Shown: positions 1-64,000 of the stretch, piece after piece
How the letters are laid out: each line of letters starts with the position of its first letter
Numbering within the stretch: position 1 is the first letter of the stretch
Assembly (NCBI RefSeq): GCF_000014565.1
Contig: NC_008270.1
Location: 1-64,000, forward strand
Source: Rhodococcus jostii RHA1
Lineage (GTDB): Bacteria; Actinomycetota; Actinomycetes; Mycobacteriales; Mycobacteriaceae
DNA length: 64,000 nt
Direction of reading: 5' to 3'
Translations under genes and position numbers: made by a program
Notes under the pieces: generated by a model
The model's input: the letters and a program-made list of their open reading frames with translations, nothing else
The model's database searches: none
Told to the model about the DNA's origin: nothing

Positions 1-63
1 CCGTCGGGAGGGTACCCGGGCTGCGCCCGGGGCCTGAACCGACTGGGCGGCAAGCCGCCCAAT

Positions 64-174
64 AACGGAATTCACCCAACGCGCTGCGCGCAGGGTCACG
101 GGTTAGCTTGCTGCATAACGGAATCCGGAAAAAGCAAAATGATCACTTCGGAAGTGTTCATTACCAACGGAATT
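64..174. repeat. three short direct repeats at the left edge
   Basis: AACGGAAT occurs at 64-71, 117-124 and 166-173, about 50 bases apart, in the non-coding stretch below the first gene. A GC hairpin (GGGCGG-CAAG-CCGCCC) sits at 45-60. The role is unknown. Three short copies are too few to call iterons. Confidence 0.4.
128..158 (-). terminator. intrinsic terminator after the DUF4192 gene
   Basis: Read on the minus strand, CACTTC and GAAGTG form a hairpin with a one-base loop (144-156), followed by ATCATTTTGCTTTTT. It lies about 75 bases past the stop of the minus-strand DUF4192 gene. Confidence 0.6.
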
Positions 175-232
175 GGCCGAATCCAGCGGTGCGGAACCGT
201 CCCGTTCGATCACCGCACCGCTGTTTCGTTAC

Positions 233-1222
233 CTACTGGTCCTGATGGGCGCGCACCGCCGCCGCACGCAGCTGCTCCCACAGTGCCGGGTTCATCCCGT
301 AGTTGAGAAACTGCTCGAACAGCTTCCCGAAGGAGTGCGCAGGATCGAGCGCACGGCCCACGTTCACCGCCTCACGTGCCAGCGCGGCGTGACGGCTCAC
401 CCAATGAAACACTCCGGCAAGAATGATCACCGCACCGGCGAGATCATGGGGCAGTACGGCCCCGACCTGGCGCATTACCTCGGCGGCGGCATCGGCATTG
501 TGTGCGTCGACCCGGGCGAACAGCAGATCGCGCACCGGCACATCGTGCATCGCGGCCGCGATGATCGCGGCGTGCTCGTCCGTGACGCTGATGCCCCGCT
601 CCCCCGCTCCAGCGGTTCCCCCCACGTACGGTGCCAACGCGAAATCGTAGGCACGGTCGGCGGCGTTCTGCGGGTCCCTAGCGGCCAGAATCACGCGCTC
701 GCGCCCAAAACCAGCGGCCACCATAGCGGCGCGGTCTGGACCATGCTGGGCCGGTGCGAAACTCGCTCGCATCTCGGCGCGGGTCATGAGGGTGGTGGAG
801 CCGACCACTAGTGCCTCGGCGATGATCGGGTGCGCCGCCAGATCGACCGGCATGCCCGGCTGCCCGATCAAGGACCCGGCCCCGTGCCACTGACGCACCA
901 GACCATCGGTGAACACGAACACCGGGGTCACCGCATCGGGGCGAAGCCGCTCGAGGATCGCGCCCACCACATCACCCCGCTCGGCCGGGCCGAACACCAC
1001 CGCCAGCATCGACTGGCTCTCCTCCAACGGTGCGGCGCTCTCGAGGGCGTCCAAGATGCGCCCCGACTCCCGCTCCGCATCGTCACCCAACTGGACCAGC
1101 ATCACCGCCGCCGGGTGGCGGTCAAGGCTCATCACCGCCACCTCGTCGACCGGAAGATGACCGCCCAACGCGACCGCACCGGCAACAACATCGGACGGCG
1201 AAGACATACGAAAAACACTCAC
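233..1222 (-). CDS. DUF4192 domain protein, intact copy
   Basis: This 329-residue protein matches the DUF4192 family, which is common in actinobacterial plasmids, phages and chromosomes and has no established biochemical role. It spans the whole domain, with the early segment VVAGAVALGGHLPVDEVAV and the later FAPAQHGPDRAA block. The GTG start at 1222 is supported by AAAGGGG six bases upstream. It is the second of two tandem minus-strand copies; the upstream one (1433-2409) is frameshifted. The two share a leader with a hairpin at the same distance from the start, so they arose by duplication of a whole transcription unit. No transmembrane segment is apparent. Confidence 0.85.
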   Translation of the reverse strand: MSVFRMSSPSDVVAGAVALGGHLPVDEVAVMSLDRHPAAVMLVQLGDDAERESGRILDALESAAPLEESQSMLAVVFGPAERGDVVGAILERLRPDAVTPVFVFTDGLVRQWHGAGSLIGQPGMPVDLAAHPIIAEALVVGSTTLMTRAEMRASFAPAQHGPDRAAMVAAGFGRERVILAARDPQNAADRAYDFALAPYVGGTAGAGERGISVTDEHAAIIAAAMHDVPVRDLLFARVDAHNADAAAEVMRQVGAVLPHDLAGAVIILAGVFHWVSRHAALAREAVNVGRALDPAHSFGKLFEQFLNYGMNPALWEQLRAAAVRAHQDQ

Positions 1223-1244
1223 AGCAAACCCCTTTGGGTCGGGT

Positions 1245-1267
1245 GGGTGAGCTGGTCAGACTCACCC
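1245..1267 (-). promoter_or_regulatory. conserved leader hairpin before the DUF4192 gene
   Basis: GGGTGAG and CTCACCC flank a nine-base loop containing TGGTCAG, about 23 bases above the GTG start. The same hairpin occurs at 2430-2452 before the sister gene. A related form with the loop TGGTCAG lies at 3998-4020 before the DUF3560 gene. Conservation of both sequence and position suggests a leader with regulatory function. Confidence 0.5.
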
Positions 1268-1331
1268 GTGGATTGGACTTACGAACACCTCAGAACCTAG
1301 CCGAAGCATCCGACAAAAACCCGCATTGAAC

Positions 1332-1376
1332 TGCGCCTATGTCCCCGGCACACCCGGTGCCGGGGACATAGGCGCA
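1332..1376. terminator. perfect 20-bp hairpin, terminator-like (copy 1)
   Basis: A perfect 20-bp stem with loop ACCCG lies between the frameshifted and intact DUF4192 units. Its core GTCCCCGGCAC / GTGCCGGGGAC recurs at 2527-2553 and 4083-4117, each time in the gap between two minus-strand transcription units. No U-run follows, so it could be a bidirectional terminator or a protein-binding site. Confidence 0.6.
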
Positions 1377-1432
1377 CACAGCTGTGAGCGGTCGCCGGTC
1401 GGGCGCCGGCCACCGCTCACAACAGCACTGGA

Positions 1433-2409
1433 CTACTGGTCGGCTGCACCCTTGGCCACACGTACGGCCGCGCACAACTGGTCCCACATCGACGGGTTCA
1501 ATCCGGCGTCGAGCATCTGCTCCATCACCTGACCGAAGGGGTGATCCGGGAACGCCTCGAGTCCGGCAGAGATCGCCTCCCTGGCCGCTACCGCGTCCCG
1601 ACCGACCCAGAAGCTGGCCCCGGCCAAGATCAGCGGGGCAGCCGCCGGATACCGCATCGTCACGGCCGCAACCTGCCGCCACATCTCGCCCAGCGCCCGG
1701 CCATGCTCGACAGTGATGCCCGACAGCAGCGCATCCCGCACCGGCGTATGCCAGGCCGCCGCCACCAACCGCGCCGCGTGCTCATCGCTGACGCACACCC
1801 CACGAGTCTCGTACTCCTCGAGATACCGGGCGATGACATCAAGGGAGAGCTCCTCCGCCCTGAACGCGTCCTCGCGGCCCAGTCGGGTCACTTCCGCTGT
1901 GCCGGCCTCGGTGACCGCCTGTGCTTGCTCCTCGCCGAGCTGAGCCGGTGCAAACCCTGCACGGATCTCCCCACGCGTCTGCAGCCGTACCTTGCCCTCC
2001 GTCAAGGCAAGCGTCACGACCGGATGCGACGCCAGGTCGCCGGATTCCCACTCCCCCGGCAGCGGATGAAACCGCCGAGCCTGGCCCTGGAAGTAGGCGA
2101 AGACGTGTGAAACGTCCGATCGGGCGCAGCCTCGCGCAGCGCCTGCACCACCAGCTCGGCGTGGGCCGGTGAGCCGAACACCACCACCAGAAGCGCCTCG
2201 ATGTCACCGACACGCTCGCGTGCGACCTCGACCCACTCCTCACGATCGGCCTCCGAAACAACCTCGGGAAGCTGGGCAAGCAACACCGTCCCGAACGCCT
2301 TCTCATCGAGCGGAGCCACCACAACCTCCGACGTAGGCAAATGCCCCGCCAAACTCACCGCCAACGCGGCCGCATCCACTGCCGAACTGATACGAATCGG
2401 TTCCATCAC
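1433..2409 (-). pseudogene. DUF4192 protein, frameshifted copy
   Basis: The N-terminal half (2014-2409) and C-terminal half (1433-2017) of a DUF4192 protein lie in different frames. Up to TFH the first frame matches the family. From VFAYFQGQARRFHPLPG onward the match continues in the second frame. The switch falls at about 2105-2110, where CACAC in the minus-strand reading would keep frame if it were CAC, so a two-base insertion explains it. The total of 977 bases (3n+2) agrees. The start is ATG 2406 with AAAGGGG upstream. It is a tandem paralogue of the intact gene at 233-1222. A sequencing error in a dinucleotide run cannot be excluded. Confidence 0.75.
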
Positions 2410-2429
2410 ACAAACCCCTTTGGGTCGGT

Positions 2430-2452
2430 GGGTGAGCTGGTCAGACTCACCC
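2430..2452 (-). promoter_or_regulatory. conserved leader hairpin (second copy)
   Basis: It has the same stem GGGTGAG/CTCACCC and the same loop as at 1245-1267, again just above an AAAGGGG ribosome binding site. The flanking bases TTTGGGTCG and GACTTAC are shared as well, so the whole leader was duplicated with the gene. Confidence 0.5.
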
Positions 2453-2526
2453 GCTGAAATTTGGACTTACTGCACATCGAAAACTAGCCGAACCCACCGG
2501 CAAAAACACCCCCGGAACAGCGAAAA

Positions 2527-2553
2527 CGTCCCCGGCACCCGGTGCCGGGGACG
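2527..2553. terminator. GTCCCCGGCAC hairpin (copy 2)
   Basis: Arms CGTCCCCGGCAC and GTGCCGGGGACG lie 75 bases past the stop of the 115-residue gene and before the leader of the DUF4192 pseudogene. The flank AACAGYGAAAA is shared with copy 3. Confidence 0.55.
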
Positions 2554-2627
2554 CCGGCAGATACTGACTCGGCGGCGCCCAGCGGCCGGCCGCGGCTACA
2601 GGCTGGACACCATCGAGTCACGCTCAA

Positions 2628-2975
2628 TCAGGCTGTGCAGCTGAGCTTTTTCCAGTGCGGCATGCGCGTGAGCCGAGCAGTGCTCGCGCGCGTCCGATTG
2701 ATCCACTCCGATTGCGCGTCCGGCGCCAGCGCTGACCAGTCCCGCCCGGTCAGCGTCGAGCAGTCCAGCGCCGCGACCGTCTCGATCGGCACCAGAAGGC
2801 GCCAGGCCGCCAGACGGAAGACATCGGCGAACTGAGTGTTCACCGGAGGCCACTCCGACCCAGGCATGCACTCCATAAAGGCCTGTGCTGCGGCATCTTC
2901 CACCCGTCGCGAAACCGGGTAGTGCCGTGAGCACCGAAACTCGCCACTGTGGATCTCGGATCGGAACTGATTCAT
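2628..2975 (-). CDS. hypothetical protein, 115 aa
   Basis: The family is not recognised. The protein starts MNQFRSEIHSGEFRC and ends MPHWKKLSCTA. It is soluble, with four cysteines and several tryptophans. The ATG at 2975 overlaps the TGA of the upstream DUF3560 gene as ATGA, so the two are translationally coupled. This favours this start over a longer upstream reading that would run inside the DUF3560 gene. Confidence 0.65.
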   Translation of the reverse strand: MNQFRSEIHSGEFRCSRHYPVSRRVEDAAAQAFMECMPGSEWPPVNTQFADVFRLAAWRLLVPIETVAALDCSTLTGRDWSALAPDAQSEWINRTRASTARLTRMPHWKKLSCTA

Positions 2976-3976
2976 GACCGGGCGTCCTCCACGTCGACAA
3001 AGGTCTCCGCCGGCTCTTTCTGAGCCTCGGCGCGGATATGGCCGCTGAGCTCGTGATACGCAACCTTGTCCGTCCAGCCCCCACCCACGATCGAGGGGAT
3101 GCTCACGGTCTTCCTGTTCGCACGAACGACCCTGTACCACTGGCCGCGACGCTGAACCTGATCACCCTTCGCGATGTCATCGGGCCCGTAGTTCGTTGCT
3201 TGCCCCGATGCGATCTGCTCCGCGCGAACTCCCTCCCAATACGAGATCTGATCTGCGCGTTCCTCCATCCGAGCAATAACCGATTCCCGGTAAGCACCCT
3301 CGACCGGCGCAGTCTTCTCGACCTGCTTGACTCCCCGCACGACGAACAATGTCCGTTCGTGCCCGTCCCAAAGCCGCTGATCTGCACGCTGGCTCGCCTG
3401 CAGCGCGTCGATACGATTCTTGACCGTCTCCGGGTTGTACCGAGCCGACGTCGTCACCGCCGCCGACTCAGCCCGCCGCCGAGCCGCCTTCGCATCCTCC
3501 TCGGCAGCCACGGCCTGCTCGAGCGTGCGATGCGCGGTCTCGATAGCCCTCCGGTGTCGCCTCTCCGAATGGTGCCCCACGTGAATCGGCTCGCCACCCT
3601 CCGGAAGCGCATCGTGTGCGCGCCGGTCAGCCTCCCATGCTTGGTCGGCCTGATCGGCTCGTCGCTGTGCCTTGTCTTCGAGTGCAGCGACGCGGCCGGC
3701 CTGACGCTCAATCCGATCGGCCTCGACCTCGGCAGTTGGCCGCGCGGTGGCATCGATCTCAATCTGTACCTCGAACCCAGCAGCGCGCAACGCCGCCGCA
3801 GTGCTCTCGATCAAGTGCAACATCGGCGCCCGATCCCGGCTCCCGCGGATACCCCAGGTCCCGAGCGAACGAAACCACCGCCACCCCAGTGCTTTCAACG
3901 CCTCGTTCGTACCATCGCCGCGCGACGTCCCCTCTATCAAGGTCCCTTCGGCCGCACTATGTGAAATCGTCACCAT
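2972..3976 (-). CDS. DUF3560 domain protein
   Basis: This 334-residue protein carries the DUF3560 signature around residues 120-145, including IHVGHHSERRHRRAIE. The family is frequent on actinobacterial and other plasmids, and its biochemical role is not established. The N-terminal section (GTNEALKALGWRWFRSLGTWGIRG) looks like a small globular domain. The centre (about 80-170) is rich in Ala, Arg and Glu and probably helical or coiled-coil. The C-terminal stretch KGDQVQRRGQWYRVVRANRKTVSI resembles a small beta-barrel. It is the first gene of a two-gene unit with the 115-residue protein. Confidence 0.8.
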   Translation of the reverse strand: MVTISHSAAEGTLIEGTSRGDGTNEALKALGWRWFRSLGTWGIRGSRDRAPMLHLIESTAAALRAAGFEVQIEIDATARPTAEVEADRIERQAGRVAALEDKAQRRADQADQAWEADRRAHDALPEGGEPIHVGHHSERRHRRAIETAHRTLEQAVAAEEDAKAARRRAESAAVTTSARYNPETVKNRIDALQASQRADQRLWDGHERTLFVVRGVKQVEKTAPVEGAYRESVIARMEERADQISYWEGVRAEQIASGQATNYGPDDIAKGDQVQRRGQWYRVVRANRKTVSIPSIVGGGWTDKVAYHELSGHIRAEAQKEPAETFVDVEDARS

Positions 3977-4082
3977 GCCAGAACAACTCCCAAAACAAGG
4001 GGGCAGATGGTCAGTCCGCCCTTCAACAGGACAACACCGAATCTACCCCTACGCACCGTCAAAAACAGTCCTTGAACAGTGA

Positions 4083-4117
4083 AAACGTCCCCGGCACACC
4101 CGGTGCCGGGGACGTTT
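4083..4117. terminator. GTCCCCGGCAC hairpin (copy 3)
   Basis: Perfect 15-bp arms AAACGTCCCCGGCAC and their complement surround the loop ACCCG. It lies between the end of the Tap/Tpg operon (stop at 4159) and the leader of the DUF3560 gene. On either strand the stem ends in T or A residues, consistent with a bidirectional terminator. Confidence 0.6.
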
Positions 4118-4158
4118 GTGTCTAGCGACTGACTGACGTTGTAACCGACTGACTATCC

Positions 4159-4755
4159 TCAGCGTTGAGATCGGCGTTTCCGCGGTCCAGATCCGCCCAG
4201 GGACTGCTTCCGGACGCTGTCGAGTGTCGCCCACAGCGCTTCGTTGTCCAGATCGCTTCGGTGCTTCTCGATGGCAGACACGAGCTGGTCAATCACTGCC
4301 CGAGCCGGCGGATTGAACGTCATGGCTGCCGCACCCGCCCAGGCGAGTGGCTCGTCCTCGCGCTTCAGGATCCGATCGAGCGCACCCTCACACCGGTCGA
4401 AGAACTTCTCAGTGCGCTTAGTCTGATTGTCATCCTGATCGTTGGCTTCGAGCGCTCCCTCAGCAAGATCGAGAAATTCATTGATAATCCCCGTCGCGCG
4501 GTCACGCAGCACCGGGTCGAACCCGAGAGATGACCAGAATCCGTTCCACCGCGTGCGGTAACTGCGGTCCGAACTGAGCGGCACAAGGTGATCGCGTATC
4601 AGCCGGCCGAGGCTGTTCTCGTCCAGCTCACGCAGCTGACGCGCCAAGAGTGCTGGCTTCGATGCCTCGGGCAACGGCTGCGGATCTTTTACGCGCAACC
4701 ATGGGCGCGGCCCCACCGAATCGATCACGGCAGTGAGCGGCCCGACGATGACCAC
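4159..4755 (-). CDS. hypothetical protein, 198 aa
   Basis: The family is not recognised. The sequence is soluble and rich in charged residues, with a basic tail (GPRKRRSQR). It is the last gene of the minus-strand run that begins with the primase-Tap protein. Its start overlaps the end of the 53-residue gene by about 30 bases in another frame, so ATG 4755 is only the most likely start. Position suggests a plasmid maintenance function, but nothing in the sequence proves it. Confidence 0.65.
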   Translation of the reverse strand: MVIVGPLTAVIDSVGPRPWLRVKDPQPLPEASKPALLARQLRELDENSLGRLIRDHLVPLSSDRSYRTRWNGFWSSLGFDPVLRDRATGIINEFLDLAEGALEANDQDDNQTKRTEKFFDRCEGALDRILKREDEPLAWAGAAAMTFNPPARAVIDQLVSAIEKHRSDLDNEALWATLDSVRKQSLGGSGPRKRRSQR

Positions 4756-4886
4756 GAAAGATCGACCTTACGACGGTGCGCCCCCTCAGCGTTGTCATCG
4801 AGCACGATCTCCGAAAGCAGCGCCTTGGCTCGTTTCTCGACAGAGCTGGCTTCGTTGTCCATGTTCATACCCTTCTCGTTTGTCAT
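4725..4886 (-). CDS. small hypothetical protein, 53 aa
   Basis: This short protein begins MTNEKGMNMDNEASSVEKR and is acidic then basic. Its ATG overlaps the stop of the upstream HTH gene (ATGA), and AAGGAG lies five bases before it, so it is probably translated. A longer in-frame extension to 4997 would run inside the HTH gene and is less likely. Confidence 0.6.
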   Translation of the reverse strand: MTNEKGMNMDNEASSVEKRAKALLSEIVLDDNAEGAHRRKVDLSWSSSGRSLP

Positions 4887-5515
4887 CTCAACTCCTTCGA
4901 CACAGCTAACACCGACAGATCGACTGCCGGCGCGTCGTTCGACCACACATGCGTACGACCAACAGGAAGCAACTCCGGTAGCGGGTGCAACCTCCACGGC
5001 TCGATCTCATCGAGCACTTCCTGAGCAAGCACGACACCATGGAAACGCGTCGGCACCGTCGTGACATCGACAATGGAGCCCCGGCGCCGGCACTCGTTCA
5101 TCGAGCGGCCCGAACCGTTGCTGATCACAATCTGCTTCCAGGGCTTGCCAGTGATGTCAAGAATCGCCACGACGTGTGGCTCGAGCCAACCCCGCTCACG
5201 CCAAACAGGCAAAATTCCTTTGTCCTTCGGGAGAGCGATCTGGGCGATCGCCTCGCGGGCGTAGTCGGCCTGCTGCCGGCCCCGCAACTCAGACTCGGCG
5301 GCCGGCAGACGCAGCTGCTCGAGTCGACGATGTGGGACGGCCGCCAACTGTCGGTTGGAGCCGGCCAACCATCGCCTAACCGTGCGCGACGAGACATGCA
5401 TAGCGTCCGCGACCGCCTGCACGTCAACACTTCCACGCGCAGTTTCGCCGTAACAGGTCCGGAGCATCGCCTCGAGACGTTTGCGTGTCCAGCGAGGCCC
5501 TCGATGGTCGACCAC
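4883..5515 (-). CDS. helix-turn-helix protein downstream of the Tpg-like gene
   Basis: This 210-residue protein has a clear helix-turn-helix near its N-terminus (VDVQAVADAMHVSSRTVRRWLAG). A mixed C-terminal domain follows (VVAILDITGKPWKQIVISNGSG and so on). Its layout, a Tpg-style RTVRRWL helix followed by a basic region, resembles the Tpg-like protein encoded two bases upstream, so it may be a diverged second terminal or telomere-binding protein. It could also be an ordinary regulator. Confidence 0.65.
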   Translation of the reverse strand: MVDHRGPRWTRKRLEAMLRTCYGETARGSVDVQAVADAMHVSSRTVRRWLAGSNRQLAAVPHRRLEQLRLPAAESELRGRQQADYAREAIAQIALPKDKGILPVWRERGWLEPHVVAILDITGKPWKQIVISNGSGRSMNECRRRGSIVDVTTVPTRFHGVVLAQEVLDEIEPWRLHPLPELLPVGRTHVWSNDAPAVDLSVLAVSKELR

Positions 5516-5517
5516 AA

Positions 5518-6252
5518 CTACCGTTCCACGTCGAAGCTGTTAATTTGAAAGAACTCCCACCCACCGACGTAGTCCTGCGCTCGCGTGTTCATCCAGTCGG
5601 TCATTCCCTTGTCGCCACCGCGTTCATACGCACTCCACATCGCCTCGACCTGGTCGGGCGTCAGCGCCAAGGTGATCAGCCGATCGCGGGCATACTCGCG
5701 CGGTCCCGGACCCTGAACAGCATCGATTCTGATCTTGCCGCCGTATTTGGCCAGCGCCTTACCTTGCTTGCTGCTTCGCATAGTCGACATCGCCGCGCGA
5801 CGTGCGCTCTGCGTAGATGCCGCGCGTTTGGCCTTGTGGGCTAGGGCTTTGAGGGTCTCTGCTCGTGGTTTAGCGATTCGCTGCCGACCTTCCGGGGCCA
5901 GCCAGCGTTCCACGGTGCGTCGAGAGACCCCAAGATCGCGTGCTGCGGCGGCAGTGTTGATCTCGCTCCGTTTGCCGGGCCCGTAAGCGGCAAGTAGCTG
6001 AGCCTTGAGGTTGGCGGATCCAGGTCGACCGGAAGTGTCGGCGCCTCGGCGTCCAGTCAGCTTGCCGAAGAATTCTGATTGCATCTTTCCGCGCTCAGCG
6101 CGCAGCACTTCACGCACCACTGTCTGGGCAACACGAAGTTCCTTGGCGGCTCTTACGACATTGATCTGGTTGTCCACCACAGAGCCGTAGTCCGCCAGAC
6201 TGTCGGCGATCCGCGAATAGGCAGTGCGGCTGAGGGGCTTCCGTGCCATCAC
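5518..6252 (-). CDS. tpg: telomere terminal protein (Tpg)-like protein
   Basis: This 244-residue protein has the layout I know from Streptomyces Tpg, the protein covalently linked to the 5' ends of linear replicons. A helix-turn-helix with ARDLGVSRRTVERWLAPEGR lies near residues 106-124. A basic Ala/Arg segment follows. The C-terminal block YARDRLITLALTPDQVEAMWSAYERG ends in GWEFFQINSFDVER, corresponding to the LTVALPP and FTDI-EF blocks of Tpg. It directly follows the Tap-like gene (TGATG overlap), the same pairing as tap-tpg in Streptomyces. The start is GTG 6252 or ATG 6249. The identification comes from memory of the family, without an alignment. Confidence 0.6.
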   Translation of the reverse strand: MMARKPLSRTAYSRIADSLADYGSVVDNQINVVRAAKELRVAQTVVREVLRAERGKMQSEFFGKLTGRRGADTSGRPGSANLKAQLLAAYGPGKRSEINTAAAARDLGVSRRTVERWLAPEGRQRIAKPRAETLKALAHKAKRAASTQSARRAAMSTMRSSKQGKALAKYGGKIRIDAVQGPGPREYARDRLITLALTPDQVEAMWSAYERGGDKGMTDWMNTRAQDYVGGWEFFQINSFDVER

Positions 6253-9200
6253 GAATCACTTCCCTCGCTGATATCGGCGGACATCGACTCAGCCGGTGCG
6301 ATCAGATCCGACTTGCCCCGGTAGCCCTTGCCGTCCAGGTACTGCTGATGTTCAGCGAGGAGTGCGGATCCTTCCGGCTTATACTGGCCGAAACCACGTC
6401 CGAATTGCTTCGGTCCTCCAGGCCACGCCAGCTGGGGATCGGATTCATCCGACACGTAGAGCACGGTGTCCTTGGTGACTGCGACGGGCCATTGTCCGGT
6501 GTCTTCGCCGATCTGAGCAATTCGGTACATGATGTTGGCCCGCGACTTGGCGACGATGTGGTGGTGACGCTCCGGTGAATATCCTGGCCGTCCTGCCAAG
6601 TGCAAATCGGAATTGAGAATGCCGATGGTGTGCGTATAGATGACTTTGTTCTGTTCGCGAGCCAACTGCGCGTCGAGATCGTCCTTGACATCCAAAGCGG
6701 TGCGCGCATCCCGGATCCGTTCGTACCACGGGACGAGGACCCGTCCGTGATCAGGCCACACGTAGGCCTCCAGAATCTCTGGTTCGTACCCGAGACTGCT
6801 GGCACGTTCGAGGGTGGGTGTAGTCACCCACTTCGGCTCAGAAATCGACAAACCCATCGGGTTGAGAGGATTCGGAAGCCGCCAGTCCGCGCACTCGGGA
6901 ATCTCCACGAGCCAGTACCCGGGGAGCTTGCGATCGAACGGCAGTCCGTTCGAATGATGCACAGGTTCGCCGATCGGAAGTTCGAGACCGGCGATTCCTG
7001 CCGCGTACGAACCGCCACGGTCGAAGGCATGGACGTAACGGCACTTCGCTTCCTCGTCAGTCAAGGTCCGTGACCAGTTGATATCCGCTTCGAAGATCTG
7101 GAACTTCTTCGCGAACTCCGCGTCCGACGATGCGAATACGCGCTTCCACTCCTTCGGCCGGGCGGCGATCATCAGGTCGATGCCCGTCGATGCCGGGCTC
7201 ACAGCCCAGGGGAACCGCAGAGCACCTGCAAGCAGTGACAGGCGCCGCGCCAGAGTGGCGGGTGCCGGCGAGTCGCCAAGAATGGGCATCTCCTTGGGGT
7301 CTTGGCTCATGCCGGAGACTAGTGCCACCCAGACACCACGCGTCTCGCCCTTCCACACGCGGGTCCAAGTGCCGAGCCGGTCCCCCTCCTTGCCGCCGAG
7401 CTGCCAGCCCTCGGAGAGAGCCTCTGTGACGAACGGAGATTGTGCGGTCAGTTCCTTGATCCGGTCGTTTCGATTGCGCTTGCCCAAACTGCTGGTGTCG
7501 ATTCCCACGTGCTGCGCCATCGCGTCGGTGATCCAGATCTGCCCAGGCACCGACCATTTGTCTGACGTCCACGTGCCGAGGTTCAACGTCGCTACGAGCT
7601 CCGCGACATCGCCGACATGGGTGATCGGCGCGGCAAGGTCGTGACGGGTGCCATCGGGAAGCCATGCGCCATCGACGTCGAGTACTGCCGCGGGTGCGGT
7701 GAAGGTGGTCGGTGCTTCTCCTGCTGCAGGATTCGGCGCCGGGGTCGTCGTGGTCGGCTGCTGCGTGGTCTCCGCTGTCGCGACGATGGCCGGCGTTGCT
7801 GCAGCAGTGTCAGGAGACGTCGTTTCGACGGGAGCCGACTCCAGCTCGTCCACAACCATTGGCGAAGGCTGTCCGACTGTGTCGCCGGTTGCTGCAGCTG
7901 CAGATCGGGTGGCGGCGGTGCTCTGCCACCAGCAGGGAAGGTGCATCACCAAGCCGTCGATCTGCCATCCGGCGTCCTCGCCGCCGCACAGGGCGCAGGT
8001 GGAAACCGGTGAAATCTGCACTCCATCAGCGGAATGCCCCTCGGCATCGGTCTCGATAGCCATCTCAGGCTCCTGTTCGGAATGAGAGCTGGTCAGGCTC
8101 ATGACTTCGTTGGACGAATCACCCGAAGCTACGCCGGGCCCTGGACTGTTCAGATCGGCGAGCCAACCGTCGAACAGAGCCGGACCACCGGGTATATCAG
8201 GCGTGGAAGAGTCGCTGGAATCGCCGCCGGGTGTCGGGTCACTTGATCCTGCATCGCTGGTTACTTGGTCTTCCGGATCATCGCTACCGAGTAACTTGTG
8301 TAGCCGCAGTGCAACCATGCGCTGCCTGCGGTTTTCGCACTTGACCATCCGTTGCACCGTGTACCGCGGCATCCGGCCTTTCCGTTCCTCCGCGATCAGC
8401 ACGCCCTCGTCATAGAGAGCCCTCAAGGCGGTACCACGATCGATCTGCAAGGTATCGGTCATCGTCTGACCAGTGGCCTTCAACACCTGTTCGAGGGCCA
8501 TCGGGTCCAACAAGACTTGTGGTTGACCATCGCACGGCCGCGGGTTGGCGACGACATATCCCAACCGAACGCCTCGACCTTCCGCACGCCATCGAGGGGT
8601 GCCGTCGGATGTTTCACCCACCACACTGCGCCGCCATCCAAGACATGCAGCCATCGACCAATCCGCTGGAGCTTGCCCGGTGTCGACGTCTTCCACGTAG
8701 GCGTGACCATTTCTCAGTGCGTGTACCAACAACTCCCGTACTCGCGCACCGGTCCGCATGGGCAGATCTGGGTCAGTCGCCGCAGCAGCGGCATCAGACA
8801 AGCCCATCGTGACCAGGTCCCCGACCTGCGCGACTTCGTTCTCTGTTAACGCCCCGACATCAACAAGGAAACGTGACATCGCATGCCAGCCCGCCCACAG
8901 AGACCCCAAAGCGTCTGCCTGACGAACACTCTCGCCACTCGTGCGCAAACGCTCGCTATACCGCTCACCTTCGGCAAACGCCTCAGCGCGGACACTGTCC
9001 AACCGAGGACATAACCACTGCAGGTACGTGGCCATCAACAAGGCACGGCCATGACGGGAATGCGGAGTATCGAGTTCCTTCAAAACGTTCAGTTCGATTT
9101 CCCGCGCCTGCAACGGCACCACGAGCATCCGCTGAGCTGCAGATCCTGGCCGCGGCATGATCTCGGAGGTGACCAAAGCAGACGCGCGGGGTGGGGTTCC

Positions 9201-11627
9201 GTCCAGAACACCGAGACCATCACGTGTGCTTCTCGAGCGTTGCTCACCGTTGTGCACCATGCGAGCGAACTCTTCGAGCGCCTTCTGCGCAGTCCCGAAG
9301 TCTCGGGTTGGTGCGACATCGTCCGCCCAGTACAGAGCATCTTTTGCGGCGTTAAGCTTGATACGCAATGCATTCAATGTGTCGCCGTTGCCCGACATCG
9401 ATGTCGCCGGTCGCCGGCGATCCCATTTCTCTCCCCAGTGGTGCATCGCCAATGACGCGAGTGATGTCTTGTAGCTGTTAGGCGATCCGACCAACGTAAG
9501 AACCCACGGGTTCGGACCCAATGCGGACCTGAATACCTGCCCAAGTAGAGCGGCCGAAACCCGCGTCGGGGTGCGTTCGAGCATCGAGCCGGAATGAAGA
9601 AGGAATGCTTCTCGGATCCTTATTGGGTCGGGCGTCGGTGCGGGAAGGTCATACATCTTCAGGGGGCCGGTCAGCAGAACGGGGGCTACCCGTCCGCCGT
9701 TCTCGTCGATGGCTCCCCCAGCATGAACGAAGAACCACTTTCCCTGATCATCGCGGCGCCACCCGGTGGAGCGGTAACGCACCACCCGTTGGATTTCGCG
9801 CCCACCTGCGCCCTTGAGTGCATCTCGCAGCTTCGCCACTCCGCTGGGGCGAGAGTCGTAGGCAGGCGGACCTGGCAAGGTATCGACCCAGCCGCAATCC
9901 CGGTACTCCTTCGCCGGGATCCGAATCCGCAGAAACTCTCGGCTCTCCGGATGGGTGTAGCCGATAACCACTGCGGTGAGTTCTTGAGGTGCGGCGGGGT
10001 TGACTTCACTCTGACCGGCCATCGCCGCTCGGCCCATCAACTCCGGCTCGTCGACGTCAATACCCGCTTCGGCAATTTCGAGATACTCCATCTCAACGAT
10101 CCGGGCATCGAGGTCCAGTACGAGTTTCGCCTGTTGATCACCGCTCTTGGTCGTGACGATTTCGACCAAGTTCCCGTCAATGATCCGATACACCGGAGCG
10201 ATAACATTGCGCCCCCGGATCGTGTTCAGCGGCGTAACGAGGCTTTCCGAGCCAGACCGGACCGACTGTGAATCAACTGGGCTGAGCGAGTCCTGAACCG
10301 CACCCGGTACGGGCTCAAGCTCGGGATCTTGCAGAATCGGCGGAATGGGAACTCGCGCGACATCGTGTGCCGCTCGCGCTGCAACACGCGCAGCACGCCA
10401 TGCGGTCATGGCATTCTCGACCGCTTCTCCCGCCCAATCGGTGCCTTCAGCCGCGGCCTGCTGTCGAACTTTGTCCAGAAGTTCAGTCAGATCTTCGAAA
10501 CGTCGCTCCGATTCGAGCGCCCAACGTTGTGCGCGTCGGAACTCTTCGTCTCCGTCCCGCCCATCTGCACGATCAGCTCTGGCGGTCGCCTCTGCCAGCG
10601 CAAGTTCGATTAGTGCTTGCTTCTCGATTACGTCGGCAGCAAAGCCGTGGGCAGCGACCTCCCCAGGCCGAACAGGGATGAGACCACCCCACGTCGAGTC
10701 GGTCAACCATTGGCCGCCATCGACGTGGTCAGTGAAATCAGATTTAGGTGCCGCCGGTGCGGACAGCAAGAGCTGGACCTGGGCACCACTGCCACCCAAT
10801 AGAGATGCGAGTTCGATACCCCGCTTCCATCCGACGGAGTCGCGATCAAGCACTACGCGAACCTCAGCGCCTTCGAAAAGGTCAGCACACGAGAGAGGGA
10901 AGTTCAGTCCGCCTTGAGCATTGGTCGTGGCAACCAGTCCAAGCGACTCGGCTGTCTCGACATCCTTCTCCCCCTCGAGTAACCACACAGGCGAATGGCT
11001 CGAGATTGCCGACAGCAGTTCCGGTAGTCGATACAAGACCGGTTCAAAACCCTCCGGCTTACGCTTGCGCCGGGTCCCTGCGGCATCCACGAAAACCTGT
11101 CGGAACTGCTTGTGCCGGCCAGCTTCACAGCTCGTGCATTCCTCTCGGATCACTTCCTGCACCAAGGCACCGTCGGCTGATACGTACGGGTAGACCTTGA
11201 CCCGATCCCACCGGTGTTGCGCGTCCGGTGTTACGTCTGGAAACGCGATTCGGGCGGGCAGTCGTCCTCCCTTCGGCCTACGCCGCCCAGCACCACGTTG
11301 GTGCGGAGATCGGCCTACGCGTGTGAGCGCGTCGCGACCAAACAGCGGTTCGTCGAAGAGATCGGTCATCGACAACCCCAGGCCGTCGGCGATCTTCGAG
11401 ACGGGAGCTTCACAGCCGTGGCAGTGAAGCAGCACCATTCCTCCCCGATGCCCATCGACCCAGGTCACTGACATTGACGCGTGACGGTCGCCATGTATCG
11501 GGCACCGTGCCATCAGTTGGGTAGAGCCGCGTTCGGTCACCCCGCCATTGCGTTCGGCAGCAGCACGAACCCGGTCGAATGACGACATCCGGCCGTTCTC
11601 AATAGCTCCAGCAGTGATAGCAGTCAC
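6249..11627 (-). CDS. tap: primase-helicase-Tap fusion protein
   Basis: This is a 1792-residue multidomain replication protein. A CHC2-type zinc finger is formed by C42, H45, C69 and C72. A toprim-like domain has EGEKD at 218-222 and DRD at 261-263. A helicase-type ATPase, as in DUF927/phage primases, has Walker A GSPNSYKTS at 714-722 and Walker B YWADD at 766-770. A second zinc ribbon (C1211, C1214, H1229, C1232) leads into a Pro/Thr-rich linker. The last 470 residues resemble Streptomyces telomere-associated protein Tap: GWQL, the FDRGGSYAAG block, LPGYWLVEIPE, TTPTLERASSLGY, SRANIMYRI and VTKDTVLYVSD. The GTG start has GAGG upstream; ATG at residue 14 is possible. The inferred role is replication initiation plus telomere end-patching with the Tpg-like partner. 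The fusion itself is unusual. Confidence 0.75.
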   Translation of the reverse strand: MTAITAGAIENGRMSSFDRVRAAAERNGGVTERGSTQLMARCPIHGDRHASMSVTWVDGHRGGMVLLHCHGCEAPVSKIADGLGLSMTDLFDEPLFGRDALTRVGRSPHQRGAGRRRPKGGRLPARIAFPDVTPDAQHRWDRVKVYPYVSADGALVQEVIREECTSCEAGRHKQFRQVFVDAAGTRRKRKPEGFEPVLYRLPELLSAISSHSPVWLLEGEKDVETAESLGLVATTNAQGGLNFPLSCADLFEGAEVRVVLDRDSVGWKRGIELASLLGGSGAQVQLLLSAPAAPKSDFTDHVDGGQWLTDSTWGGLIPVRPGEVAAHGFAADVIEKQALIELALAEATARADRADGRDGDEEFRRAQRWALESERRFEDLTELLDKVRQQAAAEGTDWAGEAVENAMTAWRAARVAARAAHDVARVPIPPILQDPELEPVPGAVQDSLSPVDSQSVRSGSESLVTPLNTIRGRNVIAPVYRIIDGNLVEIVTTKSGDQQAKLVLDLDARIVEMEYLEIAEAGIDVDEPELMGRAAMAGQSEVNPAAPQELTAVVIGYTHPESREFLRIRIPAKEYRDCGWVDTLPGPPAYDSRPSGVAKLRDALKGAGGREIQRVVRYRSTGWRRDDQGKWFFVHAGGAIDENGGRVAPVLLTGPLKMYDLPAPTPDPIRIREAFLLHSGSMLERTPTRVSAALLGQVFRSALGPNPWVLTLVGSPNSYKTSLASLAMHHWGEKWDRRRPATSMSGNGDTLNALRIKLNAAKDALYWADDVAPTRDFGTAQKALEEFARMVHNGEQRSRSTRDGLGVLDGTPPRASALVTSEIMPRPGSAAQRMLVVPLQAREIELNVLKELDTPHSRHGRALLMATYLQWLCPRLDSVRAEAFAEGERYSERLRTSGESVRQADALGSLWAGWHAMSRFLVDVGALTENEVAQVGDLVTMGLSDAAAAATDPDLPMRTGARVRELLVHALRNGHAYVEDVDTGQAPADWSMAACLGWRRSVVGETSDGTPRWRAEGRGVRLGYVVANPRPCDGQPQVLLDPMALEQVLKATGQTMTDTLQIDRGTALRALYDEGVLIAEERKGRMPRYTVQRMVKCENRRQRMVALRLHKLLGSDDPEDQVTSDAGSSDPTPGGDSSDSSTPDIPGGPALFDGWLADLNSPGPGVASGDSSNEVMSLTSSHSEQEPEMAIETDAEGHSADGVQISPVSTCALCGGEDAGWQIDGLVMHLPCWWQSTAATRSAAAATGDTVGQPSPMVVDELESAPVETTSPDTAAATPAIVATAETTQQPTTTTPAPNPAAGEAPTTFTAPAAVLDVDGAWLPDGTRHDLAAPITHVGDVAELVATLNLGTWTSDKWSVPGQIWITDAMAQHVGIDTSSLGKRNRNDRIKELTAQSPFVTEALSEGWQLGGKEGDRLGTWTRVWKGETRGVWVALVSGMSQDPKEMPILGDSPAPATLARRLSLLAGALRFPWAVSPASTGIDLMIAARPKEWKRVFASSDAEFAKKFQIFEADINWSRTLTDEEAKCRYVHAFDRGGSYAAGIAGLELPIGEPVHHSNGLPFDRKLPGYWLVEIPECADWRLPNPLNPMGLSISEPKWVTTPTLERASSLGYEPEILEAYVWPDHGRVLVPWYERIRDARTALDVKDDLDAQLAREQNKVIYTHTIGILNSDLHLAGRPGYSPERHHHIVAKSRANIMYRIAQIGEDTGQWPVAVTKDTVLYVSDESDPQLAWPGGPKQFGRGFGQYKPEGSALLAEHQQYLDGKGYRGKSDLIAPAESMSADISEGSDS

Positions 11628-11695
11628 GAAGCCGCCTCAGACACACGCGCCAGGAGATCTGGCAGGCGCGGTGCGGCCCGGGTTAGTATGGGCAC

Positions 11696-11744
11696 AGGTC
11701 CCCTCCAGGACTCGTATTTATGAACTAGGTCCCCTCCAGGACTC
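11696..11744 (-). promoter_or_regulatory. paired 18-bp repeats upstream of the primase-Tap gene
   Basis: AGGTCCCCTCCAGGACTC occurs at 11696-11713 and 11727-11744, start to start 31 bases (three helical turns). On the minus strand they lie 70-120 bases above the GTG start of the primase-Tap gene, with a possible -10 CATACT just downstream. This fits a paired operator or initiator-binding site controlling replication protein synthesis. Confidence 0.5.
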
Positions 11745-11764
11745 AGTTCGTAATCAACGGATCG

Positions 11765-11801
11765 AAGGACCCCCGCAGGCCGCCAAGCAGTGGGGGTCTT
11801 T
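11765..11801. terminator. GACCCCC/GGGGGTC hairpin
   Basis: Arms GACCCCC (11768-11774) and GGGGGTC (11792-11798) are extended by an A-T pair and a wobble. TTTCGCTATTTA follows on the plus strand. It sits just past the stop of the 85-residue minus-strand gene. The T-rich side is on the plus strand, so it may act in either direction. Confidence 0.4.
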
Positions 11802-11818
11802 CGCTATTTATGGCCAGG

Positions 11819-12076
11819 TCATGCCGAGATTGAAAGTTCGTTGTCGGACGAATCGCAGACCGCATAGCGCTCGTCGTGGGCCCGTAGTTTTTCCGGGTCC
11901 AACTTCTTAAGGATGTAGTCGGGGACATCCAGGTTGTACGCACGGGCCATGACGAGCAGGGCGTAGTCGCCGAGCTCAAGTCCGAGCTCTTCGGCGCGTG
12001 CTTCGTAGAAGCTGTGCTGTTGAAGGGGTGCACGAACTGATATGCACTTGCGCGTTCCCTTGTGTGGCCGTCCCAT
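11819..12076 (-). CDS. small plasmid protein, 85 aa
   Basis: It starts MGRPHKGTRKCISVRAP and continues EARAEELGLELGDYALLVMARAYNLDVP. This pattern (a basic strand-like start, then two helices) resembles small ribbon-helix-helix type DNA-binding proteins. A short beta strand KCISVRAP precedes the helices, as in that fold. Copy E of the five-copy regulatory element lies about 100 bases upstream on the same strand, so it probably belongs to the same regulon as the conjugation genes. The assignment to the fold is tentative. Confidence 0.65.
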   Translation of the reverse strand: MGRPHKGTRKCISVRAPLQQHSFYEARAEELGLELGDYALLVMARAYNLDVPDYILKKLDPEKLRAHDERYAVCDSSDNELSISA

Positions 12077-12177
12077 GCGATGAGCCTAAACAGAAACTGC
12101 TTCGGAAACGTCGAAGGTCGTGTTGTCGGTGTGTCGCCGTTCATCGTGCATCCCCTCACCTTCACCAAAAATCCGCT

Positions 12178-12217
12178 TCTGGTTAGAGGAAGATCCTTCG
12201 GCCCAACGCTGTGTGAC
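12178..12217 (-). promoter_or_regulatory. plasmid regulon element, copy E
   Basis: Read on the minus strand, GTCACACAGCG begins at 12217, and GGATCTTCCTCT begins 21 bases later at 12196. Both boxes and the spacing match the other four copies on the plus strand. It precedes the 85-residue gene. Confidence 0.7.
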
Positions 12218-12339
12218 AGATGGGAAACAAGATCTTCGTCGCCGCATCATGCCGCGGAGCATGGACTGTTTCACCAAACTCGCCCGACCGCGGTTTCAGA
12301 TGAACAACTACCCCTACGTGTGACCTGCGGGGCCAATCG

Positions 12340-12438
12340 GTGGGGAGTGGGGGGAGTGGGAAGAAATACCTGATCAAACGGTAAAACCCACTCCCCACGG
12401 CGGTGGGGAGTGGGGTGGGGAGTGGGGTGGGGAGTGGG
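12340..12438 (-). terminator. parAB terminator with triplicated 12-bp arm
   Basis: GTGGGGAGTGGG is repeated head to tail at 12403, 12415 and 12427, with one more copy at 12340. Its exact complement CCCACTCCCCAC lies at 12387-12398. On the minus strand the pairing gives a 12-bp stem with a CCGC-type loop followed by GTTTTACC, a good terminator for the parA-parB-like unit. The extra copies give alternative pairings. The G-runs could form a quadruplex. Confidence 0.55.
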
Positions 12439-12546
12439 TTCAAAGACACCCGAAGTGCCTTCGCGTGCACCACCGATGAGCTGTCGGGAATCGACTGAGA
12501 GGTAGGCGGCGAGGTTCTACTCCCCCGTCGCCCTACCCCATCGTCA

Positions 12547-13287
12547 CTAGCGAGACACCGTCCGAAGATGTAGCGACAAGACACCAGCAAGAAGCCGGCT
12601 CCTGGACTTCGACCCGACCACCTTCACCTGAGCGTCAAGCCAGTCCCGCTGAGCCGTCGTGAACCGGAACCACGTCTCAACGGGACCCTTGACCGCAAAT
12701 GGCTCCTGATGCACGGGGATCCCGGCTGCGGATCGCCCGGCCACCGGCTGGAACAGGCTACGAAGTCCCGCGATCCCCACAGAATCGAAGGCCTCGATAA
12801 CGACATCAGCGTGATCACATCTACGCTCGGCCGCGCGGCTTTGCAGTGCATCACGCGTGGCGCGATCCAGGTAAGCCGTCACGGTCACCTTCCCAATTTC
12901 CGTCGGAGGTTCGACATCATCGTCGGTGACCGGGGTCGGGTCCGGGGCCGGCTCATAAATGGGAGCCTGCTTCTCGGTGGGTGTGGGTGCGGGTGGTGGG
13001 GTTGGTTCTGGCTTACTGACCGGCTCGGAGCGAACGGGCACGGGCACCGTAGTAGTAGGCGCGGGTGATTCGGCCTGAGCTTGTGGCGGCTCCTGCGCTG
13101 CAGGCGCCTTCTCGACAGGCCGAGACTCCTCCGCGGCTGGTTCTACCTCGGTGACCGGGGTAGAGCGCCGCGGCTGGGTGGGGCTGCCAGCAGTCGGAAG
13201 GAGGCCGGCCAAACCCTCCGCTCGGTTACCTTTCGGAGCGAAAGCACTGGCAAGGCTCTTGCGACGAGGAGTGCTGGTTTCGGTCAT
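12547..13287 (-). CDS. ParB-like centromere-binding protein with two RHH-like modules
   Basis: This 246-residue protein is coupled to parA (ATGA overlap). Residues 1-130 are a Pro/Ala/Glu-rich disordered tail. Two ribbon-helix-helix-like modules follow: VTVTAYLDRATRDALQSRAAERRCDHADVVIEAF and, about 60 residues later, ETWFRFTTAQRDWLDAQVKVVGSKSRSRLLAGVL. Each has a short strand followed by two helices. In RHH families two chains make one DNA-binding unit, so a tandem pair could act as a single-chain dimer. It is not a classical HTH ParB. The probable target is the 12-bp array upstream of parA. A paralogue of the same design is at 16384-16950. Confidence 0.75.
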   Translation of the reverse strand: MTETSTPRRKSLASAFAPKGNRAEGLAGLLPTAGSPTQPRRSTPVTEVEPAAEESRPVEKAPAAQEPPQAQAESPAPTTTVPVPVRSEPVSKPEPTPPPAPTPTEKQAPIYEPAPDPTPVTDDDVEPPTEIGKVTVTAYLDRATRDALQSRAAERRCDHADVVIEAFDSVGIAGLRSLFQPVAGRSAAGIPVHQEPFAVKGPVETWFRFTTAQRDWLDAQVKVVGSKSRSRLLAGVLSLHLRTVSR

Positions 13288-14252
13288 GCCGAAGCCACCT
13301 CCTCGCTGATGGTCGACAGGCGCACGAGGATTTCGCGTGTCAGTTCTGCGTAGTCCTCGGCCAACCCGGACGCATTGCGCGAAAGTATCTGATCCGTCGG
13401 TTTGGCGCCCTTCTTCAAAGCGGCGAAACGTGCGACTTTGGCGACTTCGGTCTGCTGTTCCAGCTCATGGACCAACAAGCCCTCCCGGCGGGCATCATAG
13501 GCAGTAGATTCCATCGTCCGGATCCGGGATTCGAAGATCGGGGCGGCATCCCCGATCATCTCGTTGACGGATTGACGGATCTTCGCCGTGAGCTTGGTTG
13601 AACGCGAGCCCACACCGAACAAGCAAATACCTGCCAACTGCAGCCGCGGGTTGACAGCCGGCAGATTACGGTCTGGATCACCATCCCGTGTCGCCGAGAA
13701 CTGGCCGGCAATAGTTTCCAACCCGTCGAGGCTTGCGTCGTCCGCCCTGACCGGGATGACCACAGCCTGGACGACCTCCATCAGTGCCTCCATGATGGTC
13801 AAATCACCGGGCGGAGTGTCGAAGATGATCACGTCATAGTTGTGCGCAACCTGCAGGAGCATGGCGCGAACGAGCTGTCCGAGCCGCTTACCACCCTGAC
13901 GCTGCTGCCGGGAAACCATGACGGCCGCCAGGTCGAACATCGCGGGACCACCCGGCACCACATCGAGATTCTCGCGGCCCCCGACATTGTGGACGATCGG
14001 AGGCGCGGACCCTTGCAGGAGCGCGGTGAACAGTTCAGATCCGTCTCGCTTGTCGTAGCCCAGATCGCGGCACAGGTTCCCCTGGGGGTCGAAGTCACCG
14101 ATCAGAACTCGGTATCCGGCGGCGGCAAGGAGTCCGCCGCAGTTGGCGGCACAGCTTGTCTTTCCCACTCCCCCCTTGCCGTTGAAGAATCCGAACGACA
14201 CCGGCAGTTCCTGCTGCTCCGCAGTTGAGGTCTCGACGACATGCATGGACAT
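13284..14252 (-). CDS. parA: ParA family partition ATPase
   Basis: This 322-residue P-loop ATPase of the MinD/ParA group drives plasmid segregation together with a centromere-binding protein. The deviant Walker A GFFNGKGGVGKTSCAAN, with its signature lysine, lies near the N-terminus. IGDFDPQGNL (A'), then YDVIIFDTPPG (Walker B) follow. The start is ATG 14252, chosen because GGGAG lies seven bases upstream; a longer reading to 14336 would enter the 12-bp repeat array. It is the first gene of a two-gene unit with the ParB-like protein. There is no N-terminal HTH, so autoregulation is probably by the partner binding the adjacent array. Confidence 0.9.
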   Translation of the reverse strand: MSMHVVETSTAEQQELPVSFGFFNGKGGVGKTSCAANCGGLLAAAGYRVLIGDFDPQGNLCRDLGYDKRDGSELFTALLQGSAPPIVHNVGGRENLDVVPGGPAMFDLAAVMVSRQQRQGGKRLGQLVRAMLLQVAHNYDVIIFDTPPGDLTIMEALMEVVQAVVIPVRADDASLDGLETIAGQFSATRDGDPDRNLPAVNPRLQLAGICLFGVGSRSTKLTAKIRQSVNEMIGDAAPIFESRIRTMESTAYDARREGLLVHELEQQTEVAKVARFAALKKGAKPTDQILSRNASGLAEDYAELTREILVRLSTISEEVASA

Positions 14253-14300
14253 GGCAGTTCTCCCATTGGACTTTGGTTGTGACGAGTGGTTCCCAGTGAA

Positions 14301-15162
14301 GCTAGCAGGATTCCTGGACAACTTGCTGTATGCCACGCGGGGTGAACCGTAGGTAGATCTGCGTGAGCAAACGCGTGAGATGCGACGGGGTCAACCGTAT
14401 GAGGCAAGGCGGGTGGTCAAGCGTGGAGTTAAGCGTGATGACTGGCGTGCTCGTAGGTGTGTTAACACGCATGGCTACCGGTGTGAAAACAAGCGCGTAA
14501 ACAGGCATGGCAATCAGCGTGAGAACAAGCATGTGAACTGGCGTAGCGCCAGGCGTGTAGTCAAGTGGGAAAACATGCGGACCTAACTGCATATAGAAAC
14601 ACGGGTCTTCACGCGTGTGAATTCGCCTGGAGACAAGCGGAAGACACTACGTGACGGTATGCAGTGGATAACGCGTATGAAGCCGCAAGAATAGCAACGG
14701 GACAACTTGCGTGAAGAGCTGCGTGAAGCCACGCATGATGTCACGCAGGATGCGAAGCGGGACAACCTACGTGGAAGTGGGCGTGATTAACCGCGACGGA
14801 TTGCACGTGACTCCATGCCGGTAACAACGCGTGTTGGAGTGAGTGATCAGACACGGGAGGCAATGCCGGTACGTGCGCGTGAACTTGAACATGTCGTCAA
14901 TGCGGGCAACACCACTGGTTGTAAGACGTGAGCAGTTACGTGCGCCGCTGCTGGTTCGAGCGCGAGGGGGTGCACCGAATCAGATGCGTGACAGGGTGCC
15001 GTAATTCGCTGCTAGGCACAGTGCGTGAGAGCGCACTGGCACCCGAGCGGAAAACTCTGCGGATCGAACGTCGAGTGCGGCACAGGGCAAATGCCCCGTC
15101 GGGATGGTCTACGCGCGTGAACGTATGGGGAATCCTTTGCGTGAACACCTGCGTGAAGAGGG
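14301..15162. repeat. phase-locked 12-bp degenerate repeat array, candidate centromere
   Basis: From 14361 to 14900 the sequence divides without any slip into 45 consecutive 12-base units of the form RCRKGNNNNCAN. Examples are GCGTGAGCAAAC, GTGTGAAAACAA, GCGTGAGAACAA, GCGGGACAACCT and GCGTGAACTTGA. Five weaker units continue in phase down to 14301. After 14900 the pattern goes on with a few one-base and larger slips (14902, 14926, 14986, 15011, 15023) and ends with clean units at 15115, 15139 and 15151. It is non-coding and lies directly above parA. The likely role is a parS/centromere bound by one or both double-RHH proteins, and possibly control of the parA promoter. Confidence 0.85.
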
Positions 15163-15165
15163 CCT

Positions 15166-15945
15166 CTACCTGTACTGATGCGGTGTTCTGCGGGGATCAC
15201 CGACGACGCCGCGCTGGCTTCGTTGGAGGTCTACCCGATGACTGAGGCCCGCCACAGTGAAGACGCCGATCGCATCGGCAATGTCCTGAGCTCGACGATG
15301 TCCGTCGAGCTCGACAACGAGATCGACCAAGGTGTCCTCGAGAATGTTCTCGGCGGCCGTGTACAGGTCCCAGAGCTGCTTGAGCTCCCAGGCCCGGATC
15401 AAAGGGTTCGAGAAGTAGAGGCCGTCGACAATCCGTTGAACCCGATCCACCTGGGTGTTTGTCCTATCTGCAGGGCTCGACCAGGTCGCGAAGTGAGAGC
15501 TGGCCGAACAGTCGTCGACTGTCGAGTCCAGTTCGATGGCGACAGCGACCCAGGAAGTTGGGCAGATGGACCGACGCGCCTGCCTTACAGCCTCTCCGAA
15601 CGCGCGTTGGCAGACTGCGGCGTACTCAGTGGCAGCACGCCGGCCCAGATTCAGCTCGCGCAGATCCATCAGTGAGGTGAAGTCCTGACGCCCGTGGGTG
15701 AATTCTGTAGCCGCGAGGAGCGCCTCACTGCCACTCCATTGAAAGCGAGACTGTCTGTATTGATCGCGGTGCCAGCGCAGATCTTCGATCCACGGGCGGC
15801 CAAGCTCAAGGCCCTCACCGTTTGGCACCGTCATACGAACATGATGACATCGGGCGATAGGTGTGTCATCCATAGTTATGCAATCGTCCCAAACGTTTCT
15901 AAGGCGTAGCTCTAGCGCACAACACATAGATATCGAGCATGACAA
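15166..15945 (-). CDS. hypothetical protein, 259 aa
   Basis: The family is not recognised. It is probably a soluble, mostly helical protein (ATEFTHGRQDFTSLMDLRELNLGRRAATEYAAVCQRAFGEAV). The start is uncertain: ATG 15945 has GAGG ten bases upstream, while ATG 15873 (MDDTPIARCHH) and 15834 (MTVPNGEG) lack a clear ribosome binding site. Its stop lies at the end of the 12-bp array. Being next to the partition locus may be accidental. Confidence 0.6.
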   Translation of the reverse strand: MSCSISMCCALELRLRNVWDDCITMDDTPIARCHHVRMTVPNGEGLELGRPWIEDLRWHRDQYRQSRFQWSGSEALLAATEFTHGRQDFTSLMDLRELNLGRRAATEYAAVCQRAFGEAVRQARRSICPTSWVAVAIELDSTVDDCSASSHFATWSSPADRTNTQVDRVQRIVDGLYFSNPLIRAWELKQLWDLYTAAENILEDTLVDLVVELDGHRRAQDIADAIGVFTVAGLSHRVDLQRSQRGVVGDPRRTPHQYR

Positions 15946-16383
15946 TCAAAGCCTCTAGAAAACGTGCAAATAGTGCTACGTGTCTCTCCCTTTACCGTCC
16001 AAACAGCCTCCCAATGGCGTCCCACAATCGACTATTAGTACAAGTCAACATGACTGGAACTCGTCTCATAGATCTAGCAAATCCGATGAATGACACAACT
16101 GGGAGGGTTATGGGACGCGACTGGGACGCTATTGAGGTCGATCGCAAAGCATCTGTCGATACCGCTCACGCGAAGTTGCGCTACTGTCTTCGGCGTATGT
16201 CAGTGTTGGTCTATGTTCTTCTTACAACATCACGTTTAACGTTGAAAGTGCGCCCTTCATGCACTGGTGGTCGTATGCACTGTTGGTCGAAGTAGTCCAG
16301 GGCGGGCTGTATAAAGCACATCAAGATCATTTGGGTTCGAGCGAGCGCGCCTCGCTCCCTGTTCAGCATCGGAGTACATCGTC
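15946..16383. other. intergenic region with lower GC, no supported gene
   Basis: This gap of 438 bases separates divergent genes. It is less GC-rich than its surroundings. It contains TGGGACGC twice (about 16110 and 16122) with an inverted GGCGTCCCA near 16017, and a direct repeat GCACTGKTGGTCG near 16260 and 16277. It could hold promoters for both flanking genes, and an origin is possible. Confidence 0.45.
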
Positions 16384-16950
16384 GTGACGCAGGAACATGG
16401 TCAACCTCAAGCCACCGGGGGACACCGTCCGTTAGCTTCGACCTTTCGGTCACCGGCTGCTCGATCGGTCGAACACATCGCATCCCAGTTCATTGAGGGT
16501 GGGGAGGATTCGGGAGTTGACGAGCCGTCTCGAGAAGCGCCACCCGAACGAGGGCCCGTGGTGACGGATCCGGACAGCGGCGGGAAGTCGTCCAGCGTTC
16601 GAGTGCCGGCAAAGTGCCACGCGAAACTCGAGCAGCTTCGCGAGCAGACAGGAATGACCAACGGTCAGATCTTCATTGTCGCGATCGAGGCCACACACGA
16701 CCGTCTGCCCGAGTTGCTGTATCCCGGTGGCCGAATCGGGGGAGGACTGTTCGCACCCCGTGGCATTCGCGCCAAAACGTCACGTGACGATGCCGAGACG
16801 CAGGTGACATACCGCCTATTCAAGGCCGACTTTGACGTCATCGATCAACTTGTCATCGATCTTGCCGCGAAGTCCCGGTCGCATCTGATCACAGCGGCCC
16901 TGACGGGGTACTTCTTCGGGGACGACGAACGCACACAGGCCGCAGAGTAG
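16384..16950 (+). CDS. second double-RHH ParB-like protein
   Basis: This 188-residue protein repeats the design of the ParB-like protein at 12547-13287. It has a disordered N-terminal third, then SSSVRVPAKCHAKLEQLREQTGMTNGQIFIVAIEATHDRLP, then a second module VTYRLFKADFDVIDQLVIDLAAKSRSHLITAAL. The second modules share KSRS and the following helix. It starts at GTG 16384 with CGGAG upstream. It stands alone, transcribed away from the 12-bp array. It may be a second centromere-binding protein, a copy-number or incompatibility factor, or a competitor for the same sites. Confidence 0.7.
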   Translation: MTQEHGQPQATGGHRPLASTFRSPAARSVEHIASQFIEGGEDSGVDEPSREAPPERGPVVTDPDSGGKSSSVRVPAKCHAKLEQLREQTGMTNGQIFIVAIEATHDRLPELLYPGGRIGGGLFAPRGIRAKTSRDDAETQVTYRLFKADFDVIDQLVIDLAAKSRSHLITAALTGYFFGDDERTQAAE

Positions 16951-16962
16951 CGCCGACGAGCC

Positions 16963-17184
16963 CTACTTCTTGTTCGCGACTACCCAGACCGCGAGAACAA
17001 TCATCGGAGCAACAGCGACGGGGACGGCCAGAAGTGAGTGGACGGTCGTCCCGGTCGCGGCGAAACCATCGATCGCACTGACGAGAAGGGCCGCAAGAAA
17101 CCACAACCCTGCAATGTGACGACCGCGAAGGCGCCGGAGGATTCCGAGGATTCGCGGTGGGATCTGGAGATCGCGTCGGAGCAT
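16963..17184 (-). CDS. small membrane protein, 73 aa
   Basis: After a basic start (MLRRDLQIPPRILGILRRLRGR) two hydrophobic helices follow (IAGLWFLAALLVSAIDGF and LLAVPVAVAPMIVLAVWVV), separated by a short loop, ending VANKK. The family is not recognised. It lies 8 bases after the end of the 90-residue gene on the same strand, so the two are probably cotranscribed. Confidence 0.6.
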   Translation of the reverse strand: MLRRDLQIPPRILGILRRLRGRHIAGLWFLAALLVSAIDGFAATGTTVHSLLAVPVAVAPMIVLAVWVVANKK

Positions 17185-17191
17185 CTGTCAC

Positions 17192-17464
17192 TCAGTTCGT
17201 CATCGGATCGACACTGGCAGTCCGGCCTGCAGCTGCGAAATGTTCGAGCGCGTCAAAGCAAGCGGCGGCCGCCTTTGCCATCTGAGCGGCGCTGTGGCGG
17301 GCGTTCCTGACCGAAATGCCCCAGAGGTTGCACGTCTGTTCCGCAGTGGGTGTGTGAGTCGGTGGGATCCCTAAAGCGCCAGCTGTCAATTGCCTGATAT
17401 CAGCGCTCTGATGCCAGGTGGGGGAGAGGTTGACTTCGCCGAACAGTTGAGTGAGCAATCGCAT
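17192..17464 (-). CDS. hypothetical protein, 90 aa
   Basis: The sequence MRLLTQLFGEVNLSPTWHQSADIRQLTAGALGIPPTHTP runs into an Ala-rich helix (ARHSAAQMAKAAAACFDALEHF). No family is recognised and no membrane segment is seen. It is upstream partner of the 73-residue membrane protein. Confidence 0.5.
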   Translation of the reverse strand: MRLLTQLFGEVNLSPTWHQSADIRQLTAGALGIPPTHTPTAEQTCNLWGISVRNARHSAAQMAKAAAACFDALEHFAAAGRTASVDPMTN

Positions 17465-17502
17465 ATGTGCGTCGGGGTGGAATCCGCCGGCGATGTGCCC
17501 CT

Positions 17503-17952
17503 CTATGCTCCTCGCGAGAGTCCGAGACCGAGTATCGCAGTGGCGTCGTCTGTGAGCTCGCCGTGACTCGGAAAGGTGATGTTCCAGTACCCTCCGGTGC
17601 TCATGTTGATGGCAGCGATGTCCTTCACCTGGGGAATACCGTCACCGCTTCCTGACGTCGTCACGTGTGCGACGAACAGATCGCCACGGTATTCAAACGG
17701 TGAAGGGGAGCCATGGCGTGCAGGGTAGCTGCGCTTGTGTGGTATCCATTGCGCGAATGTATTCGCCGGTGCGAAGAACTCGCTTGAGCTGCGCTCGGTT
17801 CTATCATCGGAGCCAACGAACTTCTCGTTGTGCACAGGGGGCCAGCTGAAGGCGCGTGAGCCCGGCAATATTTGGTACGCCCCCGGGCCGCACTTGTCAC
17901 GCGAAGCAGTCCACCATTTCGTCTGATGTGATGCGCGGGTGACGACTACCAC
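17503..17952 (-). CDS. possible hypothetical protein, 5' end uncertain
   Basis: The C-terminal 110 residues of this reading look protein-like (AYQILPGSRAFSWPPVHNEKF, AINMSTGGYWNITFPSHG), with natural composition. The only convenient start, GTG 17952, overlaps the start of the DUF2510 gene on the other strand, and no signal peptide is present. It may be a remnant whose 5' end was replaced by the DUF2510 gene. Low confidence. Confidence 0.3.
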   Translation of the reverse strand: MVVVTRASHQTKWWTASRDKCGPGAYQILPGSRAFSWPPVHNEKFVGSDDRTERSSSEFFAPANTFAQWIPHKRSYPARHGSPSPFEYRGDLFVAHVTTSGSGDGIPQVKDIAAINMSTGGYWNITFPSHGELTDDATAILGLGLSRGA

Positions 17953-18439
17953 TTCGCCAGGCTGGTATCCGGATCCGGCGAACCCACGGCTCGTCCGCTG
18001 GTACAACGGCACCGAGTGGACGGCGCAAACTCGTGCCATCCCGTCGGCCAGCCAGATTGCGAGTCCGGAAGCGGCGCCGAGCATCGGCGGACCCAGACGG
18101 CAAACCATGACCGATGCACAAGGCAGACGTATGCGCGGGATTCTATGGTTCCTGGGCAGTATTGCCGCCATCATCCTCTTGGCATCCGGAGTCGGCGTTG
18201 ACGTCTCCGGAATTCAGGTCATCTTCTGGGGCTTCGTGCTCGGCATCGCCGCACTCGCAGTTCTCGTGGTCCGCGCTCTCGTCAGACTCGGCGACAGACG
18301 TCCTACCCCCGTGCACGTTGTCGTCGCGCCGGCGCCGGGTCTCACTGCTGGTTGGTACCCGGACCAGCAAGACGCGAGCCTTGTCCGGTGGCACGACGGC
18401 ACACAATGGACGTTGCACACCCAACCAGCGAACAGCTAA
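17939..18439 (+). CDS. membrane protein with two DUF2510 domains
   Basis: This 166-residue protein has a DUF2510 motif at each end: GWYPDPANPRLVRWYNGTEWT near residue 8 and GWYPDQQDASLVRWHDGTQWT near residue 138. Two hydrophobic helices lie between them (GILWFLGSIAAIILLASGVGV and VIFWGFVLGIAALAVLVVRAL). DUF2510 is a short, tryptophan-rich actinobacterial domain of unknown function, usually found beside membrane segments. Both domains should lie on the same face of the membrane. The start is GTG 17939; a ribosome binding site is weak. Confidence 0.8.
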   Translation: MTTTTSPGWYPDPANPRLVRWYNGTEWTAQTRAIPSASQIASPEAAPSIGGPRRQTMTDAQGRRMRGILWFLGSIAAIILLASGVGVDVSGIQVIFWGFVLGIAALAVLVVRALVRLGDRRPTPVHVVVAPAPGLTAGWYPDQQDASLVRWHDGTQWTLHTQPANS

Positions 18440-18882
18440 GGCACTGTCCAAACGCCAGCTCCCGGTAGCAGCGCGGTGGGGGTGCCCAGGTAACCGGGCA
18501 TACCGCCCGCTGTGAAGGCAGCGACCACCGTCCCGGATCCGGTCTGGACGACCCCCGGGGCGCTCGATCCGTAAAAGAGGTCCGCAGCGCCACTCGCGCC
18601 GGTCGATAGGTTGCGCCAGTGGACAACAAGATCGCAGTAGGGGTATGCGCCGCAGCGGACTCGAGTGATCCCCGGCTCGTCTGGGTTGGTCCTGACAGTG
18701 ATGAACGTGCTGGACGGCTGGTTAGTCAATCCAGTCGGTCCGTTGGTCAGTCCCGCGAAGGGGATCGGCAGGACCGTGTCGGACGGGGCTGCGCTCACGG
18801 TCGGGGCGGCTAGCAACAATGCTGCGAGTGCAATCCCAGCGAGAGTAGTCATGCTGCGGGGCATCGAAGCGGTTCGGAACAT
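18436..18882 (-). CDS. secreted hypothetical protein, 148 aa
   Basis: A clear Sec signal peptide (MFRTASMPRSMTTLAGIALAALLLAAPTVSAAP, cleavage after SAA or so) precedes a mature part of about 115 residues with a cysteine pair (RCGAYPYCDLVVHW) and a Gly-rich end. AGGAGGT lies six bases before ATG 18882. The family is not recognised. It is the last gene of a run that begins with the sigma-like gene and the cutinase-like gene. Confidence 0.75.
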   Translation of the reverse strand: MFRTASMPRSMTTLAGIALAALLLAAPTVSAAPSDTVLPIPFAGLTNGPTGLTNQPSSTFITVRTNPDEPGITRVRCGAYPYCDLVVHWRNLSTGASGAADLFYGSSAPGVVQTGSGTVVAAFTAGGMPGYLGTPTALLPGAGVWTVP

Positions 18883-19064
18883 GGTTCCACCTCCTGCAAG
18901 GCGTCGAGCTGAGCGTAGCCGGGCGGATCCGCTGGCGGTGTGGCAGAGGCTGCCGAAACCCCGCGATGCTAGTGAGAGCAGTCCTAGTTGCCGGTCGGTC
19001 CATGGCGCAGGGTTCGTCGCGACGCCGCGCTTGTGGATCTGTTGGTCGGATTCGGTACGACTGA

Positions 19065-21077
19065 TTACGCCACGGCCTTGGCGATCGGATCACGGAAGTG
19101 GTTGGTCATGTCCTGCAGGGCCGTTGTGCCTGATGCATCGACGACAAGCTCCCCGTAGTTTTGGTGAGTTCCGGACCCGATGAATGAGGCGAACTTGAGC
19201 CCTTCAGCACCGATCTGGGAGAGGGCGTCTGCACCGTCAGAGCCCGCCAAGGCGGTGAGGCTCGAGGCGAGCCCTCCAAGGTCCCCAGCCTGTGACTGCT
19301 GGGTGATCTGCTGTCCAGTCGTCGTGGCCGCAGACACTGAACCGAGCTTGGACGCCTCGGTCTTCTGGCCACCGCTGAGTGTGCCCACCGCGATCTTCGC
19401 GAAGTCGAGGATGTGGGGGAGTGCGCCGAGGCCGGCTCCGATGATGTCGCCGGTCTCGATGGCGTGCCAGAGCTGCTTTTGGAGTTCGCCGGCGGTGTTG
19501 GCCAGACCGATGATGTCGAGGTTCCCGACGAGGCCGACGATCATCGAGATGATCTGTGCGGCGCCGGATGGGTCGGGCATCATCGCGATCAGGGCCGCCG
19601 CGGTCTTGTAGTCGAGTCCGGCGGCGAGCTTGATGAGTGGCTCGAATAGGACGTTGATGCGGTCGAACTCGGCGTGGACAGCCTTGACCTTGGCCATCGG
19701 ATCGAGACCGGGATCGAGAACAATGTGCGGGATCCGGTTGAACAAGATGTCGAGGACTGTAGGGATGTTGTTGGCGAGGTCGAATGCGTTCGTCCCGATG
19801 TGCGTGACCTGGTTGATGAGCACGCTCGGCTTGATGATCGAGAGGGCGTCCGCCGCGAGTGACAGACCATCAGCCGGAGTGGCGGCCAGGGGGGAGACCT
19901 GGTTGGACAAGGTGTCCACCGATGTCTGCAGCTGCTGCACCTGATCCGGCGTGGAGGCATTCTGAGCCGTCCGCGCGATGGTGTCCGCGGCCTGAAATGC
20001 ACTCCTCAGGTCGATGCCTTTGACCTTGTCGACGATCTGGCCGGCGGCGTATTCGGGAGTCGAAGCGTCCGCGGTCATGAGCGTCTGTTCCACGGCCGGA
20101 TTCTGGGTTACCCAGCTAGTCGTATCGGCCAGCGGAACAAGGGTGTTGGCAACATCTGTCGCCGCCGATTCCATGCTCTCCAGGTCCGGAGCGCCGGACT
20201 GCAGCTGCTGCTGCAGGGTCTCGATGTTGCCGGCCAATCCCGGAAGATTGACCGTCGAGTAGTCGGACACCAAGGCGTTCTGCAGACCCGCGGTGGTGGT
20301 TTGAGATCCATCGCTCTGCTGCGGAGCGGAAGCAGTCGGAGGCTGGGCAAGCACTCGCCCAAGTCCTGCGAGCAATCCATCCTTGCCGGCGTTGGTCGAG
20401 CAGTAGAGGTCGTCGGGGGCGCAGTACGAACGCGTGACTGCAGCTGTCTTTCCGAACCCGCCCGGCCTGGCCCCCGCGATCCCGACTCCGTCGATGGGAG
20501 GACCGACGAGAGTGTTGTCGCCATTCGAACTCTGCCGTGGGTCGGCAACAAGACCGACGGCGATCAACTTCTCTGCCGGGATCGGTCCCTTGTCGTGTCC
20601 GATCAACCATGCCAAGTCGCCGGCCACGTCCGCACCCTGGCTGTAGCCGCCGAGTGCGAACAGAGTGTTCGGGCATTGCGTTGCACGGGTCTGCATCACG
20701 CGCGCGCCGGCCGCGATGCCAGATGCCTTACTGGTGCCATAGGTCTTGCCCTTGTTGAAGGCGGACGCTTCGTACGCCGGATAGGTGATCTTGATGGAGC
20801 TGCCGAACAGCTGGGAAAGAGGATCGGTTACCTGCTTGAGTAGACCCTTCGCGACGTCAGGATTAGCGGTCGAGTCCGTTTCGAACGTTCCCGGCATCAT
20901 CACCACTTCCACTGCCGGGCAGCCCGATGATGCCGGCGCCGCCTCGGCCTGACTTGGCGACACAACCGCGATGAGGGAGGCGAGGAGTGCAGCGAGCAGG
21001 GAGGCGACGAGCAGGGGCACCCGGGCGCTGTAGTTGGCGTGACCGGCCTCAGGTGTTGGTGTGTGAAGGTTCGTCAT
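19065..21077 (-). CDS. large secreted cutinase-family protein
   Basis: This 670-residue protein has a long signal region (hydrophobic 22-40) and a cutinase-like alpha/beta hydrolase domain. The nucleophile motif GGYSQGA has Ser146. Cysteines C53/C135 and C219/C226 match the family's disulfides. The acid is D222 or D223 in CAPDDLYC. Ordinary cutinases end soon after with a catalytic His in an H-x-x-Y setting. Here about 400 residues of mostly helical sequence intervene, and a THQNYGELV motif (H638) occurs near the C-terminus, so the domain may be split by a long insertion. Cutinase-family enzymes cleave lipid esters. A role at the mycolate cell envelope is an inference. Confidence 0.8.
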   Translation of the reverse strand: MTNLHTPTPEAGHANYSARVPLLVASLLAALLASLIAVVSPSQAEAAPASSGCPAVEVVMMPGTFETDSTANPDVAKGLLKQVTDPLSQLFGSSIKITYPAYEASAFNKGKTYGTSKASGIAAGARVMQTRATQCPNTLFALGGYSQGADVAGDLAWLIGHDKGPIPAEKLIAVGLVADPRQSSNGDNTLVGPPIDGVGIAGARPGGFGKTAAVTRSYCAPDDLYCSTNAGKDGLLAGLGRVLAQPPTASAPQQSDGSQTTTAGLQNALVSDYSTVNLPGLAGNIETLQQQLQSGAPDLESMESAATDVANTLVPLADTTSWVTQNPAVEQTLMTADASTPEYAAGQIVDKVKGIDLRSAFQAADTIARTAQNASTPDQVQQLQTSVDTLSNQVSPLAATPADGLSLAADALSIIKPSVLINQVTHIGTNAFDLANNIPTVLDILFNRIPHIVLDPGLDPMAKVKAVHAEFDRINVLFEPLIKLAAGLDYKTAAALIAMMPDPSGAAQIISMIVGLVGNLDIIGLANTAGELQKQLWHAIETGDIIGAGLGALPHILDFAKIAVGTLSGGQKTEASKLGSVSAATTTGQQITQQSQAGDLGGLASSLTALAGSDGADALSQIGAEGLKFASFIGSGTHQNYGELVVDASGTTALQDMTNHFRDPIAKAVA

Positions 21078-21093
21078 GAGTGTTCTCTTTTCG

Positions 21094-21357
21094 TCAGCGA
21101 TACAGCGCCGGCACGAGGACCCGACCGCTGTCGATATGAGTGGTGATGTCGCGGGGGAGAAAGTTAGCGACAGTGAGAGCGACTCTGCTCATCACATGCG
21201 AGGACTCGGCGAGCAGTCCGGGACGAGCGATTGTGGGGTGGGTGAGTGCAGCATCGAATCCTCGCGTCGCTTCGAGGAGCAAGGACGTTTCGGTCAGAAG
21301 AAACGCCGCCGCGATGAAGACCATGACGGTGAACAGAGGCGCGAGACTACGGGTCAT
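21094..21357 (-). CDS. small membrane or secreted protein, 87 aa
   Basis: One N-terminal hydrophobic helix (LAPLFTVMVFIAAAFLLTETSLLL) is followed by about 60 mostly polar residues. The ATG overlaps the stop of the sigma-like gene (TGATG), so it is coupled to it, and the cutinase-like gene starts 16 bases after its end. The family is not recognised. A role in membrane signalling to the sigma-like factor is possible but unsupported. Confidence 0.6.
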   Translation of the reverse strand: MTRSLAPLFTVMVFIAAAFLLTETSLLLEATRGFDAALTHPTIARPGLLAESSHVMSRVALTVANFLPRDITTHIDSGRVLVPALYR

Positions 21358-22199
21358 CAGATCGCCGCAGTAGTCGTTGCAGCCCGACGACGACCACGTG
21401 CAAACCGGGGTCGAGGAGTCGGCGGGTTGGAGGCGACGACACTTTTACGAATGCGTGTGACCGCGCGGTAGAGCCGCTGGCGAAGCGCTGCCGGAGTCAT
21501 CCCAATCTCCGCGGCAATCACTGCCAGGTCGCAATCGGTCTGCTCGAGGTATGCCCGCTGAATCAGGGTGCGATCGAGGTCGTTGATGACCTTCTTTTCG
21601 ACCGCCCAGGAGAGCAGCGCCGGAGCAGAGATGTTCGCTTCCGGTTCGTTCTCAGCACTGTCGGACTCGTCCATGACATCGGAGGCGGGGATCTCCTGGG
21701 CGAAGGTTTCCTCGCGCGTGATCTTCTTCAGCGTGTGCAGGAAGAGCGCCGCGTAGACGTTCTCACCGGAGGGCCTGTAGGTGGCGATCAGTGACATGAA
21801 CGTGGCCACAGTGGAGGCAGCTCTCTCATCGCACGCGTGATACCGATCGTGCCCACTGACCCGTGCGTGGCGCGTCAGGGAGATGAGCTTGCCGAGCATC
21901 AGCTGCAGTAGCGCTCGCCCGGCAAGGGAGCTTCCTTCCTGATGCAGTGTCAGCAGCGCCAGAAGCACACCATCACGATCTCGGCGGTGCGCCGCGGCGA
22001 GATCGTTGAGGTCCGCGACCTCGCGGAGCGCGTCCTGGCTCACCGACCACGTCAAGACTTCGGCGGCGGCTGCGGGGCGAGTGCAGAGGTACATCCACTC
22101 GGTGTTCAAGCGGCTGTACAGATTGCTCTGCGCGGTGCTGCGGACCGGCGTTGCCGATGAAGCTGTGGTGGCGGTGGGTGCGTGGGTGGACGTTTCCAC
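21357..22199 (-). CDS. sigma-70-like regulator
   Basis: This 280-residue protein has a C-terminal helix-turn-helix typical of sigma region 4 (LDRTLIQRAYLEQTDCDLAVIAAEIGMTPAALRQRLYRAVTRIRK) and a central region-2-like helical segment (AGRALLQLMLGKLISLTRHAR to LHTLKKI). The GTG start at 22199 is chosen because AAAGGAG lies seven bases upstream; the reading could extend to 22391 but has no better signal. It is transcribed away from the conjugation operon, whose regulatory element A begins about 240 bases off. It is a plausible activator of the five-copy element. Confidence 0.7.
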   Translation of the reverse strand: METSTHAPTATTASSATPVRSTAQSNLYSRLNTEWMYLCTRPAAAAEVLTWSVSQDALREVADLNDLAAAHRRDRDGVLLALLTLHQEGSSLAGRALLQLMLGKLISLTRHARVSGHDRYHACDERAASTVATFMSLIATYRPSGENVYAALFLHTLKKITREETFAQEIPASDVMDESDSAENEPEANISAPALLSWAVEKKVINDLDRTLIQRAYLEQTDCDLAVIAAEIGMTPAALRQRLYRAVTRIRKSVVASNPPTPRPRFARGRRRAATTTAAI

Positions 22200-22535
22200 G
22201 ATCGGTCTCCTTTGGGCGCGGGCGAGGTGGTCTCGCGCCCAGTACAGCAACCGGATATTGCCTCTGACCTGCGTGTTTGTTGTTGCCGGAGGGGTTGTCG
22301 TTATTGCCAGGGCGTTGTTGCCGTGAAGGTTCCGGCTGTGCGGCGGTGGGCAGGAAGTGTCCCTCACGTGCGCTCTTTCGGCTGGAGGCAATAACCCCTT
22401 GGTGACTGCAGAGAAAACTTCAAAAAAGTTTCGCGAGCGATGTCACTCAAGCCCCCGGACCCGGATCTTCCTCCAAGTAGAGGCCCACTTTTTCTGTGTG
22501 GCGCTCTTCCAGACCCCAGTCGCCAGGAGGACCGG
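22200..22535. other. divergent regulatory region
   Basis: These 336 bases separate the sigma-like gene (minus) from the conjugation operon (plus). They hold element A (22442-22481) and a small A/T-rich inverted repeat AAACTT-CAAAA-AAGTTT at 22415-22431. No gene is supported. Confidence 0.6.
22442..22481 (+). promoter_or_regulatory. plasmid regulon element, copy A
   Basis: GTCACTCAAGC begins at 22442, and GGATCTTCCTCC begins 21 bases later at 22463, followed by AAGTAGAG. It lies 55 bases above the first gene of the conjugation operon. Confidence 0.75.
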
Positions 22536-22799
22536 ATGCATGAGCTCGACAACTCGCTGCAAGCCCAGCTGCACGATCTCGGCTACGTGCACGCCGTCAC
22601 CGAGGAGATCCGCCGAGTCGCGGCAGCCCTGGCGGTGAACCCTCTCGATGAAGAGGCGAGCACTTCGCTGTGGCTGTTGGTGTTCGTCGAAGCCCCGGCC
22701 GCGCGCGCCGCGCTGTCGCGGGCGTCCGCACTCGACGTCACAGTTTCCGTCCCCGATTGCGCAACGTCCGACCCGACGACAGAAGCCGGCATCCGATGA
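22536..22799 (+). CDS. hypothetical protein, 87 aa, first gene of the conjugation operon
   Basis: The protein begins MHELDNSLQAQLHDLGYVHAVTEEIRR. It is soluble and mostly helical. AGGAGG lies five bases before ATG 22536. Its stop overlaps the start of the TcpC-like gene (ATGA). The family is not recognised. Its position suggests a regulatory or accessory role in conjugation. Confidence 0.7.
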   Translation: MHELDNSLQAQLHDLGYVHAVTEEIRRVAAALAVNPLDEEASTSLWLLVFVEAPAARAALSRASALDVTVSVPDCATSDPTTEAGIR

Positions 22800-24004
22800 A
22801 AATCGACCTCGCGAAAATCAACAACTTCGGCCGCAGCCCCATGAGCAAGACCGATCCCGCGTCTGAAAATGTCGTCGACTCCGTTGTCGACGAAGCCGAG
22901 GAGTTGGCGCGCGCGGAGCGTGCACAGTGGGGCCTTCGGCAGGTGTGGACCACCCGACTTCTCAAGGCAGGAATCGTCGCCGCGCTCGGCGCCGGAATAG
23001 TTGCCCTGATCCTCGTCGTCTTCGGATCCTCGCCCACCCGGAGCCTCACCGACAACGCCACCAAGGACACCACAGACGTCGACACAGTCGGTCAGGCGAA
23101 AGCCGAAGATCTTGCTCGGCAGTTCGTCGTTGCCTGGCTCCAGGCGACGCGTGGGGATGAACAAGAACTCGATCATTTCGTCTCGGGAAAACCGAGCCTT
23201 CCGAGCGCGCCGTTGTTTGCTGCGACTGATCCGGCCGTCGCGTCGATCGACTACGAGCAGAAGTCACGGACGTACGCGGTGACGGTCTCGGTGTCAGTTC
23301 GAGCCGCCACTGATGCGAATGCGCCCACTGTTCGTCGCTACTTTCAGGTGCCGGTTGTGGTCACCGAAGCGGGCGTGAGGGCCGCCGCACTCCCCGCCGC
23401 AGTAGCTGGCCCGTCGACCTCGATCGACGTCAGACTCGGCTACAAGTACCGGGTCGCCAACCATCCCATCGCCACGTCCGCTCACGAGTTCCTGTCCGCG
23501 ATGTTGACCGGCAACGGGGAAGTAGCGCGCTATCTCACGCCGGGGGTTTCGATCGCACCGATTGTTCCGGCGCCGTATCGCAGCGTGGCAATCACCGATG
23601 TCTATTCGTCGGAAGACCTGAGTGCTGCCAGTGCATCGGCACCGCTGCCTGACGGTGATGTTGTGCGCCTCCTGGTGACGGCAGCGCAGAACGTCACAGA
23701 GGTCGGTTCGGTCAGTGGGCAGTACGCGCTGACGATGACCTCCCGCGGCGGCCGGTGGGAGGTCAGCGCAATTGACGCAACGCCGTTGTACCCGCCGGCG
23801 GCACCCCGAACACCATCCTCGTCAACGACCGCACCGAGCTCGACCACACCGAGTGCGGGTGCCCCGGAATCCGCATCGTCTGATTCAGGTCAGGTTCCCG
23901 CATCGTCTGAATCAGGGCAGACCCCCGCACTTTCAGTGCCGGCTGCCGGCGACGTGCCGTTGTTTTCCCCGTCAGGAACCGATCCTCATTCATCCGGAAG
24001 GTAA
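22796..24004 (+). CDS. TcpC-like conjugation protein
   Basis: This 402-residue bitopic membrane protein has a cytoplasmic N-terminus, one transmembrane helix (AGIVAALGAGIVALILVVFG, about residues 57-77), and an outer part with two NTF2-like domains as in TcpC/VirB8-type proteins. A Ser/Thr/Pro-rich tail follows (about 335-402). TcpC-family proteins are scaffold parts of Gram-positive conjugation machines. The start is ATG 22796 (MKIDLAKINNFG), coupled to the upstream gene. The next genes (small membrane protein, TcpE-like, VirB4-like, VirB6-like, hydrolase) support the assignment. Confidence 0.8.
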   Translation: MKIDLAKINNFGRSPMSKTDPASENVVDSVVDEAEELARAERAQWGLRQVWTTRLLKAGIVAALGAGIVALILVVFGSSPTRSLTDNATKDTTDVDTVGQAKAEDLARQFVVAWLQATRGDEQELDHFVSGKPSLPSAPLFAATDPAVASIDYEQKSRTYAVTVSVSVRAATDANAPTVRRYFQVPVVVTEAGVRAAALPAAVAGPSTSIDVRLGYKYRVANHPIATSAHEFLSAMLTGNGEVARYLTPGVSIAPIVPAPYRSVAITDVYSSEDLSAASASAPLPDGDVVRLLVTAAQNVTEVGSVSGQYALTMTSRGGRWEVSAIDATPLYPPAAPRTPSSSTTAPSSTTPSAGAPESASSDSGQVPASSESGQTPALSVPAAGDVPLFSPSGTDPHSSGR

Positions 24005-24010
24005 CCCATC

Positions 24011-24337
24011 ATGTCCATTGCGCTCGCCGCCACCGATCCCAACAACGCGGTCCTCGCTGTAGGGCTTTTCGACAAGGCGCAGGAGTTCACCAGCGACGGC
24101 AAGCTGCTCCTCCAGTCGGCCGCCGGCTGCCTCGTTTTGTTCTTCCTTCTCAAGAATCTGATGGCCTCATTCACAGTTGCGCGACTCATCACATCAGCGC
24201 TCATCGGTGGTGCAGCACTGTGGGTCGTCTTCAACATGGACGTCCTGAAGGACTCGACAGGTGAGGAGTTGGAGAGCGCTCCCGCCGCGGTGCACCTCGT
24301 GGCCGAGCCGAGTTCCGGCTTAGACCTTCCCGTGTGA
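24011..24337 (+). CDS. small two-helix membrane protein of the conjugation operon
   Basis: This 108-residue protein has two hydrophobic helices (LLQSAAGCLVLFFLLKNLMAS and LITSALIGGAALWVVFNM). The N-terminal third and the acidic tail are soluble. The position right after TcpC is where Gram-positive systems often place a TcpD-like or VirB2-like small membrane protein. The similarity is in size and layout only. Confidence 0.7.
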   Translation: MSIALAATDPNNAVLAVGLFDKAQEFTSDGKLLLQSAAGCLVLFFLLKNLMASFTVARLITSALIGGAALWVVFNMDVLKDSTGEELESAPAAVHLVAEPSSGLDLPV

Positions 24338-24418
24338 TCTCCGCTCGTTCGCACCGGTTGAAAGACGCTTGTCTGCAATGACCTCATTGCGCGACCGACC
24401 TCTACAAGGGAGGCTCCA

Positions 24419-24499
24419 GTGTTCGATGTAGCTAGCACTGCGGAAGCGGGTTCGCGGCTTCGCCGGCATGAAGTCACGAGTGGGCCGGTGCTGCGATGA
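24419..24499 (+). CDS. 26-residue leader peptide coupled to the TcpE-like gene
   Basis: GTG 24419 is preceded by GGGAGG and opens a 26-codon reading frame (MFDVASTAEAGSRLRRHEV and on to GPVLR). Its TGA overlaps the ATG of the TcpE-like gene as ATGA. Good ribosome binding site and exact coupling suggest that it is translated, at least to load ribosomes onto the next gene. Too short for homology. Confidence 0.45.
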   Translation: MFDVASTAEAGSRLRRHEVTSGPVLR

Positions 24500-25116
24500 G
24501 CGACGAGCGCACCACCGGGGAAGTCATCAAGAACTTCACCCGCGCTCGCAAGGTGCCGCAGCTGATCGGGCGTACACCCGACGGAAAGAAGCTGCCGTTC
24601 GGTCCCTATACCGTTCCGCAGGCCGTCAGCGGCGCAATCGTCGGTGGGCTCCTGTGGCTCCTGCATCCACTGTGGCTTCGGGACAGCATTTCCTGGAACG
24701 TCGGATTCTTCGCCTTCTGGTCACTGGGCACCGTCTTTGTCGTTGGCAAACTCCGGTTTGCCGGCCGGAGCCCCGCCTCAGTGGCACAGGGAATCTGCGC
24801 CGCAGCCTTCGCGCCGGCCGGTGCCAAGATCCAGATCAACGGCCGCCGGGTGACCATCCGGCCACCCCACCTCGTGCGTCCGAGTGGCTACATCACTGCC
24901 GACCCCACGGCCGCCGAACTCAGCGCCACGGTCGTCCCGCAGGCCGTGCACATCGCCGCCGCCGAGGTCACCGAAACCGCATCGGCGGAACCTGTCGCAC
25001 CACGACCGCAGACCTCCGCGCCGGTGCCCACACCGGCAAGCGGGCCCACCCATCGCGCCGGCCGATCGAGCGTCAAGGAACTCCTCGCTCTGGCTGCTGC
25101 AGGCACCTCCGAGTAG
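24496..25116 (+). CDS. TcpE-family conjugation protein
   Basis: This 206-residue protein has an N-terminal cytoplasmic part, two hydrophobic helices (AVSGAIVGGLLWLLHPLWL and WNVGFFAFWSLGTVFVVG) and a long Ala/Pro-rich tail. The layout and position match the TcpE family, small membrane proteins of Gram-positive conjugation systems. The ATG overlaps the 26-residue peptide stop. It precedes the VirB4-like ATPase by 14 bases. Confidence 0.75.
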   Translation: MSDERTTGEVIKNFTRARKVPQLIGRTPDGKKLPFGPYTVPQAVSGAIVGGLLWLLHPLWLRDSISWNVGFFAFWSLGTVFVVGKLRFAGRSPASVAQGICAAAFAPAGAKIQINGRRVTIRPPHLVRPSGYITADPTAAELSATVVPQAVHIAAAEVTETASAEPVAPRPQTSAPVPTPASGPTHRAGRSSVKELLALAAAGTSE

Positions 25117-25130
25117 AAAGCACCGCCACT

Positions 25131-27641
25131 ATGGAACAGCCGACACTGTCAATGGCCGCGAACATCCGGTGGACGAAGTCCGGCGTTGTCTGGGCGGACT
25201 ACGTGCTCACGGGCATCGACTACGGTTACCGCCCCGACGTGGACAAGCGCACTGCTCGTACCCTGCACACGATGCTCGTCCGCGCCCTGCCGGGCGAGTC
25301 ACTGTTGATGGGCATCGCAGCATCGTTGAGCGCCGAAGCCGTCGTTTCCCGAATGACCGAAGGCGTCGATCTCGATGCACACCCGGACTGGGCAACCGAA
25401 TGCGAAGCGACTCTCGACTCGATCGAGCTATACCGCCCGGGGCAGAGGATCTACTGGCTGAGCATTCCGCTGACCACACCCAAGGTCGTCGATCAGGTCA
25501 AGGCCGCGGCTCATTCGGCCTGGACCACACTCTCCGACTACATCGGGCTGCCGCGGACCGCAATTGATGATGACGAGATCCGGGCCCGTGTCCGGCAGGC
25601 CAACCGGATCATGGCCGACATCCCCGGTGTCTTCGATGCGCAACCTGCCACTCCCGCTCAGATGGTGTGGCTGTGGCAGCACGCGATGACGCGCGGACTG
25701 CATGTCGACCCTGACCTGCCCGACGCAGCCGTGACGCCAGGAGCAAAGTCAGGTGCCGCCCTGTCCGCATGCCGGATCGACGAGGGCGCCCAATCGGATC
25801 GAGAGAAGGCTTCGGGTTGGCGAGGCAAGGTCCCGACGTTCAGTCGGGTCCTGAAAGTCGACCAGCCATACGAATTCGTCGACCACCCTGCCTCCTACCA
25901 AGTGCTCCTCGCGCTCGCTGACACCCCCGCCGGTGGCGTCTATTTCCCCGGCTCGGAGTTCTTCACCCTCGCTGACGACTTCGGCGATATCGATGTCGAC
26001 TTTGCCGTACGGCTCAAGGTCACCGCCGGTGCCGATGTCATGCGAGCGAACAAGCGCGCGCTCGAGAACCTGAAGGAGCAGTACGAACAGCGGGAAGGAG
26101 AGTTGGCCGGCGGCCAAGGTGTTCTCGACCTCGCTGCCGCCGCGTTGACCGAATACACCTCGTTGCTCGAGACGAACCGCGATGAGGTCGAGGTTGCCTG
26201 GACGGCGTTGTTCGCGGTAGGAGCTGATTCCGAGGAGCGTGCACTCGCTGATGCGAAGGCATTGGTGAAAGCGTTCGAACAGCAGGAATACAAGGTGGTC
26301 GCGCCGGTCGGCTACCAGGAAGACCTGTGGTGGGCGATGTTGCCTGGCGTTCCCACCTCGAAGATCGTCCGCGAGTTCGCGCAGATCACCACATCGACGC
26401 ATTTCGCGGCGTACATGCCGTTCATTCGCAACGATCTCGGCGATGGCAGCGGTCCGCTGTTGGCACTGAACATCACCACTTCTCGGATCGGTGTGGTTCA
26501 CCACGACGTCGCCGGAAAGTCCCTGCGCGACCAGTCCGGATCCTTCGCGGTCACCGGTGAGCTCGGATCGGGCAAGTCGGTCACCATGAAGGTGATCGCC
26601 GGCCAGGTCGTCGACTGCGGGGGGCAGGTCATCGGTATCGACCAAAGCGATCTCGGCGAGTACGCCAATTGGGCCAAGGCCGTCACCGAGGCAGTCGTGG
26701 TCGACCTCGTCGAACCCGAATACAGCATGGATCCACTGAGGATCTTCGAGGCCGGGGTCGCAGCAGAAATGGCCCAGTCCGTGTTGTTGACACTGCTCCG
26801 GATCCAGCCTTCCTCAGACCTGGGCATCGCATTGGCGAAGGTGCTCGAGCCCGAGTACCGCGCAGAGCACCCCTACCAAGGTTTGGGCGAGCTGACCGAA
26901 CACCTCCTGTCCGGGGCTTGCCCGATCGCCCACGCCCAAGATCTCGGCGAAGCGATGAACGTCTACGCCCGCCGCACCTACGCCGCGGTACTGTTCGGCA
27001 AAGATCTACCCCCGCTGCCCATTACTGCTCCCGGCATCATTTTCCGCACCCACAAGGTCGACTTGCCGACCCAGCTGCAGACCGAGAAGCAGCACCTCTA
27101 TGAGAACCTGCCGCTGGAGAAGCGGTTCGGTCACGCGGTGTACACCCTGATCGCGAAGGTCGCCCGCGGACAGTGCTTCGCCGACCCCGACCAGATGGCG
27201 TTGTTCCTCGTCGACGAGGCACACCACCTCCTGGGCGCCGACGACGGAGTCGACATCGTCGAGGACTTCGTGCTGCAGGGCCGCAAGTCCTCTGCCGCCG
27301 TGGGACTCGGCGACCAGGACTGCGCGTTCGGCACCCCGAAGCTGCGCGGACTGATCAAGACCCGCATCGCGCACCGGCATACAGACGAAACCCTCGCCAA
27401 GCGCGCCATTGAATGGCTCGGCCTCGACCCGGACGACTACGGACTGGTCAAGCAATACATGGAGCAGACAGCTCCGGTAACCGGAAAAGACAAGTACGTC
27501 GAACCGCACCGCCGCGGTGAAGGTTACATGCGCGATGGCAGCGGAAACGTCGGTCGTATCAAGACGCTGCTGCCGGCAACCGAGTCTCGCCGAAGTGCAG
27601 TGTCGACCACTCCGAAGGACAACAAGCTGGTGAAAGCATGA
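25131..27641 (+). CDS. VirB4/TcpF-like conjugation ATPase
   Basis: This 836-residue protein has Walker A GELGSGKSV at residues 476-484 and Walker B ALFLVDEAHHLL near 690-700. Between and after them are helical blocks typical of VirB4/TraC ATPases, which power assembly and substrate transport. The N-terminal half (about 1-450) is the substrate and oligomerisation part. A long coiled-coil-like stretch (about 305-390, ALENLKEQYEQREGELAGG) is visible. The start is ATG 25131, MEQPTLSMAANIRWTKSG; the open frame runs further upstream but only as a shadow of the TcpE-like gene. It overlaps the next gene by ATGA. Confidence 0.9.
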   Translation: MEQPTLSMAANIRWTKSGVVWADYVLTGIDYGYRPDVDKRTARTLHTMLVRALPGESLLMGIAASLSAEAVVSRMTEGVDLDAHPDWATECEATLDSIELYRPGQRIYWLSIPLTTPKVVDQVKAAAHSAWTTLSDYIGLPRTAIDDDEIRARVRQANRIMADIPGVFDAQPATPAQMVWLWQHAMTRGLHVDPDLPDAAVTPGAKSGAALSACRIDEGAQSDREKASGWRGKVPTFSRVLKVDQPYEFVDHPASYQVLLALADTPAGGVYFPGSEFFTLADDFGDIDVDFAVRLKVTAGADVMRANKRALENLKEQYEQREGELAGGQGVLDLAAAALTEYTSLLETNRDEVEVAWTALFAVGADSEERALADAKALVKAFEQQEYKVVAPVGYQEDLWWAMLPGVPTSKIVREFAQITTSTHFAAYMPFIRNDLGDGSGPLLALNITTSRIGVVHHDVAGKSLRDQSGSFAVTGELGSGKSVTMKVIAGQVVDCGGQVIGIDQSDLGEYANWAKAVTEAVVVDLVEPEYSMDPLRIFEAGVAAEMAQSVLLTLLRIQPSSDLGIALAKVLEPEYRAEHPYQGLGELTEHLLSGACPIAHAQDLGEAMNVYARRTYAAVLFGKDLPPLPITAPGIIFRTHKVDLPTQLQTEKQHLYENLPLEKRFGHAVYTLIAKVARGQCFADPDQMALFLVDEAHHLLGADDGVDIVEDFVLQGRKSSAAVGLGDQDCAFGTPKLRGLIKTRIAHRHTDETLAKRAIEWLGLDPDDYGLVKQYMEQTAPVTGKDKYVEPHRRGEGYMRDGSGNVGRIKTLLPATESRRSAVSTTPKDNKLVKA

Positions 27642-29917
27642 CCGCGGCCGCGGCGTCCTCCCGTGAACGGGAGGTGGTCGGCGCCCCCGAACCCCGGGAG
27701 TATTTCAGTGTCCGCGCCGCGGCCACACGCTCACTGCTGCGGCTTGTCACCGCGTGGATTCCGCAATCCTGGTTGACCGCACTGATACACCTGACCCGTC
27801 CAGTGACCCGCTGGCTGTGGGCACGCTGGTGGAGCCGGCTCCTGATCCGCCTCATCGCCGGCTGGCACGCGGCCGGCGCCATCGTGATGATCGTGGCGAC
27901 CCCGGCTCTCGCCGATCCCGCCGGCGGCGGCGGTGCGAGCCCGTTCTTCGCCTGGATGAATCTGAAAGATTCGCACGGCATCGACGCGTGGGGCTACTTC
28001 CTGTCCATCGACAAAGGCAACGCGTCGGTGGGCGGCGGCTGGCGGATGATCTGGGCGTACATCATCACCCTCGAATACGAGGTCTTCCGCTTCCTGATGG
28101 CAACGGGCATCTGGTTCATCACCTGGGTGCTCTCGTTCGAATGGCTCGACCTGATCCTCACGCCCGTGCGCGCCATCGCCGACTCGGTCACCTCCATCAC
28201 CGACCAGTTCGCGCTGACCCCGCTGATGCTCACAGTCGCCGGACTCAGCGTCGCCATCTGGATCATCCGCGGCCGATTCTCCACCGGAATCTACGAGCTC
28301 CTCATGTCCTGCGTCATCGCGGCCGCGGCCGTGGGCGTTCTCTCGAACCCGGTTGATCGCGTCCTCGGGGACGACGGGCTGGTGCTGTCGGCGCGAGATG
28401 CGGGCCTGGAAGTCGCCTCAGGGCTGGCGAACGGTGGTGATACCAGCGGAAACCCGCAGACCGAGATCGAGACGATCGAATCGAAACTCGTCGACACGTT
28501 CATCCGCCAACCAACGCAACTGATCAACTTCGGAGTCGTTCTCGATGCCCCGGAAAACAACGGGAAATGCGTCAAAGAGTTCGACGCCGCGTACCTCGTG
28601 AAGCCCAAGGAGCCTGGACTCGCGGACAAAGCGCAGGACGTCGTCTCCGAGATCGCCCCTGGGGCAGGCGTAGCCCTTGACCTGATCAATCCCGACGCGA
28701 AACCGGAAGACCGCGTCAAAGATGCCATCGCCAAATGTGAGGGGGAGGACGGGCCGATGAAGGCCTATGCCGACAACCCCGGTCCCGGACAAGCAATGGG
28801 CCTGTTTTTCCTGATCTTCGCCGGCGCACTCCTCATGGCCTTCGCGATCTACCTCGCCGGCCGATTGATCATCGCCGCAGGTGTCTCGATCGGCAATGCC
28901 ATCAAATCGATACCAGGAGTCGTCCTCGCCATCGCACCCTCGATGCGCGGGCAGTTCTGGCGGACCATTGCCAACGTCGCAATGGCGTTGCTGCAGATGA
29001 TCTTCGCCATCGTCTTCCTCGTGGGATACGTCATGGTCGTCGAGGATCTCTTCGCTGCAGACGAATCGAACCTGATCCGCACGGTGTTCTTCGTCGACAT
29101 CTTCCTGGTCACCGCACTTCTCCTCTTCCGCCGAGCGGTCAAGGGAATGAAGCGACTGTCGGACAACCTGGCAACAATTCTGGCTAAACGGCCCAACGCC
29201 GCACCGACCGCCATTAGTCGCTCAACGCCCACCACAGCGCGCGACATCGCTGCGATGGCCGCCAACGGACGCCACCTGTACCAGGGCGGAAAGGCCGCGG
29301 TGAAGGGGGCAGGAGCACTAGCGAAGAAGTCCGGCACTGCCGCGGCAACGACCGGAAAAGTCGCAGCCGGAGCCACGTCGACCGCAGCAACCGGCGGGGC
29401 AGCTGCAGTGCTGGTTGCCGGACGGGTCCTCTCCTCGACGGCGAAGCGAGCGAAGAACAAGGTCGACTCGATCGCCGATCCCGACAGCTACCCGAAGTCC
29501 ACCTCAGGCACGGTCGGTGCCCAGACCAGTCGTGGAACCGCCGCTACGAACGCTGCTGCCGACGCTGTCCGGAGTCGACTGTCGAAAACGGCGGTGTCGG
29601 ACAAGGCCGGCATCAAGCACCCCATCGGGGTCGCCCCGTCATTGCCGGTCGCCAATCCTGGCCAGGTCCGCGCCTCGGCCACGACGACCAGTAGCCCTGA
29701 CGGTCGCCGATTCCGCGAATTCACCACCACGTCTGGGGCGCCGGTGATGTTGCCGACTACACCGAGCCGCACCCCGCGACCAGCCAGACCCGCCTCTCCT
29801 GAAACAGGGATCCCCAACGGTTCAGCGTCGAAGACTGCTCAGCTGCTCGCTGCCGCAGCGCAGTCCGGATCCGCGCCGGTAGTCAAGCCGAGCGCACTGG
29901 CCCACCGAGCTCGCTGA
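27638..29917 (+). CDS. VirB6-like polytopic membrane protein
   Basis: In this 759-residue protein residues 40-510 hold about seven hydrophobic helices, with a signal-like segment (AAGAIVMIVATPALADPAGGG) near residue 85. A large loop (about 245-380) with a cysteine pair lies outside. The last 250 residues are Ala/Thr/Ser/Pro-rich and probably cytoplasmic and disordered. The layout fits the TcpH/VirB6 group, inner-membrane channel parts of conjugation machines. It is coupled at both ends (ATGA at 27638; overlap at 29917). Confidence 0.75.
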   Translation: MTAAAASSREREVVGAPEPREYFSVRAAATRSLLRLVTAWIPQSWLTALIHLTRPVTRWLWARWWSRLLIRLIAGWHAAGAIVMIVATPALADPAGGGGASPFFAWMNLKDSHGIDAWGYFLSIDKGNASVGGGWRMIWAYIITLEYEVFRFLMATGIWFITWVLSFEWLDLILTPVRAIADSVTSITDQFALTPLMLTVAGLSVAIWIIRGRFSTGIYELLMSCVIAAAAVGVLSNPVDRVLGDDGLVLSARDAGLEVASGLANGGDTSGNPQTEIETIESKLVDTFIRQPTQLINFGVVLDAPENNGKCVKEFDAAYLVKPKEPGLADKAQDVVSEIAPGAGVALDLINPDAKPEDRVKDAIAKCEGEDGPMKAYADNPGPGQAMGLFFLIFAGALLMAFAIYLAGRLIIAAGVSIGNAIKSIPGVVLAIAPSMRGQFWRTIANVAMALLQMIFAIVFLVGYVMVVEDLFAADESNLIRTVFFVDIFLVTALLLFRRAVKGMKRLSDNLATILAKRPNAAPTAISRSTPTTARDIAAMAANGRHLYQGGKAAVKGAGALAKKSGTAAATTGKVAAGATSTAATGGAAAVLVAGRVLSSTAKRAKNKVDSIADPDSYPKSTSGTVGAQTSRGTAATNAAADAVRSRLSKTAVSDKAGIKHPIGVAPSLPVANPGQVRASATTTSSPDGRRFREFTTTSGAPVMLPTTPSRTPRPARPASPETGIPNGSASKTAQLLAAAAQSGSAPVVKPSALAHRAR

Positions 29918-31563
29918 TGACGCTCCTCGACACACCACCGTCGACCCCGGACACACAGGAAGGCAGCTCGAAAAAGTGGTGGTGGCTGCTCGCCGGAATA
30001 CCCGCCTTCGCCATGGTCATCATGATGGCTCCGATACTGGTCATCCTCGCGACGACCGGTAGTGACACGAACTGCGGTCAACCTGTGCCAGACGCCGGCG
30101 GCGGCAGCCTCATGGGAATCAAGCCCGGATCCCTCGCGGTCCCGATGGCCGAAGGCACCTACACAATCAGCTCACCCTTCGGTATGCGCGAGGGAGGCAT
30201 GCACGACGGCCAGGACTACGCAGCACCACTGGACACCCCGTTCTACGCCGCCGGTGACGGCGAAGTCATCGCCGCAGAGCCCGCCGCCGGCTACGGACAC
30301 TGGATTCGGATCCGGCACACCATCGAGGGCCAGATCGTCGAATCCCTATACGGGCACATGCAGGCGTCCGGGGTCCTCGTCCACACCGGAGACAAGGTCA
30401 AAGCGGGCCAACTGATCGGCAAGGTGGGCAGCGAAGGACAGTCGAGTGGACCGCATCTTCACTTCGGCATCTACCCCGGAGGCTGGTCACTGGGCGGCGG
30501 AGTAGATCCCATTCCGTGGCTCAAACAACAAGGAACCATATCGCCCAATGGAGGACCAGCAGAGCTGGTCGCACATTCCACCGGTGGCGATCTACCACCG
30601 CTGCCCGCCGACAAAGGCAGCGAAGCGCACATGCAGGTCGACTCCATCCGCGTCATGCGCACAATCGCGGCGGCCTTCCCCGAGATCGCCACCATCGGCG
30701 GATGGCGCCCCACCGGCGACGTCGCCCAGGACCACCCCGACGGCCGCGCGGTCGACATCATGATTCCCGACTCCGCGAGCGCCCAAGGGAAGGCGCTCGG
30801 CGACAAGATCGCCCTGTACCTCCAACAGAACAAAGTGGCCCTCAACGTCGAGTACTTGATCTGGCAACAGCGCTACTGGGATGGCACCGGTGACTGGTCA
30901 CTGATGGAGGACCGTCACGGCTACACCGCAAACCACTTCGACCACGTACACGTCACACTCGAGGGCGGCGGGATGCCGACCGTCGACTCCCACTACGGCA
31001 GCGCTCCGGGCGGTACGACCACCACGGAGCCGTGCCCGCCAGAGGGCGGTGATCAGACCAAGTTCGCCCCTGGCAGCATCCCGCCGCAATACACCAACGC
31101 AGTCTCGGCTGCTGGGTCTCTGTGCCCAGAGGTGAGCCCGGTTCTGATTGCCGGCATCGTTCAACAAGAGTCCGGGTTCAACGAAAAGGCCGTCAGCAAG
31201 GGCGATGGCGTAAACCAGGGCGGCGCCGAAGGAATGAGTCAGTTCATGCCGGAGACCTGGAAGGCTTTCGGTACGGATTCCGGTCTAGATCGAAACGGAA
31301 AAGCGGAACCACCGAACGCTGCCGACCCGTTCAATCCGTACGACGCGATCGCCTCGGAAGGGCACTATCTCTGCCACATCGCCGACTACCTTCGACCGCA
31401 TCACGACAGTGGAGCCGTCAACGGCGACTTCACCGATCTGATCATCGCCGCCTACAACGGCGGGGAGGGTGCCGTCGTCACCTACGGCGGGATTCCGCCA
31501 TTCGGCCAGACTCAGGCATACGTGCCGGCCGTGCGTGAGCACATGAAGAAGTTGTCGGCCTGA
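29917..31563 (+). CDS. peptidoglycan hydrolase of the conjugation machine (M23 plus transglycosylase)
   Basis: This 548-residue protein has an N-terminal membrane anchor (22-47). An M23/LytM endopeptidase domain follows, with zinc ligands H96 and D100 (MHDGQD) and the HLH motif at 180-182. A middle domain (about 240-350) has DHPDGRAVDI and FDHVHVTLEGG, which may also bind metal. The C-terminal domain is a lytic transglycosylase with the catalytic Glu near 418 (IVQQESGFN) and EGMSQFMPETW. Such TcpG-like proteins open the cell wall for transfer. It is the last gene of the operon. Confidence 0.85.
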   Translation: MTLLDTPPSTPDTQEGSSKKWWWLLAGIPAFAMVIMMAPILVILATTGSDTNCGQPVPDAGGGSLMGIKPGSLAVPMAEGTYTISSPFGMREGGMHDGQDYAAPLDTPFYAAGDGEVIAAEPAAGYGHWIRIRHTIEGQIVESLYGHMQASGVLVHTGDKVKAGQLIGKVGSEGQSSGPHLHFGIYPGGWSLGGGVDPIPWLKQQGTISPNGGPAELVAHSTGGDLPPLPADKGSEAHMQVDSIRVMRTIAAAFPEIATIGGWRPTGDVAQDHPDGRAVDIMIPDSASAQGKALGDKIALYLQQNKVALNVEYLIWQQRYWDGTGDWSLMEDRHGYTANHFDHVHVTLEGGGMPTVDSHYGSAPGGTTTTEPCPPEGGDQTKFAPGSIPPQYTNAVSAAGSLCPEVSPVLIAGIVQQESGFNEKAVSKGDGVNQGGAEGMSQFMPETWKAFGTDSGLDRNGKAEPPNAADPFNPYDAIASEGHYLCHIADYLRPHHDSGAVNGDFTDLIIAAYNGGEGAVVTYGGIPPFGQTQAYVPAVREHMKKLSA

Positions 31564-31758
31564 CACTCGCTCGGACGTTATTGCCACACCGAAGATCGGC
31601 GCCCGGCACTAAGGCCGGCCACCCACCGCTCGGTAGTGGAAAGTGCGCACTCGGGCAGGGTGAGGCGAATTCATGCCCGTCCCGGGTGAAGTCCGACCCC
31701 TTGGCAATAAGGGGTAAGCGGTCCCGCCTCGGGACATCAGCGCAGATCTTCAGCGACA

Positions 31759-31787
31759 CGAAAAACCCCCTGGCGGGGGTGTTTTCG
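31759..31787. terminator. intrinsic terminator after the conjugation operon
   Basis: The hairpin ACCCCC-TGGC-GGGGGT is flanked by AAAA on the left and GTTTTCG on the right, so it can end transcription from both sides. It lies 195 bases past the hydrolase stop. Confidence 0.7.
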
Positions 31788-32295
31788 CGAGGAGGACTTG
31801 GCAGGTCCTCCGCTTATGGCCTTGGCCGGGCCGTCACTTTTCTGAGGTGAGGTCGAAAGTTGGCGCATTCGAAACTCGTGAAACTCGTACTGCAAACCCA
31901 GGCCCAGGGTAACTGACTGCTGCCCGGCCGGCAGCGTTACTCGGACGGGAGGAGCAACCATTTCTTCCGCCCCTGCCGCGAGCGAGCGGCAACGCCGAAC
32001 TGTTCGTTCAGAGGAGCCCTGCCGGTTGAACCCGTTACGGATGCCGGCGGTGGCGGGACGGCGTTGGGACGGGTTCGCGATCGTTGTGCGAGACCAGCGA
32101 GATCAGTGGCATGGCACCAAGGACAGGTACGCACGCGAGGGTCAAGGAACGGATCAACACGCGTGAGATGGGTTGTTGCCTGAGCGGAAATATATCCCTA
32201 CGCGGGGGATTCGCTCCGTCCATGCTCTCTTCGTTGCGCTGTTCGGAGCGTAACCCACGTGTCAAGGGGGTGGTGGTGCAAATCGGGGATGTCCC

Positions 32296-32550
32296 GGCTC
32301 AGTGCATCTGATGCCGACTCAGCAGATCAGATGCGGCCGACGGTCGATCTGATGCCTGACTCGGTGAATCTGATGCCGGGTCCCCTGGTCGCGGTCGACG
32401 TCCTCGTGCGTCGGGACTCAGGCCATGTGCAATCGGTCGGGCGGCACGCCAACAAATTCCACGCGCATCAGATTCAGTGAGGCGAAGTCGAACATTGCGG
32501 CTCAGACAATCTGACGCACCGCAGGTCGGCGGCATCAGATTCACTGAGCC
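32296..32550. repeat. seven-copy iteron cluster
   Basis: The element CTCAGTGAATCTGATGCC appears in variants at 32296-32315, 32316-32336, 32339-32356 and 32357-32378 as direct tandem copies. Their GATGC cores start at 32310, 32330, 32351 and 32372, so the spacing is 20-21 bases, two helical turns. An inverted copy lies at 32465-32483, a direct copy at 32499-32518 and an inverted copy at 32532-32550. It is non-coding and upstream of the FtsK/TcpA-like gene. Candidates are an origin of replication, an origin of transfer, or a clt-like site for the motor. Confidence 0.8.
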
Positions 32551-32704
32551 AGGACAGGGGATTGCCGTACCGGCATGGCGGTGTCGCAAGGTCGGGTCAA
32601 TGGGATGAGGATGGGATGCCTCCCAGAGGACTCCACCATGAGGCGATGAGCGCACCGCCTCCAGATGTGGAGCGAGCGCGGATCAGAAAACTTGGCCAGC
32701 GCGT

Positions 32705-32744
32705 GTCACACAAGCTCCCTTACCGGGATCTTCCTCCGAGTAGG
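32705..32744 (+). promoter_or_regulatory. plasmid regulon element, copy B
   Basis: GTCACACAAGC begins at 32705 and GGATCTTCCTCC at 32726, followed by GAGTAGGA. It lies about 215 bases above the start of the FtsK/TcpA-like gene. Confidence 0.75.
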
Positions 32745-32960
32745 AGAGATCAATCAGCGGCGAGGTGGTGTGCTCGCTCGCGCAGGAGGGAGCAGCGTGG
32801 AAATGCGAACTGATCAGCGAACTGCGAACGCAAGGTGGCCGCGGCACGGATCGACAGTTGGATACGCCGAGTCAGGAAGTACGAATCGGCGAGCGGAAGG
32901 CAATCGCGGTGCCGGCACGCTCGTGATCTCCTCGCCGACTGGTGAAGGCGAGGCCTGGCG

Positions 32961-35321
32961 ATGACAACCACACCTCCGCAGCAAAGTGGTGCGCGGTTTG
33001 CACGCTCTCCCCGAATCAGTTCCTTGCCGCCGCGGCCGCACACCTGGCTTCGCGACAGTTTCTGCTTGGGTACCACCGCGGTCGGTGCCAGCGCCGCCGC
33101 TCCTCTGTTCGGATACAGCGCCCTCGCGATGCCCGCCGCGGCGGGCTTGTCGATCGCTGCCGTCTACGCCGGAGTAGCCGGCAAACGTAAGCAGCTTCGC
33201 GATGTCGACGTCGACGAGGTGATCGAAAGGCTGTGCCCGATCGTGGGGCTGCCGGAGGCCACCCGGGCGGTGCTGTCGACGTCGAAATGGAGTCGTGGAT
33301 GGCCGGGACTTCCGGGGAAACTCACCGTGCACTACGACTCGACACAGGCACTGAATGACGAGACGTGGCTCGCTGATATCTGCGGGGTCTTCGAAGATCA
33401 AGGGTGGGGTTTCTTCGAACTCGACAAGCACGACCCCGCCCGCCGGCGCCTGATCTTCACGCCCGCTGCCGAGCCGGAACGAGAAGTCTCCGACAGCGAC
33501 CAGGTTGTGCGCGCGAAGCGGATCATCGCCCAGCTGTTGGGCCCGACCGCGACCGTAACCGCAATCGACGTCGCCGCCGAAACCGGCGAAGTGACCTCAA
33601 TGGAAGTACGTCATGAACTTGGTCCGAAACTGGAATCGGATGGCTACCGGACCCGCGTCGAACGAGGAATGAGCGCGACGTTGCCCGGTCGCTGGAGAGC
33701 ACGGTGGAACCTTGAAACGGATTGGGTTCGATTCGAGCAACGCACAGCATTCCCGGACAGCGTCTGGTTGCCGGCACCGGACCTCGACCCCGGGGCCGAT
33801 CTCTTGGCCAGTTACGACTCGGTGGAAATTCCGTACGGAATCGACGAAGACGGCAACGAGGTTGTGTGGAGGCCGGCGATCGACCCGAACCTGATGCTGA
33901 TCGGCCCACCCGGAAGCGGTAAGACCGTGACCGCCCACAATCTGTTGGTCAACTTCTCGCGACGTGGATGGCCGATCTGGGTCCTCGACGGCAAGTACGT
34001 CGAATTCCTGGGATTCCAGGACTGGCCCAACGTACAAGTCGTCGCTACGACCATCGAGCAGCAAGTGGCGTTGGTCCACCGCGCCCGCGATCTCATGGAG
34101 TTCCGCTACCAGAAGATCGTTACCGGTGAGGCGACCGAAGCGGACTTCGAACCAGTACTGGTCTTTCTCGACGAATGGGCCGAGTTCCGCGGCAACGTCG
34201 AAGATTGGTACTCCAGGGTCAAGCCGAAAGGCGGCACCCGACAGCCACCGGTGCTCAACATGCTGGCGTCGATGGCACGCAAGGCCCGAACCTCGCGAGT
34301 GCATCTAGTCTTTGGAACTCAGCGTCCCGACGCGCAGTACTTCCTCGGCGACATGCGTGACAACTTCGCCATGCGCATCTCCATGGGCCGGCTCTCACCA
34401 CAAGGGGCGCTCATGATGTGGCAATCACCGACGATCGGTACCAGCGTGCCCCGCAAGTGCCGCGGCCGCGGCACCACCGTCACCGACAACTATCAGCCCA
34501 TCGAGATCCAGTGCTACCGCGTACCCGACCCCCGCAAGACGCGCGCCGGCACCTTCGAGTCCGATCTGCTCGACACCCTCCGACCGCCGATAACACGCCA
34601 TCCGCGATTGCTGATCGTCCCACCGGACGAACTTCCGGACATCGACGCCACCGACGACATGTCCGATCCAACACCGCTGACGTACTTCGACTACATCGAG
34701 GCCGAATGGGTACTGGCCAGCGACCGGCCCGACCTCGATCCGGTACTCAGAAGAGCGAAGATGACCCACGAAACCGATCGGCGTCTCGCGTCACCGACGG
34801 CGCTTCTCGGGCTGCTCGGGGGCCGCGCCGAGCCCACCAACGAAGCGGCGGTAGAGCTCGACGACTACCGCACCCCGACGGCCGTCAAGAACGGCGCCAC
34901 TGACGCCGCCTCGTTCCTCGATCAGCTCTCTGCTCCACAACTCGGTGAATCCTCCGCCGCTCGGGGGGAGTCCTCACGCGCTCGACTAGCCCTGGTCAAA
35001 GAGACAGCAGCAACCGAACCAGAGATTCCGGCGGACGGCGGAGCCGAGGTCTTCGGAATACCGGAGGATTCACCTGACACCTACGAGGACCAGTACGGGC
35101 CGGTCCGCGATGTTCGCGCTGCCGATGTAGCACTCGGGGACCTGTTGCTGATGGAGGACATCGACGAATGGGTCGTCGTAGACACCGATCCCGAACCGGA
35201 CATCATCGAAGACTCATTGCTGTCACTGACCTGGCGAAGCGACACCGATGAGTTCGGCGACCTCGCCTTACCTGATAGTTCCTACGTATCGATTCGCAAA
35301 CCCATCCATGTATCTGGCTGA
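32961..35321 (+). CDS. FtsK/SpoIIIE-type motor, TcpA-like coupling protein
   Basis: This 786-residue protein has hydrophobic segments near residues 33-72 (FCLGTTAVGASAAAPLFGY, AMPAAAGLSIAAVYAGVAG). Walker A GPPGSGKT lies near 315-322 and Walker B VLVFLDEWAEF near 400-410. A further motor block is FGTQRPDAQYFLGDMRDNFAMRISMG. The C-terminal 200 residues are acidic and probably flexible. TcpA proteins move DNA to the conjugation pore. In Streptomyces, TraB-type relatives move double-stranded DNA without a relaxase. The start is GTG or ATG 32961 at the end of the long regulatory gap. Confidence 0.85.
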   Translation: MTTTPPQQSGARFARSPRISSLPPRPHTWLRDSFCLGTTAVGASAAAPLFGYSALAMPAAAGLSIAAVYAGVAGKRKQLRDVDVDEVIERLCPIVGLPEATRAVLSTSKWSRGWPGLPGKLTVHYDSTQALNDETWLADICGVFEDQGWGFFELDKHDPARRRLIFTPAAEPEREVSDSDQVVRAKRIIAQLLGPTATVTAIDVAAETGEVTSMEVRHELGPKLESDGYRTRVERGMSATLPGRWRARWNLETDWVRFEQRTAFPDSVWLPAPDLDPGADLLASYDSVEIPYGIDEDGNEVVWRPAIDPNLMLIGPPGSGKTVTAHNLLVNFSRRGWPIWVLDGKYVEFLGFQDWPNVQVVATTIEQQVALVHRARDLMEFRYQKIVTGEATEADFEPVLVFLDEWAEFRGNVEDWYSRVKPKGGTRQPPVLNMLASMARKARTSRVHLVFGTQRPDAQYFLGDMRDNFAMRISMGRLSPQGALMMWQSPTIGTSVPRKCRGRGTTVTDNYQPIEIQCYRVPDPRKTRAGTFESDLLDTLRPPITRHPRLLIVPPDELPDIDATDDMSDPTPLTYFDYIEAEWVLASDRPDLDPVLRRAKMTHETDRRLASPTALLGLLGGRAEPTNEAAVELDDYRTPTAVKNGATDAASFLDQLSAPQLGESSAARGESSRARLALVKETAATEPEIPADGGAEVFGIPEDSPDTYEDQYGPVRDVRAADVALGDLLLMEDIDEWVVVDTDPEPDIIEDSLLSLTWRSDTDEFGDLALPDSSYVSIRKPIHVSG

Positions 35322-35452
35322 GCTGGCAACGGGACGGCTCTCCATAGCGGATCGATTCGAGTCGATCAATCCCGACGGCGGTGTGTACCGCGTGGACCTG
35401 ACCGTCTTCTGACCAGGTCACCCCGAGCGCACGCTGTCCGGCGTCCGAAGGA

Positions 35453-36331
35453 TCAGGGCTGCTCTTGCGGGCCGAACGGGGGAGCTGCGACGAAGGTCCA
35501 TCCCGACTCGCGATCCCAGTGCCAGCCTTGTCCGAACCTCCCAATGAGCCACAGGTCCGTGAACCCCTCGGGCAGTTTGGGTGAACGGCTGGGCATCTTG
35601 TCGAACTGGAGCGGCGCCGCGAAGTGACGGTGCTCGCCGAACTGCGAGTCCTGCACGGGCTCTGGAGCACCGTCGAGGTGGAGGTACACGCCGTGATAGG
35701 GGAGCTCCGGTTCCGACATGACCTTTTTGCGGATACCGGCTGGGTCCTTATTGTCACTGGCCAGGAACGCCTCGACGACCTCGACCGTGCTGTCGGGAGT
35801 CGTGGTCCCTGTGGCGTGCGACATGAAGTCTATGGCCACTCGCGTTGACCGCTCGCCTTCGCGGACCCTCACTATCTGGACAACTCCTGCGATGGCGTTG
35901 AGTTCGCGTTCGAGCTCCACCGTGCTGGTATCTCGCCTGCCTCGGACAAGGGCATCTACGCCCTTGTCCTCCAGCTTGCGGAGCAGTGGACTCAATCGCT
36001 CCTGTAAGCCCCGAAAAGTCACGCCGAACTCACACATGACAGCCCAACAACAAGACAGAGTGGAATCGTCGAACCCCCTGAACCGCTGCCGGTATTGGCC
36101 AACAGAGCTGCGGTAGTCGGAGTTGGTAATCGAACCCACTTCCAGGACTCCGATGCACCGCCGACACTCGTCGATCTCGGGTTTGTCGAAGACCCGGTAG
36201 TCGACCATTCCGTTCTCGCTACCGTCGTCATACGGGTCCAGCCACACAGAAGAGTTGTGTTCGACCATGCGGTGGGCAAGCAGCTCGACGTCTGATTCGC
36301 CCTTCTGAGCACGTCCTTTGCGAGCCACCAT
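35453..36331 (-). CDS. hypothetical protein, 292 aa
   Basis: The family is not recognised. It is a soluble protein with a Trp-rich C-terminus (DLWLIGRFGQGWHWDRESGWTFVAAPPFG). ATG 36331 (MVARKGRAQKGESD) is chosen because AGGAAGG lies seven bases upstream; an in-frame extension to 36382 has no such signal. It is convergent with the motor gene. Confidence 0.6.
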   Translation of the reverse strand: MVARKGRAQKGESDVELLAHRMVEHNSSVWLDPYDDGSENGMVDYRVFDKPEIDECRRCIGVLEVGSITNSDYRSSVGQYRQRFRGFDDSTLSCCWAVMCEFGVTFRGLQERLSPLLRKLEDKGVDALVRGRRDTSTVELERELNAIAGVVQIVRVREGERSTRVAIDFMSHATGTTTPDSTVEVVEAFLASDNKDPAGIRKKVMSEPELPYHGVYLHLDGAPEPVQDSQFGEHRHFAAPLQFDKMPSRSPKLPEGFTDLWLIGRFGQGWHWDRESGWTFVAAPPFGPQEQP

Positions 36332-37060
36332 CACGTCCTTCCTGTCGTTGACAGTGCGAAGGGTATCGGCGCGGGCGATCATCCAGGGATCCGGTGTCCA
36401 GAAACGGCCGGTCCGGGAAGGGCGTCCGACAGCTTGTTCTGCGGCGAGCTGACCGTCCCTCCAGAGGTTCCTTATCTGTGATGCGGACCCCCGTAAAGGT
36501 GGGATCCATTAGTCATTTGGGGGGGTCATTTCCGGTGTTTGCCCTCGTCGTCGCCCGTGCCGGCCCGCGGGGGACCGCAGCCGGGGGTCAAGGTGGAGCG
36601 CCCGCAGCGCAGCGAGGACGAACGACCTTGAGGCCGGCGAGGATCCGCCGCATCCTGATGGAGCGGGTTGACGGGGTGAAGACGCTGGGGGTTCAGGCGG
36701 TGGGCGCCTCCCGGTGTTCTGGTCGGGGAGCAGCCGTGTGTGGTGGCGCGTGCCGGCGCCCAGCCTTATCTGGGTCCACGGGCGACGAGCCCGGTGACAT
36801 GATGATCGATGGGGTGCCCGGCATGCCGGGCCGACGAGGGTGCGGCCCGCGCGTGCCGGCGCCCAGCCTTATCTGGGTCCACGGGCGACGAGCCCGGTGA
36901 CATGATGATCGATGGGGTGCCCGGCATGCCGGGCCGACGAGGGTGCGGCCGCTCATTCTTTCCGGGACGCCGCACCCCGCGCGGGGTGGCGTCAGGAACC
37001 TCGCGGGAGCCGGCCGCAGGCATCAGGTGAATCATGGGCAGGGCACGCGCACAGGCCATG
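36332..37060. other. IS-flanking region, no supported gene
   Basis: The 729 bases between the 292-residue gene and the transposase hold a run of GGGGGG near 36520 and the 103-bp tandem duplication at 36748-36953. Several open frames exist but only as repeats of the same low-information sequence. Confidence 0.5.
36748..36953. repeat. 103-bp perfect tandem duplication beside the transposase
   Basis: The segment starting GCGTGCCGGCGCCCAGCC at 36748 is repeated from 36851, nearly identical throughout. Each copy includes the palindrome GCCCGGCATGCCGGGC. It lies 110 bases beyond the stop of the IS110-family transposase, so it may be part of the element's end or a product of its movement. Confidence 0.75.
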
Positions 37061-38101
37061 TCAGGCGACCTCCCGTTCCATGACCGGCGCCATCGCGACG
37101 TCGCCGAGCTCACGCAGGGTGTGGTAACAGCGGCGCAGCAGTTTGCGCTCCACCGCCAACGCGGGCCGTTTGCCGTCCAGGACGTCGGCCACCTTGTGGT
37201 AGTAGGCGTAGTCCGGGGACCCCCGGCGGGAGGCGCACCGGGCGGCCTCGAACGCCACCCACCGCAGCTCCGGCGACCCCTGCCGGGACAGGTGCCCGGG
37301 TGAACGTTTGCCATCGGAGGAGTAGACGGTGATGTCGAGTCCGGCGAAGCGCACCACCTGATCGGAACTGCGGAACCGGCGGGCGTCGCCGATCTCGGCC
37401 CAGATGATCGCCGCGCACAGCCACCCCACCCCGTAGTGGGCGGCCTGCAGCGCCCGGCACCCCGGCTGACGGTGCGCGAACGACACCAATTGTGCACGTA
37501 GCGCGTCGATCTCGACGGTGAGCGAGTCGATCGTGCGTAGTGCGGTGTCGACGTACTGCCGGCCCGCGACCGACAACTCGGCCCTGGCGAGCCCGTCGCG
37601 GCCGGCCACGGTCAACAGTGCGGTGATCGGTGGGCAGCCCTGATGGAACAGTTGCGCGTGGATGCGTTGCTGCCAGGCCCGCCGCTCGTCCATCAACGCG
37701 CAGTACAACCGGCCCAACGTCCGAACCTCGAGTACCTGCTCGGGCGGGATCCACGACCGCGGCAACCGGCCCTCCAGCAGCAGCGTGCGCAGCAGCCGGG
37801 CATCGGCGCGGTCGGTCTTCGCGCGTTTCTTCGGTCCGCGCAGCCCTGCGGTCTCGGCCGGGTCTGCCAGATGCGCCGTCGCCCCCGCCGCGGTCAGCTC
37901 CTCCACCACATACCGCCACCCGGTGCAGCCCTCCACCGCGATCTCGGCGTCCCCGCCGGGGCAGTGCTCGCCCAGCCAGGCCCGCAGCGTGTGCCGCGTC
38001 GCCGGACGGATCTGCCCCCACCGCACCCGACCGGTGTCGGTGTCCACATAGTCGAAGGTGATCTGCTGCCGGTGCACGTCGAACCCGCCTACGATAGTCA
38101 T
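37061..38101 (-). mobile_element. IS110-family transposase and element
   Basis: This 346-residue DEDD transposase has D8 in MTIVGGFDVHRQ and PKKRAKTDRADARLL. The C-terminal Transposase_20 part has GVGWLCAAIIWAEIGDARRF and HLSRQGSPELRWVAFEAARCASRR. GAGGAGGT lies just before ATG 38101. IS110 elements lack terminal inverted repeats and encode a guide (bridge) RNA in a non-coding end; the 120 bases above the gene (38102-38225) are where it would be expected for this group. The element's ends cannot be set from sequence alone. The gene appears intact. Confidence 0.9.
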
Positions 38102-38309
38102 TGGGACCTCCTCAAGCTCCCCGAAAAATCTCTGACGCCACCCATCGTGCGTCCGAGCTGAGGGGGTCCTCATCACATGTCATCTTTCGAACGGTGGCTA
38201 TGGCGCTGAGCAGGGACTACGCCAGTTGAGACATAGAGGCTGGCTTCCCAGACCGCCTCGATGGTCGTTCTGGTCGGGGGATTCGGCTCAGGATCGAACT
38301 CTCTATCAG

Positions 38310-39290
38310 ATGGGGATTCCCGCTAACGTCGAGTCGGGTCGATTCCTCGACACCTGGACCGGGCAGCATATGCCTATGAACTTCAAGGCGGCGTTCAAGC
38401 ACACGCCACTGTCAGTCCGATGGATTCTCGGCATCATGTTCGTTGCTGGATGGTGCGGAGTCGCTGCGGGCGTAGTCGGTGATCTGCACGACGTGTGGAC
38501 CGGTTTGGCCTTCACCCTCAACGTGCTGACTGCACTGATTGGGTTCTGTATCGGCGTTCCTGTCGCATTCTTCATTATCGCAACAGTCGTCGAACAGCGT
38601 GCCGACCTGATCGAAGCAGAAGCAATTAACACCCTGACGGCCGAGGCTTGGACGGGGTTTCGAGATGCGGCGCTGAACCTGTGCGATGACGATCTCGAAG
38701 AAGTACTGATTGTTAGAACGCCGCCGATGATCGAACTCTATCGAGCTACGTTGACCTCTGCCCGGCAGCACTTGGATGAAGGCGACGACGAGAGTCTAAG
38801 CAACTGTCTGCGTGTTGCTGGCGAGGATATAAAAGAGATGCTCTTCGCTGCCAAGCCTATGATTCCAGATTCGGCCGACTATCGAGTTAAGTGGATTTCT
38901 ATAACGAACAAATGGAAATTAATCGATGAGCAGGTGCGTATTCGGCGGATGGAGAAGAACCTATCGTGGCTACACGAAGATGTGGACTCTGTCCTTTCCT
39001 CCCTATGCGATCACAGGCGAACGCCGCTCGATGATTTCTATACGACCTTTAGTATCGGTGCCGGTACAGACCTTATTGTAAGGGCTATGGATCAGGTGTC
39101 GAAGCTCTTCTTGACACTTGCGAATTCTGAGACCGATAAGATTAGGAACCTGCTCTTTTCGGAAACTGCGTCTCCCCTTCGGTATGGCCCCGAAAAGCAG
39201 CACGAGTTTAACGCCGATCAGTCTGCTAAGTGGGTCAGAACCCTACGGTTAGCCGTGGCTGGCACTGCAAGTACTCAATTCCCCAGTTAG
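38310..39290 (+). CDS. membrane protein with cytoplasmic helical domain, lower GC
   Basis: The family is not recognised. Two transmembrane helices lie near the N-terminus (SVRWILGIMFVAGWCGVAAGVV and GLAFTLNVLTALIGFCIGVPVAFFIIATVV). A long, charged helical part of about 230 residues follows. GC content is below that of its neighbours, suggesting recent acquisition. The start is uncertain: ATG 38310, ATG 38370 (MPMNFK) and ATG 38376 are possible, and the upstream end lies next to the IS element, so the 5' end may have been altered. Confidence 0.6.
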   Translation: MGIPANVESGRFLDTWTGQHMPMNFKAAFKHTPLSVRWILGIMFVAGWCGVAAGVVGDLHDVWTGLAFTLNVLTALIGFCIGVPVAFFIIATVVEQRADLIEAEAINTLTAEAWTGFRDAALNLCDDDLEEVLIVRTPPMIELYRATLTSARQHLDEGDDESLSNCLRVAGEDIKEMLFAAKPMIPDSADYRVKWISITNKWKLIDEQVRIRRMEKNLSWLHEDVDSVLSSLCDHRRTPLDDFYTTFSIGAGTDLIVRAMDQVSKLFLTLANSETDKIRNLLFSETASPLRYGPEKQHEFNADQSAKWVRTLRLAVAGTASTQFPS

Positions 39291-39359
39291 TGTAACTATT
39301 GATCTATTACAATATCCGGATCAAACAGATCCCGTTCCCACACCAACGAGGGGGAGCCA

Positions 39360-39903
39360 ATGAAGCTGGACGAGCTGCGGAAGATGATCCGCGAAACAAC
39401 AACTGAGGATTGGAATCACATCCACTGCTGGGGTGGTGGCGCCGGGCCAAGCTACCGCGACAGGACGGTCACGGCGTTGGTCGGCAAGACCGACGCGATC
39501 GAGAACGAGGTCGAGAGCCACGGCAACGTCGCCATCTTGAGAGACGACCTCGACATCTCGATTGCTTGGGGACTCGATCTCGACTTCAGGGGATTGCGCG
39601 ACGCCGGCAGCAGGGCCACCTCGAAGCTTCGACTGGGCGAAGAACTTCCACAACGAGGACGTCTGGATCTCAATAGGCGACATCTTCTACCGCGGCTCTC
39701 TCGTCGATCGAGTGCTCCTCGTGGTCGTTGACGGAGGTCGCGTCCTCCTGCCCTGGGCACACGAGCAGTTCTCGGGCCCCGACGAGGGCGACGTTGTCAC
39801 CAGCAGCTGGGAGTACGATTTTGCGCGGCTCGTCGACCACTTCGAGGGAGTCTCCGAGTTCGATGAAGCCTTCGCTACAGCAGGGTTCAAGATCGTCGAT
39901 TGA
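39360..39903 (+). pseudogene. hypothetical gene broken by a frameshift
   Basis: The first 75 codons (MKLDELRKMIRETTTEDWNHIHCWGGG to SIAWGLDLD) are protein-like in one frame. From SFDWAKNFHNEDVWISIGD to FATAGFKIVD the protein-like reading is one frame further on. The switch lies at about 39585-39620. The total of 544 bases (3n+1) agrees with one inserted base. A terminator follows (39918-39954). The family is not recognised. Confidence 0.65.
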
Positions 39904-39917
39904 CGTGCCTGCGTGAA

Positions 39918-39954
39918 GAATCGCCCCCGCCCTCAAGGAGAGCGGGGGCGATTC
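39918..39954 (+). terminator. intrinsic terminator
   Basis: Perfect 13-bp arms GAATCGCCCCCGC and GCGGGGGCGATTC with an 11-base loop lie 15 bases past the broken gene, followed by GATTAGGTCTT. Confidence 0.7.
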
Positions 39955-40099
39955 GATTAGGTCTTCAGCGCTGCGAAAGTTCGCTGGTCTCCGCTTGCAC
40001 AGCTCTCGGCGCGGCCCGCGGCTCCTTCGAGATATGCAGCCTGCCTCGGGCGTGAGCTATACGGCTTTCGCTGGGCTGTGAAAAAGAACGCCGCCGTCT

Positions 40100-40139
40100 G
40101 TCACACAAGCCCGCTGCACCGGATCTTCCTCCAGATAGA
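40100..40139 (+). promoter_or_regulatory. plasmid regulon element, copy C
   Basis: GTCACACAAGC begins at 40100 and GGATCTTCCTCC at 40121, followed by AGATAGAA. Only 24 bases separate it from the next ATG, with AGGAGG between. This leaves room for a short 5' UTR if the boxes are a -35 and -10, the best support for a promoter role. Confidence 0.75.
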
Positions 40140-40162
40140 AGCCAGTTTAGGAGGGAGATCCC

Positions 40163-40522
40163 ATGCACCCCAGTCAACCTCAGCGGCCCATTCAACCCGC
40201 GCAGAATGCAACAGGCCTGTCCGACGAGGACCAACTATCTCTGTTGATGGCGGCCCCATTGATTCTGGGCCTCCTTGTCGCGGCTCTTCCAGAGATGTCG
40301 ACCAAGGCAACTGCGTGGCTGCTCGCTCACGATCTCATCGTTGCGGCCTCGGCATCACCGCTGGTGACTATCCCTGGCACGGAAGGTGCCGGTCTCGACC
40401 TCCGCCGGCTGATCATCGTCGCGGCAGTTCTGGTGCTCGCTGCGACTCTGGCTCTCAGCGGAGCACGGCGCTCCATCGATCGTCGTCGGCAGCAGCGGTT
40501 GCGCCGCGGGGATAGTGCATGA
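40163..40522 (+). CDS. small membrane protein under element C
   Basis: This 119-residue protein has two hydrophobic segments (LLMAAPLILGLLVAALPEM and LIIVAAVLVLAATLALSG) and a basic tail (RRSIDRRRQQRLRRGDSA). AGGAGG lies before ATG 40163. The family is not recognised. Sharing its promoter element with the conjugation genes suggests a role in transfer, such as entry exclusion or a channel part. Confidence 0.7.
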   Translation: MHPSQPQRPIQPAQNATGLSDEDQLSLLMAAPLILGLLVAALPEMSTKATAWLLAHDLIVAASASPLVTIPGTEGAGLDLRRLIIVAAVLVLAATLALSGARRSIDRRRQQRLRRGDSA

Positions 40523-40545
40523 ACGCGGTGGTGATTGTTGCCGAG

Positions 40546-41013
40546 CTATCGAGAAGGAAGCGGTCGATTCCGTGCGCGGATGAATGCGTCGCGGATTGTC
40601 CGTTCTTCCAGGCGCAGAGCCTCAGCGAGTGCTGTGGCATGGCGATCGGACAGGCTTCCTTCGCCTCGCTCGATTCGGCCGATGGTGGTGGTGCTGAGTC
40701 CGGTTCGGTTTGCGACGTGTTTCTGCGTCAATCCCGCAAGATTCCGCAGGTCGGCGATGGTCCGACTGTCTTCCGGGACGACGACGAGGCGGTCGAGGGG
40801 TATTCCCAGCTTCTCGGCGGCCCGGGCGAGGTGGTCGGGCTGAGGGTGCGTTCGCGAGGTTTCCCAGTTGTGGATGGTGGTCGGGTCGACGCCTATTGCG
40901 CGGGAAAGGTCGCCGCGCGTGATTCCGGCAGTAGTGCGCGCGTCCTCGAGGGCCTGGGGCTGGAAGCCGTTCAGGGGCGCTCTCACTGCGATTTTCCGTT
41001 CATCGCTGGACAT
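40546..41013 (-). CDS. regulator with two tandem Xre-type HTH domains
   Basis: This 155-residue protein starts at ATG 41013 (MSSDERKIAVRAPLNGF). Two helix-turn-helix domains follow: LEDARTTAGITRGDLSRAIGVDPTTIHNWETSRTHP and LRNLAGLTQKHVANRTGLSTTTIGRIERGEGSL. Tandem Xre domains can bind a bent or paired operator as one chain. The ribosome binding site is weak, so it may be leaderless. It is divergent from the next gene. Confidence 0.7.
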   Translation of the reverse strand: MSSDERKIAVRAPLNGFQPQALEDARTTAGITRGDLSRAIGVDPTTIHNWETSRTHPQPDHLARAAEKLGIPLDRLVVVPEDSRTIADLRNLAGLTQKHVANRTGLSTTTIGRIERGEGSLSDRHATALAEALRLEERTIRDAFIRARNRPLPSR

Positions 41014-41185
41014 CCTATTGAAGATGTAGATACCATCGTTGCATACCGGGTTTAAATTCCAGTGGTAAATGCGATGCGGTGCAGCGCTGACGATCACTCG
41101 CTGAACTCGAACCCGGTGCGCTCGAGTACGAACAGTTCCCACGTACATGCGGCCTGACCAGCCGCTAAACGGAAAAGAGCATCCG

Positions 41186-42685
41186 ATGACGACTACCGTT
41201 TCAGCTGCCCCACCCTTGTCCCAGACTTCTGCGCATCGACGCGACGCACGCTCGTCCGTATGCGCCGCTCAGCTAGCTAGACTGAATGCAGCCGGATTCC
41301 CCGCCCGGTCTGCTTTGCCCAGTCGCGACGACGGGTGGTTCCAGACATCGCGACAGTCGGGTTTAGGGGGACGTGACGGGCAGGCTTGGACACCTGCCCG
41401 TCACGTCGATACATCTGTCGACACGGTTGATGTGCGCTACCGCATCAACGCCCTGATGTGCGCCGGCATGACGACCGCTCTGATCGCTGACCTGGCCTCT
41501 GTGCCGGTCGCGACAATCCGGTCGCTGAGGAGCACTTCGACTCGCACCACCACCTCCGCCATCGCGGACGCGATCCTCTCGATCACTTTTCACCCCAGCC
41601 GTGGGCGTGATCTGACCCCAGCAGTGGGGGCTCGCCGCCGACTGCGTGCACTCAACGCCATGGGCTACGGCGATCCGAGCCTCGCTCACCGGTTGAACGT
41701 CGAGGTCGACGTTGTCACCTCGATGCCGGAAAAAGGTCTCATCCCGAGCGAGCTGTGGGAAGCGGTCGACGAGATCTACGACGAGCTTTCCATGCGCCCC
41801 GGACCCGACGCCGACCTCCGTGAACAAGCACGCGCAGAAGGACTGGTGCCGCCTCTCGGATGGGACGACGACGAGATCGACAATCCTAAGGCGCGTAGTC
41901 ACGAGCGCGAGCGGGCCACGGGAGCGGTCGCGGCCGACGAGGTCGTCATCGTTCGTCGCCTGAGCGGCGAACAAGTCCCCATGCGCAACTGCGAACGACG
42001 AGAAATCATTCGGATGGCCTACGAGCAGCGCTGGTCACCGAGCCTCCTCGCGGACAAGCTCGCCATCAAGTACGACTCGGCCGTGACGGAGCTGAGCCGG
42101 TACCGCCGAGCTCTCGTCCAGACGGACGTCGCCGGTTCCGATTCCACGGCGGAGACGTCGACCCCGACCGACGCGCCTGCGAGGGAGCGTGGAAAGGGCG
42201 AGACTGCCGCAGACGCTGCCGCGGCCGATCTGACAGACGCACCCGGTTCTGACTCTCCGCGAGAAGCAGCAGCGACGTCGGATGCCGCCGAGTCACAGTC
42301 GCCCGCCGGCTCCAGGGTGAACGCGCCGGCGCGGGCTTCCGCCAACCGAGTGAGTGCGAACAGGCGCCGCTGGACCGGCGCCTTCACGGCAAGCGCACAG
42401 TTCCACGATGCAACGATCGACTGTGCTCGTTCAGCGCCGGAAGGCGGGGTGCCAGGGAGCTGGCCGATAGCCCGGCGCTCGAAACTATGGCGGCCGGCCT
42501 GCCGGTCGGGTTCAACGAGAGCCGTAGGTGCCGAGCAGAATTGGCCTGACTCAGATGAGCGATGGCGGCTGTCGTCGGGGTGGCACCCCTTCGCGTCAAC
42601 GATGGCATCGCCTCGCCGATCAGGCATCGGCACCCCGACCCGGTCGACCAGGCAGGCCTTGTTCCAGTTCGCTGATACCTGTTGA
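41186..42685 (+). CDS. actinobacterial HTH-type protein, C-terminal part doubtful
   Basis: This 499-residue reading frame contains helix-turn-helix-like segments: RINALMCAGMTTALIADLASVPVATIRSL, RRLRALNAMGYGDPSLAHRLNVEVDVVTSM and IRMAYEQRWSPSLLADKLAIKYDSAVTEL. This repeated arrangement is familiar from actinobacterial and phage regulatory proteins without a proven role. ATG 41186 (MTTTVSAAPPLSQ) follows GGAAAAGAG. After about residue 380 the sequence turns into an unlikely Arg/Ser/Trp-rich string, so a frameshift may lie near 42340-42420 and the true protein may end earlier or differently. Confidence 0.6.
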   Translation: MTTTVSAAPPLSQTSAHRRDARSSVCAAQLARLNAAGFPARSALPSRDDGWFQTSRQSGLGGRDGQAWTPARHVDTSVDTVDVRYRINALMCAGMTTALIADLASVPVATIRSLRSTSTRTTTSAIADAILSITFHPSRGRDLTPAVGARRRLRALNAMGYGDPSLAHRLNVEVDVVTSMPEKGLIPSELWEAVDEIYDELSMRPGPDADLREQARAEGLVPPLGWDDDEIDNPKARSHERERATGAVAADEVVIVRRLSGEQVPMRNCERREIIRMAYEQRWSPSLLADKLAIKYDSAVTELSRYRRALVQTDVAGSDSTAETSTPTDAPARERGKGETAADAAAADLTDAPGSDSPREAAATSDAAESQSPAGSRVNAPARASANRVSANRRRWTGAFTASAQFHDATIDCARSAPEGGVPGSWPIARRSKLWRPACRSGSTRAVGAEQNWPDSDERWRLSSGWHPFASTMASPRRSGIGTPTRSTRQALFQFADTC

Positions 42686-42753
42686 CGCCGGCGACCGTGT
42701 GAGGCATTGCTGTGCACCCCAGATCACGACCCTTTTGAAGGAGACCAGACCCG

Positions 42754-43086
42754 ATGGCCCTCATAGAAATCCCCGAGGACTTCCACACGGCGTTCATTGC
42801 GGCCGCCCACGACGCGAACGATCACAACGACCTTGACCTCGCCGTTGACGAGGACCGCACATACATCGCCCTCAGCAACCTCTGCCCCGGATTCGTCCCG
42901 GCTCTTCGGCTCATCACCCGCGGTGAGCATGAAGCCACGGTCGAAATCTGGTCCATCGTCGACCACCAACGAGACGACGGCAGCTGGGAGCGCACTGAGG
43001 GGGTCGATGCCACCACTGCGGTCGACCTCGCCGATCCAACCGACGCTGCCAAGCGCGCCGTCGAGTGCTGGTTGACAACGCTTTGA
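42754..43086 (+). CDS. hypothetical protein, 110 aa
   Basis: It is an acidic soluble protein starting MALIEIPEDFHTAFIAAAHDANDHND and ending AKRAVECWLTTL. AAGGAGA lies upstream. No family is recognised. It is followed by another small hypothetical gene on the same strand. Confidence 0.6.
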   Translation: MALIEIPEDFHTAFIAAAHDANDHNDLDLAVDEDRTYIALSNLCPGFVPALRLITRGEHEATVEIWSIVDHQRDDGSWERTEGVDATTAVDLADPTDAAKRAVECWLTTL

Positions 43087-43195
43087 CCCCGGTCGTGCAC
43101 GCTCCGCAGTGCGGAGTTTGGCAATTACCACAACAAGTTTCAACCCTGCGCTTGACCCTCACGTCCCTTACGGGACACGGAGACGGGAAACGACC

Positions 43196-43821
43196 ATGCA
43201 TGAGTCATTTTCTTCCGCTCTCAACGAGATGTCGGTCGCCGATGCGGTGATGCAGCTGGCGTCCGGAACCGTTGAACTCGCGCTCGACGACGCGCCGGAG
43301 TTCGCTCGCTGGTGCTGGTTCGCCGACGTGCTCGACTCAGACTGGGGCTTGACCGGCAGGCTCCCGGCCGCCGGCGACGATGCACTCACGAACTTGAGCG
43401 CGTCGCCGGTATGTGCCGAACATCGGAAACGAAGGCGCTCAGCCCCGACGCGCGGCGGGCGGCGTACGAGGCCACGGAGAGATTGGCCCACGGCTCGGCC
43501 GTAACCAGTTCAGAGGCCACCTATCTGGCACTTTCGGCGGCGAACGACATCGCACTCGAATGCCTCGACGAAACGCACCCCGAGTTCACAGTCGCGATAG
43601 CGCTGGCATTCGAGTCCCTCGCCGCCTGTGCGGCGGACTCCGCGGTAGCGCGATGCTGGATCGCCCGCGCTCTGACCGAATGGACGAACCGAACGCACCC
43701 AGTCGCGGGCGGCCCTCGAACGGGAGATGCCCCACCGATCACGGACACTCGGCAGAACGCGTCGATAGTCTCCGCAGGTTGTGGCGAGAGGGTCTTGTTG
43801 AGAGTGAGCGGCAACCTCTGA
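43196..43821 (+). CDS. hypothetical protein, probably one gene split by a frameshift
   Basis: The reading from 43196 (MHESFSSALNEMSVADAVMQLASGTVELAL) is protein-like up to AAGDDA at about 43385. From HELERVAGMCRTSETKALSPD to the stop at 43821 the protein-like reading is in the next frame, rich in Ala and Glu helices. Either two overlapping genes (43196-43504 and 43411-43821) or one gene with a one-base loss near 43385-43395. No family is recognised. Confidence 0.45.
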
Positions 43822-43895
43822 AAGGGGCACTGGCAACAGCGCTCCTTGAGACTCGCCTGGACCGGGGATAGTCACCTCACCCTAGGATCGGCTAC

Positions 43896-44684
43896 GTGCC
43901 GACAGTGACAACGCCCGACGCCGACATTTTTTACACCGACAGTGGGGGAGAGGGGCCCGTACTTCTACTCGGGCACGGGTTCTTCATGGACTCATCCATG
44001 TTCACGCCCCAGGTGCGCGATCTATCCCCGGACCTTCGGGTTGTGACCTGGGATGCGCGCCGCCACGGAAAGACCACCGATACGGGTATGCCGTTCACAT
44101 ACTGGGACCTTGCGCGCGACGCCCTCGCCGTTCTCGACGACATCGGTGTCGAGAAGGCAATCATCGGTGGCATGTCCCAGGGCGGCTATACCGCGCTGCG
44201 CACAGCACTCCTCGCACCGGAGCGCACGACGGCTCTGATCTTGCTCGACACGGAAGCCCCAGCCTGTACACCCGAGCAGAAGTCCGGATACCGCGTCCTG
44301 TTCAATCAGTGGTGCAGCACAGAGCCACTCGAACCGCTCACCAGCGCACTTGCCCCCCAACTGATCGGTGGAGAACCTGCGGATTGGACGTCGTGGATCA
44401 GCAAATGGAACAGCAGCGATCGCATGGCTGTCCGGCCGGCCGCGGAGTGCCTTATCGAACGCGACGACGTCGTGGACCGACTCTCCGACATTGACGTTCC
44501 GGCGTTGATCATCCGTGGGGAAAATGACCTGTCAGCGCCCGCAGAGAAGGCGGACGAGCTCAAAGCAGGTCTTCCCGGTGCTGCGCCAGTTGTCACGATC
44601 CCGGTGGCCGGCCATGCCGCAAACTGGACACACCCCGAGCCGGTCAACGCGGCGATCACTGCGTTCGTCAAGGCGCTCCGCTAA
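43896..44684 (+). CDS. alpha/beta hydrolase
   Basis: This 262-residue enzyme has the oxyanion segment LLGHGFFMD, the nucleophile elbow GMSQGGY, an acid in RGENDLSAP and the histidine in VAGHAANWTHPE. The fold hydrolyses esters or related bonds; the substrate cannot be read from sequence. The start is GTG 43896. It converges with the MmyB-type regulator at 44686, a pair often seen in actinobacteria, where the regulator controls a small metabolic gene. Confidence 0.85.
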   Translation: MPTVTTPDADIFYTDSGGEGPVLLLGHGFFMDSSMFTPQVRDLSPDLRVVTWDARRHGKTTDTGMPFTYWDLARDALAVLDDIGVEKAIIGGMSQGGYTALRTALLAPERTTALILLDTEAPACTPEQKSGYRVLFNQWCSTEPLEPLTSALAPQLIGGEPADWTSWISKWNSSDRMAVRPAAECLIERDDVVDRLSDIDVPALIIRGENDLSAPAEKADELKAGLPGAAPVVTIPVAGHAANWTHPEPVNAAITAFVKALR

Positions 44685-44685
44685 T

Positions 44686-45468
44686 TCAGGAGGCGGGGAG
44701 GCGCACTCCGAGGTACATCTGCAGCGGATACTTGCCCCGCATCTCCGCGTGGACCTGTACGTGCACGCTGTATCGCTCACCAGTCTCGGTGTCGCGGAGG
44801 TGCATGAACGGCTGGTGCCGGCCGAACCGGACTTCTTCGCGTGACCACAGTTCGCGGAAGAGAGGGAACGCGCTCAACTCTTCGAGGGTTTCCACCGCCC
44901 AGTCGGGGTTGTAGTAGCGACCCATCAACGCTCGGAACCAGCTGACGGTCAAGGCGGCTTCCGCCTCCCACTCCACCATGACCTTCATTGATGCCGGAGT
45001 CGAGAAGAACCAGCGCAACACGTTTCCCTCGTCGACCAGTCCAGGGAACGCCTTGTCGTACGCCGAGTTACAGTCGATGACATTCCAGCGCTCGTCGAGG
45101 TATGCCACCAGGTGCGGGTTCAGCGCCGCGATGGCGGTCTTCATGTCGGGTGTGATCAGTGTTCGATAGTCGGCGATCGTCCAGGGTGTCGTGGTGTCCT
45201 CACGCTCGGTCTGTGTTCGCCGTGCCAGATTGAATAGGTGCCGACGTTCTGCATCATCGAGACAGAGTGCGTTGGCGGTGGCGTCGAGAACCTGTGGAGA
45301 AGGACTCGCGTCCTTAACGTTTCCTTCCAGCCGCGCGATGTAGCTGACACTCAAATAGATTTCTTCGCCCAGTTGGGCCCGAGTCATTCCATCCGGGTGC
45401 GTCGGCGTTGCCCGGGTGCGCCGAGCACGGATGAAATCACCGAGACTCGGCGGACTGATCGAGTCCAT
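44686..45468 (-). CDS. MmyB-type transcriptional regulator
   Basis: This 260-residue protein has an N-terminal Xre helix-turn-helix (MTRAQLGEEIYLSVSYIARLEG) and a C-terminal MmyB-like ligand-binding domain (LVAYLDERWNVIDCNSAYDKAFPG, WEAEAALTVSWFRALMGRYYN, HLRDTETGERYSVHVQVH). Such proteins often bind a fatty-acid-like or other small ligand. The palindrome at 45536-45555, about 70 bases above the start, is its likely operator. The start is ATG 45468. Confidence 0.85.
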   Translation of the reverse strand: MDSISPPSLGDFIRARRTRATPTHPDGMTRAQLGEEIYLSVSYIARLEGNVKDASPSPQVLDATANALCLDDAERRHLFNLARRTQTEREDTTTPWTIADYRTLITPDMKTAIAALNPHLVAYLDERWNVIDCNSAYDKAFPGLVDEGNVLRWFFSTPASMKVMVEWEAEAALTVSWFRALMGRYYNPDWAVETLEELSAFPLFRELWSREEVRFGRHQPFMHLRDTETGERYSVHVQVHAEMRGKYPLQMYLGVRLPAS

Positions 45469-45535
45469 TGGTTGGCCTTTCCGATAGCGAATACAGCGGC
45501 ATTACCCTACTCCCGGGGAATGTCAAGCCTTGTAG

Positions 45536-45555
45536 GTAACACTCTTGAGTGTTAC
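45536..45555. promoter_or_regulatory. 20-bp perfect palindrome, likely operator
   Basis: GTAACACTCTTGAGTGTTAC is a perfect nine-base inverted repeat with a two-base centre, in the promoter region of the MmyB-type gene. The symmetric, A/T-containing site is typical of HTH-dimer binding. Confidence 0.65.
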
Positions 45556-46273
45556 CCCCCTGCTGGACAACGCAGTTCCCGACCTGATGGAATGTTTTCC
45601 CAGAAGGCTCACAGCTGCGTGGCAGGCAGACGAGTGCGGGTCGACAGTCGCGCCGAGGGGGAGGGCCCAGGCGGGTTGCGGAGGGGAAAGCGTTTATGCC
45701 ACGTGCAGCACAATGGGGTTCGCGTGTGCGATCGACGGGGACGGTGCTCGGCGTTCGGCTCCTCGTGCTCGACGTGGCACGGCACGGATCGCTAGTCGTG
45801 CTGAGGCGATGGTCGGCCCAAGCAGCGACTCCCGAAACGGGCCGCAGGAATGTTTACAAGGACCATTTCGAACCCGACTGTCCATACGGGGCAATAGAAG
45901 TAGTCGGTCAACGGCATGCCGCGCAGTTTGCCCAACGCCGGATGGTTGGAACCGTCGTTTCCGGCACCCGAGGTCGGGATGTCGCTGGACGCACTGGTTT
46001 TCATGTGCATACCCGCGAAAACGTAGCGGCGTGCACTACTGCCATGGCGAGCAACACGGTCGCCGCCCCAACGGAATCCGCCATCCAACGCAGCTGGTTC
46101 ACGCGCCCAGCGGCGCCCTCACACGCACCGGACCAGTCGCACCGGATGGCGTCGCCAGTCCGTCGGAGCTTTGCAGGTGACGTGGTCGCAGCGAACTTGT
46201 CCAGGTCGCTCTCTACTGTTCGCCGTACGAAAGTGTCCGATATGTCCACACGTCCACTGTGAAGGACCACCAC
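45556..46273. other. region without a convincing gene before the Tad operon
   Basis: These 718 bases have open frames on both strands, none with a good ribosome binding site. The most protein-like is a minus-strand reading from 46010 to 45792 (MHMKTSASSDIPTSGAGNDG and on through TDYFYCPVWTVGFEMVLVN). Another short minus-strand frame beginning near 46083 has one hydrophobic helix (GAATVLLAMAVVHAATF). They could be parts of one broken gene. Confidence 0.35.
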
Positions 46274-46981
46274 ATGGCATCCCTGCTGACCAAGAAAATC
46301 GACAAGCTCCGCTCGTCCGGGGATGACCTGCCCCTGGCGCACAACGGCGCAGATCAGGACGAGCCACCCGATCTGAATACCCGCGCGCGCGTCCGTCGAC
46401 GCCCCATTTACCTGGCGATCGGTGTCGCACTCGTCGTGGTGGCAGTGATCGGCATGCTCACCGCGGTCAACGCGATGCGCGCAACCACCGATGTGCTCGT
46501 CCTGACGAACGAGGTGCAGCAAGGCGAGACCATCGAGTCCAAGGACTTGGCCGCCAAGTCGGTCAACGTCGATGCCGATCTCGGGGCGCTGCCCGCCAGC
46601 GAACGCGGCCGCGTCGTAGGAATGAGTGCCAGCACCCGGTTGCCGGCCGGCACCGTCCTGCTCCCGTCCGCGATCACCGATCAGGTTGTTCCCGGGGAAG
46701 GCCTCACGATGGTCGGCATCACGGTGAGCTACAGCCACCTCCCCTCCGAGCCGATCGTCCCCGGTGACATGGTCCGTGTCGTGGACACACCACGCGACCA
46801 GGACGACCCGCCCGTCCAGGGCCCGATCAACACGAAGGCGCAGGTGTACTCCACCAAGGAGATCCCCGAAGCCGGCGAGACAACGCTCAACCTGCTCGTG
46901 CCCGAGGCAGAGGCCAACTGGGTCGCCGCCCGCGGCGCAACCAAGCGTGTCGCGATCGTCCTCGACAACCGAGTGCGGTGA
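46274..46981 (+). CDS. SAF-domain protein (CpaB/RcpC-like), first gene of the Tad operon
   Basis: This 235-residue protein has a cytoplasmic N-terminus, one transmembrane helix (IYLAIGVALVVVAVIGMLTAV, about 45-65) and a SAF domain (DVLVLTNEVQQGETIESKDLAAKSVNVDA, RLPAGTVLLPSAI). CpaB/RcpC proteins of Tad systems carry this domain. ATG 46274 is preferred over GTG 46259 because GAAGGA lies eight bases before it. It is followed immediately by the TadZ-like gene. Confidence 0.8.
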   Translation: MASLLTKKIDKLRSSGDDLPLAHNGADQDEPPDLNTRARVRRRPIYLAIGVALVVVAVIGMLTAVNAMRATTDVLVLTNEVQQGETIESKDLAAKSVNVDADLGALPASERGRVVGMSASTRLPAGTVLLPSAITDQVVPGEGLTMVGITVSYSHLPSEPIVPGDMVRVVDTPRDQDDPPVQGPINTKAQVYSTKEIPEAGETTLNLLVPEAEANWVAARGATKRVAIVLDNRVR

Positions 46982-46987
46982 TTGGCG

Positions 46988-47806
46988 ATGTTTCTCGCAC
47001 TGACATCCGCCTCACGCTCACCCGGTGTGAGCACCACGGCGCTCGCCCTGGCCCTGAACTCACCGACCGACCGGACTCTGCTCGTAGAAGCGGATGCCAT
47101 CGGGTCCTCGCCGGTCCTGGCCGGATACATGCTCGGAAACCACTATCACGATCGTTCCCTGATCAATCTCGTCGACGCGAATCGTCACGGGCGCCTCAAG
47201 ACTGCGTTGACCGAGCAACTCATCCAGATCCCGCAGTCGTCGGTGTCATTGCTCCCGGGACTGGTCCACTCCGCCCAGGCAGATGCGATGCGGCCCGTCT
47301 GGGGGCCGCTGGGTGTCCACCTGGCCGGATTGAGCGTCGACGACACCAACGTGATCGTCGATGCCGGCCGGATCGGGCAACGAGGCGCTCCGGTCGAACT
47401 GATCGTCAACGCGACAACGATCGCAATCGTCACCCGCACTGAGCGAACGGCAATCGCAGCGCTGCGCGCCTCGCAGAACGCCCTGCGACAGCAGCTCTCC
47501 GCGGTGCAATCTCGGGCAAGTCTGGGGTTGATCCTGATCGGTGAGTCCCCCTATAACGCAGAGGAAGTCACGAAAGTCACCGGTCTTGACGTGATCGCGG
47601 TCCTGCCCGACTCCGGTGACGCCAAGGTCTTCTCGGACGGGTTGTCCATCAGCAAATGGCGCCGTCGCCGTTCGATCTACCTGCACACCCTCCACCGCAG
47701 TACCTGGCCGAAGATCACCAAATTCGCGGTGAGCCATCAGGCGGACTGGAAGTCCGGTCCCGCGCTCAATGCTGCGCTGCCGACACTGACAGGAGAACGC
47801 CGATGA
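46988..47806 (+). CDS. TadZ/CpaE-like protein with degenerate P-loop
   Basis: This 272-residue protein is of the ParA/MinD fold, which in Tad systems localises the pilus machine. The expected KGGxGKT is replaced by TSASRSPGVSTTALALAL, lacking the Walker lysines, so ATP binding is probably lost or altered. Later fold elements (LLVEADAIGSSP, VIVDAGRIGQRG) remain. It starts at ATG 46988 (TTG 46982 is an alternative) and overlaps tadA by ATGA. Confidence 0.75.
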   Translation: MFLALTSASRSPGVSTTALALALNSPTDRTLLVEADAIGSSPVLAGYMLGNHYHDRSLINLVDANRHGRLKTALTEQLIQIPQSSVSLLPGLVHSAQADAMRPVWGPLGVHLAGLSVDDTNVIVDAGRIGQRGAPVELIVNATTIAIVTRTERTAIAALRASQNALRQQLSAVQSRASLGLILIGESPYNAEEVTKVTGLDVIAVLPDSGDAKVFSDGLSISKWRRRRSIYLHTLHRSTWPKITKFAVSHQADWKSGPALNAALPTLTGERR

Positions 47807-49449
47807 ACTCCGACGACGCGACCCAGCCTCCGCAGAACAAGATCACGGAGCTTCCCTTCTTCTCAGCCTCGATCCCGGACGCCGACCTCGCAGGTGGGGG
47901 CCGCAGTTCGGTATCGGAAATCACGCTCCCCGACACCGATCCGTTTCGATCGCTTCGCCTACACGAACTGCCACCGGCCAGCACCAATGGGCACAGCGGC
48001 ACTGCGCCACGGCCTGTGCCGCCGGCCGCGAAGGTCAAGGTCGATCGCGCCCTGGTCCGCGCTCTGCAGAAAGAAGCTGCGGAACTGTTGCGTGACTACC
48101 GGTCAGCGCGTGACCGCGAGCGCCACGACCCGAAGAACGCCGGCAAATACTTCGCCCCGTTCACCGAGGAGGAAGAACGCGAGTTCGGCCGTGAGACGAT
48201 CACCGGCCTGGTCAAGAACCACGTCCAGAAGACCATCAACTCCGGCGGCGAAGCCTTCACAATCGTCGAAGAAGAAGCCCTGATCAAGGCCATCTTCGAC
48301 GCGCAGTTCAACCTGGGCCCGCTGCAGGAACTCGTCGAAGAGCCGCACGTCACCGACATCTTCCTCAACGGCGCGGCCGTCTACGTCAAGTTCCCCGACG
48401 GACACTACGAACACCGCGACCCAGTCGTCGACACCCCCGAGGAACTCCTCGAGTGGATGGGACTGCTGGCCTCACGCGCCGACAACGGCGGCCGGCCCTT
48501 CTCCCGGCTCAATCCGTCACTGCGCCTGACAATGCGCGGAGGCCACCGACTGTCGGTCATGGGCTACTCAGTCAAACGGCCCTCGGTGGCAATCCGCATC
48601 CACCGCCTCAAGAACATCGCCCTCGATCAGCTCGCCGCCGAACATCGGATGATGCCGATCGAGCTCGCGACCATCCTCTCGTGCGCGGTCCGAGGCGGTG
48701 CCTCGGTGGTCACCGGCGGCGGAATGGGCTTCGGAAAAACGACCTTCACGCGTGCACTGGCCAATGCGCTTCCTCTGCAGACGCGAATCGGAATCGCGGA
48801 AACCGAACGGGAACTCTTCATCGACGAACTGCCAGGCCGCGAGGATTTCGTGGTCGACGCCGAGACAATCCTGGGCGGCGGAGAACGCGGTGCAGACGGC
48901 GAGCTCGCCGGCAGCTACACCCTCTCCGACATCCTGTACGAGTTCGTGCGACAGCAGCTCGACTACATGATCGTCGGTGAGGTCGCCGGTCACGAGATCC
49001 TCGCTCTTCTCAAGGCACTGCAGACGGCCAGAGGAGGACTATCCACGACGCACGCTTACACCGCTCGCGGCGTAGTCGACCGTCTGGTGAACCTGGCGAC
49101 CGAACCCCCGATGAACGCGACGGTGGACTACGTCGAACGCCAGCTCGCAGAGCACATCGACCTGATCGTCCAACTCGGCACGAAGGTCCGCGTCGACGGC
49201 GAAGGGTCACGCACCTCGGTCCGCTACGTCGACGAAGTCGTCTACGTCGAACCCGGCGACGACAAGAAGCCGTCCTTCTCCACCATCTACCGGGGATACT
49301 CGGACGGCACAGGAGAATTCGGATCCATTCCACAACCGCTGCTCCGCAAGCTGCTCGCCGGCGGATTCAAGCGAATCAACCTCCCCAGCGACAGCCTTCG
49401 CCACTTCGACGAAGAACGCGACCTCTACGACGATGAAGAGGTGGCGTGA
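47803..49449 (+). CDS. tadA: Tad pilus assembly ATPase
   Basis: This 548-residue secretion ATPase of the TadA/VirB11-like group (CpaF) has Walker A GGGMGFGKTT at 305-314. The Asp-box segment (IGIAETERELFIDELPGRE), the Walker B region (LDYMIVGEVAGHEILALLKAL) and the His-box (GGLSTTHAYTARG) follow. The N-terminal domain has VTDIFLNGAAVYVKFPDG, as in CpaF. It powers assembly of Flp-type pili with TadB and TadC encoded next. The first 80 residues are disordered. The start is ATG 47803, coupled to the TadZ-like gene. Confidence 0.9.
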   Translation: MNSDDATQPPQNKITELPFFSASIPDADLAGGGRSSVSEITLPDTDPFRSLRLHELPPASTNGHSGTAPRPVPPAAKVKVDRALVRALQKEAAELLRDYRSARDRERHDPKNAGKYFAPFTEEEEREFGRETITGLVKNHVQKTINSGGEAFTIVEEEALIKAIFDAQFNLGPLQELVEEPHVTDIFLNGAAVYVKFPDGHYEHRDPVVDTPEELLEWMGLLASRADNGGRPFSRLNPSLRLTMRGGHRLSVMGYSVKRPSVAIRIHRLKNIALDQLAAEHRMMPIELATILSCAVRGGASVVTGGGMGFGKTTFTRALANALPLQTRIGIAETERELFIDELPGREDFVVDAETILGGGERGADGELAGSYTLSDILYEFVRQQLDYMIVGEVAGHEILALLKALQTARGGLSTTHAYTARGVVDRLVNLATEPPMNATVDYVERQLAEHIDLIVQLGTKVRVDGEGSRTSVRYVDEVVYVEPGDDKKPSFSTIYRGYSDGTGEFGSIPQPLLRKLLAGGFKRINLPSDSLRHFDEERDLYDDEEVA

Positions 49450-50324
49450 TGTATCAGCAAATCGGCATCTTCCTGGTACTACTGCTGTGCGCCGGGGTCG
49501 CCTGCATCGTCATGGGATGGAAAGACCGCCGCGATCGCACCGCGCCCACGCGTCAGCGCCGGCGCCGCAGCTCATCGAAGATCCCGCGTAGCACCCAGAT
49601 CCTGCTCGTCGTGGGCTTCGCCGCCGGCATCGTCGTGTCGTCCCTCTCGGGTTGGCTCTTCACCCTCTTTCTAGTCCCGGCGCTGCTGGTCGGCTTGCCG
49701 TACCTGCTCGGCCGTCCCGAAGCAGAACAGCAGATCAGTCGGCTGGCGGCCATGGACGAGTGGGCCCGCAACCTCTCCAGCAGCATGAAGGCTGGTTCGG
49801 GAATCGAGCACACCATCATCTCCACTCCGATCCCGGAGGCGCTACGGGAGGAGATCACAGCGTTCATCAGCCGCCTGCGCAACAACGTCCCTCCGGTGGA
49901 TGCAATCACACGTTTCGCTTCGGACCTCAACGACAGCGTCGGCGACAAGATCTGCGGAGCCTTGCTACTGAGCATGCAACTGCGGGGCGTGGGACTTGCA
50001 GCCGTACTCGAAGGCCTCGCCGAAGACGTCGGTGACATGGTCGCGCGCCGACGCCGCACCGAGGCCGACCGCAAATCCAGCCGTACACAAGCTAAATGGG
50101 TCACCATCATCGCGATCACAACACTCGCGGCAGCCTTCCTGTTCACCAACTTCATGGAACCGTACAAGTCGGGCGGAATGCAGATCGTGCTACTGATCCT
50201 GCTGACCCTGTTCGCGGCCGACCTGTACTGGATGAAGCAGGCCACCAAACCGCCGACCTACCCCCGCTTTATCGGCACCAATGATCGCGTCAACCGCACC
50301 GACCTCGTAGGAGCGCAGCGATGA
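49446..50324 (+). CDS. tadB: TadB-like pilus platform protein
   Basis: This 292-residue membrane protein of the T2SSF/TadB group has helices near the N-terminus (GIFLVLLLCAGVACIVMGW, ILLVVGFAAGIVVSSLSGWLFTLFLVPALL) and near the C-terminus (WVTIIAITTLAAAFLFTNF, QIVLLILLTLFAADLYW). A cytoplasmic GspF-like helical domain lies between them (DEWARNLSSSMKAGSGIE to LEGLAEDVGDMVARRRRTEADRK). It overlaps tadA and tadC by ATGA. Confidence 0.85.
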   Translation: MMYQQIGIFLVLLLCAGVACIVMGWKDRRDRTAPTRQRRRRSSSKIPRSTQILLVVGFAAGIVVSSLSGWLFTLFLVPALLVGLPYLLGRPEAEQQISRLAAMDEWARNLSSSMKAGSGIEHTIISTPIPEALREEITAFISRLRNNVPPVDAITRFASDLNDSVGDKICGALLLSMQLRGVGLAAVLEGLAEDVGDMVARRRRTEADRKSSRTQAKWVTIIAITTLAAAFLFTNFMEPYKSGGMQIVLLILLTLFAADLYWMKQATKPPTYPRFIGTNDRVNRTDLVGAQR

Positions 50325-51220
50325 GCATTCAGATGACGGTCATCCTCTACACGAGCGTCGGAACAATCGGCATCTACCTGGTCGCCCTCTACTTCATGCG
50401 CGCACAACCCGCACTCAGCGATGCCATGTCGCGCCTGTCCGGACCGGCCCCGGAGCGCACGTCGACAGCCGGAACCTCCCTGATCGACGGGATGGCGAAC
50501 AAACTCGGCATCCGGGTCCACCCCTACCTGCAGGACAGCAAATTCTTCACGCTCCCCAACGCCGATCTCGCCCTGCTGCACCGAGATCCCGCCCACGTAC
50601 TCGGGGAAAAGCTCGTCGCAGCACTGCTCGGACTGCTCATCTTCCCCCTCCTCAACCTCGTCCTGACTGCATTCGGGGTCGGCCTGGGATGGTCCATCCC
50701 GGCCATCCTGTCGATTGCGACCGCCTTCCTGCTCTTCCTCATCCCCGACATCGAAATCCGACGCCGGGCAACCGCGGCACGAGCCGAATTCGCGCAGGCA
50801 CTGAGCTCCTACATCGATCTCGTCGCCCTGTGCCGACGCGGTGGAATCGGCACCACCCAGAGCCTCGAGCGCGCTGCGCAGGTGGGAGATTCATGGGTGT
50901 TCCTGCGCCTCGACGAGGAACTGTACGAAGCCGGGCGCTCCGGCGAAGCCCCGTGGAATGCCCTGACACGCGTCTCCCAAGAGCTCGGCCTGACCGAACT
51001 GGGCGACCTGGCCGACATCATGAACATGACCGGAGACAAAGGCGCATCCGTCTACGCATCACTGCGAGCAAAGGCCGCGGGCCTGCGATCCGCTCAGGCC
51101 AGCGCAGAACAAGGAGCAGCCGCCGAGGCCACCGAAAAGCTGGCCATGCCGCTGGCCGGACTCGCCGGCTTGTTCATCATGCTGCTGCTCATCCCGGCAC
51201 TGACCATCATCACCGGCTAA
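50321..51220 (+). CDS. tadC: TadC-like pilus platform protein
   Basis: This 299-residue membrane protein has an N-terminal helix (VILYTSVGTIGIYLVALYFM), a paired central segment (LVAALLGLLIFPLLNLVLTAFGVGLGW, IPAILSIATAFLLFLIPDI) and a C-terminal helix (AGLFIMLLLIPALTIITG). A T2SSF-type cytoplasmic domain (FAQALSSYIDLVALCRRGGIGTTQSLERAAQ) lies between. It forms the platform with TadB. Confidence 0.85.
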   Translation: MSIQMTVILYTSVGTIGIYLVALYFMRAQPALSDAMSRLSGPAPERTSTAGTSLIDGMANKLGIRVHPYLQDSKFFTLPNADLALLHRDPAHVLGEKLVAALLGLLIFPLLNLVLTAFGVGLGWSIPAILSIATAFLLFLIPDIEIRRRATAARAEFAQALSSYIDLVALCRRGGIGTTQSLERAAQVGDSWVFLRLDEELYEAGRSGEAPWNALTRVSQELGLTELGDLADIMNMTGDKGASVYASLRAKAAGLRSAQASAEQGAAAEATEKLAMPLAGLAGLFIMLLLIPALTIITG

Positions 51221-51346
51221 TCCGATTCGACGGTGCGCCGCCAGCGCCGCGAAAGGAGCGAGAACCCCAGACCGCCGAGCCTGGCCGGTCACGATCATCC
51301 AGTCCAGCTCACCTGCTACACATCGACCAAACACAAGGAGCCCACC

Positions 51347-51604
51347 ATGAGCATCACCACCGTCGCTACCGCCACCCGGCGCACCGCCCGCGAGGCCGTG
51401 ACCACCTACATCACCCTCACAATGATGTTCGTCGCCGCACTGGCCGGCACCCTCCTCCACCGCGCCGGCGGCAAAGACTCAGACCGCGGACCCTCCACCC
51501 TCGAGTACGTCTTCCTCGCCGTCCTGGTCGTCGGCGCCGCCGCCGCAGCCGGTGCGATCGTCGTCCGCAAGATCATGTCCCGCGCAAACGCGATCCCCGA
51601 CTGA
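51347..51604 (+). CDS. Flp-type prepilin with long leader
   Basis: This 85-residue protein has the motif SDRGPSTLEYVFLAVLVVGAAAAAG. Cleavage after the Gly would leave PSTLE, with Glu at position 5 as in type IV pilins. The leader is unusually long (about 51 residues) and includes a second hydrophobic stretch (TYITLTMMFVAALAGTLL). The predicted mature pilin is only about 33 residues, typical of Flp. AAGGAG lies before ATG 51347. It would be processed by the prepilin peptidase at 59910. Confidence 0.75.
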   Translation: MSITTVATATRRTAREAVTTYITLTMMFVAALAGTLLHRAGGKDSDRGPSTLEYVFLAVLVVGAAAAAGAIVVRKIMSRANAIPD

Positions 51605-51644
51605 AATCAGACAGCGCTGCATCGATTGGAGAGACGGTGAGTAC

Positions 51645-51758
51645 GTGACATACCTCGTGAGGGTCTTCCAGGCCGCTGCGATGGTGGCGGTCGCCGCGGT
51701 GCTTGTGCAGCTCGGAATCGATTCCTGGCCGTGGCCGTATATCCCTATTCCGTCCTGA
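51645..51758 (+). CDS. 37-residue membrane peptide between pilin and TadE-like genes
   Basis: GTG 51645 opens MTYLVRVFQAAAMVAVAAVLVQLGI, one hydrophobic helix, ending PWPYIPIPS. A possible ribosome binding site GGAGAGACGG lies upstream. It sits 40 bases after the pilin and 36 bases before the first TadE-like gene, so it is probably part of the operon. Similar tiny Trp/Pro-ended membrane peptides occur in such operons, but no family is known to me. Confidence 0.5.
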   Translation: MTYLVRVFQAAAMVAVAAVLVQLGIDSWPWPYIPIPS

Positions 51759-51794
51759 AAAGCCAGCCGTCCAACAACTATCGGAAGGCAGACC

Positions 51795-52211
51795 ATGGTC
51801 ACACTGGAACAGTTGATCGACCGATGGCGCCGCGACGACCGAGGCCCGGCGACGCTCGTGACGGTCATCGCGATGGTCGCATTCCTTCTGATCTTTTCGG
51901 TCCTGCTGCAAACCGCTCTGTTCTTCCACGGCCGCGACGTCGCCAACAGCTGCGCCGAAAAGGCACTCCAGAACACGAGATCCCAGTACGGCAACCAAGC
52001 GCTAGGAACAGCTGCCGCTTATGCCTGCATCGCCCAGGCAGGCACCGGTGACCTGCAGATCCCGGTTGTCCTCGTCAGCAAGAACATCCGTGAAACAACC
52101 GTCAACATCACCGGAAAGGCCCCTTCCCTCGTCCCGGGTCTCGAATTCCCCATCGTCGTCAACCACACCAAACCGACTGAACGCGTCACCAACCCGGGAG
52201 GAATCGGATGA
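51795..52211 (+). CDS. TadE-like pseudopilin
   Basis: This 138-residue protein has the basic start RWRRDDRGPATLVTVIAMVAFLLIFSVLLQ, a prepilin-like signal. If cut after Gly, position 5 is Val instead of the usual Glu. The globular part holds a cysteine pair. It is one of three successive TadE/TadG-like proteins, and its stop overlaps the next start. Confidence 0.7.
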   Translation: MVTLEQLIDRWRRDDRGPATLVTVIAMVAFLLIFSVLLQTALFFHGRDVANSCAEKALQNTRSQYGNQALGTAAAYACIAQAGTGDLQIPVVLVSKNIRETTVNITGKAPSLVPGLEFPIVVNHTKPTERVTNPGGIG

Positions 52212-52660
52212 GACTCACCCGATGGCTATCCCGCGCCCGCCGAGATGACCGGGGCGACGTCACGATCGAGCTGTGCCTCGCAACCGTCATCCTGATCTTG
52301 CTCCTGGGCTGGATGTATGCGTACGGCGTCAACCGACAGGCGCACCAGAAGGTTGAACACGCCGCCACCGAGGGTGCCCGTGCAGCCTCACTCGCCCGCA
52401 CCATCGCCACGGCCACTCCGCTGGCGTACCAAGCAGCGGCCGGCAGCATGGACGGACAAGGTCTCAAGTGCGCCACCATGAACGTCAACGCCGATACCAG
52501 CGGATTCCGCACCAGACCTGGTGTCCCCGCCACGGTCGAGGTCACCGTGACCTGCCAGGTCTCCTTCGACGCTCTTGGATGGCCCGGAGTCAATGGTGCC
52601 CGCACCGTCACCGCTACCGCAATCTCGCCGATCGATACCTACCGGGAGCGCACACGATGA
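52208..52660 (+). CDS. TadE-like pseudopilin with Glu at position 5
   Basis: This 150-residue protein has RRDDRGDVTIELCLATVILILLLGWMYAYG; cleavage after Gly would leave DVTIE, the canonical position-5 Glu. The rest (VEHAATEGARAASLARTIATATPLAYQ) fits TadE proteins, which help pilus assembly. It is coupled to the next gene by ATGA. Confidence 0.75.
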   Translation: MRLTRWLSRARRDDRGDVTIELCLATVILILLLGWMYAYGVNRQAHQKVEHAATEGARAASLARTIATATPLAYQAAAGSMDGQGLKCATMNVNADTSGFRTRPGVPATVEVTVTCQVSFDALGWPGVNGARTVTATAISPIDTYRERTR

Positions 52661-53118
52661 CCAACGCCCTGCGTAAGCGACTCGCCTCCCGACTGCCGGA
52701 GGAGCACCGCGACAAGGGTGCCGTCACCCTGATGACGGTGGTCTTCGCCCCTGTCCTGATCTTTTTCGTCTGGGGACTGATCGTCGACGGTGGCGGCATG
52801 CTCACCGCCGACCAGCGAGCCGACAACGTCGCCGAGGATGCTGCCCGAGCAGCCGGTCAGCAGATCATTGGATCGGTGAGCGCCCGCGGCATCGACACGG
52901 TCGTCGACCCGGTCCGCGCGACGGCAGCCGCCAAGAGATACCTGTTCGAGGCCGGCGTCGACGGCGACGTGATCCCCACCGGCCCGCGCACCCTCCTGAT
53001 CACGACCCGCATCGTCTACAACTCGAAACTTCTGCCATACCCCAGAACGAAACTGCTCGTCGGTACGGCTGCGGTGAATCTCAATCGCACCAACGCCGGG
53101 GAGGTGTACATACCGTGA
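52657..53118 (+). CDS. TadG-like protein
   Basis: This 153-residue protein has HRDKGAVTLMTVVFAPVLIFFVWGLIVDGGG, a prepilin-like segment with Met at position 5. The globular part has NVAEDAARAAGQQIIG and VDGDVIPTGPRTLLITTR. Such proteins are minor pilus or pseudopilin parts. The start is ATG 52657, coupled to the TadE-like gene. Its stop overlaps the LysM-BTAD gene. Confidence 0.7.
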   Translation: MTNALRKRLASRLPEEHRDKGAVTLMTVVFAPVLIFFVWGLIVDGGGMLTADQRADNVAEDAARAAGQQIIGSVSARGIDTVVDPVRATAAAKRYLFEAGVDGDVIPTGPRTLLITTRIVYNSKLLPYPRTKLLVGTAAVNLNRTNAGEVYIP

Positions 53119-56100
53119 GCGCAAACGCCGCGAGGTCCCGCCTTGCCGGACTCGGCTACCTCCTGATCCTGGTGATGCTTGTCGCCGGGATCCCGGCCGC
53201 GCTCTGGGCGCTGCGCGGCAATCCGCTCGACATACCGTGGTCGGATTTCGAAGGTTTGCTCGCGAGTCCAGATGACGGCAGTCTTCTCATCGCCCTTCTT
53301 CCCCTTGTGGGCTGGGCGGCCTGGGCCACCTTCACCGTCCCGATTCTGCTCGAACTCGCGGCGACACTGCGTGGCGTCAAAGCGCCGAAGCTGCGCCTTC
53401 TTCGCTCACAACAGCGGACGGCGACGTTCCTCGTCAGCGGCGCTCTCTTGCTCCTGACCGCCGGAACCGCCACCGCCGCACCCGTCCTGACCCAGCCTGC
53501 GGACGGGGGAAGCACCTCTCCGTACGCGCCGCACTCGCAGCAGGAAGATCCGAGCGCGTCACCGCAGACGCAGGTGGATCCGCGGGCTACCCGGGTGGCG
53601 GTACAACCGGCGGGGCCGACAGTGACGACCGTGCGGGGAGACACTCTGTGGGGATTGGCCCAGCAGCATCTCGGCGAGGGCCGCCGCTACGCCGAGATCC
53701 TGGACCTCAACCGGACCGCTGTCCCCGAGCCAGGGTTTCTGGTCGAAGGGTTGACCCTGCAGCTGCCCGCATCCCAGCCCGAGGTGATACGCGGAGCCTA
53801 TACGGTCAAACAGGGCGACACCCTGTGGGATATCGCCGAGCGAGAGCTCGGCGATCCTCTGCGTTTCACGGAGATCACGACTCCCGACGGTGCCCCGGCC
53901 GGCGAGCTGATCACGGTCGGCCAGCAATTGATCATGCCCACCGCCGCCTCCGCGACGGCTGACGCTACGCCGGCGCCGGCCTTGGTGCCGCCGGCCGATG
54001 CGGCTCCGGCTCCCGCTCCGGCTCCGGCTCCGGCTTCGGAAGCTGTTCCGGCTCCCGCTCCGGCGCCCGCGCCCGCGCCTGTGGATGACGCCCCCAACTG
54101 GCAACTCGACCCCGTCGAGCCCCAAATGCCTGCCGACCTCCTCACCAATGACGCGCCGGCAGAGACCGATACCGAGGACGGATCATCCGACGTCGTGTTC
54201 ATCGGTCTCGGAATCTCAGCGGTTGCTGCAGCTGGACTCACCGGGCATCTCGCACTTCGTCGCCGCAAGCAACAACACCGCCGCCGCCGCGGCGAGCGCA
54301 TCGCCCTTCCCGCCGAAACCGCGATCCAGACGGAGCAAGCACTCACGGCCGCCGCTGATCCGCTCACCACCACCCACGTCGACATCGCATTGCGGCACCT
54401 CGCGCACCACTGCAGGTCCACGAGTATCGCTCTGCCGGGCCTGCTGGCGGTATTCGTCGGTGACAACGACATCGAGCTCGGACTCGTCGAACAGGTCTCA
54501 CTCCCCGCACCTTGGACACAGATCGACGACACCACCTGGTCAGTAGACCCGAGAGCGTTCCCGCGCAGCGTTCCCGAGGCCGAGATCAGTCCGTACCCGG
54601 CGCTGACGGCAGTCGGAACCAGCGACGACGGTCGCGACCTCATGCTCAACCTCGAACAGATCGGCCACCTCGCCATCAGCGGCACCCCGACCGCAACAGC
54701 CGGGGTGCTGCGTGCGCTCGCCGTCGAGCTCGCAGTCTCGCCCATCGCCGACAGCCTCCACCTCAACCTCGTCGGATACTGCGCCGACCTGCCGGAGGCA
54801 ATCGACAACGGCCGCATCACCCACTCCGAGTACGCCGACACGGTACTGACGACACTCGCCAATCACCTCGAACTCGACTCCGAAATCCTCGCGGACAACG
54901 ACTTCGAGTCAATCGCGCAGGCACGCACGTCGTACACCACCAGCGAGCTGACCGCACCGGAGATCGTTCTGATCGCCGATCCGGTGATCGAGGCACAGGC
55001 CGAGCTACTCGCCGGCATCGCACGACACGCACCCCGAATCGCGTTCGCCGCAGTGACCACCGAGAGCGCACATACCAACGCCACATGGACCCTCGAGGTC
55101 GACGACAACGGCTCGGCAGTCCTTGCTCGTCCAGGAATCGCGTCGGCCGGCATCACAGTGACCACCCTCGACGAGGAGAGCTACGCGTCCGTCCTAGACC
55201 TCCTGACCACCACCTCACGCGAACCTCGCATCGCCCACACGGGCGATAACCCTGACATTCGATGGGAAGCAGCCCGTCTCGACAATGACATCTCGACCGA
55301 TGAGTTCATCACCAGCTCCGATCCCGCCACCTTCAGCGTGGTCGGGAACGATGACCTCGACCACGCCGTCGACCGCCCAGAGCCGTCCGATTCGGATGAG
55401 ATCACCGCAGAAGGCGAGCTGCCGGAGGCGGATCACATCTGGATCAGGCTGCTCGGCGAACCCGCCGTCACACCCCCGTCACCAGGGCCGGCCGAAGGCC
55501 GAGAGAAGAGCCTGACCGAAATCGCCGCACTTCTCATCACCACTGACGGCGGAGTCCTCGCCGCGGACATCGACAGCAAAATCTGGCCCCATGACGTCGA
55601 AGCCGCCAGAACCGGCACAGCCGAGCAGGAGAAAGAAGCGAAGGCCCGGCTCCGCCGGCGCCGCAACGAAGCGCTCTCTCGCCTGCGTAAGTGGCTCGGT
55701 GACACCGAGACCGGTGAACCCGCCCTCATCAAGTCCGGAGATCGAACCGGCCGGACCCCCCAACGACTCCACGACGCCGTCACGACCGACTGGGACTACT
55801 GGCAAGAACTCGTCAACGCCCATCCCGCTGACGTCGTCACCGCCCGGCTATCCGCCGCACTAGCCCTGGTCACCGGTCAACCCTTCAGTAGCGATGACCC
55901 CACCGCTTACGGGTGGGCCGACCACACCAAACAAGACATGATCTCCGACGTCACCGACGTCGCCGAGGAGCTCGCCACCCGCTACATCCGCGGCCAACAA
56001 GTCCCCCAGGACCTCGCGGCTGCACACGCCGCCGCGGAGACAGGCCTCAAGGTCGACATTGTCCACGAAGGGTGCTGGCGTGCGGCGATCATCGCCACCC

Positions 56101-56258
56101 ACTTCTCGGGTGACACCGAGACCACCCAAAGGTTGGTCGATCGCATGATCGCCGAGCTCGACGCACTCGAAGAAGAGCCCGAGCACGAAACCAAGATGCT
56201 CTTGAGTCAGCTCGACTCCACCTACGGGAGCCACTACCGGATCGGAGCAGCATCATGA
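53115..56258 (+). CDS. membrane LysM-BTAD protein
   Basis: This 1047-residue protein has three hydrophobic segments in the first 125 residues. Two LysM motifs follow (about 168-200, VRGDTLWGLAQQHLGEGRRY; about 229-277, VKQGDTLWDIAERELGDPLR). A Pro/Ala-rich linker leads to one more helix (about 361-382, IGLGISAVAAAGLTGHLAL). A large domain of about 380 residues comes next. The C-terminal domain is bacterial-transcriptional-activator-like (BTAD, about 776-1045), as in SARP-type regulators. LysM binds peptidoglycan, so the protein joins wall sensing to a regulatory-type domain. The start is GTG 53115, in the Tad operon. Confidence 0.8.
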   Translation: MSANAARSRLAGLGYLLILVMLVAGIPAALWALRGNPLDIPWSDFEGLLASPDDGSLLIALLPLVGWAAWATFTVPILLELAATLRGVKAPKLRLLRSQQRTATFLVSGALLLLTAGTATAAPVLTQPADGGSTSPYAPHSQQEDPSASPQTQVDPRATRVAVQPAGPTVTTVRGDTLWGLAQQHLGEGRRYAEILDLNRTAVPEPGFLVEGLTLQLPASQPEVIRGAYTVKQGDTLWDIAERELGDPLRFTEITTPDGAPAGELITVGQQLIMPTAASATADATPAPALVPPADAAPAPAPAPAPASEAVPAPAPAPAPAPVDDAPNWQLDPVEPQMPADLLTNDAPAETDTEDGSSDVVFIGLGISAVAAAGLTGHLALRRRKQQHRRRRGERIALPAETAIQTEQALTAAADPLTTTHVDIALRHLAHHCRSTSIALPGLLAVFVGDNDIELGLVEQVSLPAPWTQIDDTTWSVDPRAFPRSVPEAEISPYPALTAVGTSDDGRDLMLNLEQIGHLAISGTPTATAGVLRALAVELAVSPIADSLHLNLVGYCADLPEAIDNGRITHSEYADTVLTTLANHLELDSEILADNDFESIAQARTSYTTSELTAPEIVLIADPVIEAQAELLAGIARHAPRIAFAAVTTESAHTNATWTLEVDDNGSAVLARPGIASAGITVTTLDEESYASVLDLLTTTSREPRIAHTGDNPDIRWEAARLDNDISTDEFITSSDPATFSVVGNDDLDHAVDRPEPSDSDEITAEGELPEADHIWIRLLGEPAVTPPSPGPAEGREKSLTEIAALLITTDGGVLAADIDSKIWPHDVEAARTGTAEQEKEAKARLRRRRNEALSRLRKWLGDTETGEPALIKSGDRTGRTPQRLHDAVTTDWDYWQELVNAHPADVVTARLSAALALVTGQPFSSDDPTAYGWADHTKQDMISDVTDVAEELATRYIRGQQVPQDLAAAHAAAETGLKVDIVHEGCWRAAIIATHFSGDTETTQRLVDRMIAELDALEEEPEHETKMLLSQLDSTYGSHYRIGAAS

Positions 56259-56815
56259 CGCGCCACATCGCCGCACTGGCGACACTCACTGCCGCGATGT
56301 ACCTGACAGCCAGCTGCAGCATCCTGACCCCAGAACCGGTCACCCTCGAAACCAGCACCGGACCCACGTTCACCGGACCGCCCGGCTCCGGAAAGTCCCC
56401 CGAGCAACAGGCCGGTGAAGCCGCACTGGTGAAGGTCAACGAGTACTACACGGTGCTCGCGCGACTAAGTGCCGATCCCGCCGCTAATCCCGCAGATCTC
56501 GACAATGTCGCGGCCGGCAACTTCCTTCAATCGACGAAGCGGGACATCACCGCGCATCGCATCGAGGCGAACGCAGGCGAGGTCAAGGTTCTCAAGAACA
56601 CCATCACCCGCCACAACATCCCGATCGACGAAAACGGCGTCCCTACGCCCGGCACCGCGACCATCGAGATGGACGTCTGCCTCGCCCACGCTACCGACGT
56701 TCTCGAGCTCGGAAAGCCGATCCTGACGAACACCGCTTGGCCCGACCCAGCAGGATGGAGAGTCACAGCAGACTACACACTGCCCGGTACGCCCTGCAAT
56801 GCCGGACTTTTCTAG
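56255..56815 (+). CDS. lipoprotein, first of a paralogous pair
   Basis: This 186-residue protein has a signal peptide and lipobox LTASC. The mature part (TSTGPTFTGPPGSGKSPEQQAGEAALVKVNEYYTVLARLSAD and on) matches the next protein in layout: KVNEYYTV/KVNDFYAV, DNVAAGNF/DTVAGGPV, KRDITAHR/RGDITLRR. The family has no known role. It is coupled to the LysM-BTAD gene by ATGA. Confidence 0.75.
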   Translation: MTRHIAALATLTAAMYLTASCSILTPEPVTLETSTGPTFTGPPGSGKSPEQQAGEAALVKVNEYYTVLARLSADPAANPADLDNVAAGNFLQSTKRDITAHRIEANAGEVKVLKNTITRHNIPIDENGVPTPGTATIEMDVCLAHATDVLELGKPILTNTAWPDPAGWRVTADYTLPGTPCNAGLF

Positions 56816-56826
56816 GAGATACGACT

Positions 56827-57465
56827 ATGGCACACACCACCATCCGCCGAACCGCCGTCGCTGCCTTGGCCGCCACGACCCTATTGGTCGGCGTGACCGC
56901 CTGCTCCGACACCGACGCGGCGGATCCGGCGGTAGGGCTCACTGTCACCGGTGACCCGGCGTTCGAGGGTCCCGACGGGGTGGACACGTCGAAGAAGACT
57001 CCTGACGAGTTGGCACGGGAACAGGCGCTTGCGAAGGTCAACGATTTCTACGCTGTCGTAGGCATGCTTGATGGCGATGCCGCTGCGCCGATTGAGCAGC
57101 TCGACACCGTTGCCGGTGGTCCCGTGCTGGATAGCTGGCGGGGAGATATCACCCTGCGTCGATCGCAGAACGTGGTCGGAGCGGGCGACGTCAAGGTTGT
57201 CGATGCGAAGATCACCGACGCCGGCATACCGGTAGGCGACGACGGCAAGGCTATATCCGGGCCTGCCTGGGTCCACGTGCGCGCCTGCACCGACATCTCC
57301 GGTATGACCTGGACGAAGTCAGACGGTAGTCCCGCCTACGACGTCAACCGTCCGCAGTTTGTGCTCGCTCAGTTGACCGTCCGGAATGCGGATTGGCCCG
57401 ATGCAAACGGCTGGCGAGTCACCAGCGATGCAGCAGGCCGATACGCACCGTGCGATGCACCATAA
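56827..57465 (+). CDS. lipoprotein, second of the pair
   Basis: This 212-residue protein has lipobox VTAC at about residue 26. It is a paralogue of the preceding protein. The C-terminal part has ACTDISGMTWTKSDGSP and WPDANGWRVTSDAAGRY, paralleling WPDPAGWRVTADY in its partner. The start is ATG 56827 with AGGAGA upstream. Confidence 0.75.
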   Translation: MAHTTIRRTAVAALAATTLLVGVTACSDTDAADPAVGLTVTGDPAFEGPDGVDTSKKTPDELAREQALAKVNDFYAVVGMLDGDAAAPIEQLDTVAGGPVLDSWRGDITLRRSQNVVGAGDVKVVDAKITDAGIPVGDDGKAISGPAWVHVRACTDISGMTWTKSDGSPAYDVNRPQFVLAQLTVRNADWPDANGWRVTSDAAGRYAPCDAP

Positions 57466-57478
57466 CCAAGGAGAACAC

Positions 57479-58429
57479 ATGCCAAATCGTCGTCGTTTTC
57501 ATGTGACCGTGATCGGCGCGCTCGTTCTGGGGAGCCTGGTTGCGTCGCCACACTCAGCGCTTGGACAACCCGGCTTCGGTTCTGGCGGAATCGACGTCGC
57601 TCCCGGTTCCGGAAATCTGGGTGCGAACATTGTCGTTCAAGGCAGCTACGTCCAGGTACCTTCGGCGTCACCTGGCTCCGGAGGCTCCCCAGGGGCGAGT
57701 GCAGCGGGGACGGGCGGCGGCGGGTCTGGATACAGCGGTGGTGGCAGTGACGTCGTAGCAGCCCCCACAGGACCTCCGGTTAGGGAGCAGCTGAAGGCGT
57801 GCGGCCGATTCACAGACTGCGTTCCGCTGAGCCCGGACGTGGGTATGCCGGCCACCCCAGTGAGTATGGCCCAGGTCATGAACGTTGTGGGTACGGCCGT
57901 GACCGGCATGCAACTCGAGGAACCGCCGATGTGCTGGACTCCCGAACCTGCTGATTTCCCAGGTGGGAGAACCGGATTAGTCGGCAAATTTTCATGGGCT
58001 TGGCTCTGCCCCGACCAGATTAGGGAGACGAATATCGGTCCGGTTACACGGGTAGTTCCTGGTCCAGGCGGGGTGGTGGTCACCGCGACGGCCGTAAACA
58101 CCAGTGTGACCATAAATTACGGAGACGGAAGCCCACCTGTGATTTGCCCTGGTGCTCTACTGCCGTTCACCCCATATACCGACATTGTCGACGCCAGCCC
58201 AGTGACGCCGCCGAGTGGAATGCCATCCCCGACGTGTGGTCATCACATCGAGAAAACTTCGATCACAGAGCCCGGCGGGACATTCAAGGTTTCAGCGACC
58301 TCTGCGTGGCTCGTGAATTGGACCGCCGCATGGCCGGGAGGAGCTGCGGGAGGTGTTGTTCCTGTACCTCTGACCTCTACGTACCAGCAAAGGATCGGCG
58401 AGCTACAGGTGCTCGTAACGCCGAACTGA
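57479..58429 (+). CDS. secreted protein with Gly/Ser-rich segment
   Basis: This 316-residue protein has a signal peptide (HVTVIGALVLGSLVASPHSALG). A Gly/Ser-rich stretch (about 60-90, with GTGGGGSGYSGGGSD) and a cysteine-containing globular part follow. AAGGAGA lies before ATG 57479. No family is recognised. It closes the run of exported proteins after the Tad genes, so it may be a surface or pilus-associated protein. Confidence 0.65.
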   Translation: MPNRRRFHVTVIGALVLGSLVASPHSALGQPGFGSGGIDVAPGSGNLGANIVVQGSYVQVPSASPGSGGSPGASAAGTGGGGSGYSGGGSDVVAAPTGPPVREQLKACGRFTDCVPLSPDVGMPATPVSMAQVMNVVGTAVTGMQLEEPPMCWTPEPADFPGGRTGLVGKFSWAWLCPDQIRETNIGPVTRVVPGPGGVVVTATAVNTSVTINYGDGSPPVICPGALLPFTPYTDIVDASPVTPPSGMPSPTCGHHIEKTSITEPGGTFKVSATSAWLVNWTAAWPGGAAGGVVPVPLTSTYQQRIGELQVLVTPN

Positions 58430-58460
58430 CTGGCGTGCACACTGCTGGAATCGTTTTCGC

Positions 58461-59051
58461 TCAGAAGTTCAGGTGGCGTGCGAGGCGGCTGATCGGATGG
58501 GTTTCGATATTCGCGGGTTGACCGGGCCCGGTGGTGTGCACGCTTGGGCTCACTCGGACGTGGGCCTCGCCGTCGATGCGGACGGTGGTGGTGTCAGTGG
58601 CGGCGATAAGAGTTTGTCCGTTGGCTTGGACGTGGCAGTGGCTGTGCGCGAAGACGATGGCGGTGTCTTCTGCGCGGATTCTGGCGTTGTCGGTGCCGAC
58701 AACGCAACTCTTGCCGCGGGCATCGACGGTGCTGTCGTCGAACGCTTCGATGTGAGCATGTTCGTAGGCGGTGACCCTGGCGTGGTTGGACGCTTGGACG
58801 AAGCATCGGCCGGCGGCTGCGATGGAGCCGCCGGCGATTCCCGCGCAGGTTTGTCCGATAATTTTGACCTCGACTTGGCTGGGGATGTGACCGAGGTCCA
58901 GCCAGTTCTCCGGGTCGGCGTCGATGACGACGCTTTTCGCTCCAGCGGTAAGGCGCTTGGTGTATTCCGCATAGCTGCGGACGGGCGATGCGGAGCGGCC
59001 ACGATCCGGCCGGCGTGAGTTGCGCGTGGATTTCTTCACTGGTGCCCCCAT
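58461..59051 (-). CDS. beta-helix-like repeat protein, 196 aa
   Basis: The central part has short repeats of alternating small and polar residues: GRCFVQASNHARVTAYEHAHIEAFDDSTVDARGKSCVVGTDNARIRAEDTAIVFAHSHCHVQANGQTLIAATDTTTVRIDGEAHV. This X-A-X-V pattern every 8 to 10 residues suggests a right-handed beta-helix. The first 35 residues are basic. Proteins of this type in actinobacteria have no settled role. It is convergent with the secreted gene. Confidence 0.65.
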   Translation of the reverse strand: MGAPVKKSTRNSRRPDRGRSASPVRSYAEYTKRLTAGAKSVVIDADPENWLDLGHIPSQVEVKIIGQTCAGIAGGSIAAAGRCFVQASNHARVTAYEHAHIEAFDDSTVDARGKSCVVGTDNARIRAEDTAIVFAHSHCHVQANGQTLIAATDTTTVRIDGEAHVRVSPSVHTTGPGQPANIETHPISRLARHLNF

Positions 59052-59151
59052 GAATCAATAATGCCTTCGTCTGGTGTCGTTCGTGCGATCGTCGATGTCC
59101 GGCGCGTCGCGCGTGGGCTACACGAGGTTCGGTGTGGCTCGGTGTTCTGTG

Positions 59152-59682
59152 TCAGTCGCCGATCTTGACGGCATTCCCGGTCGGGTCGACGCATTGCAGA
59201 TAGGAGTCGGCGTGTGATCGGTCCGGAAGGTAGGGCCAGTTGCAGTTCCAACCGTCGATGACAGCGAATCGCCCTTGTCCTTGTGCTGCGATCGTGCGGT
59301 CGTTGAGGTAGCGATCACTGATGCTCAGTGCTGCTGGGCAGCTCGGAGTTCCGGCGATGATGCTCACAGGTGCAGTCGCACCGTTCAGGTTGTTCGTGAC
59401 GGTTCCGCACTGAGCGCTTGTGGGCGGCGATTCTGCGGTAGTGGTGGCCTGCGTGGCAGTCGTCGCCGGCTGTGTCTCGGATAGCCGGGTCTGAGCGTCT
59501 GTCACTCCTGGCTGACCTTGACCCACGGCGGTGGGGTTCGCCGACCACTCGACGCGTGTGGTAGCAGCAGTTGGTTCGGCTGACGGGGATGCGGTCTCGG
59601 CTTGTGTGCTACTGCACCCGGTGAGGATGGCGGCCGTGATGAGGGACAGTGCAGCAATTTCGCTGGTGGTTCGTCGATTCAT
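59152..59682 (-). CDS. lipoprotein, 176 aa
   Basis: A signal peptide with lipobox ILTGC (Cys at about 23) is followed by a Thr/Ala-rich linker and a small domain with cysteine pairs (AQCGTVTNN, PSCPAAL, WNCNWPYLPD, YLQCVDP). The two-disulfide pattern and VIDGWNCNW suggest an exported domain of unknown function. It is minus-strand, divergent from the prepilin peptidase. Confidence 0.7.
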   Translation of the reverse strand: MNRRTTSEIAALSLITAAILTGCSSTQAETASPSAEPTAATTRVEWSANPTAVGQGQPGVTDAQTRLSETQPATTATQATTTAESPPTSAQCGTVTNNLNGATAPVSIIAGTPSCPAALSISDRYLNDRTIAAQGQGRFAVIDGWNCNWPYLPDRSHADSYLQCVDPTGNAVKIGD

Positions 59683-59721
59683 GAGTACTCGCTTCTATTC
59701 CAGTCCGACAGGGAGGACGCA

Positions 59722-59859
59722 ATGTCGAGCCCAGTGATATGTGATGACCTGGACAGAACGACGCCCGCCGAGACCACCGCCGCACTAGCGCGTCAGGCTG
59801 CGGCTTCTCGAAGGCCCTCCCAGCTCGGTGGTGCTGAGACTGTCCAGGTGGACGGCTAG
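59722..59859 (+). CDS. small hypothetical protein, 45 aa
   Basis: The reading MSSPVICDDLDRTTPAETTAALA has GGGAGGA five bases before ATG 59722. It lies just upstream of the prepilin peptidase gene. Probably real but no family. Confidence 0.4.
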   Translation: MSSPVICDDLDRTTPAETTAALARQAAASRRPSQLGGAETVQVDG

Positions 59860-59909
59860 TGTCGATCCGTCCCTGATGTCTGTCGCACAGTTGCGGAGGA
59901 GTGCCCACG

Positions 59910-60773
59910 ATGACCGAACCGACTTCCGAGCTTGCGGGCAGTGGTTCAAGTGAGGAGCCACAATCGCCGGCCGTCGGTGCTGGAACTGCGGCAGGGCAAC
60001 GAAGTGACCAGCTGTCGGCGGCGGTGTATGCGCCTGCTGGGCTTGTCGTCGTCGCGAGTGTGGTGGTGTGGTTCGCGGCGCGGTGGATTGATGCCGAGTA
60101 CGGCACCGCCGGGCTGTGGTGGCCGGCCGTCACCAGTGCCGCGGCTGGCGCGGCGTTGAGCGTGGCGACGGCACCGATGATGGCCAGGCTGTGTGCTGCC
60201 GTCGAGATCCCGACAGAGGGCTGCTCCCGGCGGTTCGGTCCCGCGGCTCTGACCGCAGGAATGTGGTTCGGCGCCGTGCTGTTCGTCGGCGGCGACGCGA
60301 TCTTGCCTGCCTGGCTAGCACTGAGCCTGCTGTGCGTGTGGACGGCGTGGATCGATCACTTCACGCTGCGGTTTCCGCTGACCTTGATCCGGCTGACCAC
60401 CGCAGTGGGCCTGATGTTGGGGGCGTTCGCGGTGGCGATGGATCAAGATCCTGCGGCAGGCGGGCGCGCACTTCTCGCCGGAGCGTTGGTCTTCACATTC
60501 AACCTTGCCTTCGCGATCATCACGCGCGGCTATCCCGGGCTCGCCGACGTGCGGCTGAGCTTCATCCTCGGTGCAGCCCTGGGGTGGGTCGGCTGGATGA
60601 ATGTGCTCGCGGGCATGTTGCTACCGAACGTCCTGGCGCTCTTGGTGATGGCGGGGGTGAAGTCGATCCGGCGTCAGAAAGACCTGGGAGAGTTCGGTTT
60701 CGCACCGTTCCTCATCGCCGGAACCGCCCTGGCAATGGCCGTCCCGCCGCTGTGGTGGATCGTCTGGATCTGA
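59910..60773 (+). CDS. prepilin peptidase (A24 family, TadV/CpaA-like)
   Basis: This 287-residue polytopic membrane protein has about six to seven helices after a disordered N-terminus. The two aspartates expected for A24 peptidases are visible in TAWIDHFTLRFP and GLADVRLSF, each near a membrane boundary. It should cleave the Flp-like pilin and TadE-like proteins. ATG 59910 is favoured because GGAGG lies ten bases upstream. It lies about 8 kb from the pilin gene but on the same strand. Confidence 0.8.
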   Translation: MTEPTSELAGSGSSEEPQSPAVGAGTAAGQRSDQLSAAVYAPAGLVVVASVVVWFAARWIDAEYGTAGLWWPAVTSAAAGAALSVATAPMMARLCAAVEIPTEGCSRRFGPAALTAGMWFGAVLFVGGDAILPAWLALSLLCVWTAWIDHFTLRFPLTLIRLTTAVGLMLGAFAVAMDQDPAAGGRALLAGALVFTFNLAFAIITRGYPGLADVRLSFILGAALGWVGWMNVLAGMLLPNVLALLVMAGVKSIRRQKDLGEFGFAPFLIAGTALAMAVPPLWWIVWI

Positions 60774-60843
60774 ACGCCTTCGACGGGAAGGTGTCTAGGA
60801 TCGGTTGCATACTGGTCTCCAGAGAGCGGCGAGGTGTATTCGT

Positions 60844-61179
60844 ATGGACGAGGTGGCTCACTCCGCTCCGATGCCGTCGATCGTTCAAACGGAGTTGCCG
60901 TGTGAGTTCTGCGCGGGTCATCCCCAGTACTTCCCGGGTGACCCCGTCGGCTTCGTGCGTGCGGCCCGCTGGGCGGCGGTGGTCAAGGACTGCTGTCACT
61001 TCGATGCTCGGGTGGACTACCTGCTGTGTGACGAGCACTGGGCAATGATCCGACACCAACAGCTACCCGGGCAGTGCCCTCGATGCGGGGCGATCGCCTA
61101 CTCGGTCGAGGACATCGTGTGTGCCGAGGTCCCCCTGGGGAGGACTGTCGACCAAGTGTGGCCCATGATCGGTCGATAA
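60844..61179 (+). CDS. small Cys-rich protein, likely zinc-binding
   Basis: This 111-residue protein has CEFCAGH, CCHFDARVDYLLCDEHW and CPRCGAIAYS, enough cysteines and histidines for two zinc sites. It is otherwise unknown. GAGGTG lies before ATG 60844. It is encoded downstream of the prepilin peptidase. Confidence 0.65.
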   Translation: MDEVAHSAPMPSIVQTELPCEFCAGHPQYFPGDPVGFVRAARWAAVVKDCCHFDARVDYLLCDEHWAMIRHQQLPGQCPRCGAIAYSVEDIVCAEVPLGRTVDQVWPMIGR

Positions 61180-61213
61180 GATGTCGCGGGGTGAAATGGT
61201 GTTCTGCGGCACG

Positions 61214-63226
61214 TCATAGGCGTCTGATCAGACCGGTGTATCCCGCTATGACAAGGGTGGCGAATGCCCATCCCAGTAGTTGGAGTATCCAGCTGAGAAC
61301 CGTGATGACCTGGCCCGTTGCGGCTGTTGTATCTAATTTGCAGCGGTCACTGGCGGGTAGTTTGATCAGCGGCAATCCGATTTGAATTCCGAGTGCTAGG
61401 CGCTCAGTCTTGGTGCACGGTTGTCCTTCGTTACTGGTCAGACGCGAATGCTGAGCGACGTAGACACCGGGTCCTGGCGTGTCCGCGTGAATATTTCCGG
61501 AGGCCCAGCCGAGCCCCATCGACAGAATTACCACAATGAACAGTCCCAGTGCTGCCCTCCATGTTTGGTACCCATAGCCGGTCGTTTTACCCGTGACCCA
61601 TGACAGTGCCCGGCGAAAAGCGATACCGGCCTTGTCACCCGTGCCCTGCGTCTTGAGCCATTGACGGTGATACGTCTGTTGGGCGATGAGAACTTTCCGA
61701 GCTTCCTGGTCGTGACCCGAGGCGGTGTACGTCGAGGCGAGCTGCCGCCACGGTTGCATCGCGTATTCCGCGGTGTGCCGCTGGAGGCATTCGATCCATT
61801 CGTCAGCGGACATGTCCTGTGGAACGTGCGGATACGTCAATCCATCTACATTGAGCCATAGGCCCGAGCCGGGCCCAAAACCAGTCGGAAGCAGCAGGGA
61901 ATTGACTGATGCATCCCGGAGATTCAAACTGCTGACACAAGGTTTTCCATTTGCTCCGGCTCCGCATATGAGCTGGCCGCCGATGTTCGCCCCGATCAGC
62001 CGCACCGCGTCAGCGTCGGTGCTAGTGGCTGTGAATTGCTCGTCGCAGAACATGTCGGCTGCCACGCTTAGGCTATCGGCCTGTAGGGCTGTGCCGGCTT
62101 TGCTTTCCAGGTGGGCACCTTTGAAGTTCAGTTGGCCGCCGATGTTCGCCCCGAGTAGCGACACCGCATCCTTCTTGGTGCTGGTGGCTTTGAATCCTTC
62201 GTTACAGAACATGCCGGCGGTGACCCTCAGGCCGTGGGCCTGTAGGGCTGTGCCGGCTTTGCTGTCCACGTGCGCACCTTTGAAGTTCAGTTCGCTGCCG
62301 ACGGTAGCTCCAGGTAGCCGCACCGCATCCTTCTTGGTGCTAGTGGCTTTGAATCCCTCGTTACAGAACATGCCGGCGGTGACCCTCAGGCCGTCGCCAT
62401 CAAGGGCTGTGCCGGCTTTGCTGTCCAAGTGGGCACCTTCGAAGTTCAGTTGGGCGCCGATACTCGCACCAGATAGCGACACCGCATCCTTCTCGGTGCT
62501 GGTGGCTTTGAATCCCTCGTTACAAAGCATGTCGGCTGTTACGCTCAGGCCGTCGGCGTGGAGAGCCGTACCCATCTTGCTTTCCAGGTGCGCACCCCCA
62601 AAGGTCATTGGGCCGCCGACGGTAGCCCCAGGCAGCCGCACCGCATCACCCCCGGTGCTGGTGGCCGTGAATCCCTCATCACAGAACACGCCGGCGGCGC
62701 TCAGGCCGTCGGCCTGTAGGGCTGTACAGGTGTCGCTAACCAGGTGCGCTCCTCGGAAGTTCAGTTGTCCGCCAATGCTAGCCCCAACCAATTGCACCGC
62801 GTCCGCGCCGGTGCTGGTGGCTTCGAACCCTTCGAAGCAAGCATCATGGGTGACCTGGAGTCCGTTGGCGTTGAGCGCGCTGCCGTCGACTGTGGTCCAG
62901 TGGCAATTCTTCAGGGTCAGCGAGGTCAGGTTCGCGTCCTCCGCTGATATCGAATCGGACGACGTGCAATCCTCCAGTGACAGAGGGATTTGTGTCACCA
63001 GATAGCAAAGGTCCAACTCGCCGCAGATCTCCGCACCTACCAGACGTAACCCGTGGGGATCTGGAATCAAGTCGGGATCGACGACCCCGCGGAGCACATC
63101 ACGGATAAACTGTCCGGACACCCGCCTCCGCGAACCGTCAGAAGCGCGGCAGTCTGTGGCGACCCCGGTAACAAGATCATCCAGTATCTGCTGCTCGGTC
63201 TTCGTCAGCGGGCGCGTTGTCGGCAT
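61214..63226 (-). CDS. membrane protein with six tandem 53-residue beta-helix-like repeats
   Basis: About 670 residues from ATG 63226 (MPTTRPLTKTEQQ). A short N-terminal domain (about 1-110) has LRLVGAEICGELDLCYL. Five to six repeats follow (about 115-430) of a 53-residue unit such as GLSVTADMLCNEGFKATSTEKDAV SLSGASIGAQLNFEGAHL. A linker and two or three hydrophobic helices come last (AALGLFIVVILSMGLGWAS, VLSWILQLLGWAFATLVIAGYTGLI). The repeats are nearly identical at DNA level (159 bp), a sign of recent amplification. Relatives in actinobacteria are labelled as membrane-associated oxidoreductases, without proof that I know of. Confidence 0.7.
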   Translation of the reverse strand: MPTTRPLTKTEQQILDDLVTGVATDCRASDGSRRRVSGQFIRDVLRGVVDPDLIPDPHGLRLVGAEICGELDLCYLVTQIPLSLEDCTSSDSISAEDANLTSLTLKNCHWTTVDGSALNANGLQVTHDACFEGFEATSTGADAVQLVGASIGGQLNFRGAHLVSDTCTALQADGLSAAGVFCDEGFTATSTGGDAVRLPGATVGGPMTFGGAHLESKMGTALHADGLSVTADMLCNEGFKATSTEKDAVSLSGASIGAQLNFEGAHLDSKAGTALDGDGLRVTAGMFCNEGFKATSTKKDAVRLPGATVGSELNFKGAHVDSKAGTALQAHGLRVTAGMFCNEGFKATSTKKDAVSLLGANIGGQLNFKGAHLESKAGTALQADSLSVAADMFCDEQFTATSTDADAVRLIGANIGGQLICGAGANGKPCVSSLNLRDASVNSLLLPTGFGPGSGLWLNVDGLTYPHVPQDMSADEWIECLQRHTAEYAMQPWRQLASTYTASGHDQEARKVLIAQQTYHRQWLKTQGTGDKAGIAFRRALSWVTGKTTGYGYQTWRAALGLFIVVILSMGLGWASGNIHADTPGPGVYVAQHSRLTSNEGQPCTKTERLALGIQIGLPLIKLPASDRCKLDTTAATGQVITVLSWILQLLGWAFATLVIAGYTGLIRRL

Positions 63227-63561
63227 GACGATATCTTCACCAACGCGCAACGCGGGGCGTGGCCGACACTCCCAGCTGGGTTTGGCCTTTCCGTCGCGGC
63301 AGCTTCATGCCGAAGCAGATCACGCCAAGAGACCGCGATTGTGAGTTCTCGATGGGTTAACCCAAGAGGTGCTGTTCAAGCAATGTCACACAACTCCGGT
63401 GGAGTGGATCTTCCTCCAAATGAGAGGGAGTGCCGATTGCTCCGGACGGGAGGCGTACGTGATGCAGCGAAGCTGGGGAACGCTCGTAGTTCAGGCGGGG
63501 CAGTCCAGGTCCGAACTTATGGTCCTCGCAATTGCTGTGTCAGGACTGAGGAGTGGTACCG
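63227..63561. other. regulatory region before the terminal hydrolase gene
   Basis: These 335 bases hold element D (63385-63424). The reading from ATG 63462, with GGGAGG eight bases before it, is open and in frame with the hydrolase start at 63630. It could be a 56-residue N-terminal extension, but the sequence is not protein-like. Confidence 0.5.
63385..63424 (+). promoter_or_regulatory. plasmid regulon element, copy D
   Basis: GTCACACAACT begins at 63385 and GGATCTTCCTCC at 63406, followed by AAATGAGA. It lies upstream of the peptide and hydrolase genes at 63562 and 63630. Confidence 0.7.
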
Positions 63562-63633
63562 ATGAATGTCGAAGTTCGCCGCATCCACCCGATGGAAGCA
63601 AAGATGATCCGCCAGTTGGGGGGTCGACGATGA
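63562..63633 (+). CDS. 23-residue leader peptide coupled to the hydrolase
   Basis: ATG 63562 opens MNVEVRRIHPMEAKMIRQLG and ends at TGA 63631, which overlaps the hydrolase ATG (ATGA). GAGGAG lies upstream. As with the 26-residue peptide before the TcpE-like gene, it may serve to bring ribosomes to the next gene. Confidence 0.4.
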   Translation: MNVEVRRIHPMEAKMIRQLGGRR

Positions 63634-64000
63634 GTGTCCCCACCGGTCGCACGCATTTCATCCGCACCGCTGATGGCACCTCCTTGGCTGTGAGTGAGGT
63701 CGGATCCCGGACGGCGCCGGTCACTGTGATCTTTGCGCACGGATTCTGTCTCCACATGGACGCATGGGCACCGCAACGGGCCTACCTGGCCGAGGTCTGG
63801 TGGGGGCGTGCCCGGTTGGTCTTCTTCGATCACCGCGGCCATGGCAGATCTGGCGGGGCGGACGTCGGCAGTTACACGATTGTCCAGCTTGGACGGGATC
63901 TGGATGTGGTGATTCGCACGGTGGCGCCAAAGGGGCCGATTGTCCTCGTCGGGCATTCGATGGGCGGGATGGCCGTGATGTCCTACGTCGCCCATCACCA
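63630..64000 (+). CDS. alpha/beta hydrolase, runs past the window end
   Basis: The first 123 residues are visible. The oxyanion segment FAHGFCLHMDAW, the DHRGHGRSGG block and the nucleophile elbow VGHSMGGMAV are typical of alpha/beta hydrolases. The acid and His would be outside the window. It is under element D, and so probably part of the conjugation regulon. The substrate is unknown. Confidence 0.8.
   Translation, partial: MSVPTGRTHFIRTADGTSLAVSEVGSRTAPVTVIFAHGFCLHMDAWAPQRAYLAEVWWGRARLVFFDHRGHGRSGGADVGSYTIVQLGRDLDVVIRTVAPKGPIVLVGHSMGGMAVMSYVAHH

Follow-up and report, generated by a model that had tools for sequence, protein, structure and literature searches.

The protein pAL1.101 of Arthrobacter Rue61a is said to have been described by Kolkenbrock and colleagues in 2010 as an enzyme of the type treated here, with primase, ATPase and Tap telomere parts in one chain. 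A 99%-identical Rhodococcus Tap/terminal-protein pair has been compared in print with pAL1, and the part of that paper available to us contains no polymerase analysis (PMC7276702). How the ends of linear actinobacterial chromosomes are filled in has been an open problem. In 2015, Streptomyces Tap and Tpg alone were found to carry out protein-primed synthesis to 13 nucleotides, with initiation stimulated by Mn2+ (PMC4513846). When the polymerase activity of Tap was reported, the text spoke of 'not any DNA polymerase motif', argued for a new polymerase class of independent origin that arose by convergence, and suggested that a helicase is probably required for clearing Tap from the template (PMC4513846). 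In earlier work, Tap was used together with DinB1 in one labelling procedure (PMC3572947).

Here we analyse a window of 64,000 nucleotides from the soil bacterium Rhodococcus jostii RHA1 (GCF_000014565.1). It is the beginning of contig NC_008270.1, which is 442,536 bases long and starts at window base 1. Near this end, whose telomere we call type A, lies the gene for a fused protein, P0001. With a probability of about 0.8, we read P0001 as a pAL1.101-type end-replication enzyme with a protein-primed, family-B-like Tap domain, most likely serving the type-A end.

The fused gene and its locus

The gene for P0001 (6249..11627, minus strand) is an open frame with a GTG start that encodes 1792 amino acids. 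It is not a chance frame, because 452 plasmid records match it partly or wholly at E <= 1e-5, 30 of them over at least 80% of its length. Judged by its sequence, P0001 is a fused enzyme of the pAL1.101 type, with a CHC2 zinc finger, a toprim, a P-loop ATPase and a Tap domain in that order. The initial annotation had placed a primase region, an ATPase and a Tap-homologous domain in a single chain; this is borne out, and the motifs it named were located where it had put them. The arrangement has precedents: pAL1.101 already has the fusion, ten further annotated plasmids of actinobacteria besides pAL1 carry it, and a Rhodococcus copy with 99% identity has been published (PMC7276702). What is new here is the polymerase link, the two telomere types and the hairpin.

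The primase region (residues 1-305; 10713..11627, minus strand) contains a CHC2 finger at 42-72 (CPIH from 42, CHGC at 69-72) and a toprim (EGEKD at 218-222, LDRD at 260-263 with DRD at 261-263). Residues 31-300 match the DNA primase family phrog_6088 (E 4e-16), and a profile of the region built from 61 sequences matches the PDB primase zinc domain 1d0q (E 4e-4) and the primase 5guj (E 0.036). In Pfam, Toprim_3 is found in one relative (E 7.5e-9) and Zn_ribbon_DnaG in the pAL1 protein (E 1.3e-4), the latter reaching only E 0.077 on P0001 itself. The P-loop ATPase core (9318..9488, minus strand) has Walker A GSPNSYKTS at 714-722 and Walker B YWADD at 766-770, and its residues G714, K720, D769 and D770 are invariant across 61 sequences. 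The 'helicase' label that had been given here derives from Walker A and B only, and Pfam gave no helicase match on P0001. Of the superfamily 3 helicase signature, which adds a motif C to Walker A and B, the two Walker motifs are seen. Unwinding would be a plausible activity for this part of the chain.

Downstream lies the terminal-protein gene (P0002; 5518..6252, minus strand; 244 aa), whose frame overlaps the fused gene by four bases (GTGA, 6252-6249). It had been called Tpg-like. The coupled terminal-protein gene is there, and it is closer to the terminal protein of pAL1 (34.5% identity over residues 45-237, E 8e-19) than to Streptomyces Tpg (profile NF047541, E 6.3e-5). Its score against that profile, 23 bits, does not reach the curated cut-off of 90 bits. 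The next gene resembles P0002 in 7 of the 11 annotated fused-gene plasmids. Upstream is a small ORF of 85 aa (11819..12076, minus strand), and 9 of 11 annotated relatives' loci have an annotated ORF of 62-91 aa in this position. Pfam gave no match for the four short upstream ORFs scanned; some of the upstream ORFs appear ribbon-helix-helix-like by eye.

The Tap-homologous domain

Residues 1310-1792 (6252..7700, minus strand) form the Tap-homologous, polymerase-like domain. Its proposed likeness to Tap was confirmed by profile search: the C-terminus matches NF047542 at E 1.3e-41 and 143.1 bits, which is below the curated cut-off of 600, and hhalign gives 99.9 between the fused family and the Streptomyces Tap family. 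Weak matches to the Tap profile alone prove nothing, because they also occur in 4 of 14 control genomes, none over the cut-off. An N-terminal XRE-type HTH is absent from the window's Tap domain and from the whole of P0001 in Pfam; HTH_3 was found in 11 of the 67 Tap sequences that make up our profile A4, including all 10 Streptomyces members scanned singly. The loci L126 and L154 had been suspected of lacking a Tap domain, and this suspicion proved wrong; L151, whose frame is broken, was left out of A2 and A4.

Three motifs can be compared with those of family-B polymerases. Motif A, HAFDRGGSYAAG (1533-1544; 6996..7031, minus strand), carries D1536, an aspartate found in 67 of 67 Taps and paired by hhalign with the motif A aspartate of phi29. 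Motif C, KDTVLY (1719-1724, with D1720 and Y1724; 6456..6473, minus strand), likewise has its aspartate in all 67. In terms of the polymerase signature DTD, the second aspartate is the one always present and the first occurs in 6 of 67. The initial assignments of family-B-like motifs A and C to D1536 and D1720 are supported. The initial motif B, SRANIMYRI at 1695-1703, is not: in the alignment, the phi29 counterpart of this helix lies after motif B and before motif C. From the alignment, motif B is most likely K1661-x7-G1669 within NKVIYTHTIGILNS (6609..6650, minus strand), where the glycine is present in 67 of 67 and the lysine in 50 of 67. The K-x7-G spacing equals that of phi29, with the hhalign register off by one residue, and the Asn-Ser-x-Tyr of KxxxNSxYG is absent from the Taps.

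Five residues, D1536, G1669, P1714, D1720 and G1747, are invariant in the 67 Taps; three align with polymerase-invariant residues and G1669 is one off. The motif A aspartate and the second motif C aspartate are thus shared by a divergent set that includes Streptomyces Tap, where they lie in GLDVNMAF and SDCVVY. N-terminal of motif A, A4 has no (nearly) invariant acidic residue that could represent the 3'-5' exonuclease motifs. Some proteins have the domain in tandem. Their front domains have lost the motif A aspartate in 68 of 68 cases (18 have Glu there, and 42 an Asp adjoining the motif C position), while both aspartates are kept in 69 of 69 rear domains.

Could the C-terminus be a telomere-binding recruiter that has no catalysis of its own and leaves the first nucleotide to a host polymerase such as DinB? 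The labelling procedure that combined Tap and DinB1 (PMC3572947) would fit, as would the rarity of the first motif C aspartate. We consider this improbable: in vitro, Tap needs no partner but Tpg (PMC4513846), and both aspartates are retained not only in A4 but also in 120 of 120 F-type C-domains, a constancy that the front domains of tandem proteins do not share at motif A. From these residues we infer that the Tap domain of P0001 is itself catalytic.

Remote similarity to protein-primed polymerases

The initial annotation had suggested a similarity to family-B polymerases. With A4, a remote profile match lies above the reversed and permuted controls; a PDB profile search with A4 gave two matches, neither of them a polymerase. 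In hhalign profile-profile comparison, A4 scores 42.4 (E 4.6e-4) against protein-primed family-B polymerases, compared with about 13 for the reversed profile and maxima of 19.3 and 25.0 in 100 column and 100 block permutations. Against a wider polymerase set it scores 44.0 (maximum of 60 block permutations, 22.0), and the F+R profile 46.5 (E 1.5e-4; 20 block permutations reach 28.2). The helicase and primase regions, as a comparison, score 16.5 and 16.6. The hhalign probabilities are only 33-39% for A4 (E 3e-4 to 5e-4) and 52% for F+R, and single comparisons come to E near 3e-4. The signal emerged only once both the Tap and the polymerase profiles had been broadened: a narrow phi29-like alignment of 32 sequences gave probabilities of 0.1-0.2 with each Tap family, much as reversed controls did. 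Against the two polymerase sets, the single families score 37.5 and 33.6 (F), 19.8 and 28.8 (R) and 20.2 and 16.7 (S). The Streptomyces family alone, at 20.2, is not above its controls (20.6), so its link to the polymerases runs through the fused family.

Searches with single sequences give less. Pfam DNA_pol_B_2 occurs in 4 of the 67 A4 members only (best E 0.0057) and in none of the 30 that were rescanned individually, and PHROGs returned HTH-type families and scattered weak matches among the 25 of 56 families listed. A polymerase-profile hmmsearch of 399 Taps gave 27 domain rows (sequence E <10), including 18 at motif A, with none in reversed or shuffled sequences; taken singly, no row is significant (best E 0.094), and the sequences are relatives of one another.

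The resemblance could also be active-site convergence in a polymerase of independent fold, in line with the new class and the convergence proposed in PMC4513846, and the failure of the Streptomyces family to match by itself would be in keeping with this. The aligned stretch, however, extends over 201-260 columns and takes in motifs A-C, the parts between them and the region past motif C, all in order, and we regard convergence as improbable. Our analysis favours remote homology of the Tap domain to phi29-type family-B polymerases across motifs A-C, which is new here. It suggests that bacterial Tap telomere proteins may be altered copies of polymerases that some phages use for DNA ends.

Two telomere types on one replicon

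The type-A telomere (1..110) has GCTGCGC at 20 and 83, and its minus strand has a better fold than 198 of 200 shuffled versions. It contains a hairpin, GGGCGGCAAGCCGCCC (45..60, plus strand); no other hairpin of this kind occurs in the window. A linear replicon had been predicted, and both contig ends are indeed telomere-like, with GCTXCGC, but they are of different types, A and B. A type-A end was detectable in 17 plasmid records; the fused gene sits at that end in every one of them, and the opposite end is of type B in 15. No type-A match was found in 9 of the 26 listed Rhodococcus fused-gene records, and three records with the gene are labelled circular. As far as the compared records go, the replicon has two telomere types and the gene is paired with one of them; both observations are new here.

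A covarying GGC[A/G]AGCC hairpin is found at 7 of 7 verified ends of fused-enzyme plasmids and at 0 of 7 type-B ends; the hairpin alignment (A5) omits L159, L167 and the second copy in L156, because these were near-duplicates or were found late. A scan covering 18 plasmid loci (17 stopping short of the record end, plus the pAL1 end at a stricter threshold) and 7 type-B terminal stretches gave one internal match, in L107, which is without the fused gene. pAL1 has the hairpin at both ends, the right-end stem being too short for the stricter threshold.

The fused protein might serve both plasmid ends, type B included. Its Tap is the only uninterrupted one found on the contig, and pAL1, with a hairpin at each end, shows a single enzyme of this type in the part of its sequence covered. 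We think this unlikely, as the 7 type-B ends lack the hairpin and an unfused terminal protein is present on the same contig; among the best 60 of 106 records, at least 11 of the 17 type-A plasmids have one too. We infer that the fused enzyme most likely acts at the type-A end.

A model for end replication

The domain order, the homology to Tap and pAL1, the invariant motifs, the remote phi29-type similarity, the telomere-like ends and the gene-telomere pairing can all be read from the sequences compared, and they suggest the following scheme. The N-terminal primase and central ATPase would help to replicate and unwind the plasmid ends. The C-terminal Tap domain, as a divergent protein-primed family-B DNA polymerase, would bind the hairpinned type-A telomere, add the first nucleotide to the terminal protein P0002 (probably dCMP, because the strand begins CC) and make a short primer for a host polymerase to extend. 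The fused enzyme would most likely serve the type-A end, and a second, unfused Tap/terminal-protein pair would serve the type-B end. The idea of an all-in-one end-replication enzyme may hold for one plasmid end only, because the other end has a different telomere type.

A broader proposal, which we favour with less assurance, is that all actinobacterial Taps, including the chromosomal ones of Streptomyces, are a derived phi29-type family-B branch with the aspartate pair, and that the plasmid is a chimera in which a separate Tap/terminal-protein system replicates each telomere type and the GGC[A/G]AGCC hairpin is recognised by the fused system. If true, the 'new class of polymerase without motifs' would be an old class in disguise. 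The fused family would stand as a connecting intermediate between Tap and the phi29-type polymerases, two aspartates are named whose loss should abolish activity, and the ATPase in the same chain may be compared with the helicase proposed to clear Tap (PMC4513846). In plasmids with two different telomeres, nature has set up a comparison from which the specificity of enzymes for telomeres could be learned.

Comparison with known systems

Tap shares with phi29-type protein-primed family-B polymerases the motif order, the aspartate of motif A and the second one of motif C, the K-x7-G spacing of motif B (with Lys in 50 of 67) and a glycine past motif C; it differs in giving no significant single-sequence match, in having the first motif C aspartate in 6 of 67 only and in having neither the exonuclease residues nor the Asn-Ser-x-Tyr of motif B. 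Streptomyces Tap has the homologous domain with the same invariant residues, and in the loci inspected it is followed by a small gene placed as the terminal-protein gene is. Unlike P0001, it has about 735 aa, begins with an XRE-type HTH and is without primase or ATPase. pAL1.101 (1707 aa) is likewise a single chain with a zinc finger, a toprim, an ATPase and a C-terminus of Tap type, encoded on a linear plasmid next to a terminal-protein gene, but is 36% identical over 75% of the protein, and both ends of pAL1 have the hairpin whereas the RHA1 plasmid has two telomere types. The Tap/TP pair of Rhodococcus pRWAY03, with a fused protein 98.8% identical and the same two-type layout of ends, is essentially the same gene.

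The fused gene and its neighbour

The genome of R. jostii RHA1 was analysed as four contigs of 7,804,765, 1,123,075, 442,536 and 332,361 bases, and the window opens the third of these, C3, as its first 64,000 bases. On the minus strand of the window, at 6249-11627, an open frame of 1792 codons encodes the long fused protein P0001. It is followed at 5518-6252, also on the minus strand, by a terminal protein gene of 244 codons (product P0002), the two genes overlapping by the 4 bases GTGA. The initial annotation had read this pair as a primase, a helicase and a Tap-like telomere protein in one chain, coupled to a Tpg-like gene. A primase region, a P-loop ATPase and a Tap-homologous C-terminus are indeed joined in P0001. 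The match to DNA primases covers residues 31-300 (phrog_6088, E = 4e-16), and a 61-sequence profile of the region matches the primase zinc domain 1d0q (E = 4e-4) and the primase 5guj (E = 0.036) in the PDB. The zinc ribbon of P0001 itself reaches only E = 0.077; Zn_ribbon_DnaG is matched in the protein of plasmid pAL1 (E = 1.3e-4) and Toprim_3 in a Nonomuraea relative (E = 7.5e-9). The middle of the chain carries Walker A and B motifs, with G714, K720, D769 and D770 unchanged in all 61 sequences. No family match places it in a helicase superfamily. The C-terminus matches the Tap profile at E = 1.3e-41, with a score below the curated cut-off. P0002 overlaps its neighbour as described and matches the Tpg profile weakly, but is closer to the pAL1 terminal protein (34.5% identity, E = 8e-19). 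Upstream of the fused gene lies a small ORF (11819-12076). Of 11 loci from relatives, 9 have a short ORF annotated at this place, and the four that were scanned have no Pfam match.

Proposed relationship of Tap to family-B polymerases

Three Tap families were gathered: F for the fused type, S for the Tap of Streptomyces and R for an unfused type of Rhodococcus. They are related with hhalign probabilities of 99.9 (F-S), 99.8 (F-R) and 95.9 (S-R). Five columns are invariant in the combined alignment of 67 divergent Taps, corresponding to D1536, G1669, P1714, D1720 and G1747 of P0001. Compared with 38 protein-primed family-B polymerases (phi29-like, Cp1, PRD1 and others), this alignment scored 42.4 (E = 4.6e-4) over a stretch that takes in motifs A to C and continues past them, against about 13 for reversed controls and maxima of 19.3 in 100 column permutations and 25.0 in 100 block permutations. 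With a wider set of 69 polymerases the score was 44.0 (at most 22.0 in 60 block permutations). F and R together scored 46.5 with the wider set (E = 1.5e-4) and 43.0 with the first set, where 20 block permutations reached at most 28.2; other parts of the fused protein, its primase region and its helicase region, scored 16.6 and 16.5 with the wider set. The hhalign probabilities for the combined profiles are 33-52%, and all these E-values refer to single comparisons. The S family alone did not rise above the controls with the polymerase sets, so Streptomyces Tap is linked to the polymerases through F. A narrower first profile comparison with polymerases gave no signal, and a PDB profile search with the combined alignment returned no polymerase. 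Pfam DNA_pol_B_2 is found in 4 of the 67 members (best E = 0.0057); a rescan of 30 of the 67 included none of these four.

The wider alignment pairs D1536 with the Asp of motif A in phi29 polymerase and D1720 with the second Asp of motif C (D249 and D458 in the usual numbering), and G1747 with a Gly downstream of motif C. The motif C register is one residue off in the first alignment, and that of motif B in both, yet the K-x7-G spacing is identical. Among the residues that seven diverse polymerases share without exception are the Asp of motif A, Lys, Asn and Gly of motif B, the second Asp of motif C and the later Gly. Among the 67 Taps, the motif B Lys is present in 50 and the first motif C Asp in 6. 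The alignment supports the proposed family-B-like motifs A and C at D1536 and D1720.

Proteins with two Tap domains bear on the role of these residues. Among 120 F-type database proteins (P0003-P0122, the best 120 of 250), 69 are short (<1150 aa), and 68 of these have an R-like domain ahead of the F-like one; the named tandem proteins are mostly mycobacterial. Both aspartates are retained in the rear domain in 69/69, as they are in 50/50 long fused proteins and one other. In the front domain the motif A Asp is kept in 0/68, and so is the Asp in the column aligned with motif C (0/68). The loss is clear for motif A, though Glu stands there in 18/68, and less clear for motif C, since an Asp lies one position to either side in 42/68. 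To judge from these alignments, the motif A Asp is dispensable where a second copy is present, and its loss in the presence of a second domain fits a catalytic role.

Streptomyces Tap, whose biochemistry has been published (Yang, Tseng and Chen 2015; PMC4513846), shows GLDVNMAF at motif A and SDCVVY at the motif C position. In that study Tap needed no protein but Tpg for protein-primed synthesis of up to 13 nt, Mn2+ stimulated initiation, and no DNA polymerase motif was recognised. The passages of PMC4513846, PMC3572947 and PMC7276702 found in a literature search make no link between Streptomyces Tap and family-B polymerases. Two further Tap-like proteins were noted: a Planobispora pPR2 protein (L028:2553-5897) has a DUF927 ATPase (E = 7.6e-14) fused to a Tap-like domain whose motif C reads DID, and pMyong2, recorded as circular, encodes one with both the motif A and motif C Asp (L029:4017-5903).

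Telomeres

A linear replicon had been predicted, and telomere-like ends are found on both sides of C3, the contig that holds the window: type A on the left, at base 1, and type B on the right. The type-A end is unlike the seven other contig ends, which are alike and of type B. Type A occurs in 17 plasmid records, all from Rhodococcus and at one site per record, with 93-100% identity in 7 and 65-75% in 10, although one of the latter covers just 28% of the query. In 17/17 records, several of them near-duplicates, the fused gene and type A share an end. Fifteen of the 17 carry type B at the other end, some of them through a short match; for NZ_CP118329 and NC_021080 no type-B end there was among the matches listed. 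Of 32 Rhodococcus records matching the fused protein, 26 were listed, and in all 26 the gene lies at most 10 kb from a record end and faces it; a type-A match is missing in 9 of them. The part of PMC7276702 concerned with pRWAY03 likewise describes one end unlike the others, naming the left, whereas the record has type A at its right end. The record stretch at the type-A end (233-1222 in the window) bears a DUF4192 annotation, as family or as domain, in 16 of the 17 listed records.

A hairpin around GGCAAGCC begins 43-50 bases from the end at both ends of pAL1, pAP13 and pC1c and at the type-A end here (7/7), its stem being short at the pAL1 right end; it was found at 0/7 type-B ends. In draft genomes, 7 of 21 locus ends beside fused genes have this hairpin or its GGCGAGCC variant in the first 100 bases; the remainder include several that are no contig ends. 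A scan of 806,548 bases located 11 such hairpins, 9 of them at most 100 bases from an end. Covariation was assessed in 12 sequences picked for the core GGC[A/G]AGCC, which fixes the three pairs of the inner stem. Each of the four outer pairs has both partners changed in at least one sequence (13 cells versus 4.3 in shuffles, 0/500 as high, a test weakened by kinship among the sequences). In these 12 sequences 92.9% of cells are paired, the outermost pair being unpaired in 5/12, and pairing is lost when the partner is slid. Three records labelled circular (L096, L097 and L101) have a fused gene followed by a small gene, with no telomere hairpin in the stretches searched.

A second Tap and terminal protein system

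C3 also carries an R-type Tap, an open frame at 88,004-89,779. Close to the C-terminus it is broken by an insertion whose frames look transposase-like by eye. It is followed by an intact R-type terminal protein gene at 90,877-91,671 (locus L209, C3:88004-91671). Of the 17 plasmids with a type-A end, at least 11 encode an R-type terminal protein (among the best 60 of 106 records). We infer one Tap and terminal protein system for each plasmid end, type A and type B. Both ends of the 7.8-Mb contig C1 are type-B telomeres, but with the R-type Tap and terminal protein as queries copies were found only on C2, C3 and C4, leaving aside the fused gene itself, which matched at 29%. Plasmid genes may be needed for the ends of the chromosome.

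Elsewhere in the window there are two possible transfer genes, encoding an AAA_10-domain ATPase that we read as VirB4-like (24468-27641) and an FtsK/SpoIIIE-type ATPase (32961-35321), as well as a cutinase-domain protein (19065-21077) and a 1047-aa frame (53115-56258) that matches LysM and, weakly, phage tail X.

Proposed mechanism and comparison with pAL1

Most likely, P0001 would bind the type-A end at its 3' overhang with the hairpin, use the terminal protein as primer and make a short oligomer, its own ATPase and primase parts helping to clear or restart the fork. The sequence steps are shown here, whereas the chemistry is extrapolated from homology to Tap and to pAL1.101.

In a search of 72,556 plasmid records, 452 matched the long protein, 30 of them over at least 80% of its length. 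The 99%-identical pair of pRWAY03 is described in PMC7276702 as 33-37% identical to the pAL1 Tap and terminal protein pair characterised by Kolkenbrock et al. 2010. Identity to P0001 is 100% in three Rhodococcus records, and 36% over 75% for pAL1 of Arthrobacter. The pAL1.101 protein reportedly combines a zinc finger, a toprim and a partial SF3 helicase with family-B motifs that are conserved in part, and the pAL1 terminal protein is reported to be nucleotidylated. Given that content, the central idea of the initial annotation was, in outline, presumably already in print for pAL1. The fused enzyme is of a known kind.
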